64,000 bases of DNA. Origin: Arthrobacter sp. JZ12 (GTDB lineage Bacteria > Actinomycetota > Actinomycetes > Actinomycetales > Micrococcaceae). The position numbers and the translations under genes are program-made. The notes under the pieces are model-generated. The model saw nothing but the letters and a program-made list of their open reading frames with translations, did no database searches and had not been told where the DNA came from. The stretch is taken from NCBI RefSeq assembly GCF_035189165.1, contig NZ_CP045246.1:2914001-2978000 (forward strand). The letters run 5' to 3'. Below, piece after piece: positions 1 through 64,000 of the stretch; positions within the stretch are counted from its first letter, which is position 1, and each line of letters opens with the position of its first letter.

Positions 1-215
1 GCGATCCGCTGCTCGACCGCGTCCTGGGTCGGGTTGCCGATGCGGGTGTAGATCGGCGCGATCTCGGCGAGCGCGAAGCGGTTCGCGGCGCTCTCGGCGG
101 TCGGGAAGACGAACGACGTGGTCTGGTAGATGGGCAGGGCGCGTGCGCCGGTGGCGGCGTCGGGCTCCTGGCCTACGTGGATCTGACGGGTTTCAAAGGA
201 CCAACCGTTGGACAT
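1..215 (-). CDS. metY: O-acetylhomoserine/O-acetylserine sulfhydrylase, N-terminal part
   Basis: Only the first ~71 codons are in the window; the gene runs off the left edge. The translation starts MSNGWSFETRQIHVGQEPD and continues with ALPIYQTTSFVF and YTRIGNPTQDAVEQR, the conserved N-terminal landmarks of the Cys/Met-metabolism PLP enzyme family. The GQEPD and IYQTTSFVF pattern is typical of MetY, which makes homocysteine from O-acetylhomoserine and sulfide in the cytoplasm. The PLP lysine lies outside the window. The gene sits behind a SAM-IV-like riboswitch leader, which agrees with a methionine/cysteine biosynthetic role. Identity rests on the N terminus only. Confidence 0.85.
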   Translation of the reverse strand, partial: MSNGWSFETRQIHVGQEPDAATGARALPIYQTTSFVFPTAESAANRFALAEIAPIYTRIGNPTQDAVEQRI

Positions 216-239
216 TGAAGTCTCCTGGAATCAGGGCCC

Positions 240-376
240 GGCATGCTCGAAGCACCACGGGCCGCGCTTGCCACCCGACACTTCGCCGGACGGCCAGGTC
301 TTCACCCGGGGCACCCCGCCGCGGTTGGAGGGTTGCCGGCCAGCAAGCCGGGGCTATCTGCTGGCACTCATGACCT
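240..376 (-). ncRNA. SAM-IV-type riboswitch leader of metY
   Basis: Read on the minus strand, the leader has GGTCATGAGTGCCAGC, then GCTTGCTGGCCGGCAACC, then GGCGGGGTGCCCCGGGTGAA followed by GACC. GGTC at the start can pair with GACC to close the core helix, and GCCAGC pairs with GCTGGC. This is the core layout of the SAM-IV riboswitch class, known from Actinobacteria ahead of sulfur-metabolism genes. A GC-rich region of about 60 bases follows before the metY start at 215 and could form an expression platform. It would be expected to switch metY off when S-adenosylmethionine is plentiful. Boundaries are approximate; no covariance model was run. Confidence 0.8.
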
Positions 377-440
377 GAGCCCAGTGTAAGCAGACGGAGT
401 TCCATGGGCGTCAAGATGACGCGATGTGTAACTGTGGAGC

Positions 441-1172
441 GTGAGCGAAATCCGCATCGGCACCTCCGGCTGGAGCTACGACCACTGGAACGGCGTCTGC
501 TACCCGCATGGCACTCCCCCGGCGCGGCGGCTCGATTCCTACGTGGCCCGCTTCGACACGGTGGAGCTCAACGCCAGCTTCTACCGCTGGCCGCGGGATA
601 CGACGTTCGCCGGGTGGCGCCGTCGTCTTCCCCATGATTTTGCCCTGTCGGTGAAGGCACCCCGCGGGCTGACCCACGCGAAGAAGCTGTACGCGCCGGA
701 GGTGTGGATCGAGCGGATCGCCCGCTGCTGGCACGAGCTGGGCGACCGCCGCGCCGTCCTGCTCGTCCAGCTTCCGCCGGGGACGGAGCGCGACGACGCC
801 CGCCTGGACTACTTCCTGTCCCAGCTGCCCTGGTGGATCCGGGTGGCGGTCGAATTCCGCCATCCCAGCTGGCACGACGACGCCGTGTACGCGCTGCTCG
901 AACGGCACCAGGCCGCCTACACCGTCATGAGCGGAGCTGGTCTCCCCTGCGTTCTGCGGGCGACCGCGCCATTTGTGTACGCGCGGCTGCATGGCCCGGA
1001 TCATGGGCACCTGTATGCCGGCTCGTACTCGGACGCGGACCTGGGCTGGTGGGCGGACCGGATCCGGGAATGGCATGGCTCCGGCAAGGACGTGTACGTC
1101 TACTTCAATAACGACGGCGGCGGGAACGCTGTGCGGAACGCCGCGACTCTGCGGTCATCAGTGAACCGCTGA
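441..1172 (+). CDS. DUF72 (YecE-like) family protein
   Basis: A 243-residue protein with the DUF72 hallmarks: an N-terminal IRIGTSGWSYDHW motif, LNASFYRWP near residue 50, LSVKAPRGLTH near 70, and a C-terminal YVYFNNDGGGNAVRNA segment. DUF72 proteins are TIM-barrel-like and of unknown biochemical role; some are found near iron-sulfur or repair genes. The start is GTG at 441, giving an N terminus that aligns with the family. It lies divergent to metY across the riboswitch leader. Length is normal for the family and nothing looks broken. Family assignment is firm; function is unknown. Confidence 0.85.
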   Translation: MSEIRIGTSGWSYDHWNGVCYPHGTPPARRLDSYVARFDTVELNASFYRWPRDTTFAGWRRRLPHDFALSVKAPRGLTHAKKLYAPEVWIERIARCWHELGDRRAVLLVQLPPGTERDDARLDYFLSQLPWWIRVAVEFRHPSWHDDAVYALLERHQAAYTVMSGAGLPCVLRATAPFVYARLHGPDHGHLYAGSYSDADLGWWADRIREWHGSGKDVYVYFNNDGGGNAVRNAATLRSSVNR

Positions 1173-1211
1173 GTCCTTTACGCCTAACTCACGCGGTGCC
1201 ACAATCCTCTC

Positions 1212-1898
1212 GTGGCTGAGAAAATCTCGACCGCAAGGCCGCGGCTCGTGAGACCTACTGCGGTGGCGATCGGCCTACTGGTCGCCATCGTCCTGGTGTC
1301 CGCGGCGGTTCGGATCGCCGTCGACTGGCCGAACATCCTCGCGGGCACCGAGCCCACCGAGAACGACTTCGCTAGGCGGTACGTCGCCCACCCCTGGCTG
1401 GCATACGTTCACATAGCACCGGGACTCGTCTACCTGCTGGGCGCACCGCTGCAGCTGTCGCGGCGGTTCCGCACCCGGCACTACAACTTTCATCGGCGGC
1501 TCGGTCGGGTCCTGCTTACCTGCGCGCTGATCTCCGGACTCTTCGCGCTCTTCTTCGGCGTGCCGTATGCCTGGGCGGGAGCGCCTGAAGCGGTCGCGAC
1601 GGTCGTGTTCGGCTGCTGGTTCCTTGTGTGCCTCGTGCTCGCGTTCCGGGCCATCCGGGGTGATGACGTACGGCAACACCGGCGCTGGATGATTCGCGCA
1701 TTCGCCGTCGCCATCGGTATCGGAACCATCAGGATCTGGGTGGGTATCTTCGAGGGTGTGGAGCAGGCAACCTCCGGCGGGACATCGCCGGGCGAACCTG
1801 ACCCGACGATGTTCGGCATAGCGTTCTGGCTAGCGTTCACTATGCACGTCGCCGTCGGGGAATGGTGGCTGCGCCGTACACCCGCCCTCACCGGATGA
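1212..1898 (+). CDS. DUF2306 membrane protein
   Basis: A 228-residue integral membrane protein with about six hydrophobic segments, starting at GTG 1212. Features typical of DUF2306 are YVHIAPGLVYLLGAPLQ, HRRLGRVLL around residues 94-102 and QHRRWMIRAFAV around 153-164, where His residues sit at the ends of membrane helices. Members are predicted membrane proteins of unknown function; the repeated His could bind haem or metal, which is inference. It starts 39 bases after the DUF72 gene on the same strand, so the two may share a transcript. Confidence 0.8.
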   Translation: MAEKISTARPRLVRPTAVAIGLLVAIVLVSAAVRIAVDWPNILAGTEPTENDFARRYVAHPWLAYVHIAPGLVYLLGAPLQLSRRFRTRHYNFHRRLGRVLLTCALISGLFALFFGVPYAWAGAPEAVATVVFGCWFLVCLVLAFRAIRGDDVRQHRRWMIRAFAVAIGIGTIRIWVGIFEGVEQATSGGTSPGEPDPTMFGIAFWLAFTMHVAVGEWWLRRTPALTG

Positions 1899-1931
1899 CG
1901 GTGTCGGGGGCCAAACAGAACGAGGAGCGCG

Positions 1932-2150
1932 ATGCCGCCAGAAGATTCTCCAGTACCTACCGAGTACCCGCAGGCGATCGGACGCACCGCACGCCGAGCA
2001 CTCGCGCTGAGTGGGTACACGACGTTTGAGCACCTGACTCAGGTGACGACGAAGGAGCTGCTCGCCATCCACGGGGTGGGGCCGAAGGCGATCCGCCTCC
2101 TTGAAGGGGAGCTTCAGGCTAGGGGTTCAGGATTTCTGGAAGCACCGTAG
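1932..2150 (+). CDS. Small helix-hairpin-helix DNA-binding protein
   Basis: A 72-residue protein with a clean ribosome-binding site (GAGGAG) ahead of ATG 1932. Residues 15-60 read as a helix-hairpin-helix of the RNA polymerase alpha-CTD-like kind: GRTARRALALSGYTTFEHL followed by ELLAIHGVGPKAIRLLEGEL, where HGVGPKA is the glycine-containing hairpin. Small stand-alone proteins of this kind are common in actinobacteria and are annotated as DNA-binding; no target is known. It follows the DUF2306 gene by 33 bases and may be cotranscribed. Confidence 0.75.
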   Translation: MPPEDSPVPTEYPQAIGRTARRALALSGYTTFEHLTQVTTKELLAIHGVGPKAIRLLEGELQARGSGFLEAP

Positions 2151-2159
2151 CGAGGGCAG

Positions 2160-2504
2160 TCAGCTTCCGCTGCTTTTAGATGCGAGACCGACGCCGACCC
2201 ACCACTCAAGCTCTTCGTCGCCTTCCAGCCGGGCGCTTGGCACGGTGAGCCAGCCCGGGCCCATCAGCCGGTCCTTGCTCATGTAGGCGGGCTCGCCTCC
2301 TCGCTTGAGGAGGTCGTCGTAGTCTGCAGGATCGGTGCGCACCAGCAGGCTCCCGTCCTTGCCGGCCGCGACCGCCAACCGGCCATCCACCATGAAGGAC
2401 AGGACACCGAACATGCTTTTCTCCCGCACGTCCTGCTGGGAGCTCAATATGCCGCGGACCCTCTGGGCGAGCGCCTCACGAAGAGGGCTCTGGGCGGCGC
2501 TCAA
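2160..2504 (-). CDS. TfoX N-terminal domain protein
   Basis: A 114-residue protein that uses TTG at 2504, overlapping the stop of the upstream PspC gene in a TTGA junction, so the pair is translationally coupled. The body has VRGILSSQQDVREKSMFGVLSFMVDGRLAVAA and LLVRTDPADYDDLLKRGG, the pattern of the TfoX_N domain (the SMFG stretch is diagnostic). This domain occurs in the competence regulator TfoX of Proteobacteria, but in actinobacteria it is found alone in small proteins of unknown role. A longer reading frame extends upstream, but that part is in the PspC region and lacks family similarity. Confidence 0.75.
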   Translation of the reverse strand: MSAAQSPLREALAQRVRGILSSQQDVREKSMFGVLSFMVDGRLAVAAGKDGSLLVRTDPADYDDLLKRGGEPAYMSKDRLMGPGWLTVPSARLEGDEELEWWVGVGLASKSSGS

Positions 2505-2686
2505 GCATTCGCCTTGGGCAGGATGATCCACAGGATGATGTAGACGAGCTCGCCCACTCCCACCAGCCCAAAGATGATGAAGCCCAGCCGGACGAGCCAC
2601 TTGGGCAATCCGAACCCTGCGGCCAGCGCCGCACAGACTCCAGCGAGGACTTTGCCGTTACGGGGACGTGTCAGTGTGCCGGCCAT
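2501..2686 (-). CDS. PspC domain membrane protein
   Basis: A 61-residue protein starting at ATG 2686. It shows the PspC fold signature: a basic N terminus (TRPRNGKVLAGVCAALA), the GLPKWLVRLGFII segment, then one transmembrane helix ending VYIILWIILPKA. PspC proteins are inner-membrane partners of the phage-shock envelope stress response; in actinobacteria such small members occur without pspA nearby. It forms a two-gene unit with the TfoX-domain gene downstream through a 4-base overlap. Confidence 0.8.
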   Translation of the reverse strand: MAGTLTRPRNGKVLAGVCAALAAGFGLPKWLVRLGFIIFGLVGVGELVYIILWIILPKANA

Positions 2687-2814
2687 GCTCGGCACTCTAC
2701 GCTTCTTGCTGATTGGGCGAAACACTGACTAGTGGAGAACGAGGCTCTAAGCGAAGGAACGGCGCACTGTGCTCGGAATTTGGCACTGCGCTTCTTCGAC
2801 CCGGGAAGGAAGTC

Positions 2815-3648
2815 TCACTCTTCCAACGGTGGATTAACGCTGTAGTAGAAATAGAGACTGTCATCAAACGGTCCATCCGTCTGTTGAAACTCGCTTCCGT
2901 AGCGATGGTATTTCGAATCCGCAACCAAGATGAGACGAAGCGCGCAATCTTCCCGGATGTCCTTCTCAGAAAAAGTGTACGCAAACTCCAGGTCTTCCCC
3001 ATCACCCACTTTCTGGGTCCAAATTCCATCAGTGTCGCGTAGCGATCTGCCTGTAGACGGGCTAGACACATACCAGGTAACACCCTTTCCGCGCGCACTC
3101 ACGGCACGTGCCTTCAGAACCACACGCTGGCCCACATCGACACGTACGAATGACTCCACGTATGGCTGCACCTTCCACTGGGCGCCTTCCTGGCCAAAGG
3201 AATCACGCGCTGACTCGATCAAGGGGTAGTAATGTCCGGACAAATCCGCGCTTCCTAGAAAAAGTGATACCTGATTGGCGAGTTGTCCTGCGATACCCAA
3301 GATGAGATGTTCTTCGAAGGGCAGGAGCGAACGGTTGTGAGCGATCGTGTTCCGAATTGCGTTCACGATTCTGAAGAACTCACGGATCCTCCCGAAATCA
3401 AGGAAGATTGGTTTGAAATGTTGCCAGTTCTTTTCGACGAAGTCGGTGAGCTCATAGGTCATGGTGTAGTCGAGGAGGTCGTTGGACACAACCGCCCCCT
3501 TGCACTTAGCGACCTCTGTTGCCTGCCTTTCGGCCAGAGTCTCTTGGCTTGGAGCGCCAGCCTTTCCCACCCAATCGGACGAGAAGGTGAAGCGAATTGC
3601 GTTGCGAAGAACTATCTCCACTACATTCAATGCGCTTGAGGGGTCCAC
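2815..3648 (-). CDS. HEPN domain protein (Swt1-like), candidate RNase in a low-GC islet
   Basis: A 277-residue protein with a GTG start at 3648 preceded by AGGGTGG. Residues 1-135 look like a Swt1-type HEPN domain: FVEKNWQHFKPIF near 70-82 and NAIRNTIAHNR near 97-107. The latter contains the RX4H pair (R99, H104) that is catalytic in HEPN ribonucleases. Residues 140-277 form a second, probably beta-rich region that I do not recognise. Base composition is visibly poorer in GC than its neighbours (near half versus about two thirds), which suggests transfer. No antitoxin or partner gene adjoins it. Many HEPN proteins serve as toxins or anti-phage effectors; that role here is inference. Confidence 0.65.
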   Translation of the reverse strand: MDPSSALNVVEIVLRNAIRFTFSSDWVGKAGAPSQETLAERQATEVAKCKGAVVSNDLLDYTMTYELTDFVEKNWQHFKPIFLDFGRIREFFRIVNAIRNTIAHNRSLLPFEEHLILGIAGQLANQVSLFLGSADLSGHYYPLIESARDSFGQEGAQWKVQPYVESFVRVDVGQRVVLKARAVSARGKGVTWYVSSPSTGRSLRDTDGIWTQKVGDGEDLEFAYTFSEKDIREDCALRLILVADSKYHRYGSEFQQTDGPFDDSLYFYYSVNPPLEE

Positions 3649-3938
3649 GGTTCCACCCTAATACGCGGGCGACCTAATTAGTCACAAAGTAGATAGGTCC
3701 AGATTTGAAGCAAGTTATCTCGGGAGCGGCAGAGCATATCTCGCAGAACTGGACGCCCCATTTGATCCGCAGATCGACAAAATGCCTTTCCTCGCCCTTC
3801 TGATGTGCCTAGGGCTGCGTTGATCACTGCAGTGTCTCTCAACAGCGCCCGGGAGGTACCTTTTTCCTCGTCCGTGCCCATAACAACGACCCACGCCGCC
3901 CGTCGTCCGGGCGATCCTCCTCACGAAGGTGGCTTTGA
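3649..3938. other. Low-GC stretch without a convincing gene
   Basis: This continues the low-GC islet between the HEPN gene and the GNAT gene. Short open frames of 60-69 codons exist on the minus strand, but they overlap one another, lack ribosome-binding sites and resemble no family I know. It must hold the promoters of the HEPN gene (minus) and possibly the GNAT gene (plus). I see no tRNA, direct repeat or integrase remnant marking an insertion boundary. Confidence 0.5.
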
Positions 3939-4460
3939 ATGATGAAAATCGTCGCTGTCCCGTACGACTCTCCAGAAGTGGCTGCCCTTATCGAAGGCCT
4001 GCAGTCCGAGTACGTCCGCATCTACGGCTCACGCGATGAAACCCCCGTCGACGCCGCCGAATTCACGCCACCCCGCGGCACCATCGCGGTGGGCTATGTC
4101 GACGACGAACCCGTCGCCATCGGCGGCTGGCGCCTCCGCGACGACGGGCAGGCCGAGCTCAAGCGGATGTACGTCGTCGAGGTTCACCGCGGCTACGGCA
4201 GATCGCGCGCGATGCTCAGCTGGCTGGAGGAATCAGCAGCGGCAGCCGGCGTCCGGACCATGGTCCTCGAGACGAACCAGCAGCAACCCGCGGCTCTGGC
4301 GCTATACCGGTCGGCCGCATATCAACCTGTGCCCGGCTTCGGCATCTATACGGACGATCCGGACTCGGTCTACCTCGGACGCGACCTACGCCCCCAGGTA
4401 CCGGCCCGGGCGATGGTTCAAAGCGAGGATGAGGTTCAGCAGGACCACTCCGACCGCTGA
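3939..4460 (+). CDS. GNAT family N-acetyltransferase
   Basis: A 173-residue protein. Residues 50-140 carry a GNAT core: the strand AVGYVDDEPVAIGGWRL, then ELKRMYVVEVHRGYGRSRAML, where RGYGRS fits the acetyl-CoA-binding R/Q-x-x-G-x-G/A turn, and LETNQQQPAALALYRSAAYQPV near residues 107-128, the usual C-terminal strand-helix. The acceptor is unknown. The last 75 bases overlap the convergent membrane-protein gene on the other strand, so the ~20 C-terminal residues (rich in Q, E and D) are probably a non-conserved tail. Confidence 0.8.
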   Translation: MMKIVAVPYDSPEVAALIEGLQSEYVRIYGSRDETPVDAAEFTPPRGTIAVGYVDDEPVAIGGWRLRDDGQAELKRMYVVEVHRGYGRSRAMLSWLEESAAAAGVRTMVLETNQQQPAALALYRSAAYQPVPGFGIYTDDPDSVYLGRDLRPQVPARAMVQSEDEVQQDHSDR

Positions 4461-5045
4461 CACCAGCGCATTCAGCGGAGGGACAACAAGCATGGATCCC
4501 AGCACGACGGCGGCATCCAGGCACATCAGCACGTACCCCGCGCGCAGGCCAAACCGCTCCTGCAGGATGAGCGCGGCGATGTTGAAGCCACCCAGACTCG
4601 AGTTGTGGCGGAACAGGATGAGCACGCCCACCCCGCACAGCGCATTGCCGGCAAGCACCGCGTACCAGGTGTTCATTGCGGGCAGGTCGACGACGGCCGG
4701 ATGCAGATAGGAGAAGGCCGAAACCAGGAGGATGGCCAGCCCGCTTCTGAATGCGAAGCTCCACCCCTTCCCGCGGATCGCAAGCAGAAAGAACGGCAGG
4801 TTGATGGCCAGGAACAGCACGCCGAACGGAACCGGGATGCCGTAGTTGAGGAGGAGTGCCAGACCCGCCGTTCCGCCTGTCACGGCCGAGGAGCTGTTGA
4901 GAAGGAAGAGTCCGAGGGAAACGATAAAGGTGCCAACCAGCAACCCGAGGACATCTTCGAGCTTGCTGTGCCTGACCGGCGTGGCCACTGGGGCACTACT
5001 TGTTTGGATGGAACCGCTCCCTATCAAAATGCGCGAAAGTACCAT
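4386..5045 (-). CDS. YitT family membrane protein
   Basis: A 219-residue protein with about five to six hydrophobic helices. The sequence LGLFLLNSSSAVTGGTAGLALLLNY near residues 42-66 and the paired HNSSLGGFNIAALIL near 147-161 are the repeated G-rich helix starts of YitT/YczE-like membrane proteins. Function is not established; they are sometimes linked to transport. It lacks the C-terminal cytoplasmic DUF2179 domain of longer YitT proteins. It converges on the GNAT gene with a 75-base overlap, so the genes cannot both be terminated between their coding regions. The start at 5045 has only a weak ribosome-binding site. Confidence 0.75.
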   Translation of the reverse strand: MVLSRILIGSGSIQTSSAPVATPVRHSKLEDVLGLLVGTFIVSLGLFLLNSSSAVTGGTAGLALLLNYGIPVPFGVLFLAINLPFFLLAIRGKGWSFAFRSGLAILLVSAFSYLHPAVVDLPAMNTWYAVLAGNALCGVGVLILFRHNSSLGGFNIAALILQERFGLRAGYVLMCLDAAVVLGSMLVVPPLNALVSAVGVVLLNLILALNHRPGRYLGA

Positions 5046-5152
5046 CCAATTTTATCGACGCCGGGATGTGCTCCTCGTGGGAATCCTTGAGATCTTCCCT
5101 ACACGCAGCCCCTCTGCAGCCTCCTAGCCAACGCCCCTGCCGTTGTCCAGGA

Positions 5153-6460
5153 TCATGCGTAGTCGAGGATCATGGCATTCGTCCGCTGAATCCAGTCCCT
5201 GTGGGACCACATCGGATGATGCGGCGCCGCGTTGGACCCCAAAACCATCCCCCACACGCCGTGCTCCAGGGCGGTGCGAATGCCGTGCTCGGCCAACTCC
5301 CTCCCGATCGGGCCCTCCTCGAAGGTGCCGTTCAGCGGCGTGTAGCCGATCCACCCCTCACCGATCACTGCCGGAAGCTGCTGCCAGCGAGCCCAGCCGG
5401 CAACCGCGATGACCCTGGACTCGATCTCCCGACGCATAACCTCCCGATAGGCGCCGTATTCGTTGTACAGCCAGGTGTCCCAGGCGTCGGGGTCTACCCA
5501 GTCGTACCCGTACACCATCTGGTCCGTGACCACCGTGGCTTCGTACTTCCATTCGGCGGGCCGTCCGTATTCGGCAGGAGTGGGAGCGTCTTGCATCAGC
5601 AGGGCCTGCAGTTCGGCATTCGGGAAGCCCGCACTCCTTTCGGACCGGATATCGATCCGCTTCTGCAGCGCGTCCAGCACACCGTAGCTGTAGATATGGA
5701 ACTGCGCGGCGCCGAGCACGTCCGGCAGCTCATGCATGGTCAGGTGCGGAGGCTTCCCGAAGCTGGCTGTGACCAGCAGGTCCGTATGCTGTTCCTGCAG
5801 GCGCACGACCGCCTCGCTGCCGCCGTCGTGCAGTGCCGGAAGGATCGAAAAGTCCACCTCATTGTGTAGCTCCACCAGCGCAATCCGTTCCCGGTGGCCG
5901 GCCTCGGTCACTGCACCGATGAGCCGGTCCCAAGCGGCCGTCAGCACCGCATACCGGTCCTCCAGCGGCACCCGGTCGATAGCCCGGAACCACTCCTCGG
6001 ACCGCGCGAACGCGGGACTCTGCTGGTACTCCCAGCTTGCCAGCACGACGACGAGACCGTGCCGCGCCGCCGACTCGAACAGCTCCAGGAGACGGTCCTG
6101 CAGGTTCACGGTGTAGCCGCCGGGGGTGTCATACCAGCGGGTGCGCTGCCCGTAGAACCCTCCGCCGGGAGCGGCGCCGAGGCCCTCAATCTCCAGCGAC
6201 CGCGAGAGCCCGCCCAAACCCAAGTCCCCGAAAAGCAGCAGCGGCGCCGCACAGATGCGGATCGCGTTGAAGCCGAGCGCCGCGGTCTCGGCGCAGGCGG
6301 CGTCGAGGTCGGCATAGGGTCCGCCCTCCTCGGCCCGGGTGTACCAGGAAAAGTCCCAGAGGCAGACGGTCAACCGGTCCGGCAGGTGCTCGGGCATAGG
6401 GCCGGTCAGACCGGAATTGGTGGAGTCGATGGTCCCTGACCCGAGGTAGCGCTCGTTCAT
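5153..6460 (-). CDS. Cellulase-like TIM-barrel glycoside hydrolase
   Basis: A 435-residue protein without a signal peptide, so cytoplasmic. It matches the cellulase-like (GH5-related) family often found next to DUF5107 proteins: LWDFSWYTR near residue 35, GFNAIRICAAPLL near 65, ALVELHNEVDF near 195 with the likely acid/base Glu after Asn-like context, and LPAVIGEGWIGY near 370 with the likely nucleophile Glu. Its start overlaps the stop of the upstream DUF5107 gene by four bases (ATGA), so the two are coupled. Intracellular location plus the ABC importer next door suggests it trims imported oligosaccharides or a modified sugar. The substrate is unknown. Confidence 0.75.
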   Translation of the reverse strand: MNERYLGSGTIDSTNSGLTGPMPEHLPDRLTVCLWDFSWYTRAEEGGPYADLDAACAETAALGFNAIRICAAPLLLFGDLGLGGLSRSLEIEGLGAAPGGGFYGQRTRWYDTPGGYTVNLQDRLLELFESAARHGLVVVLASWEYQQSPAFARSEEWFRAIDRVPLEDRYAVLTAAWDRLIGAVTEAGHRERIALVELHNEVDFSILPALHDGGSEAVVRLQEQHTDLLVTASFGKPPHLTMHELPDVLGAAQFHIYSYGVLDALQKRIDIRSERSAGFPNAELQALLMQDAPTPAEYGRPAEWKYEATVVTDQMVYGYDWVDPDAWDTWLYNEYGAYREVMRREIESRVIAVAGWARWQQLPAVIGEGWIGYTPLNGTFEEGPIGRELAEHGIRTALEHGVWGMVLGSNAAPHHPMWSHRDWIQRTNAMILDYA

Positions 6461-9400
6461 CGTGCAATTCCTTCCCTGATGCGCAGGGTGCGCCCCTGCT
6501 CGGCGAGCGCCCTCAGCCGACCGGCCAGAAGCACCTGTTCAGCCTCAGGCTGCCGGGTGAAGAGCAGCAATTCTGGCAGCGACGTAGCGAAGTAGTCCAC
6601 GCGGGGGCCCACGCTTTCCAGCTCGGCAGCCCGAGCCTCCAACTCAGCCCACACCTGGGATGCCGTCTGCTCCTCCCCCAACCAGAGGTGGGCAACACCT
6701 CTCCAGTAGTCCTGCTCATCAACCGCACGTCCGACGGCGAGGGCACCGTTTTGTGCGCACGCCTTCTTGAGTGCGTCCCGGGCTTCAGCGTCCTTCCCGA
6801 TCGCTTCGAGTGCTTCGCTGAGGAGCACGTAGCGCTCGGCGAGGCTGTCGGCCGGGTGCCGTCCCTCGGAGAGGTTGAGCGGAGCCTCGATACCCGCGGT
6901 GAGCAGGTCTGCGGCTGCGAAAGGATCAGTCACGATGAGTGCGCGCGCAACGGCGATCGATGCGAGGTCGTAGGCGGCGAGCGCCTCGCCCTCCCCGCCT
7001 TCGAACGGCTGAAACGTGCGCTCCTGCATGATCGCCAGCGCCTTCACGGAGCGTCCGGCGTCGACCAGCAGGTTCACATAGTGCAGGGCGAGATCATCGC
7101 GGATCAGGACCGCCGGACCGTACTGTTCGATGGCGGCCAGGCGGGCTTCCAGTGGCTCGTTCGCGAGTGCGGCCAGAAGGGCGCGCTCGAAAACCAGTCG
7201 CGGGTCGCCTGGCCGGAGCGTCAGGGCGTGGTCGAAGAAGCGCTGGGCCTCCGTGATCGATCCATGTCCATTGACCTCTGCGATGGCTGCGTTGCGCCAG
7301 GCGACGGCGTCGGTGGATCCGAGGTGCCGTGCACGCTCAAGTGAGCGGCCCGCCTCATCGATGCGCCCCGCGTCAAGAAGCCAGGAACCCAGGAGAGCGT
7401 GCGCCACCGGGTCCAGGAGTTCCGCGGCGACGGCTGTAGTCAACGCATCGTAGTCGTCGAGACCGGAGGGAAAGGCATACGTGGTGTCACTAGCGCGCGC
7501 TTCTTCCCGTTCGGACGATGCCTTGCCGCTTTCCCCCGCGGATTCGAGCCAGTGAGCCCGGAGGTAGTGCCGCAGCGGCTCCTGATTCCCGAAGGTGTTC
7601 AGCGTCGAGGCGAGCGGTCGAGCGGTGAGTTCCAATGCGGTGACGGAATCGCCCATGCGCCAGAGCTCGCATGCCGTCGTGAGGACCGTTCGCGGGTCAC
7701 ATGGGGCGAGACTGCCGGCGAGCGCCTGCGCCACGGGGTCCAGCCTGTCATCCGCGAGGCATCGTTCGAGGAGGTGCGTGGCCTCCGCCATCCTGCCGAG
7801 CTGCCGCAGCGCAACAATCATCACGTGCCGCGGTCCCGGGCTGAGCACGTCCTGGGCCTCGGCGCTGCGTGCCGATTCCAGTGCCTCCAGCGGCCTGCCG
7901 GCGCGGAGCGAAACTCGCGCTGCCCCCAACCGTGCCGAATGCACCCAAGTCTTGTCCCAAGCGGCTTTGCGGAACAGAATTCGGGCTTCACTCAGGTGCC
8001 CCTCGCGCTCTGCAAGCAGTGCGAGCCTGTAATGAGCCTCTCCCGTCGGTGGGTTGAGATTCCGTCGGGTTAACCGCGCGAGCGCGCGCTCGTAAAGGTC
8101 ACGGGCTTCGGTGTATTCGCCGCGGCGGTGGTGCCAGTCCCCTAGGGCAAGGCACGCGCGGTAGTCGTTGGGGTCGCGGTCGAGCACTTCCTGAAAATAA
8201 GGGACAGCCGAACGGGTGGGGTGCCGGTACTGCTGCAGGTGGGTGCCGGTGACGTACAGCTCGTCGCTTGACGGTATGTCCGCCGGCTGCGGTGGCTCAG
8301 TTGCCACCCACGGTTCGGTCGCGTCTGCCGAGGAGGCGGGGACCGTCCAGGAAATCAGTTCTCTCCCCTGATGCAGCACCCGCAACGTCAGGCCCGGCCC
8401 GCCGTCGTCAATCAGCGCATCAGAGGTGAAGGGTGCGCCGGGGGCGAGCTCGGCAGCGGTCTCCCACAACACGACTCCCTCCCTCTCGAGGACGATCCGC
8501 GCGCCGTCGAGCACCTTCGCGCTTGCCACGCCGACCGTTGCCTGCGGGTTGCCGGTCTCGGATGAAAGGGAGACAGCGAGATCACGGGTTGCCTGATGCG
8601 CCGGCCCGATGGCGTGGATGGGGTACCAGTACTGACTGAAGGTGCGGGTCTCGCCGGGGGCCAGGTAGCTGAAGTCCGGCTGGTTGTCGGTGAAGACGCC
8701 GGCCATGAGTTCGACGTAGGGGCCGTCCGTGTCCGTCAGAAGGCGATCCCAGGCTCGGCCGATAGCACCGTTGCCCCAGGTCCACTGCTTCTTGCCGGGG
8801 GCGATCGAGCGGTCGGCCCAGTGGATGAAGCCGGCCTGGGCGCGGTGGTCGTACCCGCCGAAGAAGTCATCGCGGGTATCCGTGATCATGTACGAGGTGG
8901 GAACGGGGATGTTGCTGTAAAAGTCGATGCGGTCAGCGTCCGGATTTGCTTCGCTCGCCAGGGCGGGATAGTCGACGCCGTAGTACGGCCGGTCCGCTCG
9001 TGGGAAGGCCGTGATCGCCCGGCGCGCGTGATCGGCGACGTAGTTCACGTCGGTGGGGAAGAACGATTGGTAGTCCTCGTGCACGCGGGCTGCGACGTTC
9101 GCCCACCAGAGGAAGGTCTGCGGCAGGTCGGTGCGGTTATAGAGGCGAACCGCCACCTCGATCACTGAGCCGTCCGGGCTGAGGCGGATGCCGTGGCTCC
9201 CCCTCATGCGCTGGAGGGGGTCAAGGTCGCTTTGCCACACGGTCACGGTCCCGTCGTCGGAACGTTCGACGGCGGTCTCCACCGGCAGGTAGGTGCCCGG
9301 CCGGTGGTGCTGGGGCCAGTTGAATTCAACTCCGCCCGAGATCCAGGGACCGGCCAGGCCCACCAGCGCGGGTTTGATGACGTTGTTGCGGTAGAAAAAG

Positions 9401-9747
9401 TCGTAGTCGCTGGTCTTGTCATAGCCGATGTGGATGCGTCCGCCCAGCTCGGGCAGGATCATCAACCGGATCCACTGGTTCTCGAGATGGACGGCCTGCC
9501 ACAGACGCGGTCGCTTCGTCGTGGAGATCCGGTCGGTGAAGGGAATGGGATAGACCCGTCCGCTTGAGCCCTGATACACCCGGCGGTCCAGGAACAGCGG
9601 GTACTCGTCCGGCTCCTCCGGCTCGTAGGTATCAATGGTTACGGGTTCGCTCCAGCAGGCAACACCGCCGTCGTCAAGCAGTGCCTGCTGGTCGGCGGGT
9701 GCAGGAGGAAGAGAGATTGAACTCTTGGCGTCATTGGCGTGGGTCAC
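6457..9747 (-). CDS. DUF5107 domain protein with C-terminal TPR region
   Basis: A 1096-residue cytoplasmic protein. Residues ~35-370 hold the DUF5107 domain, marked by YPLFLDRRVYQGSSGRVYP, LENQWIRLMILPELGGRIH and GGVEFNWPQHHRPGTYLPVE; this beta-rich fold resembles aldose-epimerase and carbohydrate-binding supersandwich proteins. Residues ~500-1080 are alpha-helical tetratricopeptide-type repeats, e.g. YRACLALGDWHHRRGEYTEA and EAHYRLALLAEREGHLSEAR. The domain pair is common in actinobacterial and Firmicute sugar loci and is suspected to act on carbohydrates, but I know of no firm activity. It is divergent from the araC gene across only 52 bases and coupled to the cellulase-like gene. Confidence 0.8.
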   Translation of the reverse strand: MTHANDAKSSISLPPAPADQQALLDDGGVACWSEPVTIDTYEPEEPDEYPLFLDRRVYQGSSGRVYPIPFTDRISTTKRPRLWQAVHLENQWIRLMILPELGGRIHIGYDKTSDYDFFYRNNVIKPALVGLAGPWISGGVEFNWPQHHRPGTYLPVETAVERSDDGTVTVWQSDLDPLQRMRGSHGIRLSPDGSVIEVAVRLYNRTDLPQTFLWWANVAARVHEDYQSFFPTDVNYVADHARRAITAFPRADRPYYGVDYPALASEANPDADRIDFYSNIPVPTSYMITDTRDDFFGGYDHRAQAGFIHWADRSIAPGKKQWTWGNGAIGRAWDRLLTDTDGPYVELMAGVFTDNQPDFSYLAPGETRTFSQYWYPIHAIGPAHQATRDLAVSLSSETGNPQATVGVASAKVLDGARIVLEREGVVLWETAAELAPGAPFTSDALIDDGGPGLTLRVLHQGRELISWTVPASSADATEPWVATEPPQPADIPSSDELYVTGTHLQQYRHPTRSAVPYFQEVLDRDPNDYRACLALGDWHHRRGEYTEARDLYERALARLTRRNLNPPTGEAHYRLALLAEREGHLSEARILFRKAAWDKTWVHSARLGAARVSLRAGRPLEALESARSAEAQDVLSPGPRHVMIVALRQLGRMAEATHLLERCLADDRLDPVAQALAGSLAPCDPRTVLTTACELWRMGDSVTALELTARPLASTLNTFGNQEPLRHYLRAHWLESAGESGKASSEREEARASDTTYAFPSGLDDYDALTTAVAAELLDPVAHALLGSWLLDAGRIDEAGRSLERARHLGSTDAVAWRNAAIAEVNGHGSITEAQRFFDHALTLRPGDPRLVFERALLAALANEPLEARLAAIEQYGPAVLIRDDLALHYVNLLVDAGRSVKALAIMQERTFQPFEGGEGEALAAYDLASIAVARALIVTDPFAAADLLTAGIEAPLNLSEGRHPADSLAERYVLLSEALEAIGKDAEARDALKKACAQNGALAVGRAVDEQDYWRGVAHLWLGEEQTASQVWAELEARAAELESVGPRVDYFATSLPELLLFTRQPEAEQVLLAGRLRALAEQGRTLRIREGIAR

Positions 9748-9799
9748 AACACCAACTCTAGAAATGCGGGAGATGGTTCACCATGGCACATAATGAGGC

Positions 9800-10702
9800 A
9801 TGCATGGACGATCCGATTTCGAAGCGCCGGCAGTCGAACGCGCCACAGGTTTCGACCACCAGCGCCTGGTCGTGGTACCCCGGCCCCTCATTCGGGACGC
9901 TATAAGCCGCCCGGTGACGCGGCGCATGGTGGTCACCGACGCGGGCTTTTTCCCACGCGCTGAAAGTCACGGGCGGCGTCGGCCCTCTGGTGCGCCGGAA
10001 ACGATCGTCATGCTCTGCGTTGCCGGTAGCGGATGGGTCGAGGTCGATGGGATCCGGAGCCAAGTAGAGAAGGGAACCGCGGTGGTCCTTCCCGGGAACA
10101 CCGGGACGCCTCACGCTTATGGAGCATTGGCTACCGACCCCTGGACCATCTGGTGGTGTCATGTACGGGGAACGGATGTGCCCGAGCTCATCGAGGAAGC
10201 GGGCATCAGTGAAGAACGTCCCCTCATCCGGCTTGTCGCCGTCGACCGGCTCATCGCAATCCTGGACGAGATCATCACCGAACTTGAACGTGACCAGTCC
10301 CCTGCCCGCCTCATCGCCACGGCGGGTTTGGCGTGGCGTCTCCTGGCGTTGCTGGCGGTGGATCGTCGATCCCCGGAACGCGGCGCGCCCCTCGAACAGG
10401 CCATGCGGTTCCTTGAGGAGCGCATCAACGGAAGTATCCGGGTTCCTGACCTCGCGGCACTGGTCGGAGTGTCGTCGTCGCAATTGAGCAAGCTCTTCCG
10501 GGAAGCCACAGGAGGAGGAGTACTGGCGCATCACCTCGCCCTGAAGATGGCGCGGGCGAGGCTGCTGCTGGACACCACCACGCTGTCGGTCGCACAGATT
10601 GGACGCGAGATCGGCATGGATGATCAGTTCTACTTCTCGCGCCAGTTCCGTCGCGTACATGGGTCGAGCCCCTCCGCGTATCGAGCCGAGCGAAAGGGCT
10701 GA
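9800..10702 (+). CDS. AraC family transcriptional regulator
   Basis: A 300-residue regulator. Residues 60-120 form an AraC-type cupin (VMLCVAGSGWVEVDG, KGTAVVLPGNTGTPHAYG), and residues 195-295 form the two helix-turn-helix DNA-binding region (IRVPDLAALVGVSSSQLSKL and LSVAQIGREIGMDDQFYFSR). The ending QFRRVHGSSPSAYR is the family signature. The cupin is expected to bind a sugar that switches expression. It is divergent from the DUF5107/cellulase pair and convergent with the ABC permease genes, so it sits inside the locus it most likely controls. Confidence 0.88.
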   Translation: MHGRSDFEAPAVERATGFDHQRLVVVPRPLIRDAISRPVTRRMVVTDAGFFPRAESHGRRRPSGAPETIVMLCVAGSGWVEVDGIRSQVEKGTAVVLPGNTGTPHAYGALATDPWTIWWCHVRGTDVPELIEEAGISEERPLIRLVAVDRLIAILDEIITELERDQSPARLIATAGLAWRLLALLAVDRRSPERGAPLEQAMRFLEERINGSIRVPDLAALVGVSSSQLSKLFREATGGGVLAHHLALKMARARLLLDTTTLSVAQIGREIGMDDQFYFSRQFRRVHGSSPSAYRAERKG

Positions 10703-10708
10703 CTCTGC

Positions 10709-11575
10709 TTATCCCTTGCTTGCGCCTGCCGTCAGGTCCGCTCTCCAGAACCGTTGAAGCCCGATCATGAGTGCCACCAGCAGGACTACCGACAGCGCCG
10801 AGCCCGTGACGACAAGTTGGTAGAACATCGGATCGCGCTGTGTCTGGGAGTTCCAGAGGGTGAGCCCGAGCGTCAGCGGGAATGTCTTCGTCTCATTGAG
10901 CATGACCAACGGAAGCAGGTAGTTGTTCCAGATGGTGACGAACTGGAACAGGAAGATGGTCACAAGCGCCGGCGACATCATGCGGGTCGCTATCGCCCCG
11001 AAGATTCGCAGGTCACCCGCGCCATCGATGCGGGCGGCCTCGATGACCTCGTCCGGGACGGCGGCATTGGCGTGGATTCGCGCGAGGTACACGCCGAAGG
11101 GGCTGACCATGCTCGGCAGCAGGACCGACCAGTACGTGCCGGTGAGGTCCACGGCGTTGAGGAGGAAGTAGAGCGGGAGGGCGATGACTGTCGCGGGGAT
11201 GAGTACGCCACCCAGGATGATCGAGAACAACAGCTCCCGCCCCCTGAACACATACTTCGCGATCGCATAGCCACAGGCAGCCGACAACACGGTCGCGACC
11301 AAAGCGCCGACCGCGGAGTAGAGGATGCTGTTCAGCACCCAGGTGCTGAACACGCCGCCGTCCTGGGTGAAGACGTTCAGGAGGTTCTGCCAGGCCTGGG
11401 GCGAGTCGGTGAACCACAGCCCGAAACTGCTGAAGAGCTCCCCCGGACTCTTGGTTGCCGCAACGAGAACCCAGAGGATCGGCAGCAGGAAGTACAGGGC
11501 GGCGATGACAAGCACAGAATTGATTGCGATCGAGCTGGTCAGCGGCTGACGAATGGGGCGGTTCTGAGTTACCAC
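10709..11575 (-). CDS. Carbohydrate ABC transporter permease (MalG type)
   Basis: A 288-residue inner-membrane protein with six predicted helices. The cytoplasmic EAA loop reads VPDEVIEAARIDGAGDLRIFGAI near residues 180-202, the docking site for the ATPase. The N-terminal FLLPILWVLVAATKSPGELF and C-terminal VALMIGLQRFWRADLTAGASKG are typical of CUT1 MalG-like permeases (a C-terminal GA.KG tail). It overlaps the upstream permease gene by seven bases. No ATPase gene is present; CUT1 importers in actinobacteria often share a distant MsiK-type ATPase. Confidence 0.9.
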   Translation of the reverse strand: MVTQNRPIRQPLTSSIAINSVLVIAALYFLLPILWVLVAATKSPGELFSSFGLWFTDSPQAWQNLLNVFTQDGGVFSTWVLNSILYSAVGALVATVLSAACGYAIAKYVFRGRELLFSIILGGVLIPATVIALPLYFLLNAVDLTGTYWSVLLPSMVSPFGVYLARIHANAAVPDEVIEAARIDGAGDLRIFGAIATRMMSPALVTIFLFQFVTIWNNYLLPLVMLNETKTFPLTLGLTLWNSQTQRDPMFYQLVVTGSALSVVLLVALMIGLQRFWRADLTAGASKG

Positions 11576-12531
11576 GCGCGGTTTCCTTTGCGGTTTACAA
11601 GCCGGAGGAATCCGAAGGAGAAGGCGAAACCTAGTACGGCGACGATTACGGCCATAGCTGCGGCGAGGCTCGGATTGCCCTGGGAGAAGGATTGGTTGTA
11701 CGCGGCGAGGTTCGGCGTGTAGTCGGAGCTGATTGCGGTGGTCAAGGGCCGGAGAACAAGCGGCTCAACGAAGAGCTGCAGAGTGCCGATGATGGTGAAG
11801 ACGGTAACGAGGATGACTGAGGGGCGAACGAGCGGCAGCTTGATGCGCCACGTGATGGCCCACTCCGACGCCCCGTCGATTTTTGCAGCCTCGAACAACT
11901 CGGAGGGGATGGCATTCAGCGCTGCAATGAGAATGAACATGTTGTAGCCCGCGAAGCCCCACAGCGCGATATTCGCGATCGCGAACAGGATGCTGTTCGT
12001 GTCCAGCGGATTCACGCTGATGCCCGCTGAGGACAGGACCTGCAGGATCGGACTCGTTGCCGGGATGTACAGGAAGCCCCACAGCAATGCCGCAATCACG
12101 CCCGGTACGCCGTACGGGATGAAGAAGATGACCCGGAAGATCCGGGGGAACCGCGCGCTGGCCGAGTCGATGAGCAGAGCAAGCCCGACTGCCGTGACTA
12201 CCATCAGCGGCACCTCGATTGCCGCGAATGCCAGGAGCCGTCCGAGGCTTGCGATGAAAGAGGGATTGCTCAGGGCTGCGGCGTAGTTATCGAGGAAAAC
12301 AAAGGTCTTCTCAGGTGCTCCGAAACCGAGCCCGGATGCCTTCGTGGAGAAGAGACTGTCGTTGATCGCATAGATGATCGGCGCGATGAAGAACGCAGCG
12401 AACATGGCGGCGAAGGGCAGCACCAAGACCACAAGTGCCAAGTTGGAGTGCCGCCGGGACTTGCCTCGGGACGGTGCTGCCTTCTTGTTCTGGAATGTTG
12501 GGGCGGCGGTGGGGCGGGAAACCCGCCCCAC
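11569..12531 (-). CDS. Sugar ABC transporter permease (MalF type)
   Basis: The conserved region starts near SRRHSNLALVVLVLPFAAMF and has six predicted helices with the EAA loop AIPSELFEAAKIDGASEWAITW. This is a CUT1 MalF-like permease pairing with the downstream MalG-like protein. The start is uncertain: GTG 12531 gives 320 residues, but it lies inside a perfect 12-bp stem-loop and has no clear ribosome-binding site. Start codons further downstream would shorten the cytoplasmic N terminus. The frame is open further upstream into the preceding gene, but that part is a shadow of the lipoprotein gene. Confidence 0.85.
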   Translation of the reverse strand: MGRVSRPTAAPTFQNKKAAPSRGKSRRHSNLALVVLVLPFAAMFAAFFIAPIIYAINDSLFSTKASGLGFGAPEKTFVFLDNYAAALSNPSFIASLGRLLAFAAIEVPLMVVTAVGLALLIDSASARFPRIFRVIFFIPYGVPGVIAALLWGFLYIPATSPILQVLSSAGISVNPLDTNSILFAIANIALWGFAGYNMFILIAALNAIPSELFEAAKIDGASEWAITWRIKLPLVRPSVILVTVFTIIGTLQLFVEPLVLRPLTTAISSDYTPNLAAYNQSFSQGNPSLAAAMAVIVAVLGFAFSFGFLRLVNRKGNRAW

Positions 12532-12533
12532 CG
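12507..12533 (-). promoter_or_regulatory. Intercistronic stem-loop between binding-protein and permease genes
   Basis: A perfect inverted repeat with 12-bp arms and a 3-base loop lies just after the binding-protein gene (which ends at 12546) and over the start region of the first permease. It lacks a T-tract. In other CUT1 operons such as malE-malF, hairpins at this position stabilise the upstream mRNA or limit read-through so that the binding protein is made in excess. That role here is inference from position. Confidence 0.6.
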
Positions 12534-12545
12534 TTCGGGTCTGAC

Positions 12546-13874
12546 TCAATTGACCGAGATTCCCTTGTCCTTGAGCGCAGTGCTCATCTCGTCCTGCGTC
12601 TTCTCGTAAGCGCCGGTCAGCGGCGTTCCGCTCTCGACGGCAGTCTTGACGTTGTCGCTGAGTGAAGCGAACAGCGTCGAAGACAGCGGAGGCCACTGCC
12701 AGGTGTTGTCGACGTTCTTGTCCGACTCTGCGAACACGTCCCAGATGTCCTGGCCGCCGTAGAAGGCGAAGACCTCCGGATCGTCCTGAAGAGACTTGAT
12801 GGATCCGGTATCGGCAATAGCCGGCCAGCCCGCGCCCACACTGGTCAGGATGCTGACACTTTCCGGGTCTGAATTGAGCCATGCTGCAAATTCAGCGGCT
12901 TCCTTCGGATTGGCCGATCCCTTGAGCACTGCGCTAGCTGAACCGCCGGCCCAGGTTGCCGAGACGTTGTCCCCGGCCTCCCACTGAGGCACAGCACCAA
13001 CTGCCCACTGGCCGGCGGTGTCCGGAGCGGTACCGCGAAGAATCGCGTCGGCCCAGGATCCCGAGATCCAGGTGACCACGTTGCCGTTCTGAATGTCCGC
13101 GTTCCATTCGCTCGAGAAGTCCGCTTCGATCTTCACAAGATCCTCATCGATCATCTTTTGCCAGAACTCTGCGACCTTCAGCGTTTCGTCGTCGTTGATG
13201 GTCACCGTCCACGCATCGTTCTCCGCTGTGAACCAGTTTCCGCCTCCCTGCTGGGACAGACCGATCAGCCAGGGCGCCTGGTTGAAGGCGAATGCGGTGA
13301 TGTATCGGTCGGGATCAGAAGCCCGGATCTTCTTTGCGGCTTCGTAGTACTCATCCCAGGTTGTCGGGTACTCAATGCCGAGGGAGTCGAAGATGTCTTT
13401 CCGGTAGAACTGGCCGAGAGGTCCGCTGGCCTGCGGAACTGCGTAGACGCTGTCGTTGAAGACGCCTGTCTGCCACTGCCAGGGGACGAACTTGTCCTCC
13501 TGGTCGCCGACGTACTCGGTGATGTCTTCGAGTGCGTCGTTGACCAGGAAGTCCGGGATGGCGTCGTACCCAAGCTGGACGACATCGGCAGGGTTACCAG
13601 CCTGAACGGCCGATAGCATCTTGGCGTACCCGCCATCGGGACCCGCGGTGATGGTCTCCAGAGTGACGTTCACATCGTCCTGCGAGGCGTTGTAAGCGTC
13701 CACCGCCTTGTCGATATTCGGCACCCAGGACTGGAAGGTGATGTTCACGGGACCTTCCTGTGCGGCCGGGGAACTTTCACTTCCCGGGCTGCAGGCTGCT
13801 AGGCCGCCGGCGAGGACGAGTACTACCGATGCGGCCAGCGCCGACCGTCGGCGAGAGAAATGGCTGCCGAACAT
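12546..13874 (-). CDS. Sugar ABC transporter substrate-binding lipoprotein
   Basis: A 442-residue lipoprotein. The first 28 residues are a lipoprotein signal peptide (FSRRRSALAASVVLVLAGG, then LAAC as the lipobox with Cys 28). The mature part is a family 1 extracellular solute-binding protein: VQAGNPADVVQLGY near residue 90, GQFYRKDIFDSLGIEYPTTW near 160, and SANPKEAAEFAAWLNSDPES near 325. It would capture a sugar outside the membrane for the two permeases that follow. It is first in the operon, as is usual for CUT1 importers. Confidence 0.9.
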   Translation of the reverse strand: MFGSHFSRRRSALAASVVLVLAGGLAACSPGSESSPAAQEGPVNITFQSWVPNIDKAVDAYNASQDDVNVTLETITAGPDGGYAKMLSAVQAGNPADVVQLGYDAIPDFLVNDALEDITEYVGDQEDKFVPWQWQTGVFNDSVYAVPQASGPLGQFYRKDIFDSLGIEYPTTWDEYYEAAKKIRASDPDRYITAFAFNQAPWLIGLSQQGGGNWFTAENDAWTVTINDDETLKVAEFWQKMIDEDLVKIEADFSSEWNADIQNGNVVTWISGSWADAILRGTAPDTAGQWAVGAVPQWEAGDNVSATWAGGSASAVLKGSANPKEAAEFAAWLNSDPESVSILTSVGAGWPAIADTGSIKSLQDDPEVFAFYGGQDIWDVFAESDKNVDNTWQWPPLSSTLFASLSDNVKTAVESGTPLTGAYEKTQDEMSTALKDKGISVN

Positions 13875-13995
13875 GACATGCTCCTTTGCACTGCAAACAG
13901 GGAATTGAATTGTTCCAATGCGCCAAATCTAGGTCTCCGACACCGGTCCACAACATAGCGATATGCGCCCTCCCTATGGACGATCCGCTATACAC

Positions 13996-14029
13996 AGAAG
14001 GGCCGGGTGCAATCGCACCCGGCCCTTCT
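13996..14029. terminator. Strong hairpin terminator after the metallophosphoesterase gene
   Basis: A perfect 15-bp stem with a 4-base loop (AATC), about 17 bases beyond the stop of the minus-strand metallophosphoesterase gene. It also lies upstream of the sugar-binding lipoprotein gene, so it insulates that promoter. The T-run is short on both sides (CTT). The spacer between it and the lipoprotein start (13875-13995) should contain that gene's promoter; I see no unambiguous operator there. Confidence 0.8.
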
Positions 14030-14045
14030 GCTTCAGTCAGTCAGC

Positions 14046-17000
14046 TCAGCGCTGCCCTGCGGCAACGCCCAATCCCGGTGCAACGGTGGTCGCCGCTGAA
14101 CTAGGTGAGGCGTCCGCCTGACCTGCAGCATTCACCGCAGCAACAGTCGCCGTGAAGCGGCCGTTCGTGTAGTCGGTGATCCGGAATCCGGACACCGGAT
14201 CGGTGAAGGCCGGATCGGCAGTATCGACCGAGATCACCGTCGTGCGGCCGTTCGCGGCACGCAGCTCGATGACGTACTCCGTGACCGCAGCGCCGCCGTC
14301 GTTCTCCGGGGCAACCCAGGTGACCAACAGGGAGTCGCCGTCCATCCGCAGTGCGGGGGCTTCGGCGATTACGGACGGCAGCTCCGGCTGAACCGTCACT
14401 GGCCCGGGCGCTGCCGACACCGGTGACGAGCCCAGCGAGTTCACCGCGGTGACAGTAGCGGTGTAGTCCCCCGCGCGCAGGCCCTCGAACACCACGGAGG
14501 TAGCGTCGGCCGGGAGGTCCCGGACCGTATCGCCCTCAGGACCGGTCAGGGTGACCGTGTAACCGGTGAGCGGTGAGCCGCCGCCGCACTCCGGAGCCGA
14601 CCAGCGAACGGTGACATCCCGGCCGGCAACAGCCAGCGACGGTGCGGCGGGCGCTTCCGGCGCCGAGGCGTCAGCGGACGTCGCGATGCGGAAGTTGTCC
14701 GCAATGGTGTCGCCGGTGTTCGAGTAGAGCGCAGCGAGACCGCCTGCGTGACCGGAGGTGCTCGGAACGGTGTAGGTCTCGCTCATGATCTCGGTGCCAT
14801 CGGTGGTGGACAGCGTTCCGGTGAGCTGGGAGCCCTCCCGGGTCAGCGTGACCACGACGGGTTCGTTACGCGGGTGGTTGTAGGTGCTGATCGGTGCCAG
14901 GCCGGTGATGCGGTGGCCAGCATCGACCCGCGCGAACTGCCAGCGGCCGGTGTCGGACGCCTCGTTCGGGGCGAAGCGGAGCAGGTAGTAACCCTGGTCG
15001 TCGGTGCCTTCGCCATGGACGTTCGAGGCAAGGCCCACCCACTGGCGCGGGTTGTTGAGGTTCGCAACGGAGACGGTGGACGAGACCGTGTAGTGGTCCC
15101 CAAGCTCCTGCGCGCCGGCAATAGCGAGGTTGTCCAGGCCGGACGGGGCAGTGTTGCGGGCGGTTCCGTCGACGACGGCCCATCCACCTCGGGTGACCTT
15201 CCAATCGGCGCCGAGCTCACCGTTGGCGCGCTCGAAGTCGTCGGAGAAGGCAGCCTTGCCGGTCTGATCGGAGGGAACCTCGGCGCGTGCGGTCAGCCAC
15301 TGGTCCGAGCTCAGCGGCTGCTCCACGATGCGGGTTTCGCCAATGCAGCCGAACCAACCGGCGGAGGGGGTGCCCCACTCGGTACCGGCGCCGAGCATCC
15401 ACGGCAGGTCCGCGTGGGTGTTGATACCAAGGATGTCGCTGGTGTTGCGGAGAACCGGTGCGCCGTCGACGTAGAGCGTGGTGGTGCGGGTGCTTGGGTC
15501 ATTGACTGCTGCAACGTGGATCCACTGGTTGGGCATGATCTCGCCGGACCAGTTGGTCTTGGCACCGCCCTGGCCGTTCACGCTCCACTGGACCTCACGC
15601 AGGCTGGAGATCGCGGCAAAAAACGGGGCGAGCTCGCGGTCGGCGACGGATCCGCCGCGGGTGCCGCCGCTGGCCAGCGCGGTCATCCACCGGTGGCCGT
15701 CGTATGTCCAGTCTGGGTCGATCTTGAGGAAGGTTTCGACGGTGTAGCCGTTTTCAAACCGGTTGTCATTCAGCGGTGCTGATGCTGCCGTGGCGAGGTA
15801 GCTGAGCCGGTCGGTGCGGCGGTCCGTGTTGGTGAAGCACATGCTCGTCTGCGACGGGGCGAGGCGGTGGGCATCGCTCGAGATGGTGACGTCGACCTCC
15901 TCAGCGCCGTTAATCAGCGGTGCGCGGGTGAGCGGGTTGTCGCCCGTCAGGTCGGTGACCGTGCCGCCCACGGGGAACACGTCGCCGTCGTTCCCGTCGA
16001 AGCGCCAGTGCGCCACCGTGTTGGCGGTGGTGAAGTAGTCCTCCGGGTTGCTCGGCGGTGTGACGTCTGGCCGCTCGGGTTCGGTCCAGTTCTCCAGCAG
16101 CATGTCGATTGCGCGCCGGGAGTACGAGGTGTGGTCCGCCGGCGGAGCAGTGAAGGTGGCATCGATCTCGGTGAAGCGCTTGGTCAGATCGAAGGGAACA
16201 GAGTACTGCTCATTGTCGCCGGTGAGGACTGCCTGGTCGAACTCGGTGACGGTCTCTGCGGGCTTCTGGACCACCCAGGGCGATACCTGGTTTGCGTGGA
16301 TCTGTGAGTTGGTGAAGTCGAACTCGTACAGGCCGAGGTAGCCGTTCCCGCCCTGGTACGCCATCTGGTAGTCGTTGACGACCTGGAGAACGGGAGCACC
16401 GGCGTCGTTCATCTTGACGCGGTGCGCGTTGCCGTGATGGTGACCGCTCAGCGTCATGAAGATCTGGTTGTTCTTCGCGATGAGGCGGTCCCACAGCCTG
16501 TTGCCGAAAGCGGTGTCGACGGCGGTGACACCGTCAGTGCCGATGTTCAGAATCTGGTGGCTGGTAAGGATCGTGGGAAGGCCGGGGTGGGCGTCGATGA
16601 CTTCCTGCGCCCACGCCATTCCCTGGTCGGATGCCTGCCAGGAGAGGGCGAGCACGAGGTACTGCTCTCCTTCCCGCTCAAACACGTGGTACTCGTGGAA
16701 GCCCGTTGCGTCCCGCCCGCCGAAAGTCGCCTGGTTCGCCGCGCGGGTCTTCGAGAAGGTGCGTGGGAAGGGCTCGGCGTTCAGGTTGCGGTTGAGCTCC
16801 GAGCACCACTCCCCACCCTCGCAGGGCGAGAGTACGTCATGGTTACCTGCCAGCACCGAGTAAGGAAGGTTCCCCGCCTCGAGAACCTTCATCGCGGCGT
16901 CGGCCACTTCCCACTGCTGGGGCTTGTTCGCCTGATCGACGACGTCGCCAAGGTGGGTCACGAACGGAATGCCCAGTTCGTCCTGGGCATCAACGAGCCA

Positions 17001-17264
17001 GCCGGTCTGCGCGGAGAACGGTTCCGTGCCGTAGCGGGCCTGGAACTGGCGGCCCTCATCCGAGGTGGCGTAGCGCGAGTAGAACTGGGTGTCCGGCAGA
17101 ACGCCGAGAGTGAAGCTGGAAATCTGTTCCGCCGTCGCGGCGGGCTCGGCTTCCGGTGCGGCCTGAACCGGCTGGACCGGCTGCAGGACGGTGAGCCCGG
17201 CGGCCGCGGTGGCGGCGAGCAAGGCCGTCGTGAAGGCACGACGAAGTGGGGGTGTTTTGGGCAT
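14046..17264 (-). CDS. Secreted metallophosphoesterase with LamG-like and fibronectin III domains
   Basis: A 1072-residue secreted protein. ATG 17264 is preferred over ATG 17276 because AGGA lies five bases before it. A signal peptide ends near VQPVQAAPEAEP. A calcineurin-like phosphoesterase domain follows with its metal motifs GVLPDTQFY, HLGDVVDQ, LAGNHDVLS, LTSHQILN and LSGHHHGNAH (residues ~50-270). The middle (~430-650) resembles a LamG/concanavalin-like domain (VETFLKIDPDWTYDGHRWM, WIHVAAVNDPSTRTTTLYVDG), followed by another lectin-like segment. Two fibronectin type III repeats (PAAPSLAVAGRDVTVRWSAP and a second copy) precede the end. No sortase motif is seen. It may act on extracellular phosphate esters or teichoic acid; the substrate is unknown. 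Confidence 0.85.
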   Translation of the reverse strand: MPKTPPLRRAFTTALLAATAAAGLTVLQPVQPVQAAPEAEPAATAEQISSFTLGVLPDTQFYSRYATSDEGRQFQARYGTEPFSAQTGWLVDAQDELGIPFVTHLGDVVDQANKPQQWEVADAAMKVLEAGNLPYSVLAGNHDVLSPCEGGEWCSELNRNLNAEPFPRTFSKTRAANQATFGGRDATGFHEYHVFEREGEQYLVLALSWQASDQGMAWAQEVIDAHPGLPTILTSHQILNIGTDGVTAVDTAFGNRLWDRLIAKNNQIFMTLSGHHHGNAHRVKMNDAGAPVLQVVNDYQMAYQGGNGYLGLYEFDFTNSQIHANQVSPWVVQKPAETVTEFDQAVLTGDNEQYSVPFDLTKRFTEIDATFTAPPADHTSYSRRAIDMLLENWTEPERPDVTPPSNPEDYFTTANTVAHWRFDGNDGDVFPVGGTVTDLTGDNPLTRAPLINGAEEVDVTISSDAHRLAPSQTSMCFTNTDRRTDRLSYLATAASAPLNDNRFENGYTVETFLKIDPDWTYDGHRWMTALASGGTRGGSVADRELAPFFAAISSLREVQWSVNGQGGAKTNWSGEIMPNQWIHVAAVNDPSTRTTTLYVDGAPVLRNTSDILGINTHADLPWMLGAGTEWGTPSAGWFGCIGETRIVEQPLSSDQWLTARAEVPSDQTGKAAFSDDFERANGELGADWKVTRGGWAVVDGTARNTAPSGLDNLAIAGAQELGDHYTVSSTVSVANLNNPRQWVGLASNVHGEGTDDQGYYLLRFAPNEASDTGRWQFARVDAGHRITGLAPISTYNHPRNEPVVVTLTREGSQLTGTLSTTDGTEIMSETYTVPSTSGHAGGLAALYSNTGDTIADNFRIATSADASAPEAPAAPSLAVAGRDVTVRWSAPECGGGSPLTGYTVTLTGPEGDTVRDLPADATSVVFEGLRAGDYTATVTAVNSLGSSPVSAAPGPVTVQPELPSVIAEAPALRMDGDSLLVTWVAPENDGGAAVTEYVIELRAANGRTTVISVDTADPAFTDPVSGFRITDYTNGRFTATVAAVNAAGQADASPSSAATTVAPGLGVAAGQR

Positions 17265-17307
17265 GGTGATCCTCATGTCACGGACGGGGTGCGCTCACCA
17301 GTAGTAG

Positions 17308-17320
17308 TTACCCCGGGTAA
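17308..17320. promoter_or_regulatory. Short palindrome upstream of the metallophosphoesterase gene
   Basis: TTACCC-C-GGGTAA is a 13-base perfect palindrome 44 bases before the metallophosphoesterase start. It could be an operator, but no regulator is nearby. The rest of 17321-17407 shows no gene. Confidence 0.3.
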
Positions 17321-17407
17321 ACAGTTGGGGCCGCGAACCTGAACGAACGGGGCCGCGCGGAGGAACGACCGGCGGGTAACTTCAGAGCAGCTTTGACACT
17401 CGTGCCG

Positions 17408-17778
17408 CTAGAACGCCCACGCCCCGGACCGCCCGAGCGCCACGAACACTGCGAGCGCTGCTAGGACAACATTCCCCACAACCATCTGCTTCTCACCCCG
17501 CCGCAGGTGCGTGATCATTGCACCACCATCAACAGGGCAAGCCCCGTGGCCGCCACCGGAACCAGGATGGGCGCAATCCCCGTCACCGCCGGCAGGATCA
17601 AGCCGAGCGCACCGAGCACTTCGACGACGCCGATCGCCTTGACCGCGCCGGGACTGAAGTCCTCTACCCAACCCTGTGAGCTTTCGAGCTTGCCCTTCGG
17701 TTGCGTGATCTTCATGAGCCCGGCGGCAAGAAATACCGCGGCCAGCAGCCCCCCAACAATCCACAGCACGATCTCCAT
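17408..17778 (-). pseudogene. DoxX family membrane protein, frameshifted
   Basis: The first frame (from ATG 17778) reads MEIVLWIVGGLLAAVFLAAG and goes on through GVVEVLGALGLILPAVTGIAP, then stops at 17515 after 87 residues. The rest of the family sequence continues without a gap in the next frame: GAMITHLRRGEKQMVVGNVV and on to the natural end GRSGAWAF at 17408. Adding one G at about 17520-17527 (GTGGTGC to GTGGGTGC) restores a 123-residue DoxX protein with four membrane helices, the normal length. So this is either a true pseudogene or a single-base sequence error. DoxX-like proteins are membrane proteins loosely linked to redox functions. Confidence 0.75.
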
Positions 17779-17949
17779 GGCCCTACTTCTTCCAACCGAT
17801 CACGAATGAGGCCGCGGCCCGAGCGTCACGGTGAGGTAGACGCTAGAGCTGATCCCGGCTGGAGGCAAGGATCGGCGGCTGACCCCATCGACTGCGCCGG
17901 GATGACCCGCTTGAATGAAAAAGACCCGTTCGACGACGAAAGGCACCTC

Positions 17950-19029
17950 ATGACCCTCTACCCGGCAGACACCGTGCGAGCACAGATCCTCGCAATCCTT
18001 AATGCGTGGGGGTTGCCCGAGGACAAGGCGAAAACGACGGCGGAGGTCATGGTTGAAACGGACCTTTCCGGCGTCGATTCGCACGGCATCTCAATGCTGC
18101 CCAGCTACCAGCGGCTCATCGATCAGGGCAAACTGGACACCCGCACCGAGCCGGAAGTGACCATGAGGACGGGCGCCACCGCCGTCGTCGACGGTGGAAA
18201 CAGCCTGGGCCATCCCACCATGGTGAGCGCCATGGAACTGGCTATCTGGAAGGCTCGGGAGAGCGGCGTCGGAGTGGTGGTGGTGCGCCGGTCCCTCCAC
18301 TTCGGCGCGGCCGGCTACTACGCCCGGATAGCGGCGGATGCGGGTCTGATCGGGCTGGTCACCACCACCACGCGCACCAAGGCGGTGGTTCCCACCCGCG
18401 GCACCAGGCCGCTGCTCGGCACCAATCCCCTGGCTTTCGCGGCACCGAGCAGCGACCCCGACGCGCCGTTTGTCCTGGACATGTCGACAAGCACGGTGGC
18501 CGTTAACAAAGTCAAGGTGTACGACTACCTGGGGCAGGACCTACCCGCCGGCTGGGCGGTCGACGAGCACGGCGAACCGGTGACGGACTCCGCCCTCGCC
18601 TACTCCTACCTGCGGAACGAGGAACACGGCGGCCTCACTCCCCTCGGCGGCACCGAGCCGCTGGCCAGCCACAAGGGCTTCGGGCTGGCGCTGATGGTGC
18701 AGATCCTCGCGGGCGCACTGGCCGGCGCCGCGTTCGCGCCGCTAAAGGACGCGGACGACGCCGACAACATCGGACACTTCTGCCTCGCCATCAATCCGGC
18801 CTCCTTCGGCGAGCCGGCGCAATTTGCACAGTCCGTTTCGCAGATCCTCGATACGCTGCGGGCAGAACCGCCGGCCTCCCCCGATCGACCCGTCCTGGTG
18901 CCCGGAGATATTGAGCGGCAGACCCGGGCGGAGCGGGTGCAGACCGGAATCCCCCTCAGCGATGCACTCCTGTCCCAACTCAGGGAGATCTGCTCGAAGA
19001 ACGGGGCTGACTTCCTGCTCGGCCCATGA
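17950..19029 (+). CDS. Ldh family (malate/L-lactate-type) NAD(P)-dependent oxidoreductase
   Basis: A 359-residue protein starting at ATG 17950 with AAAGG upstream; the frame is open further upstream but that part has no family similarity. Landmarks of the YlbC/ComC-type Ldh_2 family are MVETDLSGVDSHGISMLPSY (with the catalytic His), RRSLHFGAAGYYARIA, RGTRPLLGTNPLAFAAP and HKGFGLALMVQILAGAL. The family reduces 2-oxo acids or cyclic imines (malate, ureidoglycolate, sulfolactate, piperideine-2-carboxylate) with NAD(P)H; the exact substrate cannot be read here. It is followed after 15 bases by the DinB-like gene on the same strand. Confidence 0.85.
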   Translation: MTLYPADTVRAQILAILNAWGLPEDKAKTTAEVMVETDLSGVDSHGISMLPSYQRLIDQGKLDTRTEPEVTMRTGATAVVDGGNSLGHPTMVSAMELAIWKARESGVGVVVVRRSLHFGAAGYYARIAADAGLIGLVTTTTRTKAVVPTRGTRPLLGTNPLAFAAPSSDPDAPFVLDMSTSTVAVNKVKVYDYLGQDLPAGWAVDEHGEPVTDSALAYSYLRNEEHGGLTPLGGTEPLASHKGFGLALMVQILAGALAGAAFAPLKDADDADNIGHFCLAINPASFGEPAQFAQSVSQILDTLRAEPPASPDRPVLVPGDIERQTRAERVQTGIPLSDALLSQLREICSKNGADFLLGP

Positions 19030-19044
19030 CGTAGCTTTGTGGGC

Positions 19045-19701
19045 ATGGGGGACTCAGCAGAAATCTGGTCACTGGTCCATGCCGAACGCCGTCGCCTCGT
19101 TGAGGACCTGTCGGCCCTCACCCCGGAGCAGTGGAGCCGGCCTTCGCTCTGCCCGGGCTGGGACGTGCACGACGTCGTCGCGCACCTGGTCGACACCGCA
19201 CGCACCAGCCGGCTCTCCTTCGTCCACGACATGATTGCCGCGCGTGGGAACTTCGACCGCGCTAACGACCTCGGCATCGTGCGGACTAAGCAGGCAGACC
19301 CGCAGGACACACTTGCCGCGCTCCAGGACGCGATGAGCCTCACCCGCACTCCCCCGGCCAACCTCGCTACCCGGTTGGTGGAGGCGGTGGTCCACGGCGA
19401 GGACATCCGCCGTCCGCTGGGCATTCCCGGGCACCACCCAGACAGTGCGGTCACCCGGGCCCTTAGGTACCAGCTGCGCACACCTGTCTCCTTCGGCGGA
19501 GGGCGCGAGCGGGCGGCAGGCTTCCGGCTGATGGACAGCGCGTCCGGTGCGGCGTGGGGGAACGGGAACGACGTCGCCGGTCCGGCTCTTGACCTTCTCC
19601 TCGCCGTGTCCGGGCGGCAGGTCGACGGCGACCGGTTCCGGGGCAGCGGTGCTGCCCGCTTCGTCACCGCCTGTGCTCCTCAGCCGGAGGCCGGCAGGTG
19701 A
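19045..19701 (+). CDS. Maleylpyruvate isomerase family mycothiol-dependent enzyme
   Basis: A 218-residue DinB-like four-helix protein. Diagnostic parts are SLCPGWDVHDVVAHLVDTA near residues 37-55, LATRLVEAVVHGEDIRRPLG near 108-127, and a C-terminal domain ending in a typical LLAVSGRQVDGDRFRG. His residues in the first two segments are the likely metal ligands. The family includes mycothiol-dependent maleylpyruvate isomerase; most members have unknown thiol-transfer roles. ATG 19045 is taken as start. Confidence 0.8.
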   Translation: MGDSAEIWSLVHAERRRLVEDLSALTPEQWSRPSLCPGWDVHDVVAHLVDTARTSRLSFVHDMIAARGNFDRANDLGIVRTKQADPQDTLAALQDAMSLTRTPPANLATRLVEAVVHGEDIRRPLGIPGHHPDSAVTRALRYQLRTPVSFGGGRERAAGFRLMDSASGAAWGNGNDVAGPALDLLLAVSGRQVDGDRFRGSGAARFVTACAPQPEAGR

Positions 19702-19870
19702 GTGCGCCGTCGTCGTCGGCATGGCTTGGCGGCTTGCTCGGCCGCCGTGGCCGGGCCAATTCGCCCGCCTTCTGCGACCGAACCAGCGTGTCAGGCCGCG
19801 ACACGCCGCTTTCGCAGACCGTAGCGCCGAAGAACCCGGGCAATTCGGCACGCGCCCCAGAACTACGAGG

Positions 19871-19891
19871 GCCGGGAAAGCGCTTCCCGGC
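19871..19891. promoter_or_regulatory. Inverted repeat at the likely promoter of the GH43 gene
   Basis: Perfect 8-base arms (GCCGGGAA / TTCCCGGC) flank a 5-base spacer, giving a core AAAGCGCTT that resembles LacI-family sugar operators. A CATAAT -10-like box follows directly at about 19891, and the GH43 start is 30 bases further on. The surrounding 19702-19926 stretch otherwise holds no convincing gene; a 65-codon frame at 19698 lacks family similarity. Confidence 0.4.
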
Positions 19892-19926
19892 ATAATGAAG
19901 ACAGGACTCCCGCCCCTGCCGCCCGC

Positions 19927-20877
19927 TTGAACGACGACGACGCCGCGTCCCAGCACTGGCTCTTCGCCTACTTCACGCCCGAAACAGAAGCGGACGGCGA
20001 ACAGGTCCGCTTCGCCGTGAACGCAGGCCCCGACGCGAAGAGCTGGACGCCCCTCAACGGCGGCAACCCGGTTCTCGTCAGCGACGTCGGCGAGCGCGGC
20101 GCCCGCGACCCGTTCATTCTGCGAGACCACCGGCGTGACAGGTTCGTGGTCCTAGCGACCGACCTGCGGGTTGCCGCGGACGGCGACTGGGACCGGGCCG
20201 AGCACCGCGGCAGCCGTTCGATCCTGGTGTGGGAGTCCGATGACCTAATCACGTGGTCCGGGCCGCGCCTGGTTCCCATCGCCTGGGAGAACGCGGGCAA
20301 CGCATGGGCACCGAAGGCTTTCTGGTCCGACGAGCGGGACGCCTGGCTGGTCTTCTTCGCGTCCTCACTTCCGAACACGGCCGAGGTGGGCGGGGGCTAC
20401 CAGCGCATGTTCGTCGCCGAGACCACTGACTTCTCCAGCTTCACCGCCCCGGTGCTGTACCTCGACCTGGGCAGATCTGTCATCGACGTGACGTTCCTGC
20501 AGGTCGGCGAATGGCGCTACCGCTTCTCGGCCACCTCCCGCCCCGCTGAGAGCCCCGAGGACGAGGCCCACGTCTTCATCGAGCGCGGCCGCAGCCTCCT
20601 CGACCCGAACTTCGAGCCGTGGGTCATAGCCGTCGGCAAAGGCGACATCCGGCAGGGCGAGGGTCCCGCCGTCGTGCTTCCTCCCGACGGTTCAGCGCCG
20701 CTGCTGCTGATCGACGAGTTCGGCCTCAGCGGCTACCACCTGTTTGAAGCCGCCGACCCGGATCTGCGCACCTGGAAGCACGTGCACGACGCCGTCCTGC
20801 CGCCTCGTGCGCGGCACGGTTCGTTGCTTGCCATCACCGCAGAGGAACACAGGCGGCTCACCGCCCGCTGGTGCTGA
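19927..20877 (+). CDS. Glycoside hydrolase family 43-like protein
   Basis: A 316-residue protein with a five-bladed propeller pattern. Conserved parts are HWLFAYFTPE at the N terminus, ERGARDPFILRDHRRDRFVVLATD near 60-80 (RDPF is the GH43 Asp motif), WAPKAFWSDERDAWLVFFAS near 125-145 and GDIRQGEGPAVV near 240 with the likely catalytic Glu. GH43 enzymes release arabinose, xylose or galactose residues. There is no signal peptide, so it would act inside the cell on imported fragments. The start is TTG 19927, without a clear ribosome-binding site, so the true start is uncertain. Confidence 0.8.
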   Translation: MNDDDAASQHWLFAYFTPETEADGEQVRFAVNAGPDAKSWTPLNGGNPVLVSDVGERGARDPFILRDHRRDRFVVLATDLRVAADGDWDRAEHRGSRSILVWESDDLITWSGPRLVPIAWENAGNAWAPKAFWSDERDAWLVFFASSLPNTAEVGGGYQRMFVAETTDFSSFTAPVLYLDLGRSVIDVTFLQVGEWRYRFSATSRPAESPEDEAHVFIERGRSLLDPNFEPWVIAVGKGDIRQGEGPAVVLPPDGSAPLLLIDEFGLSGYHLFEAADPDLRTWKHVHDAVLPPRARHGSLLAITAEEHRRLTARWC

Positions 20878-20881
20878 GCCT

Positions 20882-21568
20882 CTACTTCGCGCTCTGGCGG
20901 CGCACCATCTCGCCGATCCAGATGGGTGCGTAGGGGGACGTGCATCCCGGCGGCGTGGGGTAATCCTTGAGTACCTCGAGCCGTGCACCGATCTTTAGGG
21001 CGCGTACGCGATATTCGGCGTGCTCGATGCCGATCTGCGCCAGGCACGTGTTCATGGCCCACTGCAGCCGCTCCGGCGCGCCCTTCATCTGCGCTTCGAT
21101 GATGTCGAGCAGCCCTTTCAGGTCCAGGCCCTCGGGCTTCTTGACCACGCGTTCGCTGGTCAGGGCCCAACCGGCACTGGCCACCATGGGATCTGCGTCG
21201 TCGAACCAAGACCGGCGCAGGTCCTCGGCGTGCGGCGACTTCTTCACCACGTATCCCACCAGCCAGTCCTGCACCTTCGGCGTGCGGGAGTCCCTCAACA
21301 TGGCATCGAGTTCGTTTTGGGTGAACTCCTTCGGCCGGCAGATCAGGAGTGCCAACAACCGCGCAGCCGAGTCCCCGGTGATCCACAGCTTCCGAGCCAG
21401 CGCATGCTGGTTCTTCAGTCGCTTGGCTACTGCCCGGAGTTTGGTGAGGTTCACGCCGTGGTCGTCACCGTGCTTTTGGTTCACCTCACGGATCCGGGGA
21501 TCCTCGAGGGCGGCCAGTTCGGCCAGCACCTCGTCCACTGAGGTCTCGGTGACCGCTGCACCTGCCAT
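20882..21568 (-). CDS. DNA alkylation repair protein (AlkD-like HEAT repeat)
   Basis: A 228-residue all-helical protein. The start is set at ATG 21568 (MAGAAVTETSVDEVLAEL); the frame is open upstream but that stretch is not family-like. Repeats such as NLTKLRAVAKRLKNQHALAR, DSAARLLALLICRP, VQDWLVGYVVKKSPHAEDLR and PMVASAGWALTSERVVKK match the HEAT-like repeats of the AlkC/AlkD alkylpurine glycosylase superfamily. The C terminus (PPGCTSPYAPIWIGEMVRR) is also conserved in the actinobacterial subgroup. It converges on the GH43 gene with a 4-base gap. Confidence 0.8.
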   Translation of the reverse strand: MAGAAVTETSVDEVLAELAALEDPRIREVNQKHGDDHGVNLTKLRAVAKRLKNQHALARKLWITGDSAARLLALLICRPKEFTQNELDAMLRDSRTPKVQDWLVGYVVKKSPHAEDLRRSWFDDADPMVASAGWALTSERVVKKPEGLDLKGLLDIIEAQMKGAPERLQWAMNTCLAQIGIEHAEYRVRALKIGARLEVLKDYPTPPGCTSPYAPIWIGEMVRRQSAK

Positions 21569-21850
21569 GTTGAAAGCCCCCGTCGTCGTGTCCGGATCCC
21601 AGCTTACGAGCCGCGACTTCGAGACAGAACCGGGCGAGGCCGAGTCCTTCGCGGACCGGTTTGCCCGGTTTCTGAAGCCCAAACCCCGTGTCGCCTCGCA
21701 ACACGCCGCAGGAGCGGGATCCCACATACGACAACCTGGGCAATGCGGGCCGGCCAGGAGGCGCAGAAGTTTAGACCCAGACCGCCCGTTCACAGCTCGC
21801 GTACAGCCAAAGCCAAGAGTCGCCATAGTTCGCTCGCGTAGAACAGAGGT
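21569..21850. other. Intergenic stretch between two divergent genes
   Basis: About 280 bases separate the divergent alkylation-repair and kinase genes and must contain both promoters. I see no stem-loop, repeat or small gene that I can support. Confidence 0.4.
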
Positions 21851-22513
21851 ATGACATCCTCCGCCTCCCCCGGTGACAGGCGCGCCCGCCGCAGCACCGT
21901 CGTCGTACTGACGGGCATTGACGGCTCGGGCAAAACCACTGTGGCCCGTGCGCTCGGCAACCTGCTGGCACCGGAGGTGCCCACGCTCGTGCTCGCCAAC
22001 TACTCCGGGCGTCGCTTGATCAAGGGCTGGACAGAACGGCTCGGCCTCACCCTTTCACCGCGGACGCTGGATGCGGTGGAGTCCACCATCCGCCTGTTCA
22101 ACGTGGTGCTGAACCAGCTGCGGGCGCGTTTTTTCGACGGGGTTGTGATCATGGACCGGGACCTGTCCTGCCAGCAGGCGCTGCGGGCAGCACGCGGTCT
22201 GCCTCCGGCGCGCTTTCTTGCCGTGCTGAAACGATTGCTGCCAGCACCTGACGTTGCGCTGTTCCTGGACGTCAGCGTTGAGGAAGCACACCGAAGGATT
22301 GCGAGGCGCGGTACTGACAGCGAAACACTCGCTCACCTCAGCGCCTACCGGGACGGATACCTCAGCCTGCCGGACTTCGCCCGCTTCAATCGGATCAACG
22401 CGGACGGCCCTCTACTCAGCGTCCTGGACCAGGTGGAGGAGCAGCTCAGGCCCGCGACGGCAGGCCGTCCCCAAGCAGCTTCCCGCCGAAACCAACCAGT
22501 ACCAGTCCGGTAA
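21851..22513 (+). CDS. dTMP kinase-like P-loop kinase
   Basis: A 220-residue protein with the Walker A motif LTGIDGSGKTTVARALG near residues 20-36, a GVVIMDRDLSCQQAL segment (DR motif) near 96-110, and DVALFLDVSVEEAHRRIARRG near 135-155, the lid region of thymidylate-kinase-like enzymes. Members of this group phosphorylate nucleotides or other small substrates; it is not the housekeeping tmk by sequence. Its last 68 bases overlap the convergent LysE-family gene. Confidence 0.75.
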   Translation: MTSSASPGDRRARRSTVVVLTGIDGSGKTTVARALGNLLAPEVPTLVLANYSGRRLIKGWTERLGLTLSPRTLDAVESTIRLFNVVLNQLRARFFDGVVIMDRDLSCQQALRAARGLPPARFLAVLKRLLPAPDVALFLDVSVEEAHRRIARRGTDSETLAHLSAYRDGYLSLPDFARFNRINADGPLLSVLDQVEEQLRPATAGRPQAASRRNQPVPVR

Positions 22514-23102
22514 GCCGGTCGATGACCGCCAGCGACCTGGGGTTGGACAGCCATCGTCGTGCATAGCCGCCGCCAACGATCAGCGCTGCGAACCATGCCA
22601 TGGTCAGCACGCAATGCACGCCGGCGAGCACGGCCCCCATCAGCAGTGGCGCACTCCCATCCGGCAGAAACTGCGGGATGGTGGCTATGTAGAAGACGCC
22701 CACTTTCGGATTGAGCAGGTTTGTCCCGGCTCCGATGAGCCACCCCTGCCACGAAGAACCGGTTGCTGCCGGCGCTGCGACACCGGCTGGACCATGCTGC
22801 AGACTCCCACGGCGGAAGGACTTCCAGATCATCGAGGCGCCAAGCCAGATCATGTAGGCGGCGCCCGCCATGGTCAGGACGCGGTACGCCATCTCGGAAG
22901 CGGCCAGCAGCGCCGAAATGCCCACAGCAGCAGCAACGCCCCACGTCATGGCGCCGGTGGCCACACCGAGCGCGGTGGCCCACGCGTAGGACCGGGTGCG
23001 GGTGAGTGCGGATCGCAGAACCAGGGCGGTATCGAGCCCGGGTACCAGGGTCAGCAGGCCGGCAACAACAGCGAACGCCAGGACGGCATCGAGAACGGTC
23101 AC
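22446..23102 (-). CDS. LysE family amino-acid exporter
   Basis: A 218-residue membrane protein with six predicted helices. VVAGLLTLVPGLDTALVLRSAL near the N terminus and LTMAGAAYMIWLGASMIWKSF near residues 70-90 are classical LysE/RhtB features; WLIGAGTNLLNPKVGVFYIATIPQFLP near 120-146 contains the NPK motif. It would export amino acids or related compounds. Start GTG 23102 overlaps the stop of the CGNR regulator in a GTGA junction, making a two-gene operon. Confidence 0.9.
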   Translation of the reverse strand: MTVLDAVLAFAVVAGLLTLVPGLDTALVLRSALTRTRSYAWATALGVATGAMTWGVAAAVGISALLAASEMAYRVLTMAGAAYMIWLGASMIWKSFRRGSLQHGPAGVAAPAATGSSWQGWLIGAGTNLLNPKVGVFYIATIPQFLPDGSAPLLMGAVLAGVHCVLTMAWFAALIVGGGYARRWLSNPRSLAVIDRLTGLVLVGFGGKLLGDGLPSRA

Positions 23103-23662
23103 CGATTAAGGGTAGGAGATGGAGGAGATGCCTTCCGCTGGGAGGTGCGGTCCCTATATCGCTGGACTGCGTCCTTGTTGCCGCAGCGAGCTGAGCAGTA
23201 GGCTCGGCGGCCGGCACGACTGGTGTCCACGAAGACCCGACGGCAGTTGCTCTCGGCGCAGGCACCCATCCGGTGTCCGCCCGCTTCCGACAGGAACACC
23301 GCCAGGCCGCCCGCCGTCATTGCGCGCACCCGGTCAACAACGCTTTCCCCCGCATCGGCGAAGTGCATGTGCGGACGCATTCCGTCATGGGAGCTCAGGT
23401 AGACCCGTCGAACTCCCCGGTCCAGCAGGCGGTTGACCGCGTTGCAGCGCTGCTCCACATCCGGCCCCTCGAACGCTGTCCGGAGCTGGCGCGCCCAGTC
23501 CTCCAGGTCACGAACGTCTGAGGCGCCGAGACTGAGCCCGCTGAACAGGAACCGTTCCAGCAGCGATTCGACATCGCTTGCTTTCCTTCGGTCCTGTTCC
23601 ATCAGATTGACCAGTTCCTCGGCCAGCCAGGCGCCCGTGATGTTGTCATGGTTGAACTGCAT
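23099..23662 (-). CDS. CGNR zinc finger (ABATE) transcriptional regulator
   Basis: A 187-residue protein starting at ATG 23662 (MQFNHDNITGAWLAEELVNL). The N-terminal ABATE-like domain is followed by the C-terminal zinc finger with CAESNCRRVFVDTSRAGRR and then YCSARCGNKDAVQRYRDR. Four Cys are present; the name motif CGNR reads CGNK here. These proteins are likely DNA-binding regulators. The coupled LysE-type exporter downstream and the divergent MFS gene upstream (59-base spacer) are the likely targets. Confidence 0.85.
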   Translation of the reverse strand: MQFNHDNITGAWLAEELVNLMEQDRRKASDVESLLERFLFSGLSLGASDVRDLEDWARQLRTAFEGPDVEQRCNAVNRLLDRGVRRVYLSSHDGMRPHMHFADAGESVVDRVRAMTAGGLAVFLSEAGGHRMGACAESNCRRVFVDTSRAGRRAYCSARCGNKDAVQRYRDRTSQRKASPPSPTLNR

Positions 23663-23721
23663 AAACCAATGACAGCACAGTAAGTGCATCCCACTGCTTC
23701 CCCAGGAGTCCTCCAACCGCT

Positions 23722-25014
23722 ATGAATACCGTTGTGCCCGTAAACCGTGCAGTACAAACCCGCACCGTGCGGACTCTTTCCGTAGCGCAGGTCTTCTCCG
23801 GCCTGGGCAACGGGTCCACCCTTGCCCTGGGTTCGATCCTTGCCGTGGACCTGTCCGGTTCGGAGGCCTGGGCAGGTGCGGTCAACACCGCGCTGACCCT
23901 CGGGACGGCGTTCACTGCCATTCCGCTCTCCCAGCTCGCGGTGGCGAGGGGACGCCGGGTTGCGTTGACAACGGGTCTTGCTGCCGCCGTCGTCGGAACC
24001 TTCCTGATGGTGGGCGCTGTGGTGACCGGGCTGTTCGCGATGCTTCTGGCCGGGTCGTTCCTGGTGGGCATCGCCTCCGCGGTGAACCTGCAGGCCCGCT
24101 TCGCCGTCACCGACCTCGCCCAGCCCGAGCACCGCGGACGTGACCTCTCCCTGGTGGTCTGGGCCATCACCGTCGGCGCGGTAGCCGGGCCCAACATGGT
24201 GGGACCGGGCGCGGTCCTTGCCGGTTGGATCGGCATCCCCGCGCAGGCGGGCCCGTTCCTTATTTCCGCGGCGGGGATGGTGGTCGGCGCACTGATCGTG
24301 GCCCTCTTCCTCCGACCTGACCCGCTGCTCACCCGACGCGAGCTCGACGGTGACAGCCCCGCCCCCAGCGGCACGCCGGCTTCCGGAGCGGACCGGAACG
24401 GATCCTGGCGGGCCGGCTGGCGAATCGTACGCAAGCATCCGACGGCGCTCGGTGCGGTGATCGCCGTCGTAGCAGCCCACGCTGTGATGGTCGCAGTGAT
24501 GTCCATGACTCCGCTGCATATGCAGCATCACGCGGGTGAGGCCGCGGGTCGCCCCGACACGATAGCCCTCATCGGGTTCACGATCTCCCTGCACATTGCA
24601 GGCATGTACGCGCTGTCGCCGGTGATGGGCTGGCTCACCGACCGGATCGGTGCTGCCCGCATGGTGCTTGCGGGCATGGTTGTGCTGGTGCTCGCCATGG
24701 CGCTCACCGGGCCCTTCGCCGGAAACATGGCTGCGGTCACCGCTGGACTAATCCTTCTGGGGCTGGGCTGGTCGGCGGCGACCGTCGCCGGCTCAACCCT
24801 GCTGGTTTCCTCCCTTCCGGTCCCGGACCGGGTGCCGGCGCAGGGCTTCTCCGACGCCACCATGTCGCTTGCCGGAGCCGTGGGCAGCGCCGCGGCCGGA
24901 CCGGTCATGGGACTCACCGGCTACCCCGGGGTGAGCATGATCGCCGCCGTCCTGGTGATCGCGGCCGCCCTGGCCCTCCTGCGCCTCCCGGCCGCGGCAA
25001 AGTCATCCTTCTGA
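23722..25014 (+). CDS. MFS transporter
   Basis: A 430-residue, twelve-helix major facilitator. Features: a first half starting VFSGLGNGSTLALGSILAVDL, a GRRVALTTG loop between helices 2 and 3, LVGIASAVNLQARFAVTDLAQPEHRGRDL, and a second half with LSPVMGWLTDRIGAARMVLAG, the repeat of the loop 2-3 motif. It is probably a drug or metabolite exporter; the substrate is unknown. It is divergent from the CGNR regulator gene. Confidence 0.85.
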   Translation: MNTVVPVNRAVQTRTVRTLSVAQVFSGLGNGSTLALGSILAVDLSGSEAWAGAVNTALTLGTAFTAIPLSQLAVARGRRVALTTGLAAAVVGTFLMVGAVVTGLFAMLLAGSFLVGIASAVNLQARFAVTDLAQPEHRGRDLSLVVWAITVGAVAGPNMVGPGAVLAGWIGIPAQAGPFLISAAGMVVGALIVALFLRPDPLLTRRELDGDSPAPSGTPASGADRNGSWRAGWRIVRKHPTALGAVIAVVAAHAVMVAVMSMTPLHMQHHAGEAAGRPDTIALIGFTISLHIAGMYALSPVMGWLTDRIGAARMVLAGMVVLVLAMALTGPFAGNMAAVTAGLILLGLGWSAATVAGSTLLVSSLPVPDRVPAQGFSDATMSLAGAVGSAAAGPVMGLTGYPGVSMIAAVLVIAAALALLRLPAAAKSSF

Positions 25015-25100
25015 CGGAACTATCGCCCGGCGGCGGGGCCTCCGGGAGCTACTAGCACCCACCCGGTACGGCGAGTGCAGCCGGGAGTACACTGGGGCGC

Positions 25101-26495
25101 ATGACCGGGCAGGATCCCGAATCCCCAGAGCTCATTGACGGCGAAATCGACACCTCCCTGCGAAGTCCGGCGGAGCGCTTCCGCACCTTCATGGGAATCC
25201 TGGTGAACACCGCCGTTGCCAACATCACCACCAGTTACCTGTGGTTCGCCCTGACCTTCTGGGCCTACCTGGAGACCCGGAACGTGATAGCAACGGGCGT
25301 GATCGGCGGTGCCTACATGCTGCTGATCGCCCTCTCGAGCGTCAGCTTCGGAACCTTCGTGGACCGCTACCGCAAGCTCTCCGTGATGCGCTTCGCCGGC
25401 GGCTTCACCCTGGTGATGTTCATGATTTCCGGCGTTCTGTACCTGCTCACGCCGCTGGAGAACCTGCTGGACCTGACCCAGCCGTGGTTCTGGGTGTTCA
25501 CGGTGATCATCCTGATCGGCGCGGTCGTGGAGAACATGCGCAACATTGCCCTCTCCACGACGGTCACCATCCTGATCGAACCGGACCGACGGGCGAATGC
25601 CAACGGATTGGTGGGGATGGTCCAGGGCATTATGTTCATCATCACCTCGGTCCTGTCCGGGCTGTCCGTGGGGCTGCTCGGCATGGGCTGGACGATCGTC
25701 GTCGCGCTTGTGCTGACGGCACTGGCGTTCGTGCACCTGCTCACGCTGCGCCTGCCCGAGGAGATCCGCGCGGCCGCCTCCGATGCGCACGGCGGCTTCG
25801 ACCTGCGCGGTTCCTACGCCGCCGTCATGGCCATCTCCGGCCTGTTCGCGCTGATCATGTTCTCTACGTTCAACAACTTCGTGGGCGGCGTGTACATGGC
25901 GCTGATGGACCCGTACGGACTTGAGATGTTCTCAGCGGAAATGTGGGGAACGTTATTCGCGCTCGGCTCCACCGGATTCATCGCGGGCGGCGCCCTCATC
26001 GGAAAGTTCGGCCTCGGGCCCAATCCGTTGCGCACCATGTTGCTTGCCGTCGTCGTCATGGGAATCATCGGCGCGGTCTTCACGATCCGGGAATGGGCGT
26101 GGCTCTATATAGCCGGAATCTGGCTGTACCTGGTGCTGATCCCCTTCATCGAGGCCGCGGAGCAGACGGTCATCCAGCGGGTGGTGCCGCTGCCCCGCCA
26201 GGGACGGGTGTTCGGGCTGGCCATGGCGTTCGAGTCGGCCGCCGCTCCCATCACCGCGTTCCTGATTGCCCCCATCGCACAGTTCTGGATCATCCCCTAC
26301 GCCAGATCCACCGAAGGCGCCGCCCAGCTTGCCCCGCTGCTCGGCGAGGGCACCTCCCGGGGCATCGGGCTGGTGTTCCTGGTCGCGGGAATCGTCATCA
26401 TCGCGGCGGCGTTGCTGGCATTCCTGACGCCGGTCTACAAACGGGTGTCAGCGTCGTATGCGGAGGCAGCCGCCGAGACCGCACCCGCCGCCTAG
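25101..26495 (+). CDS. MFS transporter
   Basis: A 464-residue major facilitator with ~12 helices; N-terminal part TAVANITTSYLWFALTFWAYLE, then SFGTFVDRYRKLSVM (loop 2-3 motif) and TVTILIEPDRRANANGLVGM near residue 155. It resembles the MFS group that includes putative tetracycline/drug antiporters in actinobacteria. Starts at ATG 25101. The stop codon lies within a short tandem repeat that continues after the gene. Confidence 0.85.
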   Translation: MTGQDPESPELIDGEIDTSLRSPAERFRTFMGILVNTAVANITTSYLWFALTFWAYLETRNVIATGVIGGAYMLLIALSSVSFGTFVDRYRKLSVMRFAGGFTLVMFMISGVLYLLTPLENLLDLTQPWFWVFTVIILIGAVVENMRNIALSTTVTILIEPDRRANANGLVGMVQGIMFIITSVLSGLSVGLLGMGWTIVVALVLTALAFVHLLTLRLPEEIRAAASDAHGGFDLRGSYAAVMAISGLFALIMFSTFNNFVGGVYMALMDPYGLEMFSAEMWGTLFALGSTGFIAGGALIGKFGLGPNPLRTMLLAVVVMGIIGAVFTIREWAWLYIAGIWLYLVLIPFIEAAEQTVIQRVVPLPRQGRVFGLAMAFESAAAPITAFLIAPIAQFWIIPYARSTEGAAQLAPLLGEGTSRGIGLVFLVAGIVIIAAALLAFLTPVYKRVSASYAEAAAETAPAA

Positions 26496-26540
26496 TGCCC
26501 GCCGCCTAGTGCCCGCTGCCTAGTGCCCGCTGCCTTGTGC
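26491..26540 (+). repeat. 14-bp tandem repeat over the MFS stop codon
   Basis: CCTAGTGCCCGCCG is followed by two copies of CCTAGTGCCCGCTG and a partial fourth copy. Copy starts are at 26491, 26505 and 26519. Each complete unit holds a TAG, and because 14 is not a multiple of three the three TAGs fall in the three different forward frames. It is likely a replication-slippage product at the end of the gene. Confidence 0.8.
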
Positions 26541-26573
26541 CGTTGGCGCCCACGTTCTGACAGACTCTGTCCC

Positions 26574-27416
26574 ATGACTTCTCCCCGCCCGTTCGCACAG
26601 GTCGACGTCTTCTCCCGCACCCCCTACCTGGGCAACCCGGTCGCCGTCGTCCTGGACGGCACCGGACTGAGTGACGACGCCATGCAGCGCGTCGCCCGCT
26701 GGACCAACCTCTCCGAGACCACCTTCCTCCTGCCGCCCGGCCATCCCGACGCCGACTACCGGGTCCGCATCTTCACTCCGGGCGGTGAGCTGCCCTTCGC
26801 CGGCCATCCGACGCTGGGCTCGGCGCATGCGTGGCTCGACGACGGCGGCATCCCCCAGCGCTCCGACCGCATCATCCAGGAGTGCGCCGCCGGCCTCATC
26901 GAGGTGAAGCGCGGCAACGGAACCCTGTCCTTCGCTGCTCCCGCCACGCAGCGCACGGGCGAACTTGAGGACGGCTACCTGCAGCAGATCGTCTCGGCCT
27001 TCGGTATTGAGTCCGGCCAGGTCCTTTCCCACCAGTGGGTGGACAACGGGCCGGGTTGGGCGGTCATCCGCCTGGCCACTGCGCAGGAGGTGCTGGACCT
27101 CGAACCGGACCTTTCGCAGATTCCGACGGCGATGATCGGCGCCATCGGCGCCCACCCGGAGGGTTCACCCTACGCTTTCGAAATGCGCACCTTCGCGCCC
27201 GGCGTCGGCATTTCGGAGGATCCCGTGTGCGGAAGCATGAACGCTTCGGTAGGCCAGTGGCTCACCGGTTCCGGCGCGGTGGCCGGCAGCTACCGCGTCT
27301 CGCAGGGGACAAGGCTGGGCAGGGCGGGCGACATTTCGGTGACCGCCGACGACGACGGCGGCGTCTGGGTGGGCGGCGCCACCACCACCTGCTTCCGCGG
27401 AACAGCTGTTATCTGA
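26574..27416 (+). CDS. PhzF family isomerase/epimerase
   Basis: A 280-residue protein starting at ATG 26574. It has the PhzF signature: FAQVDVFSRTPYLGNPVAVV at the N terminus, LSETTFLLPPGHPDADYRVR with the catalytic Glu (SE/T) near residue 45, TPGGELPFAGHPTLGSAHAW near 62-80, and GISEDPVCGSMNASVGQWL near 210-230, the mirrored half of the diaminopimelate-epimerase-like fold. The phenazine enzyme isomerises DHHA, but most homologues have unknown substrates and no phenazine genes are present. Confidence 0.88.
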   Translation: MTSPRPFAQVDVFSRTPYLGNPVAVVLDGTGLSDDAMQRVARWTNLSETTFLLPPGHPDADYRVRIFTPGGELPFAGHPTLGSAHAWLDDGGIPQRSDRIIQECAAGLIEVKRGNGTLSFAAPATQRTGELEDGYLQQIVSAFGIESGQVLSHQWVDNGPGWAVIRLATAQEVLDLEPDLSQIPTAMIGAIGAHPEGSPYAFEMRTFAPGVGISEDPVCGSMNASVGQWLTGSGAVAGSYRVSQGTRLGRAGDISVTADDDGGVWVGGATTTCFRGTAVI

Positions 27417-27437
27417 GGCAGCCATCTGGCCTGAATA

Positions 27438-27474
27438 AAGCAGAATGGCCCCCACGCGAGGGGCCATTCTGCTT
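27438..27474. terminator. Bidirectional terminator between phzF-like and BCCT genes
   Basis: A perfect 15-bp stem (AAGCAGAATGGCCCC and its complement) with a 7-base loop lies between two convergent genes. The stem begins with AA and ends with TT on each strand, giving short A/T ends in both directions. Confidence 0.85.
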
Positions 27475-27510
27475 ACTCTCTGGTTATTCGGTTGAGGGAA
27501 TAATCCAGGA

Positions 27511-29486
27511 CTACTGGGCGGTGCCCTCATCCTTGCGGCGCCTGCCCTGACGATCGGGCTTGCCGTCGGGCCCGGCATAGATGGGCTGTCCAGCGCCCGT
27601 CGCATCAATCGCCCGCATCTCAGCGGTGTACGGTTCAGTGCTTTCCCGGGTGGCCAGCGTGAACTTCTGGTGCCCATGCTCGTCCACGGCAGCGCGGATC
27701 GAGCGGCGGATCACCGACTCCGACAGCCGCTGGCGAAGGTAAGCGGGATCCTTGTAGAGATCCTTGATGAGTGCGATGACCATGCCCAGCATCATCAGCA
27801 CGATGGGCAGGGCCGCAACGATGGTTATCCGCTGCACGCCACTCAGCGCTTCAGCCGGAGTGTCTCCGCCTGCGAGCAGCATCACGGCAGCGACGGCTCC
27901 GATCAGCGTGCCCCAGAACACCACCACGGGCCTGGAGGGTTCGAGCGTGCCCCGTGAACTCATGGAGCCCATGATGATTGACGCCGAGTCTGCTCCCGTG
28001 ATGAAGAAGATGGACGTGAGCACCATCGCAAGGACGGCCAACCCGATCGTGACCACCTGCGGAACGTTGAGGTTGTTGAACATCGCGAAGAGCGCGCCGT
28101 CGAACGAGATGGTGGGAACGCCGTCCACGATCTGTGCGATGCCGTCGGAGGGGTCGCTGGTGGCATCAGCCTGACGCTGGATGTCGATAGCTGTTCCACC
28201 AAAGATCGCGAACCAGATCACCGAGACCAGGGAGGGAACTACCAGAACCCCGGTGATGAACTGACGAATGGTGCGTCCGCGGGAGATACGAGCGACGAAC
28301 ATGCCGACGAAGGGCGTCCAGGAAATCCACCAAGCCCAGTAGAAGACAGTCCAGCCGGACAGCCACTGACGCATGGCTTCGTCTCCGGATGCCTCAGTAC
28401 GGGCAGCCATTGAGGGGAACTGCTCGGCAAAGGCTCCCAGCGCCGTCGGAATCAGGTTGAGGATGAACAGCGTGGGGCCGACCACGAACACCACGATCGC
28501 GAGCACAATGGCGAGCAGCATGTTGGTGTTGGCGAGGTACTGGATACCCCGCTCCAGGCCGGAGACGGCCGAGGCAACAAAGCAGACCGTCAGCACCGCA
28601 ATGATCGCAACGAGCAGCCAGGTGCTGACCTCGCCAACCACTCCGTTGAACTGCAGGCCGCTTCCGATCTGCATGGCTCCGATGCCCAGTGACGTTGCGG
28701 ATCCGAAGAGCGTGGAGAAGATCGCCAGGATGTTGATGAACTTTCCACCGACGCCATTCATTGCCTTGCGCCCGAACAGGGACACAAAGGCTTCCGAGAT
28801 CAGGTTCTTACGCCCCATGCGGAACGTGCTGTAGCCGATCGCTAAACCTACTACTGCGTAAATGGCCCAGGGATGCAGCGTCCAGTGGAACATGGTGGTG
28901 GCCATTGCGGTTTCCACTGCTTCAGGCGTCTGCCCATCGGCCGTAGCCGGCGGTGGGGAAATGTAGTGGTACAGCGGCTCGGCTACACCGTAGAACATGA
29001 GCCCGATGCCCATTCCGCACGCAAACATCATGGCGATCCAGGATGAGGTGCGGAACTCGGGGCGTTCGCCGTCCCTGCCCAGCGGGATGTGCCCGAACCG
29101 CCCTGCCGCTACCCAGATCACGAACAGAAGGAACAGGCTGCCCAGCAGGACGAAGATCCACCCCGTGCTTGCCAGCACCCAGTTCAGCGCGCCCTGGGAT
29201 ACGGTCGACAGGCTTTCCGTGTCCGCGAATCCCCAGACAACGAACGCGAGAACCAGGGCACCTGTGACGGCGAAGATGGTCTTGTCGAGGCCTCGCAGGC
29301 CCCACCGCAGGTTCGACGTCGGGACTCCACGCCGTCCTTGAGTTCGGTGAGGATTTTCGCCTCTTCAGCTTCGGCATGATGCAGATGGTCAGTGCAGTCA
29401 ACCGGCGGCGCCCCGGTCACCTCTGAAAGCTCTGCGTCGATTTCCGCAGAAACCTCTGCGTCGGTTGGAATGTATCCAGTGCTCAT
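27511..29486 (-). CDS. BCCT family betaine/carnitine/choline transporter, apparent frameshift near N terminus
   Basis: The conserved body has the BCCT marks: MMFACGMGIGLMFYGVAEPL near the first helices, FHWTLHPWAIYAVVGL, and the signature VFYWAWWISWTPFVGMFVA. The intact frame begins only at GTG 29178 and lacks the first helix. The missing part (LRWGLRGLDKTIFAVTGALV and on) is in that frame just upstream, but without a start codon. A natural N terminus, MSTGYIPTDAEVSAEIDAEL, starts at ATG 29486 in another frame with a good AAGAG-type ribosome site. One extra C at the GGG run (29321-29323 on the plus strand) would join them. Sodium- or proton-coupled uptake of quaternary ammonium compounds is expected. 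GTTCA-type palindromes lie upstream. Confidence 0.8.
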
Positions 29487-29564
29487 GAAATCTCTTTCGA
29501 CTCTTGGAAACAAGAGAGAACGCCTTCGTCCTCCCCATCAGCCGGTAATGGCCTAGTCGCAAAT

Positions 29565-29579
29565 TGAACGTACTGTTCA
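29565..29579. promoter_or_regulatory. Palindrome TGAAC-N5-GTTCA upstream of the BCCT gene
   Basis: Perfect 5-base arms around GTACT, in the promoter region of the BCCT gene, about 80 bases before its start. The same half-sites recur at the other promoters of this block (29634, 36450, 36581, 42765, 42815), so this is a candidate operator for the IclR regulator at 42917. Confidence 0.5.
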
Positions 29580-29631
29580 TTGTGGGCTAGATCACAAACC
29601 AATACAAGTGTTTTACAAAATTTTGTACGTA

Positions 29632-29650
29632 GCGTTCATCTATTGAACGC
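29632..29650. promoter_or_regulatory. Palindrome GCGTTCA-N5-TGAACGC, candidate IclR operator
   Basis: Perfect 7-base arms around TCTAT. The inner GTTCA-N5-TGAAC core equals the site ahead of the dioxovalerate dehydrogenase gene. A second perfect palindrome, TACAAAATTTTGTA, lies at 29614-29627 between this site and the BCCT start. Confidence 0.6.
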
Positions 29651-29667
29651 AGCAAGCCGAGTGGGCG

Positions 29668-29952
29668 TTACTTGACTTGCGTCGGCGCCGGCGCCGTGGG
29701 CATGGCTGGTGCCGCCTTAGCGCGGGCAAGCCGCGCCAAGGCCGCTACCGCAATGGAGACCCATACGCCGTTCAGCAACACGAAGGCCCAGGCTTCGTTG
29801 TGGAACGCGTTCACGATAAGTCCGGCCGAACCGAACAGATTGCAACTCTGGAACAGCACTCCGTTCCTGATCCAGCCCAGCGAGAATGCGGCATATCCGC
29901 CCAGCACCAGCACCGCACCAAGCCAGCCGGCGATGTCAGCCAAGACAGCCAT
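29668..29952 (-). CDS. Small membrane protein, CBU_0592-like
   Basis: A 94-residue protein with three predicted membrane helices: DIAGWLGAVLVLGGYAAFSL, then LFQSCNLFGSAGLIVNAFHN and AWAFVLLNGVWVSIAVAALA. The order G-x-x-L-V-L-x-x-Y followed by N-x-x-G-S-A-G is that of the CBU_0592 family of small membrane proteins of unknown function. The tail is Ala/Pro-rich. It precedes the BCCT promoter region on the same strand. Confidence 0.65.
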   Translation of the reverse strand: MAVLADIAGWLGAVLVLGGYAAFSLGWIRNGVLFQSCNLFGSAGLIVNAFHNEAWAFVLLNGVWVSIAVAALARLARAKAAPAMPTAPAPTQVK

Positions 29953-30025
29953 CGGTCCCCCACTTTCCCATCAACGACGAACTCGGAATGCAGGCGCTCC
30001 GGCAGAAGCACCCAAAACTGCCTCC

Positions 30026-30811
30026 CTAAAACGGAAGGGGTAGCCGGGCGGTTCTGCCGCCGTCGAGCACTATCACTTCCCCGGTCAGGAAGCCTGAGCG
30101 GTCACTCGCCAGGAAGACGGCCAGATTTCCGACATCCAGCGGCAGGCCCAATCGGCCGACGGGATGGAGCCTGTTGAGCGCCTCCCGGGCAGCATCCGGA
30201 TCAGGCTGGGACGCGAGATAGTCATCGCTCAAATCGGAGGCTATCCACCCCGGCGCGATGGCGTTGCAGCGGATGCCCGCCTCACCGAGATCCAGTGCAA
30301 CCGCCCGTGTCATCCCGTGGATTCCTGCCTTGGACGCACAGTACGCGGCATGCTGCGGGTTGGCGGCAAGACCTTCGATCGAACCGATGTTGATGATGCT
30401 TCCGCCCCCGCGCCGTCGCATGTGCGGCAGGACCGCCTGGGTCAGCAACAACGGGGCGCGGAGGTTCACTGCCATCATGCGGTCCCACTCCTCGAGCCGG
30501 ATCTCCTCGATGCTGCGCTCGAACATCATCCCGGCGTTGTTGACGAGAATGTCGATGCCGCCGAAGTGCCCAACGGTATGCTCCACTGCTTCGGTGATGG
30601 CTTGAGGGTCAGCGATGTCGGCGGTGATACCCAGAACGAGGGGGTGTCCGGAAAGCACCGGCTCAAGTTTCTGGCGCTGGACAATCGCCACCTGTGCGCC
30701 TTCCTCCAGGAACCGGTCGACGACACCCCTCCCGATGCCCCGCCCACCACCGGTAATCAGGGCTACTTTCCCGTCAAGCTCCCTCACGCCCTCCTCACGG
30801 TCCAAGCTCAT
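30026..30811 (-). CDS. SDR family NAD(P)-dependent oxidoreductase
   Basis: A 261-residue classical short-chain dehydrogenase. The cofactor motif is VALITGGGRGIGRG near residue 18, NNAG (ILVNNAGMM) near 88, catalytic Ser in INIGSIEGLAA near 145 and the YxxxK pair in AAYCASKAGIHG near 158-162. It ends with FLTGEVIVLDGGRTA. It is the last gene of a coupled minus-strand group; its ATG overlaps the dehydratase stop (ATGA). In this setting it probably oxidises a sugar acid or hydroxy-acid intermediate, which is inference. Confidence 0.85.
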   Translation of the reverse strand: MSLDREEGVRELDGKVALITGGGRGIGRGVVDRFLEEGAQVAIVQRQKLEPVLSGHPLVLGITADIADPQAITEAVEHTVGHFGGIDILVNNAGMMFERSIEEIRLEEWDRMMAVNLRAPLLLTQAVLPHMRRRGGGSIINIGSIEGLAANPQHAAYCASKAGIHGMTRAVALDLGEAGIRCNAIAPGWIASDLSDDYLASQPDPDAAREALNRLHPVGRLGLPLDVGNLAVFLASDRSGFLTGEVIVLDGGRTARLPLPF

Positions 30812-32505
30812 GATTGGAGGAAATCAAGGTCGGCGCCTTCGGAGGCCTGGACGACGGTAGATGCATAGAGCCTGCTCCAACCGCGTTCCGGAAGCGGGCG
30901 GGGAACAAGGTCGGCCCGCCGGCGCTCCAGTTCTTCCTCGTCGACCAGGAGGTCCACAGTGCGGTTGGGTACATCGAGACGGATGCGGTCGCCGTCGCGC
31001 ACCAAAGCGAGGGGTCCGCCCAGGGCGGCTTCCGGAGCACAGTGAAGGACTATGGTGCCGTAGGCGGTGCCGCTCATCCGCCCATCGGAGATACGAACCA
31101 TGTCGCGCACACCCTGTGCTGCGAGGTATTTGGGAATCGGTATGGAACCGGCTTCGGGCATCCCTGCACCAACGGGACCGATGTTCCGCATCACCAGGAC
31201 GTGGTCGGGTGTGAGTCCCAGCTTTTCATCGTCCAGCCGCGCTTCGACATCCTCCAGGGAGTCGAAGACGCAGGCGGTCCCCTCATGGACCAGCAGATCT
31301 GGGGATGCAGCCGCCGCCTTGAGTACCGCACCCCCGGGAGCGAGGGAACCGGTCAGGGTGACAAGGGTACCTTCCGGTCCGAGCGGGTCATCAAGGGTGC
31401 GGATGGTGTCCTGCCAGTCCTCCGGACCGGTATGGGCCTCTAGCACCTGGCCAAGGGTTTCACCCGTGACGGTGGTGACGCTCAGGTCCAGCATCGGCGC
31501 CAGGGTCCTCAGCAAGGCCGGGACGCCGCCGTCGCGGTGCATGTCCGGCAGGTAGTTCCTGCCCGCCGGCTTGCAGTCGACAAGGAGGGGGACACTGGAT
31601 GCAATTTCGTGGAAGTCCTCCAGGGAGAGCTTCAGTCCGAGCCGCCGCGCGATGGCGGTGAGGTGGATGACGGCGTTGGTGGAGCCGGAAATGGCAGACA
31701 GAACCGTCACGGCATTCCGGAAGGCGCCTTCGGTCATGATCTCTGATGGGCGGCGGCCGGACAGTCCGATTTCGACGGCGCGGCGTCCGGTTTCAACGCC
31801 CAGCCGTAGGCGCTGCGCCGACACCGCCGGTGCGGTGCCGGCGTAGGGCAAGGACATTCCCATGGCCTCGACCAGGCAGGCCATTGTGGAGGCGGTTCCC
31901 ATCACCATGCAGGTGCCCGCAGTGGGAGCCAATTCCTGGTTCACCTCGCCGATACCCGCCTCGTCGATCTTCCCGCCACGGTAGTCGGTCCACATTCGAC
32001 GGCAATCAGTGCAGGCTCCCAGCCGCTCGCCCTTGTAGGACCCGACGGACATGGGGCCGACAACGAGTGCGATGGCAGGAATGTCGGCGCTGGCCGCCGC
32101 CATGAGCTCAGCGGGCACGGTTTTGTCACAGCCGCCCAGCAGCACCACCGAGTCCATGGGCTGGGACTTGATTTGCTCCTCGAGCTCCATGGCCATGAGG
32201 TTGCGGAAAAGCATGGTGGTGGGGTTGGTGAGGATCTCCCCGAGGGACATCACGGGGAAGACAAAGGGCAACCCTCCCGCTTCAAGGACACCGCGCTTCA
32301 CATGCTCGATGAGCTGAGGCATGTCCCGGTGGCAGGTTGTGTAGTCCGAAGAGGTATTGACGATTCCGACAACCGGTCGCTTGAGGTCTTCAGCGTCCAG
32401 ACCTGCCGAGGACAGGAAGGCGCGCCGAAGAAACTTGCTGAAGCCCGGGTCACCGTAGCTCGTTAGCTTGCGGTCGACGCCGATTTCATTCTCGGATCCG
32501 TTCAC
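30808..32505 (-). CDS. IlvD/EDD family dehydratase (sugar-acid type)
   Basis: A 565-residue protein of the iron-sulfur dehydratase family. Landmarks: VVGIVNTSSDYTTCHRDMPQL near residues 45-65, VVLLGGCDKTVPAELMAAAS near 120-140, APTAGTCMVMGTASTMACLV near 190-210 (the three cluster Cys regions), SGSTNAVIHLTAIARRLG near 270-287 and VRISDGRMSGTAYGTIVLH near 470-490. The length and GTAYGTIVLH ending point to the sugar-acid branch (arabinonate/xylonate/gluconate-like) rather than IlvD. It is coupled to the SDR gene downstream, and both follow the enolase-superfamily gene after 124 bases. Confidence 0.85.
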   Translation of the reverse strand: MNGSENEIGVDRKLTSYGDPGFSKFLRRAFLSSAGLDAEDLKRPVVGIVNTSSDYTTCHRDMPQLIEHVKRGVLEAGGLPFVFPVMSLGEILTNPTTMLFRNLMAMELEEQIKSQPMDSVVLLGGCDKTVPAELMAAASADIPAIALVVGPMSVGSYKGERLGACTDCRRMWTDYRGGKIDEAGIGEVNQELAPTAGTCMVMGTASTMACLVEAMGMSLPYAGTAPAVSAQRLRLGVETGRRAVEIGLSGRRPSEIMTEGAFRNAVTVLSAISGSTNAVIHLTAIARRLGLKLSLEDFHEIASSVPLLVDCKPAGRNYLPDMHRDGGVPALLRTLAPMLDLSVTTVTGETLGQVLEAHTGPEDWQDTIRTLDDPLGPEGTLVTLTGSLAPGGAVLKAAAASPDLLVHEGTACVFDSLEDVEARLDDEKLGLTPDHVLVMRNIGPVGAGMPEAGSIPIPKYLAAQGVRDMVRISDGRMSGTAYGTIVLHCAPEAALGGPLALVRDGDRIRLDVPNRTVDLLVDEEELERRRADLVPRPLPERGWSRLYASTVVQASEGADLDFLQS

Positions 32506-32629
32506 GTTCCGTCCTCGATTCCACGATTCGGTTTGATCTCTTCAGCGCAGAGTGTCTCCCCTCCAGGTGGAGGGGAGACACCGCGGACCGTTCCCGTTAC
32601 CAGCCGGTCAAGCGGGCCGGTTGAACCAC

Positions 32630-33754
32630 TCAGTTACCCCATACTGCTACCGGATCGCCCAGGACATCCTCATTGACGTCAAGACCGAGACCGGGACGCT
32701 CCGGAGGAAGGATTCCGCCGTCGCGTCGAATGAAGTCGAATTTCGCGGTCTCAAGGGTCACCATGTCAGCGGTGTTGAGGACACAGCGGAGCTGCTTTTC
32801 GGGAACGGTCGCGCCAAGATGGGCAACCCCTGCGAAAGCGATCGCGGAACCAACGGTGTCCTGCACGCTCACAGTGAGCCCACCTGCCCGGGCGATGTCC
32901 CGCTGCCGGCGTCCGGGCGTGAGGCCACCGGACTTCGAAACCTTCAGGTTGATACCGTCGGCAGCATCCTGGGCGATGGCCCAGATGACGTCTTCGTCCT
33001 GCTGAATGAGTTCATCGAGGATGATCGGGTAGAGACACCGCTGCCGTAGTGACAGCGTCTCGCGGCGGGTGGCACAGGGAGCCTCGATCACGAAGTCGGC
33101 TCCGACAGGCAGCATGGCCTGCATGCGAAGCACGGTTTCCGGAGTCATTCCGCCATTGGCGTCGGCGAAGAAGAATTCACCCGGCTGGCGGTCAGCCAGG
33201 CACGCGCGGATCCTCTCGGCGTCCAGGGCGGGGCCGCCGTCGCTGTCGGCAGTGCCGATTTTGATTGAGTGGCCGCGGTAGCCGCGGGCCCGGTGGTCAG
33301 CGACGCGCGCACGCATTTCCTCGGGCTCCCCGGTGTGGATCGAGGACATCATGGTGAGCGGCTTGCCGGTGGATCCGCCCAGCAGTTCGTAGACAGGCAG
33401 ACCCACGGACTTGCCGAAGATGTCCCAGCAGGCGATGTCCAGCGGCGCCTTCGCGTGGTTGTGTCCAACCAGGGTGGCGTCGAGCAGGTCGTAGTTGCGG
33501 TCAACCTGGCGCGGGTCGCGGCCAAGCAGCGCAGGGGCGAGTTCGGCAATGCCCGCGCGCGCGCCCAGCGCGTGCGCAGCCACGTAGGTGGCGCCGAAGG
33601 GAGTGCTTTCGCCCCAGCCCACCGTCCCGTCATCTGCCGTGATCTTGACGATCGACGCGTCGAAGGATTCGTAGGTGCGGCCGCCGGACAGGTGGTAGAG
33701 GCCGCCGGAGTAGGGCAGGTCTACCTGGAACAGTTCAATGCGCTCGATCTTCAT
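32630..33754 (-). CDS. Enolase-superfamily (mandelate racemase/muconate lactonizing) enzyme, hydroxyproline-like substrate possible
   Basis: A 374-residue protein starting at ATG 33754. The capping domain (residues 1-125) is followed by the barrel. I see catalytic lysines at K165 (GHSIKIG) and K271 (GINLKVSKSGG), and metal ligands D198 (FADANGG), E224 (VIEAPC) and D247 (ILDELI). A Lys-Lys pair is the pattern of the muconate-lactonizing subgroup of racemases, epimerases and dehydratases. The N terminus (ELFQVDLPYSGGLYHLSGGR) recalls cis-3-hydroxyproline dehydratases and hydroxyproline-betaine epimerases; this is recall, not a search result. The MDR dehydrogenase gene lies 16 bases upstream. 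Confidence 0.75.
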   Translation of the reverse strand: MKIERIELFQVDLPYSGGLYHLSGGRTYESFDASIVKITADDGTVGWGESTPFGATYVAAHALGARAGIAELAPALLGRDPRQVDRNYDLLDATLVGHNHAKAPLDIACWDIFGKSVGLPVYELLGGSTGKPLTMMSSIHTGEPEEMRARVADHRARGYRGHSIKIGTADSDGGPALDAERIRACLADRQPGEFFFADANGGMTPETVLRMQAMLPVGADFVIEAPCATRRETLSLRQRCLYPIILDELIQQDEDVIWAIAQDAADGINLKVSKSGGLTPGRRQRDIARAGGLTVSVQDTVGSAIAFAGVAHLGATVPEKQLRCVLNTADMVTLETAKFDFIRRDGGILPPERPGLGLDVNEDVLGDPVAVWGN

Positions 33755-33770
33755 ACTGGATTTCCGTCCC

Positions 33771-34931
33771 TTAGGCGTTGCGGGAGTCTGCTGTTCCGGC
33801 AGCAGGAGGAAGGAGGACAAGTTTGCCGGTGTGCTTCTTCGACAGGAAGTCCTCCTGTGCAACTGCGATGTCGGCCAACGGGTAGGTCCTGGAGACTACG
33901 GGATGGATCTCATTCGCCTCGATGTAGGGCACAAGGTTTTCAAAGACCTCGTCGTCCTGGAAGGTGCAGCCGAAGAGCGTAAGGTCCTTCAGGTAGATGG
34001 TGCGCAGGTCGATCTCGGCAATGGGACCGTTGATGGCCCCGGCAACTGCATACCGGCCACCGGAACGCAGCACATCCAGGAGTGTTGAGGTCTTGGGCCC
34101 GCCCACGATGTCGCAGATGACGTCGACCGAGTTCTTCCCCAGTGCAGCCACAATGTCCGCACCTCGGTCAAGGGTCTGGTCCGCGCCCTGGGCCAGGACC
34201 TGCTCCGCCTTTTCAGGTGAGCAGATTGCGATTACGACGGCGCCACGGCGCTTGGCCAACTGGACCGCGGCAAGGCCTACTCCCCCGGATGCACCGGTGA
34301 CTACAACGCGCTCACCGGTGCACACACCGGCGCGGTGCAGCATATTCTCGGCCGTCGAGTAGGCACACGGTATGGCCGCCAGTTCGGCGTCGCTCCAGTC
34401 GCTGTTGACGGCGTGCGTCTCGCGGGAAGGAGCTACCGTGAACTGGGCGAAGCCGCCGTCGCACTCGCTGCCGAAGGTCCAGCACTCGTAGGGACGGTAA
34501 TCAACGTAGGTGCGCAGCATGTTGCGGACCAGGACCCGCTCGCCGATTCGCTCGGAAGACACGCCGTCGCCGACCGCGACGATCCGTCCGCACACATCAG
34601 CACCCTGGATGCGCGGGAAGGTGAGCGCCTGACCGGACCACGCGGCGTCATCGTCGGTGATTGTCTCGAAACCGGCGGCTCCGCCCGCGTTGGTTTCCGA
34701 GGAGACTGCCTTGGAATACCAGCCGATACGGGTGTTGATGTCGGTGTTGTTGATGGCAGAGGCGCCCACCTCGATGAGTACCTCGCCCTGTCCCGGCCGG
34801 GGAACGGCGACGTCGGTGCGGTATTCGAGCTTGTCAAGTCCGCCGTGCCCCGTGAGGACTGCGGCTTCCATCGTTTTGGGCAAGTCAACGCCCGCCTCAG
34901 TGCGAGCTGCAGTGAGTACTTCTCCGGTCAT
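33771..34931 (-). CDS. Medium-chain (MDR) zinc-type alcohol dehydrogenase/quinone reductase
   Basis: A 386-residue protein starting at ATG 34931 with AAAGGAG upstream. It has GQGEVLIEVGASAINNTDIN near residue 50, RIQGADVCGRIVAVGDGVSS near 105-124, the Rossmann motif RVVVTGASGGVGLAAVQLAKRRGAV near 210-235, and GRYAVAGAINGPIAEIDLR near 300. Such proteins oxidise alcohols or reduce enones with NAD(P). It is the first gene of the minus-strand group MDR, enolase-like, dehydratase, SDR. The start region has two GTTCGCTGGT copies (34951 and 34971). Confidence 0.82.
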   Translation of the reverse strand: MTGEVLTAARTEAGVDLPKTMEAAVLTGHGGLDKLEYRTDVAVPRPGQGEVLIEVGASAINNTDINTRIGWYSKAVSSETNAGGAAGFETITDDDAAWSGQALTFPRIQGADVCGRIVAVGDGVSSERIGERVLVRNMLRTYVDYRPYECWTFGSECDGGFAQFTVAPSRETHAVNSDWSDAELAAIPCAYSTAENMLHRAGVCTGERVVVTGASGGVGLAAVQLAKRRGAVVIAICSPEKAEQVLAQGADQTLDRGADIVAALGKNSVDVICDIVGGPKTSTLLDVLRSGGRYAVAGAINGPIAEIDLRTIYLKDLTLFGCTFQDDEVFENLVPYIEANEIHPVVSRTYPLADIAVAQEDFLSKKHTGKLVLLPPAAGTADSRNA

Positions 34932-34976
34932 CCTGATCGAACTCCTTTGTTCGCTGGTGATTTCCACGATGTTCGC

Positions 34977-35016
34977 TGGTAGGTCCGCAGGGACCACGGA
35001 TCCTGCGGACCTACCA
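34977..35016 (-). terminator. Terminator after the MFS gene
   Basis: A perfect 15-bp stem with a 10-base loop follows the MFS stop at 35031 on the minus strand. It lies upstream of the MDR dehydrogenase gene and so would separate the MFS transcript from the downstream catabolic operon. Confidence 0.75.
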
Positions 35017-35030
35017 GTTCTGTTACTGAT

Positions 35031-36374
35031 TTAGACGGAGGCTGACGCCTCGCTGAGGCTCATGCCCCTCGTTTCGGGAGCCCACATCTGGGAGATCACA
35101 GCCCCGATCACGCAGATGCCCGCCGCGATGAGCATCGTGACGCCCACACCCAGGCCGCTAACCGACAGCGGCAGAATGAAGGTTCCGGCCGCCGCACCGA
35201 TACGGGACACGGCAGTGGCGAAACCGACCCCGGCACCGCGTATCTCGGTGGGGAAAACTTCTCCCGGGTAAACCCCGGTCAGGGCCGTGGAAACCGCGTT
35301 GGCGAAGGAGAAGAGAATGAAGCAGGTCAGGATGATCAGCGGGGATACCTGAGCGAAGAGGCCGATGACAATCAGCGCGGCGGCGCCGATCCACTGCGGC
35401 GGAATGGCCAGCTTGCGGCGTCCGACCCGCTCGATGAGGAACATGGCGGCAAGGGCGCCGGCAACCACGAACCCGTTCAGCAGGAGGGCGCCGGTCAGTC
35501 CGTCCTCAAGCCCGAAGCTTTCCAGGACGATGGGCGCGAAGGTCGCGATCGCGAAGTAGGGCGTGACGTTGCAGACCCAGTAGATGGACACAAATGCTGT
35601 GGCCTTGCGGTACTGGGGTGAGAACAGTCGCCAGACGCTGGTCTTTCGCACTTCTTCGCGGATCACATCCTCCACTTCCGCCTCTTCCATGTACTCACGG
35701 GCGATGGCGTGTCCTTCCTCAACGCGTCCCTTGCTGATCAGCCAGCGCGGAGACTCCGGCGTTCCGAGGCGGAGCAGGAAAACGATGAGGGAAGGAACCG
35801 TGCTCATGCCCAAAATGATGCGCCAGTCGGCACTCAGGGCGGAGGACATGTAGTAACCCACGGCGTAGGCGAGAAGGTACCCGACGTACCAGGCCACTTC
35901 CTGGAAGGCCAGGAGCTTGCCGCGCAAACGCGTAGGAGCGAACTCGGCTAACAGCGGCCAGCCAATCGCGTAGTCCGCGCCGATCGCCATGCCCATCAGC
36001 AGGCGGATGATGAAGAGCTGAATTTCATCGGTAACGAAGAATTGCGCTACAGAGCCCGCCAGGAAGATGGCCAGGTCGATGATGAACATCGGCTTGCGGC
36101 CGAACTTGTCGGCGAAGTAGCCGCCAAGGGGCCCACCAAGGAAGATGCCGATCAGGGCTGAAGCACCGATGAGGCCCTGCCAAACGAATGACAAGCCAAG
36201 ATCGGCAGTCATTGCAGGAATGACAAGTCCGATTCCACCAAGGATGAAACCGTCGATGAACATGCCACCGGCGATCACGCCGCTGAGCTTGATTAGGAAC
36301 CGGCTCTTCTTCGGGTCCGTTCCGAGTTGCGGCTTGGACCCGTCTTCAGAGCGGCGGGAAACAGTAGATTGCAC
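35031..36374 (-). CDS. MFS transporter (sugar/organic acid porter type)
   Basis: A 447-residue, twelve-helix transporter. GTG 36374 is chosen as start because AAGGAAG lies five bases upstream; ATG 36455 has no such site and would lie in an operator. Typical porter marks are PLGGYFADKFGRKPMFIID (loop 2-3), GMAIGADYAIGWPLLAEFAPTRLRGKL (helix 4-5), SPRWLISKGR after helix 6, ERVGRRKLA in loop 8-9 and PTEIRGAGVGFATAVSRIGAA. It is divergent from the dioxovalerate dehydrogenase gene, so the pair probably responds to one regulator and imports the substrate of this block. Confidence 0.85.
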   Translation of the reverse strand: MQSTVSRRSEDGSKPQLGTDPKKSRFLIKLSGVIAGGMFIDGFILGGIGLVIPAMTADLGLSFVWQGLIGASALIGIFLGGPLGGYFADKFGRKPMFIIDLAIFLAGSVAQFFVTDEIQLFIIRLLMGMAIGADYAIGWPLLAEFAPTRLRGKLLAFQEVAWYVGYLLAYAVGYYMSSALSADWRIILGMSTVPSLIVFLLRLGTPESPRWLISKGRVEEGHAIAREYMEEAEVEDVIREEVRKTSVWRLFSPQYRKATAFVSIYWVCNVTPYFAIATFAPIVLESFGLEDGLTGALLLNGFVVAGALAAMFLIERVGRRKLAIPPQWIGAAALIVIGLFAQVSPLIILTCFILFSFANAVSTALTGVYPGEVFPTEIRGAGVGFATAVSRIGAAAGTFILPLSVSGLGVGVTMLIAAGICVIGAVISQMWAPETRGMSLSEASASV

Positions 36375-36449
36375 TGTGACTTCCTTGTCTGGAAATTGCT
36401 TGTACGTCAAGAGAGCGCCATCATGAGCGCTGGCGAAGGAACGAGGGAT

Positions 36450-36464
36450 GTTCATTCACCGAAC
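36450..36464. promoter_or_regulatory. Candidate IclR operator GTTCA-N5-CGAAC
   Basis: One mismatch from the GTTCA-N5-TGAAC palindrome; spacer TTCAC. It lies 76 bases before the MFS start in the 242-base divergent region. Confidence 0.45.
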
Positions 36465-36580
36465 ACGGTGGTCAAATATGACATTGAGCACACTGGCGAG
36501 TCAAGGCGTGATCAACATTACGAAGCGATGCCCTGCGGCCTTTGACTGTGACCTAGGGTACACATAAAATTGAATATGGT

Positions 36581-36595
36581 GTTCACATTCTGAAC
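36581..36595. promoter_or_regulatory. Candidate IclR operator GTTCA-N5-TGAAC
   Basis: A perfect palindrome with spacer CATTC, immediately upstream of the AGGAGG ribosome-binding site (36607-36612) of the dioxovalerate dehydrogenase gene. It overlaps or follows the likely transcription start, which fits repression. Its arms and most of its spacer equal the site at 42815 ahead of iclR. Confidence 0.6.
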
Positions 36596-36616
36596 CCATT
36601 ACCCTAGGAGGAAACC

Positions 36617-38209
36617 GTGACTCTCACCGGACATTCCCTAATCGCCGGCCAGTCCGTTGCTGGCGAAGGCCCGACTACGGCCGGATTCAATCCAGCTACC
36701 AACGAAGCTCTGACGCCGGAATACTCGCTGCTCACCGCAGAGCAGTTGAAGGCTGCGACAGCGGCCGCAGCCGAAGCGTACCCGTCCTTCAGTACTCTCG
36801 ATCCCGAAACGCACGCCGCATTCCTGGACGCTATCGCGGACAATATCGAAGCCCTGGGCGACGAATTGATCACGCGTGCCTGCCAGGAAACCGGTCTCCC
36901 GACCGCCAGGATCGAGGGCGAGCGCAAGCGCACAACGGGCCAACTGCGGCTCTTCGGCGAGGTTGTCCGCCAGGGTGACTTCCGCGGGGTCCGCATCGAT
37001 CCCGCCATCCCGGACCGCACTCCGCTCCCCCGTGCCGACATCCGCCAGCGACAGATCCCACTCGGACCGGTTGCCGTCTTCGGTGCCAGCAACTTCCCGC
37101 TTGCTTTCTCGACCGCCGGCGGTGACACGGCCTCTGCACTGGCCGCAGGCTGCCCTGTGGTCTTCAAGGCCCACAATGCACACCCGGGTACGGGTGAGCT
37201 TGTCGGTCAGGCCATCACTAAGGCTGTCAAGCAGTTCAATCTGCACCCCGGCGTCTTCTCGCTGGTCTACGGGCCGGGTGCCAGCATCGGGCAGGCACTG
37301 GTGGCCGATCCACACATCAAAGCTGTTGGTTTCACGGGTTCGCAGGCCGCAGGCGTTTCCCTGATGCGCACCGCCGCGGCGCGTCCGGAGCCGATTCCGG
37401 TCTACGCCGAAATGTCGTCCCTCAATCCGGTCTTCGTTTTCGAGGGCGCCCTCAAGGGTGACATCGATGCCCTCGCTCAGCAGTACGTGGCATCGGTGAC
37501 AGGAAGTTCCGGGCAGCTCTGCACCTCGCCCGGGCTGCTGTTCGCCCCTGTCGGTGAAGCGGGCGACCGCTTCGCCGCCGCCGTCGGACGCGCCGTCAGC
37601 GCCTGCGCGGGCCAAACCATGCTGACCGAAGGTATCGCCGGCTCCTGGCGCACCGGAACCGAGAATCTTCGCTCCGCCGATAATGTGACGGTGATCGGAG
37701 AAGGCACCGCCGGGTCCACCGAGAACGCCCCGGCGCCGGCTATTTTCGGTACCCGCGTGGAGGACTTCGTGACCAACCACGTTCTGCATGAAGAGATTTT
37801 CGGTGCAGCTTCGCTGGTCATCCGCTACGGCTCCGTGGCAGAACTCATGGAGGCCACCGCACGTATCGAAGGCCAGCTCACAGCTTCGCTCCAGCTGACC
37901 GAAGAGGACTACGCGACGGCAGCTCAACTTATTCCCCTTCTGGAACAGAAGGTTGGCCGCATCATTGTCAACGGCTGGCCCACCGGCGTCGAGGTTGGTC
38001 ACGCGATGGTGCACGGCGGACCGTTCCCGGCCACCTCGGACTCACGCAGCACGTCCGTTGGCACACTTGCCATCAACCGCTTCCTGCGCCCGGTGGCGTA
38101 CCAGAATCTCCCTCAGGAGCTGCTCCCGCAGCCGCTCCAGGACAGCAACCCCTGGCACCTCAATCGCCGCATCAACGGCACGGTTGAGGCTGCGGAAGCC
38201 CGGGTCTAG
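36617..38209 (+). CDS. 2,5-dioxovalerate (2-oxoglutarate semialdehyde) dehydrogenase
   Basis: A 530-residue aldehyde dehydrogenase starting at GTG 36617 behind AGGAGG. It has the features of the KGSADH branch: ARIEGERKRTTGQLRLFGEVV near residues 97-117, VFGASNFPLAFSTAGGDTAS near 154-173, AEMSSLNPVFVFEGAL with E265, and the catalytic Cys in SSGQLCTSPG (C302). The C terminus has NGWPTGVEVGHAMVHGGPFP, typical of this branch. It oxidises 2-oxoglutarate semialdehyde to 2-oxoglutarate, the last step in hydroxyproline, glucarate and non-phosphorylative pentose breakdown. Confidence 0.88.
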   Translation: MTLTGHSLIAGQSVAGEGPTTAGFNPATNEALTPEYSLLTAEQLKAATAAAAEAYPSFSTLDPETHAAFLDAIADNIEALGDELITRACQETGLPTARIEGERKRTTGQLRLFGEVVRQGDFRGVRIDPAIPDRTPLPRADIRQRQIPLGPVAVFGASNFPLAFSTAGGDTASALAAGCPVVFKAHNAHPGTGELVGQAITKAVKQFNLHPGVFSLVYGPGASIGQALVADPHIKAVGFTGSQAAGVSLMRTAAARPEPIPVYAEMSSLNPVFVFEGALKGDIDALAQQYVASVTGSSGQLCTSPGLLFAPVGEAGDRFAAAVGRAVSACAGQTMLTEGIAGSWRTGTENLRSADNVTVIGEGTAGSTENAPAPAIFGTRVEDFVTNHVLHEEIFGAASLVIRYGSVAELMEATARIEGQLTASLQLTEEDYATAAQLIPLLEQKVGRIIVNGWPTGVEVGHAMVHGGPFPATSDSRSTSVGTLAINRFLRPVAYQNLPQELLPQPLQDSNPWHLNRRINGTVEAAEARV

Positions 38210-38229
38210 CGGGTACACCCGCAAGTCCA

Positions 38230-38277
38230 GAGGAACGGCGTCGTGCCGGCTTGAGGGCCAGCACGACGCCGTTCCTC
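38230..38277 (+). terminator. Terminator after the dioxovalerate dehydrogenase gene
   Basis: A perfect 17-bp stem with a 14-base loop, followed by TTTT on the plus strand, 20 bases after the stop codon. A classical intrinsic terminator. Confidence 0.92.
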
Positions 38278-38317
38278 TTTTCGAGTGCGCCAGCCTTCTA
38301 TTTCACTGCTTAAACGG

Positions 38318-38358
38318 CTCCGACCCTGGGGGCTACGTGAGCGTCCCCAGGGCCGGAG
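38318..38358 (-). terminator. Hairpin after the SnoaL-like gene
   Basis: A 14-bp stem with one mismatch (CTCCGACCCTGGGG against CCCCAGGGCCGGAG) and a 13-base loop, placed downstream of the minus-strand monooxygenase operon. The T-run on the minus strand is short (GTTTAAG). Confidence 0.6.
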
Positions 38359-38416
38359 GTTTGGCGCTGGTCGTGCGGCGGGCGGTTAGGCAGGCACCGC
38401 GACCTAGAAGTTGCCG

Positions 38417-38821
38417 CTAACCCAGGTGCCAGATGCCGAGAGCGGAGAGCAGCTCCCGGGGATCCCAGACCACCCACTCCTCGGCCAGTTTGTCGTCCTC
38501 GAACCGGAGGAACGAGGCCCCCGTCACCGTGACGCTGCGACCGGTGGCAGGCACGTCCATGAACTCACCCTGGTGGGTACCCTTGGTCTGCCAGTGGATG
38601 GCAGCTGTAGCACCGTCCTCCACAATGTGCAGGATCTCCGTGGTGGTGTCCGGGAAAGCGGCATGCGTTGCTTCAATGGTCTTTCGAAGCGTTGCATAGT
38701 CCTCGCTGCCGGACTTGGAGCGGCGGACGTAGTCCGGGCTGAGCATCTCTTCGAAGGGGGTCAGGTCCCCGTCACCCCACGCACGGTTCCACGCATTGAG
38801 GATAGTTGTCTGACGGGTCAT
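38417..38821 (-). CDS. SnoaL-like (NTF2 fold) protein
   Basis: A 134-residue protein of the ester cyclase/SnoaL group: TTILNAWNRAWGDGDLTPFEEMLSPDYV at the N terminus, then FPDTTTEILHIVEDGATAAIHW and HQGEFMDVPATGRSVTVTGAS, ending LAEEWVVWDPRELLSALG. These small alpha+beta barrels act as cyclases, isomerases or hydrolases; the role here is not known. Its start overlaps the stop of the flavin reductase gene (ATGA), making it the last gene of the operon. Confidence 0.82.
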   Translation of the reverse strand: MTRQTTILNAWNRAWGDGDLTPFEEMLSPDYVRRSKSGSEDYATLRKTIEATHAAFPDTTTEILHIVEDGATAAIHWQTKGTHQGEFMDVPATGRSVTVTGASFLRFEDDKLAEEWVVWDPRELLSALGIWHLG

Positions 38822-39393
38822 GATGCACTCCTTGCGGGCTCCGAAGCCGACTGTACCGGCTGCGCCGGCGCTGGGATTTCAATGGGGAGGTACTTGCCGA
38901 ACTTGCCGCCCCGGAAGATCAGGGCGCTTCCGTCGCCTTCACTCATGTGCGTGATGGATCCAACCACCATGTAGTGGTCACCGACTACTACTTCCGCAGT
39001 CACTACGCAGTCGATGTACGCAGTAGCACCGTTCAGGTGCGGCGTTCCGAGAGGACCCTTGGTGCAGGGAATGCCTGAGAACTTTTCGGGGCCCTTTCGC
39101 GACAGCGACCGGCAGATGCTGACCTGATCGTCAGAGAGGATGTTCGCAGTGAACTTCTGCAGCTTGCGCAGTTTCGGCCAACTCGAGGAGCCCTTGTCAA
39201 CACAGAACATGACCAGGGGCGGTTCCAGCGAGAGGGACTGGAATGTACCGACAACCAGGCCAAGCTTCTCGTCGTCGTCGTTGGTTCCGGTGATGGCTAC
39301 AACGCCGGTCGGAAGTTTGCCTAGTACCTGCCGATAGTAGGCGGGCGTGATGTCGTTATCCGGCGTAATTTCCGAGGATGGGGTGATGTCCAT
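38818..39393 (-). CDS. Flavin reductase family protein
   Basis: A 191-residue protein with the flavin-reductase (split beta-barrel) pattern: YYRQVLGKLPTGVVAITGTN near residue 20, LVVGTFQSLSLEPPLVMFCVD near 45-65, SSSWPKLRKLQKFTANILSDDQ near 68-90, and GDHYMVVGSITHMSEGDGSALIFRGGKFG near 138-166. Such enzymes reduce FMN or FAD with NAD(P)H and supply it to a partner monooxygenase. It is the second of two flavin reductases in this operon, and they share about half of their key residues; the tail is Ala/Pro/Ser-rich. Confidence 0.85.
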   Translation of the reverse strand: MDITPSSEITPDNDITPAYYRQVLGKLPTGVVAITGTNDDDEKLGLVVGTFQSLSLEPPLVMFCVDKGSSSWPKLRKLQKFTANILSDDQVSICRSLSRKGPEKFSGIPCTKGPLGTPHLNGATAYIDCVVTAEVVVGDHYMVVGSITHMSEGDGSALIFRGGKFGKYLPIEIPAPAQPVQSASEPARSAS

Positions 39394-39437
39394 GAGGATT
39401 CCTTTTACGGGTCTCTGATTGGGCGACGATGCCCTGG

Positions 39438-39959
39438 CTAGGAGGACGGAATGAGGTTTTCCCTGAAGCTGCCGAAGCGGCCACCATGAAAAATCAGGGG
39501 TGAGCCTTCACTGTGCGCCATGTCGATGACGCTCGCAATGACCACAATGTGATCACCTGCCACGAACTGCTGCTCTACGCGGCAGTCGAACCAGGCCAGG
39601 GCACCCTGGATGTGCGGGTTGCCCCACTCGGACTCTGACCAGGCAACTGAGCGCAGCTTGTCCTCGCCCTTCGACGAAAGCGCCCGGCAAACCTGCTGCT
39701 GGTCTTCCGCCAGCAGGCTGATGCTGAACGTCGAGGCGTCCGCAATTTTCGGCCAACTGGTGGAGGAATCCATAACGCTGAAGGTCACCAGCGCCGGTTC
39801 CATGGAGAGGGAGGCGAACGTCCCGACGATCATGCCGTTCTGGACGCCGGTGGTCCGGTCCGTTGAGCAGACCGCGGCAACTCCGGTGGGCAGGTGGCGC
39901 ATGACCGCGCGGTACGTGTCAGAACTGATGGGCCGCGCAGCAAGAGCGTTAACACTCAT
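39438..39959 (-). CDS. Flavin reductase family protein
   Basis: A 173-residue paralogue of the next gene: YRAVMRHLPTGVAAVCSTD, then MIVGTFASLSMEPALVTFSVM, STSWPKIADASTFSISLLAEDQ and GDHIVVIASVIDMAHSEGSPLIFHGGRFG. The expected role is to feed reduced flavin to the LLM monooxygenase of the same operon. Its ATG overlaps the stop of the amine oxidase gene by four bases. Having two reductases for one monooxygenase is unusual; one may have another partner. Confidence 0.85.
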   Translation of the reverse strand: MSVNALAARPISSDTYRAVMRHLPTGVAAVCSTDRTTGVQNGMIVGTFASLSMEPALVTFSVMDSSTSWPKIADASTFSISLLAEDQQQVCRALSSKGEDKLRSVAWSESEWGNPHIQGALAWFDCRVEQQFVAGDHIVVIASVIDMAHSEGSPLIFHGGRFGSFRENLIPSS

Positions 39960-41257
39960 GACTGTGCCTTCAGCTCTGCATCGACATCGCGGCTGGCACG
40001 CAGACCGGATTCGATGGCGCCGTCGAAGAAGCCTGCCCAGATATTCGCAATGTCACTGCTGGCGAAGTGCAGTGCGCCTTCGCTGGCCTGCTGTGCTGCG
40101 TGGTACTTGGTGAGCTGGCCGGGGCGCTGGATCTGCCAGGTCTCCTCGGCGTACGGGTCTTCGCCCCACTTGTGGCCGGTGACCTCGATAACCTCGAGGT
40201 CGTCGCGCCAGACGCGAATGGCTTCCTGGATCTGCTCGGGGTCGGTGACATCGATGCGGTTGGCGTCGGCGCCGAAGCCGACCAGCACGGCGTCGGTGTC
40301 GCTGACGAACTCGGTGCGGATGACCGAGAGCGGCTTGTCCTGCGCGGAGTAGGCGAAGAACGGCTTGATGGGTCCCTTGACCCGGATCCAGGCCTTCACG
40401 CCCTGTGATGCGGTGCGTTCCCGGCTCGGGGCGAGCTTGCCCTCGGAGAGCGCCGGCTGGACATCAAGCTTGTGGAGAATGTTCTGCGGAAGGGTGATGA
40501 CAACCTTCTTGGCAGTGATTTCCCGACCGTCACCGTAGGTGACGGTGGCGCCGTCGTCGGTGTGGCGCACGGAGGTGACCGGGGAGTTCAGGCGGATGTC
40601 GGCGTCGGCGTCGGCCGCAATGGCCTTGACGAGGGTGTCATTGCCGTTCTTGAGGCGGAAGATGGCCGAGGCCTCGTGCATCAGGTGCCAGTGCCCGGAG
40701 GACCCGGCGGTCCAGCGCAGCGCGTTGACGTACGCGCACTGATCCAGCGGCGCGTTGAAGTGGCCCACCCAGGCGGCCTCGTTGGCGTTGCGCTCATCCA
40801 CGGACAGGTCCAGCTTGTCCAGCATTTCCTGCAGGTTGTACTGGTCAACCTCGGCCAGGTCCGGGTTGGTCAGTGGGGCGTCGGGGCGGGGCAGCCACTT
40901 CATGGTGTCCTCGAGGACCCGGGTCATGCCGGGGTCGATGAGGTTCATGAAGTCATCCAGGTTGCCGCGGCGGACTTCGTCGCCGGCCAGCCAGTAGGTC
41001 TCCTCCGAACGCGGCCCGCGGGAAACCTCAAGGCCGTACCGGGTCACCTCAGCCCACACGTGCGGCTGGGTCCAGTGCAGCCAGTTCCCGCCAAGCTCGA
41101 GGTTCTGGTCCAGGCGGCGCTCGGTGTACACGCGGCCGCCGAGGCGCTCACGGGCTTCCAGGACAACCACCTCGTGACCGCGGTTGCCCAGTTCACGGGC
41201 GGTGATCAGGCCGGCAAGACCGGCACCGATGACGACGACGTCAGTCTGTTCAGTCAT
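39956..41257 (-). CDS. FAD-dependent amine oxidase
   Basis: A 433-residue flavoprotein oxidase. The FAD motif is VVVIGAGLAGLITARELGNRGHEVVVLEARERLGGRVY at residues 7-44 (GxGxxG then E and GGR), followed by LELGGNWLHWTQPHVW, a substrate-region VVITLPQNILHKLDV and a C-terminal HFASSDIANIWAGFFDGAIESGLR (the second FAD-binding segment). It belongs to the monoamine oxidase/putrescine oxidase superfamily but differs clearly from the putrescine oxidase at 56957. It may oxidise the amine released or exposed by the LLM monooxygenase. Confidence 0.85.
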   Translation of the reverse strand: MTEQTDVVVIGAGLAGLITARELGNRGHEVVVLEARERLGGRVYTERRLDQNLELGGNWLHWTQPHVWAEVTRYGLEVSRGPRSEETYWLAGDEVRRGNLDDFMNLIDPGMTRVLEDTMKWLPRPDAPLTNPDLAEVDQYNLQEMLDKLDLSVDERNANEAAWVGHFNAPLDQCAYVNALRWTAGSSGHWHLMHEASAIFRLKNGNDTLVKAIAADADADIRLNSPVTSVRHTDDGATVTYGDGREITAKKVVITLPQNILHKLDVQPALSEGKLAPSRERTASQGVKAWIRVKGPIKPFFAYSAQDKPLSVIRTEFVSDTDAVLVGFGADANRIDVTDPEQIQEAIRVWRDDLEVIEVTGHKWGEDPYAEETWQIQRPGQLTKYHAAQQASEGALHFASSDIANIWAGFFDGAIESGLRASRDVDAELKAQS

Positions 41258-41298
41258 GTGATGTATCTTTCGTTGCAGTAGCGGTTGGGGCGGTGGAC

Positions 41299-42699
41299 CT
41301 AGCGGCTTGCTTCGCTGAGGTTGCGGGCGCGCTGGCTGGTTGCAGGGTGACCCTCCAGGGTGTACTTGTGGCCGGGGAAGAGCTTCTCCCGCAGCGTCAC
41401 GGGCGCCTCATCATCGGACCGGGCGGGGGCGACGATGCCCTGCTCACGGAGCAGCGGAAGCGCCAACTCGATGAAGTCTTCCCAGCCGCCGGGCTTGGTG
41501 GTGTAGCTCAGGTTGACACCGTCGATGTCGGCCTCATCCCGCCACCGGCGCAGTTCGGCAGCAACGGTTTCAGGTGAGCCCACGATCGTGCATCCGGTGC
41601 CGCCGACAGCCAGGAACTCTGCGATCTGGCGCGGGGTCCAGTCGCGGTCCGGGTCCGCCTTGGAGAACATGTCGACCATCGACTGGCCGGCCTTCGTTCC
41701 GACAGAGCGCAGCGGGGTGTCCAGTTCATACTCGGACATATCAATGCCGGTCCAGCCGCTGAAACGGGCGAGGATCGCGTCGACCGGTGCGTTATCGACT
41801 GCCTTCTGGTACTTCGCCTGGGCTTCCTCATCCGTGGGTGCAACGACAACCGTGAGCAGGATGATGATCTTGACATCGCGCGGATCCCGCCCTGCGTCGG
41901 AAACGGCCTGGCGAAGCTTTGCCGAGGTGCGCTTGGCGCCTTCCACGGAGGTGCTCTGGATGAAGACAGCTTCGGCGTGCTTACCGCCGAACTCCATGCC
42001 CCTGGAAGAGGAGCCGGCCTGGAAAAGAACGGGAGTGCGCTGCGGGGACGGCTCGCACAGATGGAAGCCCGGGACCGTAAAGTGCTGGCCCGAGTGGTTG
42101 ATCTGGTGCACCTTGGCGGGATCGATGTAGGTCGCGGATTCGACGTCGCGGACCACGGCGTCTTCCTCGTAGGAGCTCTCCCAGAGCTTGTACACAACGT
42201 CCATGTATTCGTCAGCCATGTCATAACGCTCGGCCGGAGTGAGCTGCTGCTCCTTGCCCAGGTTCCGGGCAGCAGCCTCGGAGTAGGACGTCACAATGTT
42301 CCAGCCCACGCGGCCGCCCGTGAGGTGGTCCAGGCTGCTGAACTTGCGCGCGAGCAGGTACGGCGGCTCGTAGGTTGCCGAGCAGGTTACGCCGAAGGTC
42401 AGGTGCTTGGTCACTGCGGCCATCCCGCTGATCAGTACGGTTGGGTCGTTGATCGGAATCTGCGCAGCGTCGCGCAGAGCCGCATCCCCGTTGCCCCGGT
42501 ACACGTCGTGGTAGCCGACGTTGTCAGCGAAGAAGATGCCGTCGAAGCCGGCCTTCTCAAGCTTCTGGGCAATCCCCGTCCAGTACTGCAGATCGGTGTA
42601 GCGGTAACCCTGGTCGCCTTCCGTGCGCCAGGACCCGGAGGTCAGGTGCGAGGGAGCGAACACGTCGAAGGCGAAAAGGCTCAGGGGTTCATTCTTCAT
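41299..42699 (-). CDS. LLM-class flavin-dependent monooxygenase (NtaA/SnaA/DszA group)
   Basis: A 466-residue luciferase-like monooxygenase. ATG 42699 is preferred (AAGGAAG upstream) over ATG 42750, which sits in the operator region. Diagnostic parts are AFDVFAPSHLTSGSWRTEGD, GFDGIFFADNVGYHDVY, ISGMAAVTKHLTFGVTCSATYEPPYLLARKFSSLDHLTGGR and GWNIVTSYSEAAARNLG, all of the NtaA/SnaA/DszA/SoxA branch. Members use reduced FMN and oxygen to cleave C-N or C-S bonds or to open pyridine-type rings (NtaA, DszA, PyrA, TgnB). It heads an operon with amine oxidase, two flavin reductases and a SnoaL-like protein. Confidence 0.88.
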   Translation of the reverse strand: MKNEPLSLFAFDVFAPSHLTSGSWRTEGDQGYRYTDLQYWTGIAQKLEKAGFDGIFFADNVGYHDVYRGNGDAALRDAAQIPINDPTVLISGMAAVTKHLTFGVTCSATYEPPYLLARKFSSLDHLTGGRVGWNIVTSYSEAAARNLGKEQQLTPAERYDMADEYMDVVYKLWESSYEEDAVVRDVESATYIDPAKVHQINHSGQHFTVPGFHLCEPSPQRTPVLFQAGSSSRGMEFGGKHAEAVFIQSTSVEGAKRTSAKLRQAVSDAGRDPRDVKIIILLTVVVAPTDEEAQAKYQKAVDNAPVDAILARFSGWTGIDMSEYELDTPLRSVGTKAGQSMVDMFSKADPDRDWTPRQIAEFLAVGGTGCTIVGSPETVAAELRRWRDEADIDGVNLSYTTKPGGWEDFIELALPLLREQGIVAPARSDDEAPVTLREKLFPGHKYTLEGHPATSQRARNLSEASR

Positions 42700-42755
42700 G
42701 GCAGCGGTGCTTCCTTGGACTCGTGCCGAGCTATAGGCGGCTTGGTTCATTCACA

Positions 42756-42779
42756 GTTCATTTTTGAACACTGCGTTCA
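42756..42779. promoter_or_regulatory. Overlapping GTTCA/TGAAC half-sites at the LLM operon promoter
   Basis: GTTCA (42756) and TGAAC (42765) face each other across 4 bases, and the same TGAAC with GTTCA (42775) makes TGAAC-N5-GTTCA, the arrangement seen at 29565. The cluster lies 57 to 80 bases before the LLM start. Confidence 0.5.
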
Positions 42780-42814
42780 ATCTATGATGTAACGAAACTC
42801 ACTGTCAAGAGCTT

Positions 42815-42829
42815 GGTCACATTGTGAAC
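42815..42829. promoter_or_regulatory. Candidate autoregulatory IclR operator GGTCA-N5-TGAAC
   Basis: One mismatch from GTTCA-N5-TGAAC; spacer CATTG differs by one base from the spacer at 36586. It lies 88 bases upstream of the preferred iclR start and inside a longer, less likely coding start (GTG 42824). Confidence 0.55.
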
Positions 42830-42916
42830 GGCTGGTTCGATCAGTACCGGCGCGTAGGATTGAAGGGTAAGGAAAAGGGCAGGATCAGCCCGACTCGGAC
42901 GGCGAAGCGGAGCGAA

Positions 42917-43738
42917 ATGGCACTGGGACGAGGCGCATCATCGATGGACGCAGACGAGGCCGGGAGCTCATCGGGCAGCCAGGAGCCGTTTGACCTTATT
43001 AACAAATCGGTGGTGAAGGCCACTCTGCTGCTGCGTGAACTCGGCCGCCACCGCAACGGCATCAATGTCACCGAGCTTGCGCAAACTGTGGGAATGTCGC
43101 GGCCCACAGCTTTCCGCCTGCTGCTGAGCCTGGAGCACACCGGCTTCGTTGAACGCACCGACAACCGCTACATGCTGGGTTGGCAGGTCGCACATTTGGG
43201 CAGGCTTGCCGACCCCTTTGCCGCAGCGGTCTCCCGCACGCAGCCCATCCTCGATGAGTACGCAAAGAAGGTCAACGAGACGTTGAGCTTCGTGATCGTC
43301 AGGGCGGAGGGTGAAACCGATCATGTGGTCATCGCCGAGGCCTCCGGAACCCGCTATCTGAGCGCCTCACACCAGTACCTCGGTGGCACCTACCCGCTGC
43401 ATGCGAGCGCCACCGGCAAGGTCATTCTTGCCGAACAAAGCGACGAGAAGATCGCCGCTACCCTTCCTGACACACTTGAGGCATTAACTGAGCACACCAT
43501 CACCAGCCGCGACGCCCTGATGGAAGAACTGAAGCAGGTCCGCGAACAGGGCTATGCGCTTCTCGATAACGAACTTGAAGAAGGTCTTTTCGCCATCGGC
43601 TGTCCTGTGCGCGATGCGGGCGTCCTCATCGGCGTAGTGACGGTACAGGGCCCGACTGAGCGGCTGAAGTCCCAGCTGTCCGAGAACATCACTGAATTGC
43701 ATAACGCAGCTGAGGAAATCACCCGCGCACTGACATAG
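42917..43738 (+). CDS. IclR family transcriptional regulator (monooxygenase block)
   Basis: A 273-residue regulator from ATG 42917 (AGCGGAG upstream); GTG 42824 is also in frame but lies in the operator. Residues 35-95 are the winged helix-turn-helix (SVVKATLLLRELGRHRNGINVTELAQTVGMSRPTAFRLLLSLE), and the effector domain has AHLGRLADPFAAAVSRTQPIL, YPLHASATGKVILAEQ near 180 and QGYALLDNELEEGLFAIGCPV near 220, the usual IclR ligand pocket. It is divergent from the LLM operon. The palindromes shared by several promoters of this block make it the likely regulator of them all. Confidence 0.88.
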   Translation: MALGRGASSMDADEAGSSSGSQEPFDLINKSVVKATLLLRELGRHRNGINVTELAQTVGMSRPTAFRLLLSLEHTGFVERTDNRYMLGWQVAHLGRLADPFAAAVSRTQPILDEYAKKVNETLSFVIVRAEGETDHVVIAEASGTRYLSASHQYLGGTYPLHASATGKVILAEQSDEKIAATLPDTLEALTEHTITSRDALMEELKQVREQGYALLDNELEEGLFAIGCPVRDAGVLIGVVTVQGPTERLKSQLSENITELHNAAEEITRALT

Positions 43739-43753
43739 TCCCGCGAATGACAG

Positions 43754-43793
43754 CGCCCCCTTCTTAGGATGCGTACATCCAAAGAAGGGGGCG
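43754..43793. terminator. Bidirectional terminator between iclR and semialdehyde dehydrogenase genes
   Basis: A long hairpin: outer 12-bp stem CGCCCCCTTCTT / AAGAAGGGGGCG and inner 5-bp stem GGATG / CATCC with loop CGTA, joined by a one-base bulge on each side. It separates two convergent genes. Confidence 0.85.
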
Positions 43794-43820
43794 TCGTCGT
43801 TTAGAGCGCGTACCCGAACG

Positions 43821-45302
43821 CTAGCTCGCGTAGGGATCCGCGATGCCGATGTATTGGGTGTAGAGGTACTCCTCGATGCCTTCCAGTCCGCCCTCACGTC
43901 CGAGGCCCGACTGCTTCACACCGCCAAAGGGCGCGGCTGCATTCGAGATGACACCGGCGTTGAGGCCGAGCATGCCGGTCTCGAGACGCTCCCCCATACG
44001 GATTCCACGGTTGAGATCCTTGGTGAAGACGTAGGCGGCAAGGCCGTACTCCGTGGCATTGGCCAGCCGCACGGCGTCGTCCTCGGTGGCAAAGGTGACG
44101 ATCGGGGCCACAGGTCCGAAGATTTCCTCGGACAGGATCCGGGATCCTTCGGTGACTCCGGTCAGCACGGTGGGCTGGTAGAAGTAGCCCGGTCCGTCCA
44201 CGGGGGCACCGCCCACCACTGCCTGCGCGCCGGAAGTGACGGCGTCGGACACCAGCTCGTGAACCTTGTCGCGGCTTTCGGCGTCGATCAGCGGGCCCAC
44301 CTTGGAGTCCGGTTCGGTGCCGCGGGCGATGGTCATTTCCTTCATCTTCAGCGCGAACTTGTCGGCGAACTCAGCGGCAACCGACTCGTGGACGATGAAC
44401 CGGTTGGCAGCGGTGCAGGCCTCGCCCATGTTGCGCAGCTTGGCGAGCATGGCTCCGGCCACTGCGGCGTCGATGTCCGCGTCTTCGAACACCAGGAACG
44501 GGGCGTTTCCGCCGAGTTCCATCGAGGTGCGCAGGACGGTCTCAGAGGCATCCGAAAGCAGGCGGCGGCCCACCTCGGTGGAGCCGGTGAAGGAGAGCTT
44601 GCGCAGGCGCTGGTCCTTGATCAGCGGGCCGGTGGTCGCGCCGGCGCTGGTGGAGGAGATGACGTTCAGAACGCCGGCGGGCAAACCGGCTTCCTGCATG
44701 ACCGCGGCGAAGAGCTGTGAGGTCAGAGGGGTCAACTTGGCGGGCTTCAGGACCATGGTGCAGCCGGCGGCCACGGCGGGAGCAACCTTGCGGGTTGCCA
44801 TGGCCAGCGGGAAGTTCCACGGCGTGATCAGCAGGCAGGGGCCGACCGGCTTCTTGGTGACCAGGATTCGGGTCTTGCCGTCCGGTGCCACCGAGTAGCG
44901 GCCGAAGGCACGTACGGCTTCTTCCGAGAACCAGCGCAGGAACTCGGCGGCGTAGGCAACCTCACCGCGGGCTTCCGCAAGGGGCTTGCCCATCTCGAGG
45001 GTCATGAGCAGCGCGAAGTCCTCGGCGCGCGCGGTGACCAGGTCGAATGCCCGTCGAAGTATTTCGCCGCGCTCGCGGGCCGGGACCTTCGCCCAGGAGT
45101 CCTGCGCTGCGGCGGCGGCGTCGAGGGCGGCCTTGCCGTCCTCAGCCGAAGCATCCGCGATGCTCAGCAGGACCTTGCCGGTCGCGGGGTCTTCAACGTC
45201 GAAGGTCTTACCGGTAGTGGAGGGCCGCCATTCGCCGTTGATCAGCAGGCCGGTGGGGACAGAGTCAAGCAGTTCAAGCTCGGTCAGTGCGGGGACAGAC
45301 AT
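43821..45302 (-). CDS. gabD: NAD(P)-dependent succinate-semialdehyde dehydrogenase type
   Basis: A 493-residue aldehyde dehydrogenase of the GabD branch: LLINGEWRPSTTGKTFDVEDPATGK at the N terminus, LLITPWNFPLAMATRKVAPAVAAGC near 158-182, FTGSTEVGRRLLSDA near 238, ELGGNAPFLVFEDAD with the catalytic Glu near 262, GEACTAANRF with the catalytic Cys near 296, and PFGGVKQSGLGREGGLEGIEEYL at the end. It converts succinate semialdehyde (or a close C3-C5 semialdehyde) to the acid. It lies 78 bases behind the TPP enzyme gene and is probably in one transcript with it. Confidence 0.82.
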   Translation of the reverse strand: MSVPALTELELLDSVPTGLLINGEWRPSTTGKTFDVEDPATGKVLLSIADASAEDGKAALDAAAAAQDSWAKVPARERGEILRRAFDLVTARAEDFALLMTLEMGKPLAEARGEVAYAAEFLRWFSEEAVRAFGRYSVAPDGKTRILVTKKPVGPCLLITPWNFPLAMATRKVAPAVAAGCTMVLKPAKLTPLTSQLFAAVMQEAGLPAGVLNVISSTSAGATTGPLIKDQRLRKLSFTGSTEVGRRLLSDASETVLRTSMELGGNAPFLVFEDADIDAAVAGAMLAKLRNMGEACTAANRFIVHESVAAEFADKFALKMKEMTIARGTEPDSKVGPLIDAESRDKVHELVSDAVTSGAQAVVGGAPVDGPGYFYQPTVLTGVTEGSRILSEEIFGPVAPIVTFATEDDAVRLANATEYGLAAYVFTKDLNRGIRMGERLETGMLGLNAGVISNAAAPFGGVKQSGLGREGGLEGIEEYLYTQYIGIADPYAS

Positions 45303-45380
45303 GGTTCAGTTCCGTTCTATGCGCGGTAGTGCGGGAAAGAGTGGGGAGTTGGAAGGGCGAGTACGAGGGTGGCGCAGGAC

Positions 45381-47060
45381 CTAGTAGGCCTTGACCCTCT
45401 GCTCGACCACGAGGTGGATGAGGGCGAAGACGCCGTCCTCATCGATTGCCTTGAGCGCAGCTTCGATGGCCGCGGGGATCTCGCTGTCCTTCTCCACCTT
45501 GATACCGAAGCCGCCGAATGCCTGCGCCATGAGTGCGAACTCAGGGTTCTTCAGCTGCGTGCCGGAGACACGGTGTGGGTAGTGCCGTTCCTGATGGGTG
45601 CGGATGGTGCCGTACTCCTGGTTGTCCATGACCACCACCAGCGGAGTTGCCCCGTACTGGGCGGCAGTGGCCAGTTCCTGGCCATTCATGAGGAACTCGC
45701 CGTCACCTGCGATAGTGACCACGCGTCGGCCGGGATATTCCAGGGACGCTGCAACTGCCGAGGGAACCGAGTAGCCCATGGAGCCGTTACGGGCACTGAT
45801 CATCGACGCGTACCGCTGGGTGGGGAAGTAACGGTGGGCCCAGTTAGTGTGTTCTCCCGCTCCAAGGGTGATCATCGCGTCCTCGGGCAGGGTAGGCACC
45901 AGGTTGGCCATCAGGGTGTCCATGCGTGCCTGGCCGTCCGTGGGAGTAGCCGGGGGCAGGGTTGAGAAGGCCTCCTGCTCGTGGCGCATTTTCGCCGTCC
46001 AGGCCTTCCACTCCTCCTTGACCGGCAGTTCGATCTTCGCCAGGTCGCGAACGAACACGTCCGGCTTGGCTACGATCTGGTAGGACACCGGACCGGACCG
46101 TCCGCGCAGGGACGGGTCGATGGTGATCAGGAAGTTCTTCTTGTTCCAGTCCTGGCGGCAGAGGAACCCGTCAGTGATCACGTCGCCCGGGACGGTGCCG
46201 ACGAAGATCAGCAGGTCGGTCTCTTCGAGCAGGTCGTAGGTGGGGCGGGGGCGGCCGTAACCGATCGGTCCAACGTACGACGGCGAGTCGAAAGGCACGG
46301 TGCCCTCGGTCCGCCACTCTGCCGCGGCAGGAATGGAGTGTTTCTCCAGCCAGGCGGTGAGCTGGCTGGCGCCCTCCTGGGTCCAGTCGTTGCCGCCGGT
46401 GACGAACAGCGGCTTGGTGGAAGCGGCCAGCGCCTCGGCCAGGGCGTCGGCGTCGACGGTGGTCATGCCGCCGCTGGCTACCGGAATCGGCGGGTGGAGC
46501 TCGGCCGGGATCTCCTGGCGGATGACGTCCTCGGGCAAGCCGATGACGACCGGACCCGGCCGGCCGCTCATTGCGGCGAAGAGTGCCTCGGCAACGATTT
46601 CGGAGGCGCGTTCTGCGTGGTCAAGGACCATGACGCGCTTGGCGCCCGTGTCGAACCAAGCCTTGATGTCGAATTCCTGGAAGGCTTCACGGTCGCGGTG
46701 GGCGAAGGGAATCAGTCCCACAAAGAGGACCATCGGGGTGGAATCCTGCCACGCAGTGTGAAGGCCGACGTGCGCGTTCGCTGCACCAGGGCCACGGGTG
46801 ACCATGGCAATGCCGGGCAGCTGGTTCATCTTGCCGTCGGCCTCGGCCATGTAGGTTGCACCGCCCTCATGGCGGCAGACGATGGTCTCGATCGGGGAAT
46901 CATGAAGGCCGTCGAGAACGTCGAGGAAGCTCTCTCCCGGAACGACGTGCGCGCGCTTGATGCCGTGGGCGACCAGGGTGTCAACGATGACGTGACCGGC
47001 GGACTTCTGGGTGGAAACTTCTGCCTCAGGGGCGGGTTCCAAGAGTGACTTCGTTGTCAT
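45381..47060 (-). CDS. Thiamine pyrophosphate-dependent enzyme (acetolactate synthase-like)
   Basis: A 559-residue protein with the three domains of the POX/AHAS family. The PYR domain has RAHVVPGESFLDVLDGL and the catalytic Glu in CRHEGGATYMAEA (near 62-74) and MVTRGPGAANAHVGLHTAW near 87-105; the PP domain has the ThDP motif GDGEFLMNGQELATAAQYG ending in VVMDNQEYG near 470-500. It decarboxylates or joins 2-oxo acids; being outside an ilv cluster and next to a semialdehyde dehydrogenase gene, a decarboxylase role giving an aldehyde is likely. The exact substrate is unknown. Confidence 0.8.
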   Translation of the reverse strand: MTTKSLLEPAPEAEVSTQKSAGHVIVDTLVAHGIKRAHVVPGESFLDVLDGLHDSPIETIVCRHEGGATYMAEADGKMNQLPGIAMVTRGPGAANAHVGLHTAWQDSTPMVLFVGLIPFAHRDREAFQEFDIKAWFDTGAKRVMVLDHAERASEIVAEALFAAMSGRPGPVVIGLPEDVIRQEIPAELHPPIPVASGGMTTVDADALAEALAASTKPLFVTGGNDWTQEGASQLTAWLEKHSIPAAAEWRTEGTVPFDSPSYVGPIGYGRPRPTYDLLEETDLLIFVGTVPGDVITDGFLCRQDWNKKNFLITIDPSLRGRSGPVSYQIVAKPDVFVRDLAKIELPVKEEWKAWTAKMRHEQEAFSTLPPATPTDGQARMDTLMANLVPTLPEDAMITLGAGEHTNWAHRYFPTQRYASMISARNGSMGYSVPSAVAASLEYPGRRVVTIAGDGEFLMNGQELATAAQYGATPLVVVMDNQEYGTIRTHQERHYPHRVSGTQLKNPEFALMAQAFGGFGIKVEKDSEIPAAIEAALKAIDEDGVFALIHLVVEQRVKAY

Positions 47061-47073
47061 GGTTACAAGTATC

Positions 47074-47088
47074 TTTCACAGAATGAAA
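47074..47088. promoter_or_regulatory. Candidate IclR operator TTTCA-N5-TGAAA at the TPP enzyme promoter
   Basis: A perfect palindrome with spacer CAGAA, 14 bases upstream of the start codon. A further TGAAA half-site lies at 47104-47108. The pattern matches the two sites upstream of the iclR gene at 47192 and differs from the GTTCA-N5-TGAAC set by the outer base pair. Confidence 0.6.
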
Positions 47089-47191
47089 ACTGCTTACGTT
47101 ATGTGAAATGTTGGCACGTTTTCCAAGTGCCAGTCAACGGAAAAGAGCGCAAATTACGCTCTTCGAGGGCGTGATTAGCACCACACGAGGA

Positions 47192-47992
47192 TCAGTAGAC
47201 GGAAGTCTTCAGGGATTCCGAGACCCGGGCCGCTGCCCGTCGCAGTTCCGGCACACAGGACAGGAGCAGGCCCTCCTCAGCGGCTTCTACGGGGGCCGTG
47301 AGAGCGACTGATTCACTCGCGGGGCCAACCCGCGTCGGCACGGCAACAGCCACAGACAGGACGCCGGTCGACCTTTCGTCGAGGGACAGGGCGAAATCGA
47401 CTCCCGGTTCGGGCAACCGCTCACGCAGTGTGCGCGTGGTGAAGCCCTCTTCCTCGTAGCCCAGCGCGATGGCCGCGCCTACGATCCTGGCCAATTCGTC
47501 GTCATCGGCGGCGGCAATCAGGATCTTGCCTGCCGCACCCATGGTGAGGGGAAGGCGTCTGCCAAGGGGGTGATCGTAGCGGAGGGGCGCATCGCCGTCG
47601 TGCCGAAGCACGAGTGCGCGCTCGAAGCCGAGGCGGGTGTGCAGGGAAGCCGTCAGCCCGGTCTGCGAAGCCAACTGCTGAAGCACGGGGCGCGCAGCAA
47701 CCACAAGTGGATCGAGTTCCAGGAAGCTGCGGGCGGCGGGGACGGCCGCGGGCCCTATCCGATAGGCCTTGTCCTGCTGGCTGACCATGTCGAACTCCTG
47801 CAGAACGCGCAGGATGCGCAGTGTGGTCGGCAGGCTCATCCCGCACGCCTTGGAGAGGTCACTCAGGCGCTGCGGACGCTCCGAGCGCTGCAGTTCCGCG
47901 AAGATTTCGAGCGCACGCGTCAGGGAGCGCATGTTCGGGGTCTTCGAAACGGCTTCCGAGCTGCCACCGGTCGTCGTTGCATTCGGCGTCAT
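47192..47992 (-). CDS. IclR family transcriptional regulator (TPP/semialdehyde dehydrogenase operon)
   Basis: A 266-residue regulator. Residues 22-85 form the winged helix-turn-helix (RSLTRALEIFAELQRSERPQRLSDLSKACGMSLPTTLRILRVLQEFDMV), followed by an effector domain with RPVLQQLASQTGLTASLH, LGRRLPLTMGAAGKILIAAAD near 145-165 and EPGVDFALSLDERSTGVLSVAVAVP near 200-225. It lies just upstream of and in the same direction as the TPP enzyme operon. Its own start region and the TPP promoter share TTTCA-N5-TGAAA-like sites. It is 32% the same type of protein as the IclR at 42917 only in the broad family sense; they are separate lineages by eye. Confidence 0.87.
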   Translation of the reverse strand: MTPNATTTGGSSEAVSKTPNMRSLTRALEIFAELQRSERPQRLSDLSKACGMSLPTTLRILRVLQEFDMVSQQDKAYRIGPAAVPAARSFLELDPLVVAARPVLQQLASQTGLTASLHTRLGFERALVLRHDGDAPLRYDHPLGRRLPLTMGAAGKILIAAADDDELARIVGAAIALGYEEEGFTTRTLRERLPEPGVDFALSLDERSTGVLSVAVAVPTRVGPASESVALTAPVEAAEEGLLLSCVPELRRAAARVSESLKTSVY

Positions 47993-47994
47993 AC

Positions 47995-48039
47995 TTTCAT
48001 CCTATGCAACTTCAGGCGGTGCAGTTGCACAGGATGAAA
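47995..48039. promoter_or_regulatory. Pair of candidate IclR operators upstream of the second iclR gene
   Basis: TTTCA-TCCTA-TGCAA (47995-48009) and TTGCA-CAGGA-TGAAA (48025-48039) are near mirror images of each other with centres 30 bases apart, about three helical turns. The first overlaps the AGGA ribosome-binding site of iclR (start 47992), which fits autorepression. Confidence 0.6.
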
Positions 48040-48057
48040 GAACCGAGCTTAGCTGCC

Positions 48058-49434
<1,377 letters not shown>

Positions 49435-49480
49435 CTACAGTCGCCTGTGAAAGAGGGCACACTGCGGGTAGAACTGCAGC

Positions 49481-50398
49481 ATGAGCACTCAGCTGCCCGG
49501 CGTCGTCGTTCTCGGTTCCATCAACGTGGACCTCGTCGTTTCCCTCGAACGCCGTCCACAGCCCGGCGAGACCCTGTTGGCGCGATCGATGACGGTGTTC
49601 CCAGGCGGGAAGGGCGCCAACCAGGCCGTCGCTGCGGCGAAACTTGGCGCCCCCACCACGATGGTCGGTGCCGTCGGGCAGGATGCCTACGCTGACGTCG
49701 CGCTTTCCGGGTTGAAGGCTGCGGGAGTGGACACGAATGCCGTTCAGCGAATGGACGCACCTACCGGGGTTGCAATAGTGGAAGTCGATGACGCCGGGGA
49801 GAACAGCATCGTTGTGATCCCAGGCGCCAATGCGCTCGTGACTCCCGAACTGATTGCCACCCACGCGGACATCATCGCCGACGCCGGCGTGCTGGTGCTG
49901 CAGGGCGAAATTCCGGCATCGACGGTCACCGCTGCGGTTACGACGGCGCGTGGCCGCGTGCTGATCAATCTGGCGCCGGTGATCGACCTGCATCCCGAAA
50001 CACTTTTGCGCGCGGACCCGCTGGTGGTGAATGAGCACGAGGGGGCGCTGGTGCTGGCTCAGCTCAACGGAGGACCGGCTCCGGCATCCTTCGAGGAGAC
50101 AGCGCAGGCACTCCTCAAGTGCGGTTTCCCATCTGTCGTGATTACGATCGGCGGCGCCGGGGCGCTGCTAGCCACAGCGTCCGGCGTCGTTCAGATTCCC
50201 GCGCCGTCAGTCCCGGTGGTGGACACCACAGGCGCAGGGGACGCTTTTGTGGGCGCGCTCGCCGCCCGCCTGGCAGCGGGAGACTCACTGCCCGACGCCG
50301 TCGGGCTGGCTGTGCGCGTAGGCGCGTTCTCGGTGGGAGGCGAAGGCGCGCAGCCGTCCTACCCGTCGCTGGAGGACGAACTGCCGAAGACGGACTAA
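49481..50398 (+). CDS. rbsK: Ribokinase (PfkB family)
   Basis: A 305-residue sugar kinase: VVVLGSINVDLVVSLERRPQPGETL at the N terminus (first PfkB signature with GGKGANQAVAAAKLGA near 42-57), VVIPGANALVT near 105, VVITIGGAGALLA near 220 and the second signature DTTGAGDAFVGALAARLA near 245-262 with the catalytic Asp in GAGD. The GSINVDL and GGKGANQA pattern is that of ribokinase, which makes ribose 5-phosphate; a related nucleoside or sugar substrate is possible. It is divergent from gdhA and is not linked to a ribose transporter here. Confidence 0.85.
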   Translation: MSTQLPGVVVLGSINVDLVVSLERRPQPGETLLARSMTVFPGGKGANQAVAAAKLGAPTTMVGAVGQDAYADVALSGLKAAGVDTNAVQRMDAPTGVAIVEVDDAGENSIVVIPGANALVTPELIATHADIIADAGVLVLQGEIPASTVTAAVTTARGRVLINLAPVIDLHPETLLRADPLVVNEHEGALVLAQLNGGPAPASFEETAQALLKCGFPSVVITIGGAGALLATASGVVQIPAPSVPVVDTTGAGDAFVGALAARLAAGDSLPDAVGLAVRVGAFSVGGEGAQPSYPSLEDELPKTD

Positions 50399-50420
50399 AG
50401 CGCGCGTCGCTTAGCTAGCG

Positions 50421-51848
50421 TCAGTTGCCGCGCGGCTTGTTCGGTCGAATCACCATGGCGAGGAGCCACGCGATCACACCCCCGACGGCAAGCGCGGCGA
50501 CGGAGGCCGAGATGGTGGTGCCCAGGCCGCGAGGCTCACCTCCGGCGCCCTCGGCACCAGCCTGCGCATCTTCCTCAGCCGCTTCTTCTGCCGCGTAGGG
50601 CTCGACAACGGGAGCCAGGATTGTCTCCGGAGAACCCGCAGATCGCTCGAGGGTGTTACGCAATACCTCGGCGACCTCCTCGTTACCTCCGAGCCTCCAG
50701 TCCACCGTGCGGTCCTCGGCCTCGGGTTCAGTGCGGACGTCCTCGAGCCAGGCAATCATCCCGATCTCCGGGTACTCCTTGGCGATCGCGGGGTCGAAGA
50801 GCTGGTTCAGCCACGCCGTCTTGATCTCAACCTCGTCGGCGGTATCCGGATCCTCAGGGTCGTAGAGTGCGGCAGTCTGAATGAAGAACCGCTTGCCGCG
50901 TTCCGCCGCGTATTCCTTGGCGAAGTTGACCTGCGGGGCTTGCGGCGGAAGGCCGTAAGACCCTTCAAGCTGTGTCGCGAACTTATCCTCCTCCGGCAGC
51001 ACCGAGGTGACGATGGAACCGGAGTAGTCGCGGTCGTCGTCGTTCTCGGCGACCCGGCCCGGCTGGTAGCTGCCGTAGTGGTACATGGTCAGGCCCACCC
51101 AGTCGACGGCGTCGTCACCGGGATAGTAGGGAGCGTACGGATCGTCGCCGAAGTCGACCAGCTCGTTGCCGTTGGTGTCCAACGCCTCAAGCGTTCCTTC
51201 GCCGCGCTCGTCCAGCGCACCGTACGCCTCGGTGAAGGGATAGCCGGACGCGTACGACGGCGCCCACAGCATGGCCGCGGACGGAACCTGCGCGTGCACC
51301 ACCTCCGCGACGGTCCGGAACGCGGCGACGTACTCCTCGGGCTGCTGCCCCCACTCAAACCAGGTGCCGTTCATCTCCGGGGCGAAGCGGATAAAGAACG
51401 CGGTGCCGTACTCCTCGCCGGCGTCCTGCAGCACCTCCGCCAGCTGTTCGGCGTCCTCCGCGGTGAGCTCACCCAGTGGAACGGAGGGCTCCAGCGTGAC
51501 GACGGCGAGCGCCCCCATCTCGGCGACCTGCTGTGCCGTGCTGCGCAGGTCTTCCTTCAGGGTGTCATCGAGCGGATACGCAAACGGCCTGGTCAGGAAC
51601 GACGGCGAGATCCCTACATCCTCGCTGTAGGATCCGGCATCCGCGGTGGACCATTCCAGTTCAGCGCCGAAATAGCGGCCTTCGGCCAGCTCGGTGGGTG
51701 CTTCCGCCGATCCGCTCGCTTCCGCTGACCCGGCCGGCGAAGTTGCCGTTCCCGCGCTCACCCCCGCTCCAAGCAGTGCCAGCACGGCCGCCGTCGAACA
51801 CAACGCACGAACCAGGCCACGCCTGAATCCCCGATTGGAAAAAGTCAT
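50421..51848 (-). CDS. GH26-like glycoside hydrolase with C-terminal membrane anchor
   Basis: A 475-residue exported protein starting at ATG 51848 with GAGGAAG upstream. A signal peptide (RRGLVRALCSTAAVLALLGAG) is followed by a catalytic domain of the beta-mannanase (GH26-like) fold: RYFGAELEWSTADAG near 75, FIRFAPEMNGTWFEWGQQPEEYVAAFR near 160-190 (EMNG.W is the acid/base Glu motif), AMLWAPSYAS, and YYPGDDAVDWVGLTMYHYGS near 240. The C terminus carries an Ala/Glu-rich linker, one transmembrane helix (ISASVAALAVGGVIAWLLAMV) and a basic tail RPNKPRGN; no LPXTG is seen. It would act at the cell surface, possibly on exopolysaccharide. Confidence 0.8.
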   Translation of the reverse strand: MTFSNRGFRRGLVRALCSTAAVLALLGAGVSAGTATSPAGSAEASGSAEAPTELAEGRYFGAELEWSTADAGSYSEDVGISPSFLTRPFAYPLDDTLKEDLRSTAQQVAEMGALAVVTLEPSVPLGELTAEDAEQLAEVLQDAGEEYGTAFFIRFAPEMNGTWFEWGQQPEEYVAAFRTVAEVVHAQVPSAAMLWAPSYASGYPFTEAYGALDERGEGTLEALDTNGNELVDFGDDPYAPYYPGDDAVDWVGLTMYHYGSYQPGRVAENDDDRDYSGSIVTSVLPEEDKFATQLEGSYGLPPQAPQVNFAKEYAAERGKRFFIQTAALYDPEDPDTADEVEIKTAWLNQLFDPAIAKEYPEIGMIAWLEDVRTEPEAEDRTVDWRLGGNEEVAEVLRNTLERSAGSPETILAPVVEPYAAEEAAEEDAQAGAEGAGGEPRGLGTTISASVAALAVGGVIAWLLAMVIRPNKPRGN

Positions 51849-51973
51849 TCCACCGCTTCCTCTGTGCATCAGCTTCCGCGAGCTGATCGAGACCCGCAAC
51901 TGGAGTCCAAGTTACCGGAACGGCATCCGATAGGCTCGAGACTTACGTTTTGAGCCAGGGAGTGAGATTCAGC

Positions 51974-52534
51974 GTGACCGACATTCAGGAAGCTGTGGTT
52001 GGATTCGATCCGGATGCTGCCGGAGAGCAGCCTGCGGCAGCACTTGAAGCGCTGATCAGCCGCGTGGAAGAAGAAGTCCGAAAGCTTCAGCTCATCAGGT
52101 TCAGCCAGGAGGACGCGCTGTCGCTCGGCCTGCTTATCGTCGAGCTGGCCACCGAGCGGGAGCTGCCTGTCGCCGTCGATATACGGCGCGGTAATCACGT
52201 CCTGTTCCACGTTTCGCTGCCCGGCGCCACTGCGGATAACGACGCCTGGGTCGAACGCAAAGCCCGTACGGCCGAGCGCTATGCGGCGCCGTCGCTGTTG
52301 GTGGGGCTGCGGGGCAGGGTGTCGGGCGGGCGTATCGAGGACAATGCCTGGTTCGACCAGGCGGTCTACGCCGCGCATGGCGGCGCGTTTCCCGTTCAGG
52401 TGAAAGGGATCGGGCCGGTGGCAATAGCCACGGTGTCGGGGCTGCCCCAGATGGAGGACCATGACCTTGTGGTCGAGGCCCTGACCAAGTTCAGCCGGCG
52501 CAAGAAGAAGGTAGCGCCTGCTGCTAGCCGATGA
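51974..52534 (+). CDS. Heme-degrading domain (DUF336/UPF0303-like) protein
   Basis: About 186 residues from GTG 51974 (TTG 51950 is also possible; neither has a strong ribosome-binding site). The domain is marked by FSQEDALSLGLLIVELATERELPVAVDIRRGNHVLFHVSLPGAT near residues 45-90, then DNAWVERKARTAERYA, VYAAHGGAFPVQVKGIGPVAIATVSGLPQMEDHDLVVEAL near 140-180. This is the HbpS/GlcG-type fold in its UPF0303 form. Function is uncertain. Its end overlaps the convergent glutaredoxin gene by 11 bases. Confidence 0.8.
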   Translation: MTDIQEAVVGFDPDAAGEQPAAALEALISRVEEEVRKLQLIRFSQEDALSLGLLIVELATERELPVAVDIRRGNHVLFHVSLPGATADNDAWVERKARTAERYAAPSLLVGLRGRVSGGRIEDNAWFDQAVYAAHGGAFPVQVKGIGPVAIATVSGLPQMEDHDLVVEALTKFSRRKKKVAPAASR

Positions 52535-52787
52535 GGTGCAGTTCGCGAAGCTTCGCCTCGACGTCCGAATTGAGCGGCTCAACCTGGTGGCTGCCGTCGG
52601 GGTACACCACCACCGGGATGTTGGTCCGGCCCGAGATGTTCTGGGCTTCCGAGGCTGCGTCCGGCTCCTGCACAAGGTCGATGTAGCGGTAGTTCACGCC
52701 TAGCTCGTTGAGCTGCTTCTTGGTCCGGATGCAGTCGCGGCACCAGTCGGCGCCGTACATCAGGATGCCCTGTTCGGTATTGCTCAC
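52524..52787 (-). CDS. Mycoredoxin-like glutaredoxin family protein
   Basis: An 87-residue thioredoxin-fold protein: ILMYGADWCRDCIRTKKQL holds the CxxC active site (C16, C19), followed by LGVNYRYIDL, the cis-Pro segment GRTNIPVVVYPDG near 53-65 and a C-terminal LRELHLIG. The WCRDC motif and size are those of actinobacterial mycoredoxin-1-like proteins, which reduce protein-mycothiol disulfides. The gene lies 20 bases downstream of the MalY gene on the same strand. Confidence 0.85.
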   Translation of the reverse strand: MSNTEQGILMYGADWCRDCIRTKKQLNELGVNYRYIDLVQEPDAASEAQNISGRTNIPVVVYPDGSHQVEPLNSDVEAKLRELHLIG

Positions 52788-52807
52788 CCGACAATTCTAG
52801 GTCGCAG

Positions 52808-54034
52808 CTACCGCGGTCCGCTGGCGTGTTCGCTGCGAGCGACAGCGGCTCCCATCCGCGCAACCGCCTCTGTGAGGATGGACGACGACGTCGCATAGTT
52901 CAGGCGCACATGCCCCGCTCCCCCTTCCCCGAAGACATGCCCCGAGCTGAGCGCCACGCGGGCGTGGTCGAGGAAGAAGCGCGCAGGCCCTGCCAGGTCG
53001 GAGACCACGCCGGGTGAGGCTTCGCCGTCGGAATAGTGCGCGCTGAGCCGGCGGCAGTCGAGCCACGCAAGGTAGGTGCCCTCCGGCGCCCGGAAGCCGA
53101 CGTCAGGCAGGTGTTCGGCAAGCAGCGACCGCAGAAGATCGCGGTTGGCAGCGAGTCCGCCGATGAGCGCGTCAAGCCACCGTTCGCCCTCCTTCAAGGC
53201 CGCCGTGTGCGCCAGGATCCCCAGATGGCTGGGTCCGTGCCCCACCTCTTCGGGCAGCCGGCGCAGGTCCGCTGCCGCCTCCGGGCCTGCCACGACCAGC
53301 GCCGCCTTCAGTCCCGCCAGATTCCAGGCCTTGGAGGCGGACACGACGGCGAACGCATCCTCTCCCCCGGCCACGCTCAGGTACGGCGTGAACTCGGCGC
53401 CCGGCAGGATCAGGGGGCTATGAATCTCGTCGGCCACCACGCGCACTCCGTACGTACGGGCGAGCGCAGCGATTCCTTCGAGCTCAGCCCGAGTGTGGAC
53501 CACGCCCGTCGGGTTGTGCGGATTGCTGATCAGGTAGGCAACCTGTTCGCCCTGGGCCCGCGCTGCCCGAAACGCTTCCTCCAGGGCATCGAGGTCCACG
53601 CGCCCGGCGTCGTTCAGGGATGCCGTGTGCACCTTCCTGCCGCTGTGCTCCACGAAGGCAAAGAACGGCGGGTAGACCGGGGTGTTGATGACCACGGTTG
53701 ATCCGGGTTCAGTGACCAGCCGCAGGACCTCGACGATGCCCAGCATGACGTCCGGAACGAGGGCCGTGCGGGCAGGGTCCACTCCCGACCAGCGCCACCG
53801 GCGCTCGGCAAAGGCGGCCAGCGCCTCAGCGTAGGCCGTCCCGTAGGGGTAGCCGGTGTCGCCGCGAGCAACGGCATGCGTCAGGACGCGGGCCACGGGC
53901 TCAGCGAGCCGCACGTCCATCTCTGCGACCCAAAGCGGAAGTACATCTTCCGGGTAGGTCCGCCATTTCAGGCTGGTCCGCTGCCGCAATTCGCCGAGAG
54001 TCAGGTCCTCGAGCGGATTCGGAATGCTGTTCAT
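52808..54034 (-). CDS. MalY/PatB family PLP-dependent aminotransferase (cystathionine beta-lyase type)
   Basis: A 408-residue fold-type I PLP enzyme: [26 protein letters not shown] at the N terminus (the LPLWVAEMD motif is diagnostic for MalY/PatB), [16 protein letters not shown] near 120-135, [13 protein letters not shown] near 170, [14 protein letters not shown] near 205, and [19 protein letters not shown] near 235-253 with the PLP lysine in SASKAWN. It probably cleaves cystathionine or other C-S substrates; a purely transaminating role is possible. Confidence 0.88.
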
Positions 54035-54143
54035 GCGGTCCCCTCGCGCTGTTTGCTCACCTGTCCCAGACTAGCGCCGGGAGCTCGCCGGGGCGGCGAC
54101 CCGGCTGCTCCCGGCACGCCGGACCGGGCGACCCTGCCGAACC

Positions 54144-55847
54144 TCAGAGCGCCGGCGTACGCGGAGGTGCTTCCCGGCGACGGCCCGTCGACTCGAACGC
54201 TGCGGCCAGCCGGAGCAGCTCGCTGTCCGAGTAGGCCTTGCCCGCGAACGTGAGCCCTACCGGCATCCCGATGTCGGACATGATGCCCAGTGGCACGGTG
54301 ACTGTAGGGATGCCCAGGTGCCGTGGCACGAGGTTCCCGTTGGCAACCCAGACGCCGTTGCGCCAGGCCAGCTCGGCTGACGCCTCGTTGGTGTCCGCGT
54401 CTGCGGGCCCGACGTCGGCCGATGCCGGGAAGACGACGGCGTCGAGTCCGTTCTCGTCCATCCAGTCGTGGAGATCCAGTCGCCGGGTCTCCTCGAGCCC
54501 GCGCAGCCCTTCCTCCAAATGCGGGATGTCCGTCAGCTGCAGGTTCGGGTGTGTGCGGATGAACTCCGGGTACTCCGCGATGTCGTCGTCGAAACCGGTG
54601 TACCGGTCGGGCAACGCACCCTCCGGATGCGGGAAGATCTGTGCACCGTCGACGTCGGCCAGCGAGTTCAGGTTCGGGTCGTTGTTGGCCTGCAGGAAGT
54701 CATGCCAGGCCCAGGCCGACAGGTCCACAATCTCGCTGTGCAGGTACTCCGGGCTGATGAGGCCGCGGGTGTTGACGGTCGGCGCGCCGGGGCGGTCACC
54801 CTCGTAGTTGGACACTACGGGGAAGTCCACCTCGACCACTTCGGCTCCGGCCCGCTCCAGGTCCTTGCGAGCCGCTTCCCAGAGGTCGATCACCGAGTCC
54901 CGCGTCTCGATCCTGCGGCCTGTAGGGCCGCCGATGCCGGGCGAAGGTGCGGTGCCGGCGTCGTCGTCCTTGTTGATGTACATGCGCGGCACGCCGATGC
55001 GCTTCCCCCGCAGGGAAGTGGCGCCGTCGTCAGCCAGTTTCCGGTACGACGGCGGACGCAGCTCGGAAGCGGGCGGAATGGCGATCCACGGCTGGGCACG
55101 CCAGAAGTTGCCGCGGGTCTGCGCGTCGTCGGCGACGATCACGTCGAGGACCTCGAGCAGGTCCGCCATTGTTCGGGTGTGCGGAACAACGACGTCCATT
55201 GTGGGTACCAGCGGCCAGTTGCCCCGGACGGAGATGACACCGTTGGACGGCGTGTAGGCGCACAGTCCGTTGTTCGACGCCGGAGCCCGCCCTGACGACC
55301 AGGTTTCCTCCGCGAGCCCGAAGGCCGCGAAGCTCGCCGCGGTTGCCGTTCCGGAACCGTTCGAGGAGCCGGAGGCGAAGGCTGCAGTCAGGTAGTCGCC
55401 GTTGTACGGGCTTTCCGCACGCCCGTAAACCCCGCGCTGCATGCCGCCGTTTGCCATGGGCGGCATGTTGGTCAGCCCGAGCAGGATTGCCCCGGCACCG
55501 CGAAGCCGCTCGATGGTGAAGGCATCCCGCTGCGCTACGAGGTCCTTGAACGCCGGTGACCCGGCGGCGACGGTCAGCCCCTTTGCCTGGTAGCTGTCCT
55601 TGGCCGTATAGGGGATGCCGTCCAGCGGACCAAGCAGCTCGCCGCGTGCGCGGCGCACATCGGATGCGCGGGCCTCGGCCAGTGCGTCCGGGTTCATCAC
55701 CACGAGGGCATTGAGGCGGATGCCGTCCGAATCGTAGGCAGCGATTCGGTCCAGGTACGCGGAAACGAGCTCCTCGCTGGTGACGGCTCCCGTTTCCAGG
55801 GCATCGCGAAGCTCCGCGATGCCCTTCTCGACGACGTCGAATCCCAT
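54144..55847 (-). CDS. Amidase signature family protein
   Basis: A 567-residue amidase. The catalytic Lys is in LDGIPYTAKDSYQAKGL near residue 80, the second Ser region in AFASGSSNGSGTATAASFAA near 155-175, and the nucleophile region in LAEETWSSGRAPASNNG near 180 (aligned with the usual D-T-G-G-S-I-R-x-P-A; the serine is kept although W and S replace two glycines). The C-terminal segment NLVPRHLGIPTVTVPLGIMSDIGMPVGLTFAGKAYSD is typical. Its ATG overlaps the agmatine deiminase stop (TGATG). In this setting it could hydrolyse N-carbamoylputrescine, which is inference. Confidence 0.85.
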   Translation of the reverse strand: MGFDVVEKGIAELRDALETGAVTSEELVSAYLDRIAAYDSDGIRLNALVVMNPDALAEARASDVRRARGELLGPLDGIPYTAKDSYQAKGLTVAAGSPAFKDLVAQRDAFTIERLRGAGAILLGLTNMPPMANGGMQRGVYGRAESPYNGDYLTAAFASGSSNGSGTATAASFAAFGLAEETWSSGRAPASNNGLCAYTPSNGVISVRGNWPLVPTMDVVVPHTRTMADLLEVLDVIVADDAQTRGNFWRAQPWIAIPPASELRPPSYRKLADDGATSLRGKRIGVPRMYINKDDDAGTAPSPGIGGPTGRRIETRDSVIDLWEAARKDLERAGAEVVEVDFPVVSNYEGDRPGAPTVNTRGLISPEYLHSEIVDLSAWAWHDFLQANNDPNLNSLADVDGAQIFPHPEGALPDRYTGFDDDIAEYPEFIRTHPNLQLTDIPHLEEGLRGLEETRRLDLHDWMDENGLDAVVFPASADVGPADADTNEASAELAWRNGVWVANGNLVPRHLGIPTVTVPLGIMSDIGMPVGLTFAGKAYSDSELLRLAAAFESTGRRREAPPRTPAL

Positions 55848-56947
55848 CAGCGTTCTCCTGCGCTGGCGGCTTCCGGGCTTGACCGCACGGCCGGCTGCTG
55901 CTGCGTGATGCAGTGGATACCACCCCCGAAGGAGAAGATGTCACGGGCATCGACAAGCTCAATGGCCCGTCCGGGGTAGGCGCGGGACAGGATGTCGGCC
56001 GCAACGGCGTCGTTCGCGTCATCAAAGGCACAGAGCACCACCACACCGTTGCCCACGTAGTGGTTGATGTAGGAGTAGTCCACGAAACCTTCATCGTCCC
56101 GGACCACCTTTGGAGCCGGTACGTCGATGATGGTCAGGGGACGGCCCTCGGCGTCGACCGCTTTCTCCAGTTCGGAGCGCAGGAAGCGGGTCACGTCGTA
56201 GTCCGGGTGCGCGGCGTCGTCCTGGCGGTGCAGCAGCACCGACCCGTCCGGCGTGAAGGAGGCGACGATGTCCACGTGTCCGCGCGTGCCGAACTCCTCA
56301 TAGTCCCGGGTCAGGCCGCGGGGAAGCCAGATGGCGTGCCTGGTGCCGATCCGGGCGTGGATTTCGGCCTCCACCGACTCCTTCGTGGCGCCGGGATTGC
56401 GGCCCGGATCAAGCTGCACGGTTTCCGTGAGCAGGACGGTGCCGCGTCCGTCGACGTGGAAGCCGCCGCCCTCGTTGACGAGCGTGCTGTCCTGCACCGG
56501 CACTCCTGCGCCTTCCGCTACGGCCCGGCCCACCTTCTCGTCCTTGCCCCACTCGGCCCAGTCCTGCGCGCCCCAGCCGTTGAAGATCCAGTTGACGGCG
56601 GTGACGGAGCCCTGCGCATCGTGCACGAAGGTGGGCCCGGCGTCGCGCATCCAGGCGTCATCGAGAGGAGTGGACTGAACCGGAATGCCTGCGCCCAGCA
56701 TCTCCCGAGCGATCTCGACATCCGCCGGATCCGCGAGCACCGTTACGGGTTCGTAGCGGGCGATAGTGCGGGCAACGCGGGTCCAGGCCGTCCGTGCCCA
56801 CTCCAGCGATTCGCTGCCGGGCGCACCAAAGGTGTCATTGGCCGGCGGGAACGCCATCCAGGTCCGCTCGTGCTGCTCCCACTCGGCGGGCATCGTTGTA
56901 GCGGTGAGGGTTTCCGTATTGGGTGTGCTGCTCACAGTTGCGTTCAC
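55847..56947 (-). CDS. aguA: Agmatine deiminase
   Basis: A 366-residue guanidino-group modifying enzyme: MPAEWEQHERTWMAFPP near residue 20, DDAWMRDAGPTFVHD near 95-109, NEGGGFHVDGRGTVLLTETVQLDPGRNPG near 155-183, GTRGHVDIVASFTPDGSVLLH near 220-240 and the active-site Cys in FGGGIHCITQQQP (C346). All members of the Cys-His-Glu/Asp set are present. It converts agmatine to N-carbamoylputrescine and ammonia in the cytoplasm. It lies nine bases behind the putrescine oxidase gene and is coupled to the amidase gene, making one operon. Confidence 0.93.
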   Translation of the reverse strand: MNATVSSTPNTETLTATTMPAEWEQHERTWMAFPPANDTFGAPGSESLEWARTAWTRVARTIARYEPVTVLADPADVEIAREMLGAGIPVQSTPLDDAWMRDAGPTFVHDAQGSVTAVNWIFNGWGAQDWAEWGKDEKVGRAVAEGAGVPVQDSTLVNEGGGFHVDGRGTVLLTETVQLDPGRNPGATKESVEAEIHARIGTRHAIWLPRGLTRDYEEFGTRGHVDIVASFTPDGSVLLHRQDDAAHPDYDVTRFLRSELEKAVDAEGRPLTIIDVPAPKVVRDDEGFVDYSYINHYVGNGVVVLCAFDDANDAVAADILSRAYPGRAIELVDARDIFSFGGGIHCITQQQPAVRSSPEAASAGER

Positions 56948-56956
56948 AGTGTTGCC

Positions 56957-58348
56957 TTAACCGATCAGGGCGCGCTGCTTCGAAAGCGCCGTGGTGATGT
57001 TCTGGGCGGTGAGCTGGCCCATGCGGATGGCACCGTCAACGTGCTGGTAGCCCTCGGCCGCGAGATCGGAGCTGGACCAATAGATGGGACCGACAGGGGT
57101 CAGCTGGTGCTTCGCGTACCGGGTAAGACCACCGAGGTCGTAGCTCGCCGCGTAGGCGCCGCGGGTCCATTCCTCGGAGCCCCAGTCGGACAGGTAGAAC
57201 ACCTCAGGCTCCAGCGCCTTCGGCCCAAGGAACGCGGCGATCGACTCGAGGATCTGCTGACGGCGGTCCTCCTCGGAGAGCTCGAACATAGCGTCAGCCT
57301 TCTCATCCGAGATGAAGGCCACGAGGGTTCCCCGCTCGTCCTGGTAGTTGGTGTTGTCATACACCTCCTGCACAATCGACCCGGCGCTGAATCCGGTGCC
57401 GGACAGGCCGTCCTCGCGCCAGAACGGCGTCGAATAGACGGCGTGTACCTTGATGACCAGACCAAGCGACTGGTGCTGGTGCATCTGGTGCTGCCGGCGC
57501 GGAAGCGGCGGCTCGTAGGAGACCCGGGAATACAGGTTCGGCGGAACCGCCATCACGGCGTAGCGTGCGTTGACGGTGACGGTCTCGGAAATGGCGGTCA
57601 CGCTCGTGGTTCCGTCCGCTTCCTCGGACCAGCGCAGCGTGCGCACGGGGGCGCCCAGTACGACGTCGTCCCCCAGCTCCGCTGCCATGCGCTCGGATAC
57701 GGACTGCATACCGCCGACTACGCGCTTGTCGAGGATGAAGTCTTCATCAACGAGGTTCGAGAAGGACCCTGCCGAGGCGGCCATCAGGACGGCCTGCAGC
57801 GCAGAGAAGGCATGGGCGGGCTTGGTGAGCATGCCGCCTGCGATGAACAGGCCGATGTTGTTGCAGGCCTCTTCATCGTCGGACTGCTGTCGCAGCCAGT
57901 GGTGGAAGGAGATGGTGTCCAGCTCGCGGGCCTGCGGGTGCTCCCAGGGCGCCTTGGGGTCCATCTTCGCGGCGAGCTCATCCAGTGTGTCGATCATGCG
58001 TGACATCTCGGCGCTGGTGCGGCGGCTCACCGGGAACATCTCACCGGTGTAGCGGACGGCCTTTCCGTCGGTGCCGATGTAGATCGACTCGCCCTCGCGG
58101 TAGCGCGAGTAGGTCTCCATGCCAAGTTCGTCGAGCAGCCCGATCAGCGCGGTCTGGTCAGGGGAAACCCACTGCCCGCCGACTTCCAGTACTGCGCCAT
58201 CGATGACGTCGGTGTGGGTGCGGCCGCCCACGCGGTCACGTGCCTCAAGAACGGTGACGGTGTGGCCGGCTCTGCGCAGCTCCCTCGCCGCGGTCAGGCC
58301 GGACGGACCGGCGCCGATGACGACGACGTCGCTCTCGATAATCCTCAT
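56957..58348 (-). CDS. puo: Putrescine oxidase (FAD flavoprotein amine oxidase)
   Basis: A 463-residue flavoprotein starting at ATG 58348 with GGAGAGG upstream. The FAD motif is VVVIGAGPSGLTAARELRRAG near residues 7-27, followed by GAVLEVGGQWVSPDQTALIGLLDEL, a match I recognise from the actinobacterial putrescine oxidases, and IGLFIAGGMLTKPAHAFSALQAVLMAASAGSF near 180-211. The C-terminal FAD part is SSSDLAAEGYQHVDGAIRMGQLTAQNI. It would oxidise putrescine to 4-aminobutanal and peroxide. The agmatine deiminase gene downstream supplies the same pathway. Confidence 0.88.
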   Translation of the reverse strand: MRIIESDVVVIGAGPSGLTAARELRRAGHTVTVLEARDRVGGRTHTDVIDGAVLEVGGQWVSPDQTALIGLLDELGMETYSRYREGESIYIGTDGKAVRYTGEMFPVSRRTSAEMSRMIDTLDELAAKMDPKAPWEHPQARELDTISFHHWLRQQSDDEEACNNIGLFIAGGMLTKPAHAFSALQAVLMAASAGSFSNLVDEDFILDKRVVGGMQSVSERMAAELGDDVVLGAPVRTLRWSEEADGTTSVTAISETVTVNARYAVMAVPPNLYSRVSYEPPLPRRQHQMHQHQSLGLVIKVHAVYSTPFWREDGLSGTGFSAGSIVQEVYDNTNYQDERGTLVAFISDEKADAMFELSEEDRRQQILESIAAFLGPKALEPEVFYLSDWGSEEWTRGAYAASYDLGGLTRYAKHQLTPVGPIYWSSSDLAAEGYQHVDGAIRMGQLTAQNITTALSKQRALIG

Positions 58349-58382
58349 GGTGTCCTCTCCGCGAGGCATGAGCCACGCTACA

Positions 58383-58401
58383 AAATGAATCATATTCATT
58401 T
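58383..58401. promoter_or_regulatory. Palindrome between putrescine oxidase and tetR genes, candidate TetR operator
   Basis: AAATGAAT-CAT-ATTCATTT is a perfect 19-base palindrome (8-base arms, 3-base spacer) in the 129-base divergent region. It lies 35 bases before the putrescine oxidase start and 77 before the first tetR start, so one regulator could control both directions. Confidence 0.6.
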
Positions 58402-58477
58402 ATTTCCGATTACTGTAGAGGAGAGGGCAAAGTTTGGAAAGCCCGCGGACGTTTCCGCAGGACAGAAGGGACTGAGC

Positions 58478-59176
58478 ATGGCGTTGGATAACCAGGCTGC
58501 CAGTGGGCACGCACCCCGCCGTGCCGGCCGGCCCGTTAGCAAGGTCCTGACCAGGGAGAGCATCACCACCGCAACGCTGGAGCTGCTGGAAACCGCTGGG
58601 TACGAGGGCTTCACCATCGCTGCGCTCGCCAAACACCTGAAGGTTGCGCCGTCAGCGCTGTACAACCACGTTGAGTCGAAGAAGGACGTGCTCATCTGGG
58701 TCCAGGACCACCTCATGGGACTGGTGAACACCCGGGCGTTCCAGACCCAACCGTGGGATGACGCTCTTCGCGCGTGGGCCTGGTCCTACCGGGAGGCCTT
58801 CGCATCGCATGCCCCGCTGGTGCCCGTCATCGCGGTCATGCCGGTGGGAGGCGCATACGAAACCCTGCGCATGTATGAGGACGTAACGCGCGGATTGCTC
58901 GACGGGGGCTGGCCACGGGAACGTGTCATCTCAACCATCGTGGCGGTTGAGTCCTTCATCTACGGCTCGGCCATGGACGTCTCAGCGCCGACCAACATCT
59001 TTGACCCCGGCGCCCTCGCCGCCGACTTCCCCCTGTTCACGGCCGCGGTGACCGACAGCGCAACCGCTCCTTCCGGGCGCAGCAACGCCGATGACGCGTT
59101 CGACGCCGGCCTCGAGGCGCTGATCGAAGGCCTTCGGGCACAGCTCGAACGGCTGCGGGCCGGAAGCCACAGGTAA
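58478..59176 (+). CDS. TetR family transcriptional regulator
   Basis: A 232-residue regulator starting at ATG 58478 (GAAGGGA upstream; upstream codons in frame lack family similarity). The helix-turn-helix is LTRESITTATLELLETAGYEGFTIAALAKHLKVAPSALYNHVESKKDVLIWVQDHL near residues 24-79. The C-terminal ligand domain has the TetR_C-like SYREAFASHAPLVPVIAVMPVGG. It is divergent from the putrescine oxidase operon, which it probably controls; the effector may be agmatine, putrescine or an oxidation product. Confidence 0.88.
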   Translation: MALDNQAASGHAPRRAGRPVSKVLTRESITTATLELLETAGYEGFTIAALAKHLKVAPSALYNHVESKKDVLIWVQDHLMGLVNTRAFQTQPWDDALRAWAWSYREAFASHAPLVPVIAVMPVGGAYETLRMYEDVTRGLLDGGWPRERVISTIVAVESFIYGSAMDVSAPTNIFDPGALAADFPLFTAAVTDSATAPSGRSNADDAFDAGLEALIEGLRAQLERLRAGSHR

Positions 59177-59208
59177 GCAGGCCAGGACGAACACAGAAAG
59201 AGGGTTCC

Positions 59209-59826
59209 ATGCCACGACCGCGGTCAACGCTCCTCTCCATTGAACGAATCGTCGAGGCGGCATTAAAGCTCGTCGACGAGAGCGGCGACTTCAGCTTCCC
59301 GCGGATTGCACGGGAACTGGGCGTCAGCCAGTCGTCGCTGTACAACCGGATCGAAAGCCGGGAACACATCGTCGAGCTGCTGCGCGCGCATCTTTTCAGC
59401 TCCCTCCCCTCCGAATCCGTTGCCGACAAGTCCTGGCAGGACGCCGCCCGCACCCTCATTCGCTCATACCGGGACCGCTTTGCACAGCACCCACACCTGG
59501 TTCCATTGCTGGTAACCCAAACGGTGCAGGCGCCGGAGGTCATAGGCATGTACGAGGATCTGGCGTTGACGCTGGAGCGCGCGGGCCTTCCTGCCGAAAG
59601 AATCGGTGCTGCCATCTCGACGATCGACTACTTTGCACTCGGGGCAGCGCTGGACGCGTCAGCGCCAGCCGAGGTCTGGCACGTTTCCGAAGATCAGTTC
59701 CCAGCCCTCACCCGCGCCGTAGCCGGCTCAGCTGCGGCACCCAACAGGGTGGCCGACGCCTTCGAATTCGGGCTTGAGATACTGATTTCGGGCATCGAAA
59801 CACAGGTGAAACAAAAAGTTAACTGA
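59209..59826 (+). CDS. TetR family transcriptional regulator
   Basis: A 205-residue paralogue of the regulator before it: LSIERIVEAALKLVDESGDFSFPRIARELGVSQSSLYNRIESREHIVELL is the helix-turn-helix part (residues 7-56), and the ligand domain has the parallel SYRDRFAQHPHLVPLLVTQTVQAPE and DYFALGAALDASAPAEV segments. Two TetR proteins of one type side by side suggest a duplication with split duties. It is 32 bases behind the first tetR gene and followed by the MFS gene, whose promoter has its own palindrome. Confidence 0.85.
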   Translation: MPRPRSTLLSIERIVEAALKLVDESGDFSFPRIARELGVSQSSLYNRIESREHIVELLRAHLFSSLPSESVADKSWQDAARTLIRSYRDRFAQHPHLVPLLVTQTVQAPEVIGMYEDLALTLERAGLPAERIGAAISTIDYFALGAALDASAPAEVWHVSEDQFPALTRAVAGSAAAPNRVADAFEFGLEILISGIETQVKQKVN

Positions 59827-59875
59827 AAGGCTTTCAAAAACCCTTGTACTGATGGCGTCGTCGACCCCATACTAA

Positions 59876-59892
59876 AACGAACGTCGTTCGTT
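59876..59892. promoter_or_regulatory. Palindrome AACGAACG-T-CGTTCGTT at the MFS promoter, candidate TetR operator
   Basis: A perfect 17-base palindrome 36 bases upstream of the MFS start, directly after a CATACT -10-like box (with TTGTAC about 18 bases further upstream). Its sequence differs from the palindrome at 58383, so the second TetR is the likely binder. Confidence 0.6.
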
Positions 59893-59927
59893 AGTGACGA
59901 CCATCACTACTACTGATCGGGGCAGCC

Positions 59928-61163
59928 GTGACTAACACAGCCCATCACGAGGGGACCCGCGTTCCCCTGACCATCACCCGCGCCATCGCCACCTTCGGTA
60001 TCAGCGTCGTCGGGTTCATGACCGCGAACCTCATCCCGGTGATGATCCTCGCCCTTGCAGACCTCGGTTACTCCGCCACCGGCGCGGGCACCCTGATGAC
60101 CGCATGCCTCCTGCTTTCCGCCCTCTCCTGCCTCGCCACTTCACGCTGGACGGCCCGGAACGGGCGGTACCTCGTTGCCCGCGTGGGCTTGGCCCTCGCA
60201 GCGCTCGGTTTCGGAGCTGCCGCCATCGTCCCCGACCCCCTCGTCGCCGGTATCGGCATTGTCCTGGCCGGCATCGGCAGCGGGGGCGCAGTAGCAGCAG
60301 GCGGTGCTGCGCTGGCAGCACTGCGTAACCCGGACCGCGCCTCGGGAATCAGCGGATTCACAAACCGCGGAATCGTCGCCATCGTGCTGTTCATCATTCC
60401 CGCCGTCGGCATCGCCATGGGCAGTGCATTCGGTATCCTCGCCGGCCTCGCCCTGGTGGCACTCGCCGTCGTGCACTGGCTGCCCGCCAGCCCGGCACAG
60501 CCGGTGCCCAGCACGGTCCAGGCATCACCCGCGTCCGGCCGCCCATCCCGACTTGAGATGATCGCAGGCTTCGGCCTCCTGGCTTGCTTCGCGGTGTGGG
60601 CCCTCGGCGAGGACTCCCTGTGGGCAGTTGCCGCCGTGATGGGCGAGCAGCAGGCGGGCCTCGACGAAACCGGGATGGGGCTGGTACTCAGCCTGTCCAC
60701 ACTGGGCGGCCTGCTGGCTTCCGCCATCATCAGTCTCTGGGGACCGAAGATCGGCCGAACCGCACCTCTTGTTGTTGCCCTCCTCGCCGGGGCAGCCCTC
60801 AAGATTGCCTCCGGGTTCATCACCGACCCGCAGACCTACCTGGTGGTGATCATCGCCTGGAACACCATCTACATCGTCGCCTTCCTCTATGTCATCGCAA
60901 TCTCCGCGGCCCTCGATCCCACCGGCCGGTGGTCAGGACCGATCCTGGGCGTATACCTGGTGGGATCCTCCTTCTCGCCGCTGTTCGGGACCGCCGTATC
61001 GAGCGCACTTGGCTTCCAGGCCCTTGGCGTGATCCTCGGCGGCATCACCCTCCTGGTACTGGTGCCCCTGACGCTGATTTCCCGGTTGTCCCGCCGGGTG
61101 GAACGCGCCGGATACGCGAGCCCCGCACCCGAGAACGATTTCCCCAAAGCCGCCATTGCCTAA
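59928..61163 (+). CDS. MFS transporter
   Basis: A 411-residue, twelve-helix transporter starting at GTG 59928. The loop 2-3 region is SRWTARNGRYLVARVGLALAALG, and the central loop separates two six-helix halves (a SPAQPVPSTVQASPASGRPS spacer). The second half has LWGPKIGRTAPLVVALLAGAALK. It resembles small-molecule MFS carriers such as the CynX/sugar-efflux types. Its place between tetR and an amidohydrolase gene suggests transport of a polyamine-related or amide compound, which is inference. It overlaps the open frame of the next gene by a few bases. Confidence 0.82.
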   Translation: MTNTAHHEGTRVPLTITRAIATFGISVVGFMTANLIPVMILALADLGYSATGAGTLMTACLLLSALSCLATSRWTARNGRYLVARVGLALAALGFGAAAIVPDPLVAGIGIVLAGIGSGGAVAAGGAALAALRNPDRASGISGFTNRGIVAIVLFIIPAVGIAMGSAFGILAGLALVALAVVHWLPASPAQPVPSTVQASPASGRPSRLEMIAGFGLLACFAVWALGEDSLWAVAAVMGEQQAGLDETGMGLVLSLSTLGGLLASAIISLWGPKIGRTAPLVVALLAGAALKIASGFITDPQTYLVVIIAWNTIYIVAFLYVIAISAALDPTGRWSGPILGVYLVGSSFSPLFGTAVSSALGFQALGVILGGITLLVLVPLTLISRLSRRVERAGYASPAPENDFPKAAIA

Positions 61164-61182
61164 TTACCGAAACGGATTCGAC

Positions 61183-62817
61183 GTGCCTACAAACCGCACT
61201 CTCTACACCAACGCCTTGATACTCACGCCCGAGGGTGTGGTGCAGGGTTCCTTCACGGTTGAGGGAAACCGCATCCATGAAGTCCGGACAGGGGAGGTTA
61301 CCTCAGCTCAGGATGTGACCGAGGTGAAGCTTGAGGGACGCTTTGTCCTCCCCGGCTTCATCGACGCCCACTCACATCTGCTGATGCTGGGCCAGTCGCT
61401 GCAAAAGGTACAACTCCGCGAGGCGGCATCCCTCGAAGACATCCAGGCTGCGCTGCGGGCAGAACGGGAGGCGAAGCCGGACGCGCCCAGGATACTAGGA
61501 AGCAGCTGGCTCTACAGCGCGCTGAACGGGCGGCAGCCGACCCGGCAGATGCTCGACGCCGCAGTGCCGGACGTCCCGGTCTACCTGGACGCCAACGACC
61601 TGCACTCGGTGTGGGTGAACACCGCAGCCCTTGAGGAGCTGGGCGTCACCGCGGAGACAGAGGATCCACTTGGCGGCACCATCGCCCGCGATCCCGACGG
61701 CGAGCCAACAGGGCTGCTGCTGGAGACGGCCGCGCAACAGATTGTGTGGCCCGCACTCGCACGGCAGGCGACCGACGCCGACCGTGATTCATGGCTGGAG
61801 AGCGTCTTCAGCCACTACCTCGCTTGCGGGGTCACGAGCGCCGTCGACATGGCGGTCGGTGACGACGACCTGGCGGCGTTCCAGCGGGCACTGGAACGGT
61901 ATGACGGAAACCTGCCGCTGCGCATCAAGGGCCACTGGTTCGTGCACAACCGGGGCAACACGGCAGAGAACCTCCGCCAGGTTGCCCACGCGGCCGACCT
62001 TGCGAAGCGGGTGAATACCCCTTCACTACAGATGGTAGGCATCAAGCTGGTACTCGACGGCGTGATCGACAGCTGCACTGCGGCCATGAAGGAGCCGTAT
62101 TTCGACGGCACCGTGGGGCAGCCGATCTGGGACCGTGAGGCCCTCACTCCGGTGGTGGCCGCAGCGGACGCCGCCGGGCTGCAGATCGCGATCCATGCCA
62201 TCGGGGACGAGGCCTCGGATATTGGCCTTGACGCACTGGAGGAGGCGTTCCGCCGCAACGGCGAACGGGATCGGCGCCACCGCATCGAACACCTCGAGAC
62301 CGTGACGGTGGAGAACGTGAAGCGGCTGGCCCGGTTGGGTGTTGTCGCTTCCATGCAGCCGGTCCACGCAGACCCGGCGATTCAGGAAAACTGGCGCGCC
62401 ATGCTCGGCGATGACCGGATCAACCGTGGCTTCCCGTGGACCGAGTTCACCGACGCGGGCGCAACACTGGCTCTGAGCACCGATGCCCCCACCGCGCCGC
62501 ACTATCCACTGCCCAACATGTACATCGCGTCCACCCGCAAGTCGGCCCTCGATCCGACGCTGCCCGCAAACCTGCCCGAGTATGCCCTGCCGCTCGAAGA
62601 CGCCCTGCAGCATGCCACGCGGGACGCCGCCTACTCCTGCCGGGCCGAGCACCAGGCAGGCTGTATCGCGGCAGGTTACCTGGCCGACTTCGTGGTTCTC
62701 GAGACGAACCCCCTAAATGAGGACCCGGAGGGCCTCCTTACCAACCAGCCCGCGCTCGTGGTGGCCGACGGCGTCGTTCGCTTCCGCGCGTCCGCACCCG
62801 CCCACGCAACTGCCTAA
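61183..62817 (+). CDS. Amidohydrolase (YtcJ-like)
   Basis: A 544-residue metal-dependent hydrolase. GTG 61183 gives MPTNRTLYTNALILTPEGVV; TTG 61156 is an in-frame alternative. It shows FVLPGFIDAHSHLLMLGQSL with the HxH metal motif near residue 60, DPDGEPTGLLLE near 170, GIKLVLDGVIDSCTAAM near 290, IAIHAIGDEASDIGLDALEEA near 330, RRHRIEHLETV near 365 with the His and Glu ligands, and LALSTDAPTAPHYPLPNMYIA near 430. This is the amidohydrolase 3/YtcJ family of unknown amide or carbamate substrates. It is the last gene of the plus-strand group here. Confidence 0.87.
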   Translation: MPTNRTLYTNALILTPEGVVQGSFTVEGNRIHEVRTGEVTSAQDVTEVKLEGRFVLPGFIDAHSHLLMLGQSLQKVQLREAASLEDIQAALRAEREAKPDAPRILGSSWLYSALNGRQPTRQMLDAAVPDVPVYLDANDLHSVWVNTAALEELGVTAETEDPLGGTIARDPDGEPTGLLLETAAQQIVWPALARQATDADRDSWLESVFSHYLACGVTSAVDMAVGDDDLAAFQRALERYDGNLPLRIKGHWFVHNRGNTAENLRQVAHAADLAKRVNTPSLQMVGIKLVLDGVIDSCTAAMKEPYFDGTVGQPIWDREALTPVVAAADAAGLQIAIHAIGDEASDIGLDALEEAFRRNGERDRRHRIEHLETVTVENVKRLARLGVVASMQPVHADPAIQENWRAMLGDDRINRGFPWTEFTDAGATLALSTDAPTAPHYPLPNMYIASTRKSALDPTLPANLPEYALPLEDALQHATRDAAYSCRAEHQAGCIAAGYLADFVVLETNPLNEDPEGLLTNQPALVVADGVVRFRASAPAHATA

Positions 62818-62828
62818 AGACCAATCGG

Positions 62829-62878
62829 GCGGGCGCTTATAACCTTTCGCCGGAGGCGAGGTGGTTATAAGCGCCCGC
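62829..62878. terminator. Long hairpin after the amidohydrolase gene
   Basis: A perfect 16-bp stem (GCGGGCGCTTATAACC and its complement) encloses an 18-base loop that itself contains a 5-bp stem TCGCC / GGCGA. It lies 12 bases after the stop codon. No T-run follows on the plus strand, so it may terminate without one or process the transcript. Confidence 0.65.
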
Positions 62879-62968
62879 TCGATGCAGGTTGACTACGGAA
62901 TGAGACGTGGGGTGACGTCGAATTTGGCCCCCGTCTTTTCCCATGCTCGGATCCGTAGCCTGAGCGCC

Positions 62969-63340
62969 ATGTCCAAACACAAGCGTCCGCCCCTTGTGAA
63001 CCTGAAGGTGCTGCACCAACTCGAAGACGAGTTCGGAGATCCGGGCCCTGCGCACACTTTTGTGCAGGACTTCGTGGATTTCTGGGACGAGCGGTACCTC
63101 CGCCTGGTTGAAGCAGTGCGTTCCCGGGACACGAACGCAACACACGAGGCGATTCGCAGCGTGCGGATTTCCTCGTCAATGGTTGGCGCCTCGAGGCTGG
63201 CCGAGTTGGCTGGCGACCTGGAGTCGAACCTGAAACGCGGCAACCTGGATGCCGTGGCCCACGCGCTTCCCCAGGTCAAGGACTGCGGTGCCGCAACCAT
63301 CACCAAGCTCACCACGAAGTACATCAACTCCGAGTGGTGA
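62969..63340 (+). CDS. HPt domain-like protein without the phospho-accepting histidine
   Basis: A 123-residue helical protein starting at ATG 62969. Residues 45-90 fit the HPt four-helix bundle: AIRSVRISSSMVGASRLAELAGDLE aligns with the usual A-H-x-L-K-G-S-S-x-x-x-G-A-x-x-L-x-x-x-x-x-x-L-E, but the phospho-accepting His is Arg (R63) and the next Lys is Arg (R66). Without the His it cannot take up phosphate in the classical way and may serve as a binding partner. No histidine kinase is near. The 62879-62968 spacer shows no further gene. Confidence 0.7.
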   Translation: MSKHKRPPLVNLKVLHQLEDEFGDPGPAHTFVQDFVDFWDERYLRLVEAVRSRDTNATHEAIRSVRISSSMVGASRLAELAGDLESNLKRGNLDAVAHALPQVKDCGAATITKLTTKYINSEW

Positions 63341-63376
63341 TCCTGTAGCGGGTATGCGGTCCGACAGAATGTATGC

Positions 63377-64000
63377 GTGCCTCAAGTCTCCGTCCCGGCC
63401 CCCGCCCTGATGATCACGGCTGTGCTCTCCGTCCAATTCGGGGCCGCGCTTGCGCGCACCCAGTTCGACGCCGTCGGCCCCACCGGCGCCGTGCTCCTGC
63501 GCCTGTTTTTCGGCGCGCTCATTCTCCTGGCCGCTGTGCGCCCGCGGGTCGGATCCTGGAAGCGCGAACAGTGGGCGGCCGCCGCGGTGCTGGGCGTGGC
63601 GCTTGCCGGAATGAACAGCCTGATCTACCTGGCCATCGGGATCATCCCGATCGGCGTGGCCGTCACCCTCGAATTCACCGGCCCCCTGTTGTTGGCGCTA
63701 GTGCAGACCCGCCGCCTCGCCGACGCGTTGTGGGCGCTGTTGGCGTTCGCGGGGGTCCTTCTTCTCGGGGCCGACGGCGGCGGCGACCTCCCCCTGCCCG
63801 GCATACTCTTCGCGCTCGGTGCCGGCGCGTTCTGGGTGCTTTACATCCTTGCGAGCGCCCGTGTAGGGAAGCTGGTTCCCGGTGTTGGCGGCCTGGCGGT
63901 GTCCATGGCGATCGGCGCGGTCCTCGCGTTGCCGTTCGGCACGACGGCAGCAGCCGGCGGAGTGCTGGGCTCCCCTCTGGTCCTGCCCGTCTTTGTCGCG
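63377..64000 (+). CDS. EamA/RhtA family exporter, N-terminal part
   Basis: From GTG 63377 the frame stays open to the window edge (208 codons). The translation reads VPQVSVPAPALMITAVLSVQ, then FGAALARTQFDAVGPTGAVLLRLFFGALIL, and has repeated hydrophobic helices with VLGVALAGMNSLIYLAIGIIPIGVAVTLEFTGPLLLAL, the pattern of RhtA-type EamA transporters (the amino-acid/metabolite exporter group, ~280-300 residues). The last ~80 residues lie outside the window. Confidence 0.88.
   Translation, partial: MPQVSVPAPALMITAVLSVQFGAALARTQFDAVGPTGAVLLRLFFGALILLAAVRPRVGSWKREQWAAAAVLGVALAGMNSLIYLAIGIIPIGVAVTLEFTGPLLLALVQTRRLADALWALLAFAGVLLLGADGGGDLPLPGILFALGAGAFWVLYILASARVGKLVPGVGGLAVSMAIGAVLALPFGTTAAAGGVLGSPLVLPVFVA

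Follow-up and report, generated by a model that had tools for sequence, protein, structure and literature searches.

The window (the whole 64-kb stretch of DNA that was analysed) carries a block of uptake and breakdown genes between 27 and 48 kb. On the minus strand lie a BCCT transporter gene (27511–29486), the frame of which is broken between an N-terminal stretch and the main ORF (27511–29178) and the start codon of which was set by comparison with the BCCT genes of loci L046 and L102; genes for an SDR oxidoreductase (30026–30811), an IlvD/Edd-type dehydratase (30808–32505) and a member of the zinc-type alcohol dehydrogenase family (33771–34997), all assigned by family search; a gene for an enolase-superfamily enzyme of the mandelate racemase/muconate lactonizing type (32630–33862; family and structure searches); and one for an MFS transporter of the sugar porter/aromatic acid symport type (35031–36455; likely start near 36374). 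The alcohol dehydrogenase gene, judged by its direction and spacing, probably belongs to the MFS operon. The plus-strand gene at 36617–38209, which the first-pass annotation called a dioxovalerate dehydrogenase gene, encodes an aldehyde dehydrogenase (ALDH); the NCBIfam subfamily matches listed, the dioxovalerate type among them, lie far below their cut-offs. The monooxygenase operon, on the minus strand, comprises genes for two HsaB/FerA-like flavin reductases (38818–39959, as 38818–39393 and 39438–39959; below NCBIfam cut-offs), a flavin amine oxidase-like enzyme (39956–41257; PF01593) and an LLM flavin-dependent monooxygenase of the NtaA/DmoA family (41299–42750; TIGR03860, 510 bits, above cut-off), with a likely start, read from the sequence, at ATG 42699 and a dimethyl-sulfide monooxygenase (6ak1) as its nearest solved chain. 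Family, solved-structure and literature searches identified no pathway substrate, for which betaines or sulfur compounds are guesses, and no title or abstract opening across the literature searched names this regulon.

Beside the monooxygenase operon, on the plus strand, lies the gene for the regulator IclR1 (42824–43738), whose ORF opens at 42824 and whose likely start is ATG 42917 or 42944. It belongs to the IclR family (PF09339, HTH_IclR, 49.6 bits; PF01614, IclR_C, 109.3 bits; both above cut-offs), and PcaR/PcaU/PobR is its nearest subfamily, of which it is not a member (TIGR02431, 145.6 bits against a cut-off of 284.75). Its recognition helix reads SRPTAFRLL. A second IclR gene (IclR2, 47192–47992) had no place in the first-pass annotation.

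That annotation had tied promoters of the block to one IclR regulator through a palindrome, GTTCA-N5-TGAAC, and a reverse arrangement of the same boxes. A window scan located the palindrome exactly at 29634 and 36581 and with one mismatch at 36450 and 42815, and TGAAC-N5-GTTCA exactly at 29565 and 42765. Near copies do fall at the block's promoters, but the sole additional copy with ≤1 mismatch in the 64-kb window, at 49742, lies within a ribokinase-like gene. The placement of all sites between genes needs a similar qualification: 36450 and 42815 overlap the MFS and IclR1 ORFs if these are taken at full length. Since family matches start well within these ORFs, translation probably begins further downstream, which would leave both sites intergenic. 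The two arrangements are not distinct kinds of site, being overlapping portions of box strings, and enrichment of the two-box palindrome in the window is modest: at ≤1 mismatch the window has 5 of the genome's 76 matches (binomial P = 0.016), and at ≤2 mismatches 19 were observed against 17.6 expected. The palindrome was rejected as the functional unit for this weak enrichment. TGAAC-N5-GTTCA at ≤2 mismatches reached 40 against 17.4 in shuffles, but was scattered across the entire window.

Because the two-box palindrome alone is only mildly enriched, the unit was taken to be the three-box element, a polar TGAAC-N5-GTTCA-N5-TGAAC rather than a plain palindrome. At ≤3 mismatches it occurs eight times in the window against 0.86 expected, a count reached in 0 of 100 shuffles, with one match (at 7072) outside the 27–48 kb block; at ≤2 mismatches, 5 of the 15 genomic matches fall in the window (P = 7e-6). 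An equal frequency of the motif elsewhere, which would count against a regulon, is thus not found for the three-box form. For comparison, 76 loci were collected by similarity to IclR1 and split by an identity listing, at the author's choice, into 52 IclR1-relative loci and 24 remote ones, the latter including some same-helix paralogue loci. The 52 loci hold 32, 67 and 123 three-box matches at 0, 1 and 2 mismatches (overlap of L071 and L079 reduces 123 to 121 unique matches and 67 to 66 unique oriented sites), and 43 of them have at least one match at ≤2 mismatches. The spacing is specific: at ≤2 mismatches N5/N5 gives 123 matches, every other gap from 2 to 9 gives 0–3, and a reversed-letter control gives 0–2. 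The third box is conserved at 94–100% per position in a set preselected for ≤1 mismatch. Of the 67 matches at ≤1 mismatch, 53 are intergenic, 6 fall within the opening 100 bp of a called gene, another 6 within small unnamed ORFs and 2 in other coding sequence, where 86.7% of the loci DNA is called coding; a simple GC-frame script made the gene calls, so the intergenic counts are approximate.

In the window the element recurs next to promoter-like sequences. The candidate LLM operator (42756–42779, minus strand), which contains the 42765 site, reads GTTCA-N4-TGAAC-N5-GTTCA, with 15 of 15 box letters exact; it is an exact three-box element if the palindrome spacer is 4 in place of 5. It abuts, with one base in common, a predicted promoter (42779–42808, minus strand; −35 TTGACA, 18 bp, −10 TAGATT), and the same promoter–operator layout stands upstream of LLM orthologues. 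The candidate MFS operator (36450–36474, minus strand; GTTCA-N5-CGAAC-N5-GGTCA, 2 mismatches) abuts a promoter at 36475–36504 (minus strand; −35 TTGACT, 18 bp, −10 CATATT), and MFS orthologues have similar upstream −10 regions, GTGTCATATT or ATGCCATATT. On the plus strand, the putative ALDH operator (36571–36595; TGAAT-N5-GTTCA-N5-TGAAC, 1 mismatch) abuts a promoter at 36542–36570 (−35 TTGACT, 17 bp, −10 TAAAAT). Two elements precede the BCCT gene: a proximal one (29565–29579, minus strand; TGAAC-N5-GTTCA exact, third box degenerate), which has 3 mismatches over three boxes (29555–29579) and lies 79 bp upstream of the BCCT ATG (29486), and a distal one (29624–29648; TGTAC-N5-GTTCA-N5-TGAAC, 1 mismatch). 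In L046 and L102, too, the BCCT gene is preceded by several sites. A possible, weaker autoregulatory site for iclR1 (42815–42839; GGTCA-N5-TGAAC-N5-GTTCG) has 2 mismatches, or 3 if read the opposite way (42805–42829), and sites with 1–2 mismatches precede iclR1 in L046, L047, L049, L050, L051, L054 and L102. The case for these predicted operators is strong at the LLM, MFS and ALDH promoters, good at BCCT and weakest, with 2–3 mismatches, at iclR1 itself. A promoter scan of 36400–42900 gave three sigma70-like matches against 0.9 expected, each abutting an operator; scanning around the BCCT site and the two distant four-box strings gave no promoter match.

Across species, comparison of the IclR1-relative loci confirmed that orthologous promoters retain the motif: in Arthrobacter, Gordonia, Streptomyces and Nocardiopsis it is found again at promoters of LLM monooxygenase, MFS, BCCT, iclR and flavin reductase genes. 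When the unique matches are read by their polarity, 70 of 121 have the start of a window-gene homologue ≤500 bp downstream or ≤120 bp upstream (LLM 30, MFS 12, IclR1 11; random positions 8.2%), although many counted sites are orthologous promoters from related species and the counts are not independent events. At 19 BCCT homologue loci from other genomes, searched with 1.5-kb flanks as a control for absence, no three-box site occurs at ≤3 mismatches; these homologues are 51–67% identical and hence not strict orthologues. Over whole genomes, 21 of 97 relatives have a three-box match at ≤1 mismatch, 4 of 6 with an IclR1 match and 17 of 91 without (Fisher P = 0.019); the same search at ≤2 mismatches was discarded as too loose, matching 139 of 147 relatives. 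This comparative evidence supports the first-pass proposal that a single IclR regulon covers uptake and breakdown: the three-box motif is not equally frequent elsewhere, and orthologous promoters of other species carry it. That the sites are chance matches or functionless repeats is next to inconceivable: such a reading could draw on the 76 two-box matches genome-wide at ≤1 mismatch and on a two-box count at ≤2 mismatches no higher than expected, but it is contradicted by the three-box statistics, the spacing specificity, the cross-genus conservation at the same genes and the fixed promoter geometry described below.

Site and recognition helix tend to occur together. Where the best IclR has the helix RPT[AV]FR, 40 of 45 loci carry a site (≤2 mismatches), whereas none of nine remote loci with clearly different IclR helices carries a three-box site. 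Four of the 24 remote loci have one at ≤2 mismatches; two of these have helix RPTVFR, and the script made no IclR call in the remaining two. Nine of the 52 IclR1-relative loci lack a site at this threshold, four of them (L058, L060, L072, L091) with helix RPTAFR. Because the loci were gathered by IclR1 similarity, the presence of IclR1 in them is not independent evidence. Outside the block, the genome has the same boxes at two further places. One is near a paralogous IclR gene (G000:C1:2767734-2768423), whose product is 39% identical to IclR1 and has the helix PRATTFRLL, a four-box string lying some 1 kb from the gene; this paralogue could be the real reader of its nearby boxes. Together with paralogous clusters elsewhere that carry the same boxes (L047 at 13455/13465, L095, L098), the closeness of this helix favours a different IclR of the same cell as the reader of the boxes, whether IclR2, the paralogue or several IclRs jointly. 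We consider this rather unlikely. IclR2, with helix SLPTTLRIL, is without the arginine that is critical in TtgV and PobR according to PMC8222616 (equivalence judged by eye), is the best window-gene match of no called gene in the 76 loci, and adjoins a ThDP gene with a different promoter string, TTTCA-N5-TGAAA. Ownership of the operators by a TetR-type or other dyad-binding regulator is scarcely credible, although L042 has a TetR gene next to its distant four-box string: the block genes examined include no identified TetR, the boxes occur in 43 of 52 loci gathered by IclR1 similarity, and three alternating boxes are the described IclR pattern (PMC8222616). IclR1 is the proposed reader. The other place outside the block lies ahead of a riboflavin kinase gene (G000:C1:3231263), 275 kb from iclR1; among seven riboflavin kinase homologues in the IclR loci, one has a three-box copy. 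A further distant match (633138, 2 mismatches) precedes a BCCT paralogue by about 300 bp.

The direction of the element and its fixed distance from the −35 hexamer, both read from sequence, are new in this analysis. A −35 hexamer lies 28–31 bp upstream of 36 of 66 oriented copies and on the mirror side of one of 66; TTGACA (≤1 mismatch) occupies −33 to −28 in 36 of 66 oriented sites against 1.7% at random. In the remaining 30 no −35 can be recognised at that distance, and some of them may work otherwise. Sites 119–122 bp apart account for 16 of the 40 pairs listed (one pair being listed twice), the window pair 36450/36571 being separated by 121 bp. DNA looping between paired sites is not needed, because back-to-back promoters with abutting operators yield this distance. 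In sequence geometry, the operator overlaps the −10 or start point at three window promoters and at 36 of 66 sites elsewhere; because the element begins where the −10 hexamer ends, the predicted operator would cover the start point, and repression is therefore predicted and is likelier than activation. PcaU and PobR activate from an upstream position, and the PcaU site lies upstream, whereas the window sites are on the start point. An IclR1 acting mainly as such an activator seems improbable, if less so than a different IclR reader: its nearest model is PcaR/PcaU/PobR, 30 of 66 sites lack a −35 at the distance expected for repression and the BCCT-distal site is upstream of the presumed BCCT promoter, but elements starting at the −10 end and covering the start point, at 36 of 66 sites and three window promoters, fit repression.

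It is highly probable, on this comparative evidence, that the boxes are operators of IclR1 and that its release by a pathway metabolite would co-induce uptake and breakdown genes. From −10 hexamer to gene, the element runs TGAAC, a GYNRC-type spacer, GTTCA, an A+T-rich spacer and TGAAC. IclR1, probably acting as one dimer or as a pair of dimers, would read these three half-sites, which alternate in direction and are spaced by one helical turn. Bound over the transcription start, it would block RNA polymerase; a pathway metabolite acting as inducer would free the operators of IclR1 and allow joint expression of the monooxygenase operon (LLM monooxygenase, amine oxidase, flavin reductases), the MFS–dehydrogenase–dehydratase operon, the aldehyde dehydrogenase and the BCCT transporter genes. 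The gene iclR1 itself and the distant riboflavin kinase gene would probably be induced too, and the kinase could supply FMN. A broader reading, tentative and in our judgement a little short of an even chance, is that the unit is a polar string with an odd number of boxes, whose spacers, unlike on the two sides of the middle box, set a direction that places one IclR complex on each start point; that this code extends to the lone riboflavin kinase gene 275 kb off and is shared by a close paralogue; and that the regulon governs uptake, oxidation and FMN supply of a horizontally acquired DmoA-like monooxygenase pathway. The switch is well supported but of an ordinary bacterial kind. With it, an uncharacterised catabolic pathway that is patchy in Arthrobacter, Streptomyces, Gordonia and Nocardiopsis gains a regulon that can be tested, and the operator sequence could be used to find the remaining pathway genes and to screen for the inducer, hence the substrate.

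Three-box IclR operators have been described for 32 orthologous groups, including PcaU, PobR and HmgR, with box pairs of group 1 (GKTYCRYW3-4RYGRAMC) and group 2 (TGRAACAN1-2TGTTYCA), by Suvorova and Gelfand (2021; PMC8222616). The window elements resemble this class in having three alternating boxes that combine one group 1 pair and one group 2 pair, the N4/N5 variation fitting W3-4, and a family regulator is encoded nearby and co-conserved; the three-box sequence is very probably the operator of its neighbouring IclR-type regulator. They differ from the class, as described there, in their GTTCA/TGAAC boxes, their polarity relative to the −10 hexamer and their LLM monooxygenase regulon. PcaU requires the third box (Popp et al., 2002, cited in PMC8222616), and the boxes given there for PcaU and PobR of Acinetobacter and for PcaR are GTTCG or GTCCG, in contrast to GTTCA here; moreover, unlike the PcaR/PcaU/PobR systems, the window has no beta-ketoadipate genes among those examined. 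Alternative dimerization on three boxes is left as a question in the same paper, and polarity with a fixed promoter distance leads to concrete predictions on how IclR proteins use them. NpdR of Rhodococcus opacus, with the site GTTCMRYATMRTGAWS (PMC8222616), is likewise an actinobacterial catabolic regulator with GTTC/TGA half-sites at similar spacing, but has two boxes as listed there and controls trinitrophenol genes, the likeness being one of description rather than sequence. PheR of Sphingobium is an IclR-family repressor whose footprint spans +23 to −21 across the start site of a catabolic operon (PMC13273656); although its operator core (GCAACG), substrate (phenanthrene) and host differ, it resembles the proposed IclR1 as a repressor over the start site, in a system that, by the title of that paper, regulates both uptake and catabolism.

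All six GTTCA/TGAAC sites reported in the first-pass annotation (29565, 29634, 36450, 36581, 42765, and 42815) are present in the window. The two-box palindrome that it had taken as the shared unit (GTTCA-N5-TGAAC) is also there, and as such is only mildly enriched: at ≤2 mismatches 19 copies were observed against 17.6 expected, and at ≤1 mismatch 5 of the 76 genome matches lie inside the window (P = 0.016). The reported sites overlap as pieces of alternating-box strings, with box centers one helical turn apart, and the three-box element TGAAC-N5-GTTCA-N5-TGAAC occurs 8 times at ≤3 mismatches vs. 0.86 expected (reached in 0 of 100 shuffles). At ≤2 mismatches the window holds 5 of the 15 genome matches (P = 7e-6); 4 of the 10 outside it come from two four-box strings. 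If one spacer is allowed to be 4 bases, the site at 42765 forms a full three-box element in which 15 of 15 box letters are exact.

The surrounding gene block comprises a BCCT transporter gene (27511–29486, minus strand); an operon-like run for an SDR, an IlvD-type dehydratase, an enolase-superfamily enzyme, a zinc alcohol dehydrogenase, and an MFS transporter; an aldehyde dehydrogenase (ALDH) gene; a run for two flavin reductases, an amine oxidase-like protein, and the flavin-dependent LLM monooxygenase, whose nearest solved structure is dimethyl-sulfide monooxygenase 6ak1; IclR1 (42824–43738, plus strand), the proposed reader of the boxes, to which the PcaR/PcaU/PobR model is nearest with a score under its cut-off; and a second IclR gene (IclR2, 47192–47992). 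This Micrococcaceae host probably acquired the block horizontally, because IclR1 and LLM are scarce or distant within the genus while other loci carry close LLM homologs. At E ≤ 1e-30, an IclR1 match is present in 6 of the 97 related genomes, its own included, and in just one (35% identity) of 37 other same-genus genomes; LLM homologs within the genus, among the matches listed, reach at most 51% identity, and those in several Arthrobacter-group loci 84–91% and in other loci 66–72%. The reading frame of the BCCT gene is interrupted near the N terminus, the initial ~50 residues being encoded in one frame and the rest of the protein in another; its relatives in two collected loci (L046 and L102) have an intact frame, and the break may reflect either a genuine mutation or an error of assembly.

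Scanning an IclR alignment against 84,980 species genomes gave 88 relatives; the 80 best were kept and yielded 76 loci, divided by us into 52 closer relatives (L046–L096 and L102; 1.009 Mb) and 24 remote ones. The closer loci hold 32, 67, and 123 matches to the N5/N5 element at 0, 1, and 2 mismatches (spread over 19, 35, and 43 loci, respectively), which are not independent events because many are orthologous promoters of related species; with the gap set to each other value between 2 and 9, the same boxes gave 0–3 matches, and a reversed-letter control 0–2. Nine of the 52 (L058, L060, L072, L084, L087, L089, L091, L092, and L096) have no match at ≤2 mismatches, and the remote loci have 0, 2, and 5 matches at 0, 1, and 2 mismatches. 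Of the 67 matches at ≤1 mismatch, most (53) fall between genes; 6 lie within the opening 100 bp of a called gene, another 6 in short ORFs without a name, and the remaining 2 elsewhere in coding sequence, in DNA whose called coding share is 86.7%. When promoters were compared in relatives, as the first-pass annotation had suggested, the elements recurred at the same genes despite different gene order: in the divergent LLM/MFS, LLM/IclR1, and MFS/ALDH regions and at the BCCT, flavin reductase, and IclR1 promoters. Read by polarity, 70 of 121 unique matches precede a homolog of a window gene (random positions, 8.2%), LLM homologs alone making up 30 of the 70. As an absence control, 19 loci of BCCT homologs from other genomes (51–67% identical; BCCT match in 46 of 57 genomes, own counted) carry no three-box site at ≤3 mismatches within 1.5 kb.

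Alignment shows the elements to be asymmetric, with an A+T-rich palindrome spacer and the other spacer of GYNRC type. In 36 of 66 unique oriented sites a TTGACA-like hexamer begins 28–33 bp ahead of the element (at −29 or −28 in 32 cases), vs. 1 of 66 on the mirror side and 1.7% at random; the bases immediately ahead of the element are A+T-rich, as expected of a −10. A consensus promoter scan of 36400–42900 returned three promoters (0.9 expected), those of LLM, MFS, and ALDH, and the −10 of each abuts its operator (42756–42779, 36450–36474, and 36571–36595, respectively); the same scan returned none for the BCCT site or for either of the distant four-box strings. Paired sites are 119–122 bp apart because two such promoters stand back to back. 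A predicted operator abutting the −10 would cover the transcription start point, which makes repression the simplest reading of the sequence. At the BCCT operator (29565–29579 and 29624–29648), TGTGGGCTAGATCACA (29581–29596), which differs at one position from a CRP/GlxR-like consensus, directly adjoins the boxes. That consensus occurs 3 times in the window at ≤2 mismatches vs. 0.66 expected (a count attained in 5 of 100 shuffles). Among 72 sites examined in other places, 7 are followed by a TTGTGG string. The regulon may additionally be subject to carbon catabolite control.

Recognition helices of the best IclR of each locus were compared. Of the 52 closer loci, 38 have helix RPTAFR, 34 of these with a site at ≤2 mismatches; RPTVFR is seen in 5 of the 52 and 2 of the 24, with a site in 6 of these 7. 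No site at this threshold appears in nine remote loci whose helices clearly differ, and 3 of the 14 loci (of 76) in which the script called no IclR gene have one. Over whole genomes the link between IclR1 and the element is weaker than in the collected loci: the three-box element (≤1 mismatch) is found in 4 of 6 genomes with an IclR1 match vs. 17 of 91 without (P = 0.019). IclR2 has leucine in place of an IclR1 recognition-helix arginine; that position, with equivalence judged by eye, is listed as critical in TtgV and PobR in PMC8222616. A string ahead of the ThDP-enzyme gene (47074–47110; TTTCA-N5-TGAAA plus another TGAAA in the same 10-bp phase) is possibly an IclR2 operator with a different box. 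An inverted repeat at 47994–48040 (21-nt arms, 90% complementary, 5 nt apart), in the gap separating the gdh end from the IclR2 start, is a candidate terminator or operator of IclR2. Elsewhere in the genome, an IclR paralog (39% identical, related helix) lies close to four alternating boxes (G000:C1:2769452–2769486; 9453–9487 of locus L025), flanked by an HpcH/HpaI aldolase gene and an FAA-hydrolase-like gene whose match scores just under the Pfam cut-off. This string is probably the paralog's operator, and cross-talk with IclR1 is possible.

A second four-box string (G000:C1:3232010–3232044; 10011–10045 of locus L042), 275 kb from iclR1 and adjoining a TetR gene, precedes a lone riboflavin kinase domain gene by some 300 bp, with a possible small ORF between. 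Of 43 related genomes, its own alone has the kinase protein (E ≤ 1e-20), and kinase-domain homologs lie in 7 of the 76 collected loci (tblastn, E ≤ 1e-8); that of Arthrobacter cavernae (L051; 57%) has an exact element centered 42 bp upstream, and for the remaining six the 600 bp upstream contain no element at ≤2 mismatches. The kinase may supply FMN to the LLM monooxygenase. Another three-box copy (G000:C1:633138–633162; 2 mismatches) stands roughly 300 bp ahead of a BCCT paralog. The sequence around GTTCATGCCGAGAAC is present twice, 2.7 kb apart (G000:C1:2741027 and 2743731; locus L043), which suggests a duplicated stretch. In a related genome with no IclR1 match at E ≤ 1e-30 (G073; contigs C199, C302, and C318, six rows), TTTCA-like outer boxes flank GTTCA-N5-TGAAC, and these strings resemble a repeat family.

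Three-box IclR sites of alternating direction are described for 32 orthologous groups, with PcaU as precedent, in PMC8222616. This regulon is not named in the literature found; the supplementary tables of PMC8222616, outside the search, could list it. The window elements belong to the three-box class as described in PMC8222616, and the window analysis adds the group's box code, regulon, polarity, and promoter geometry.
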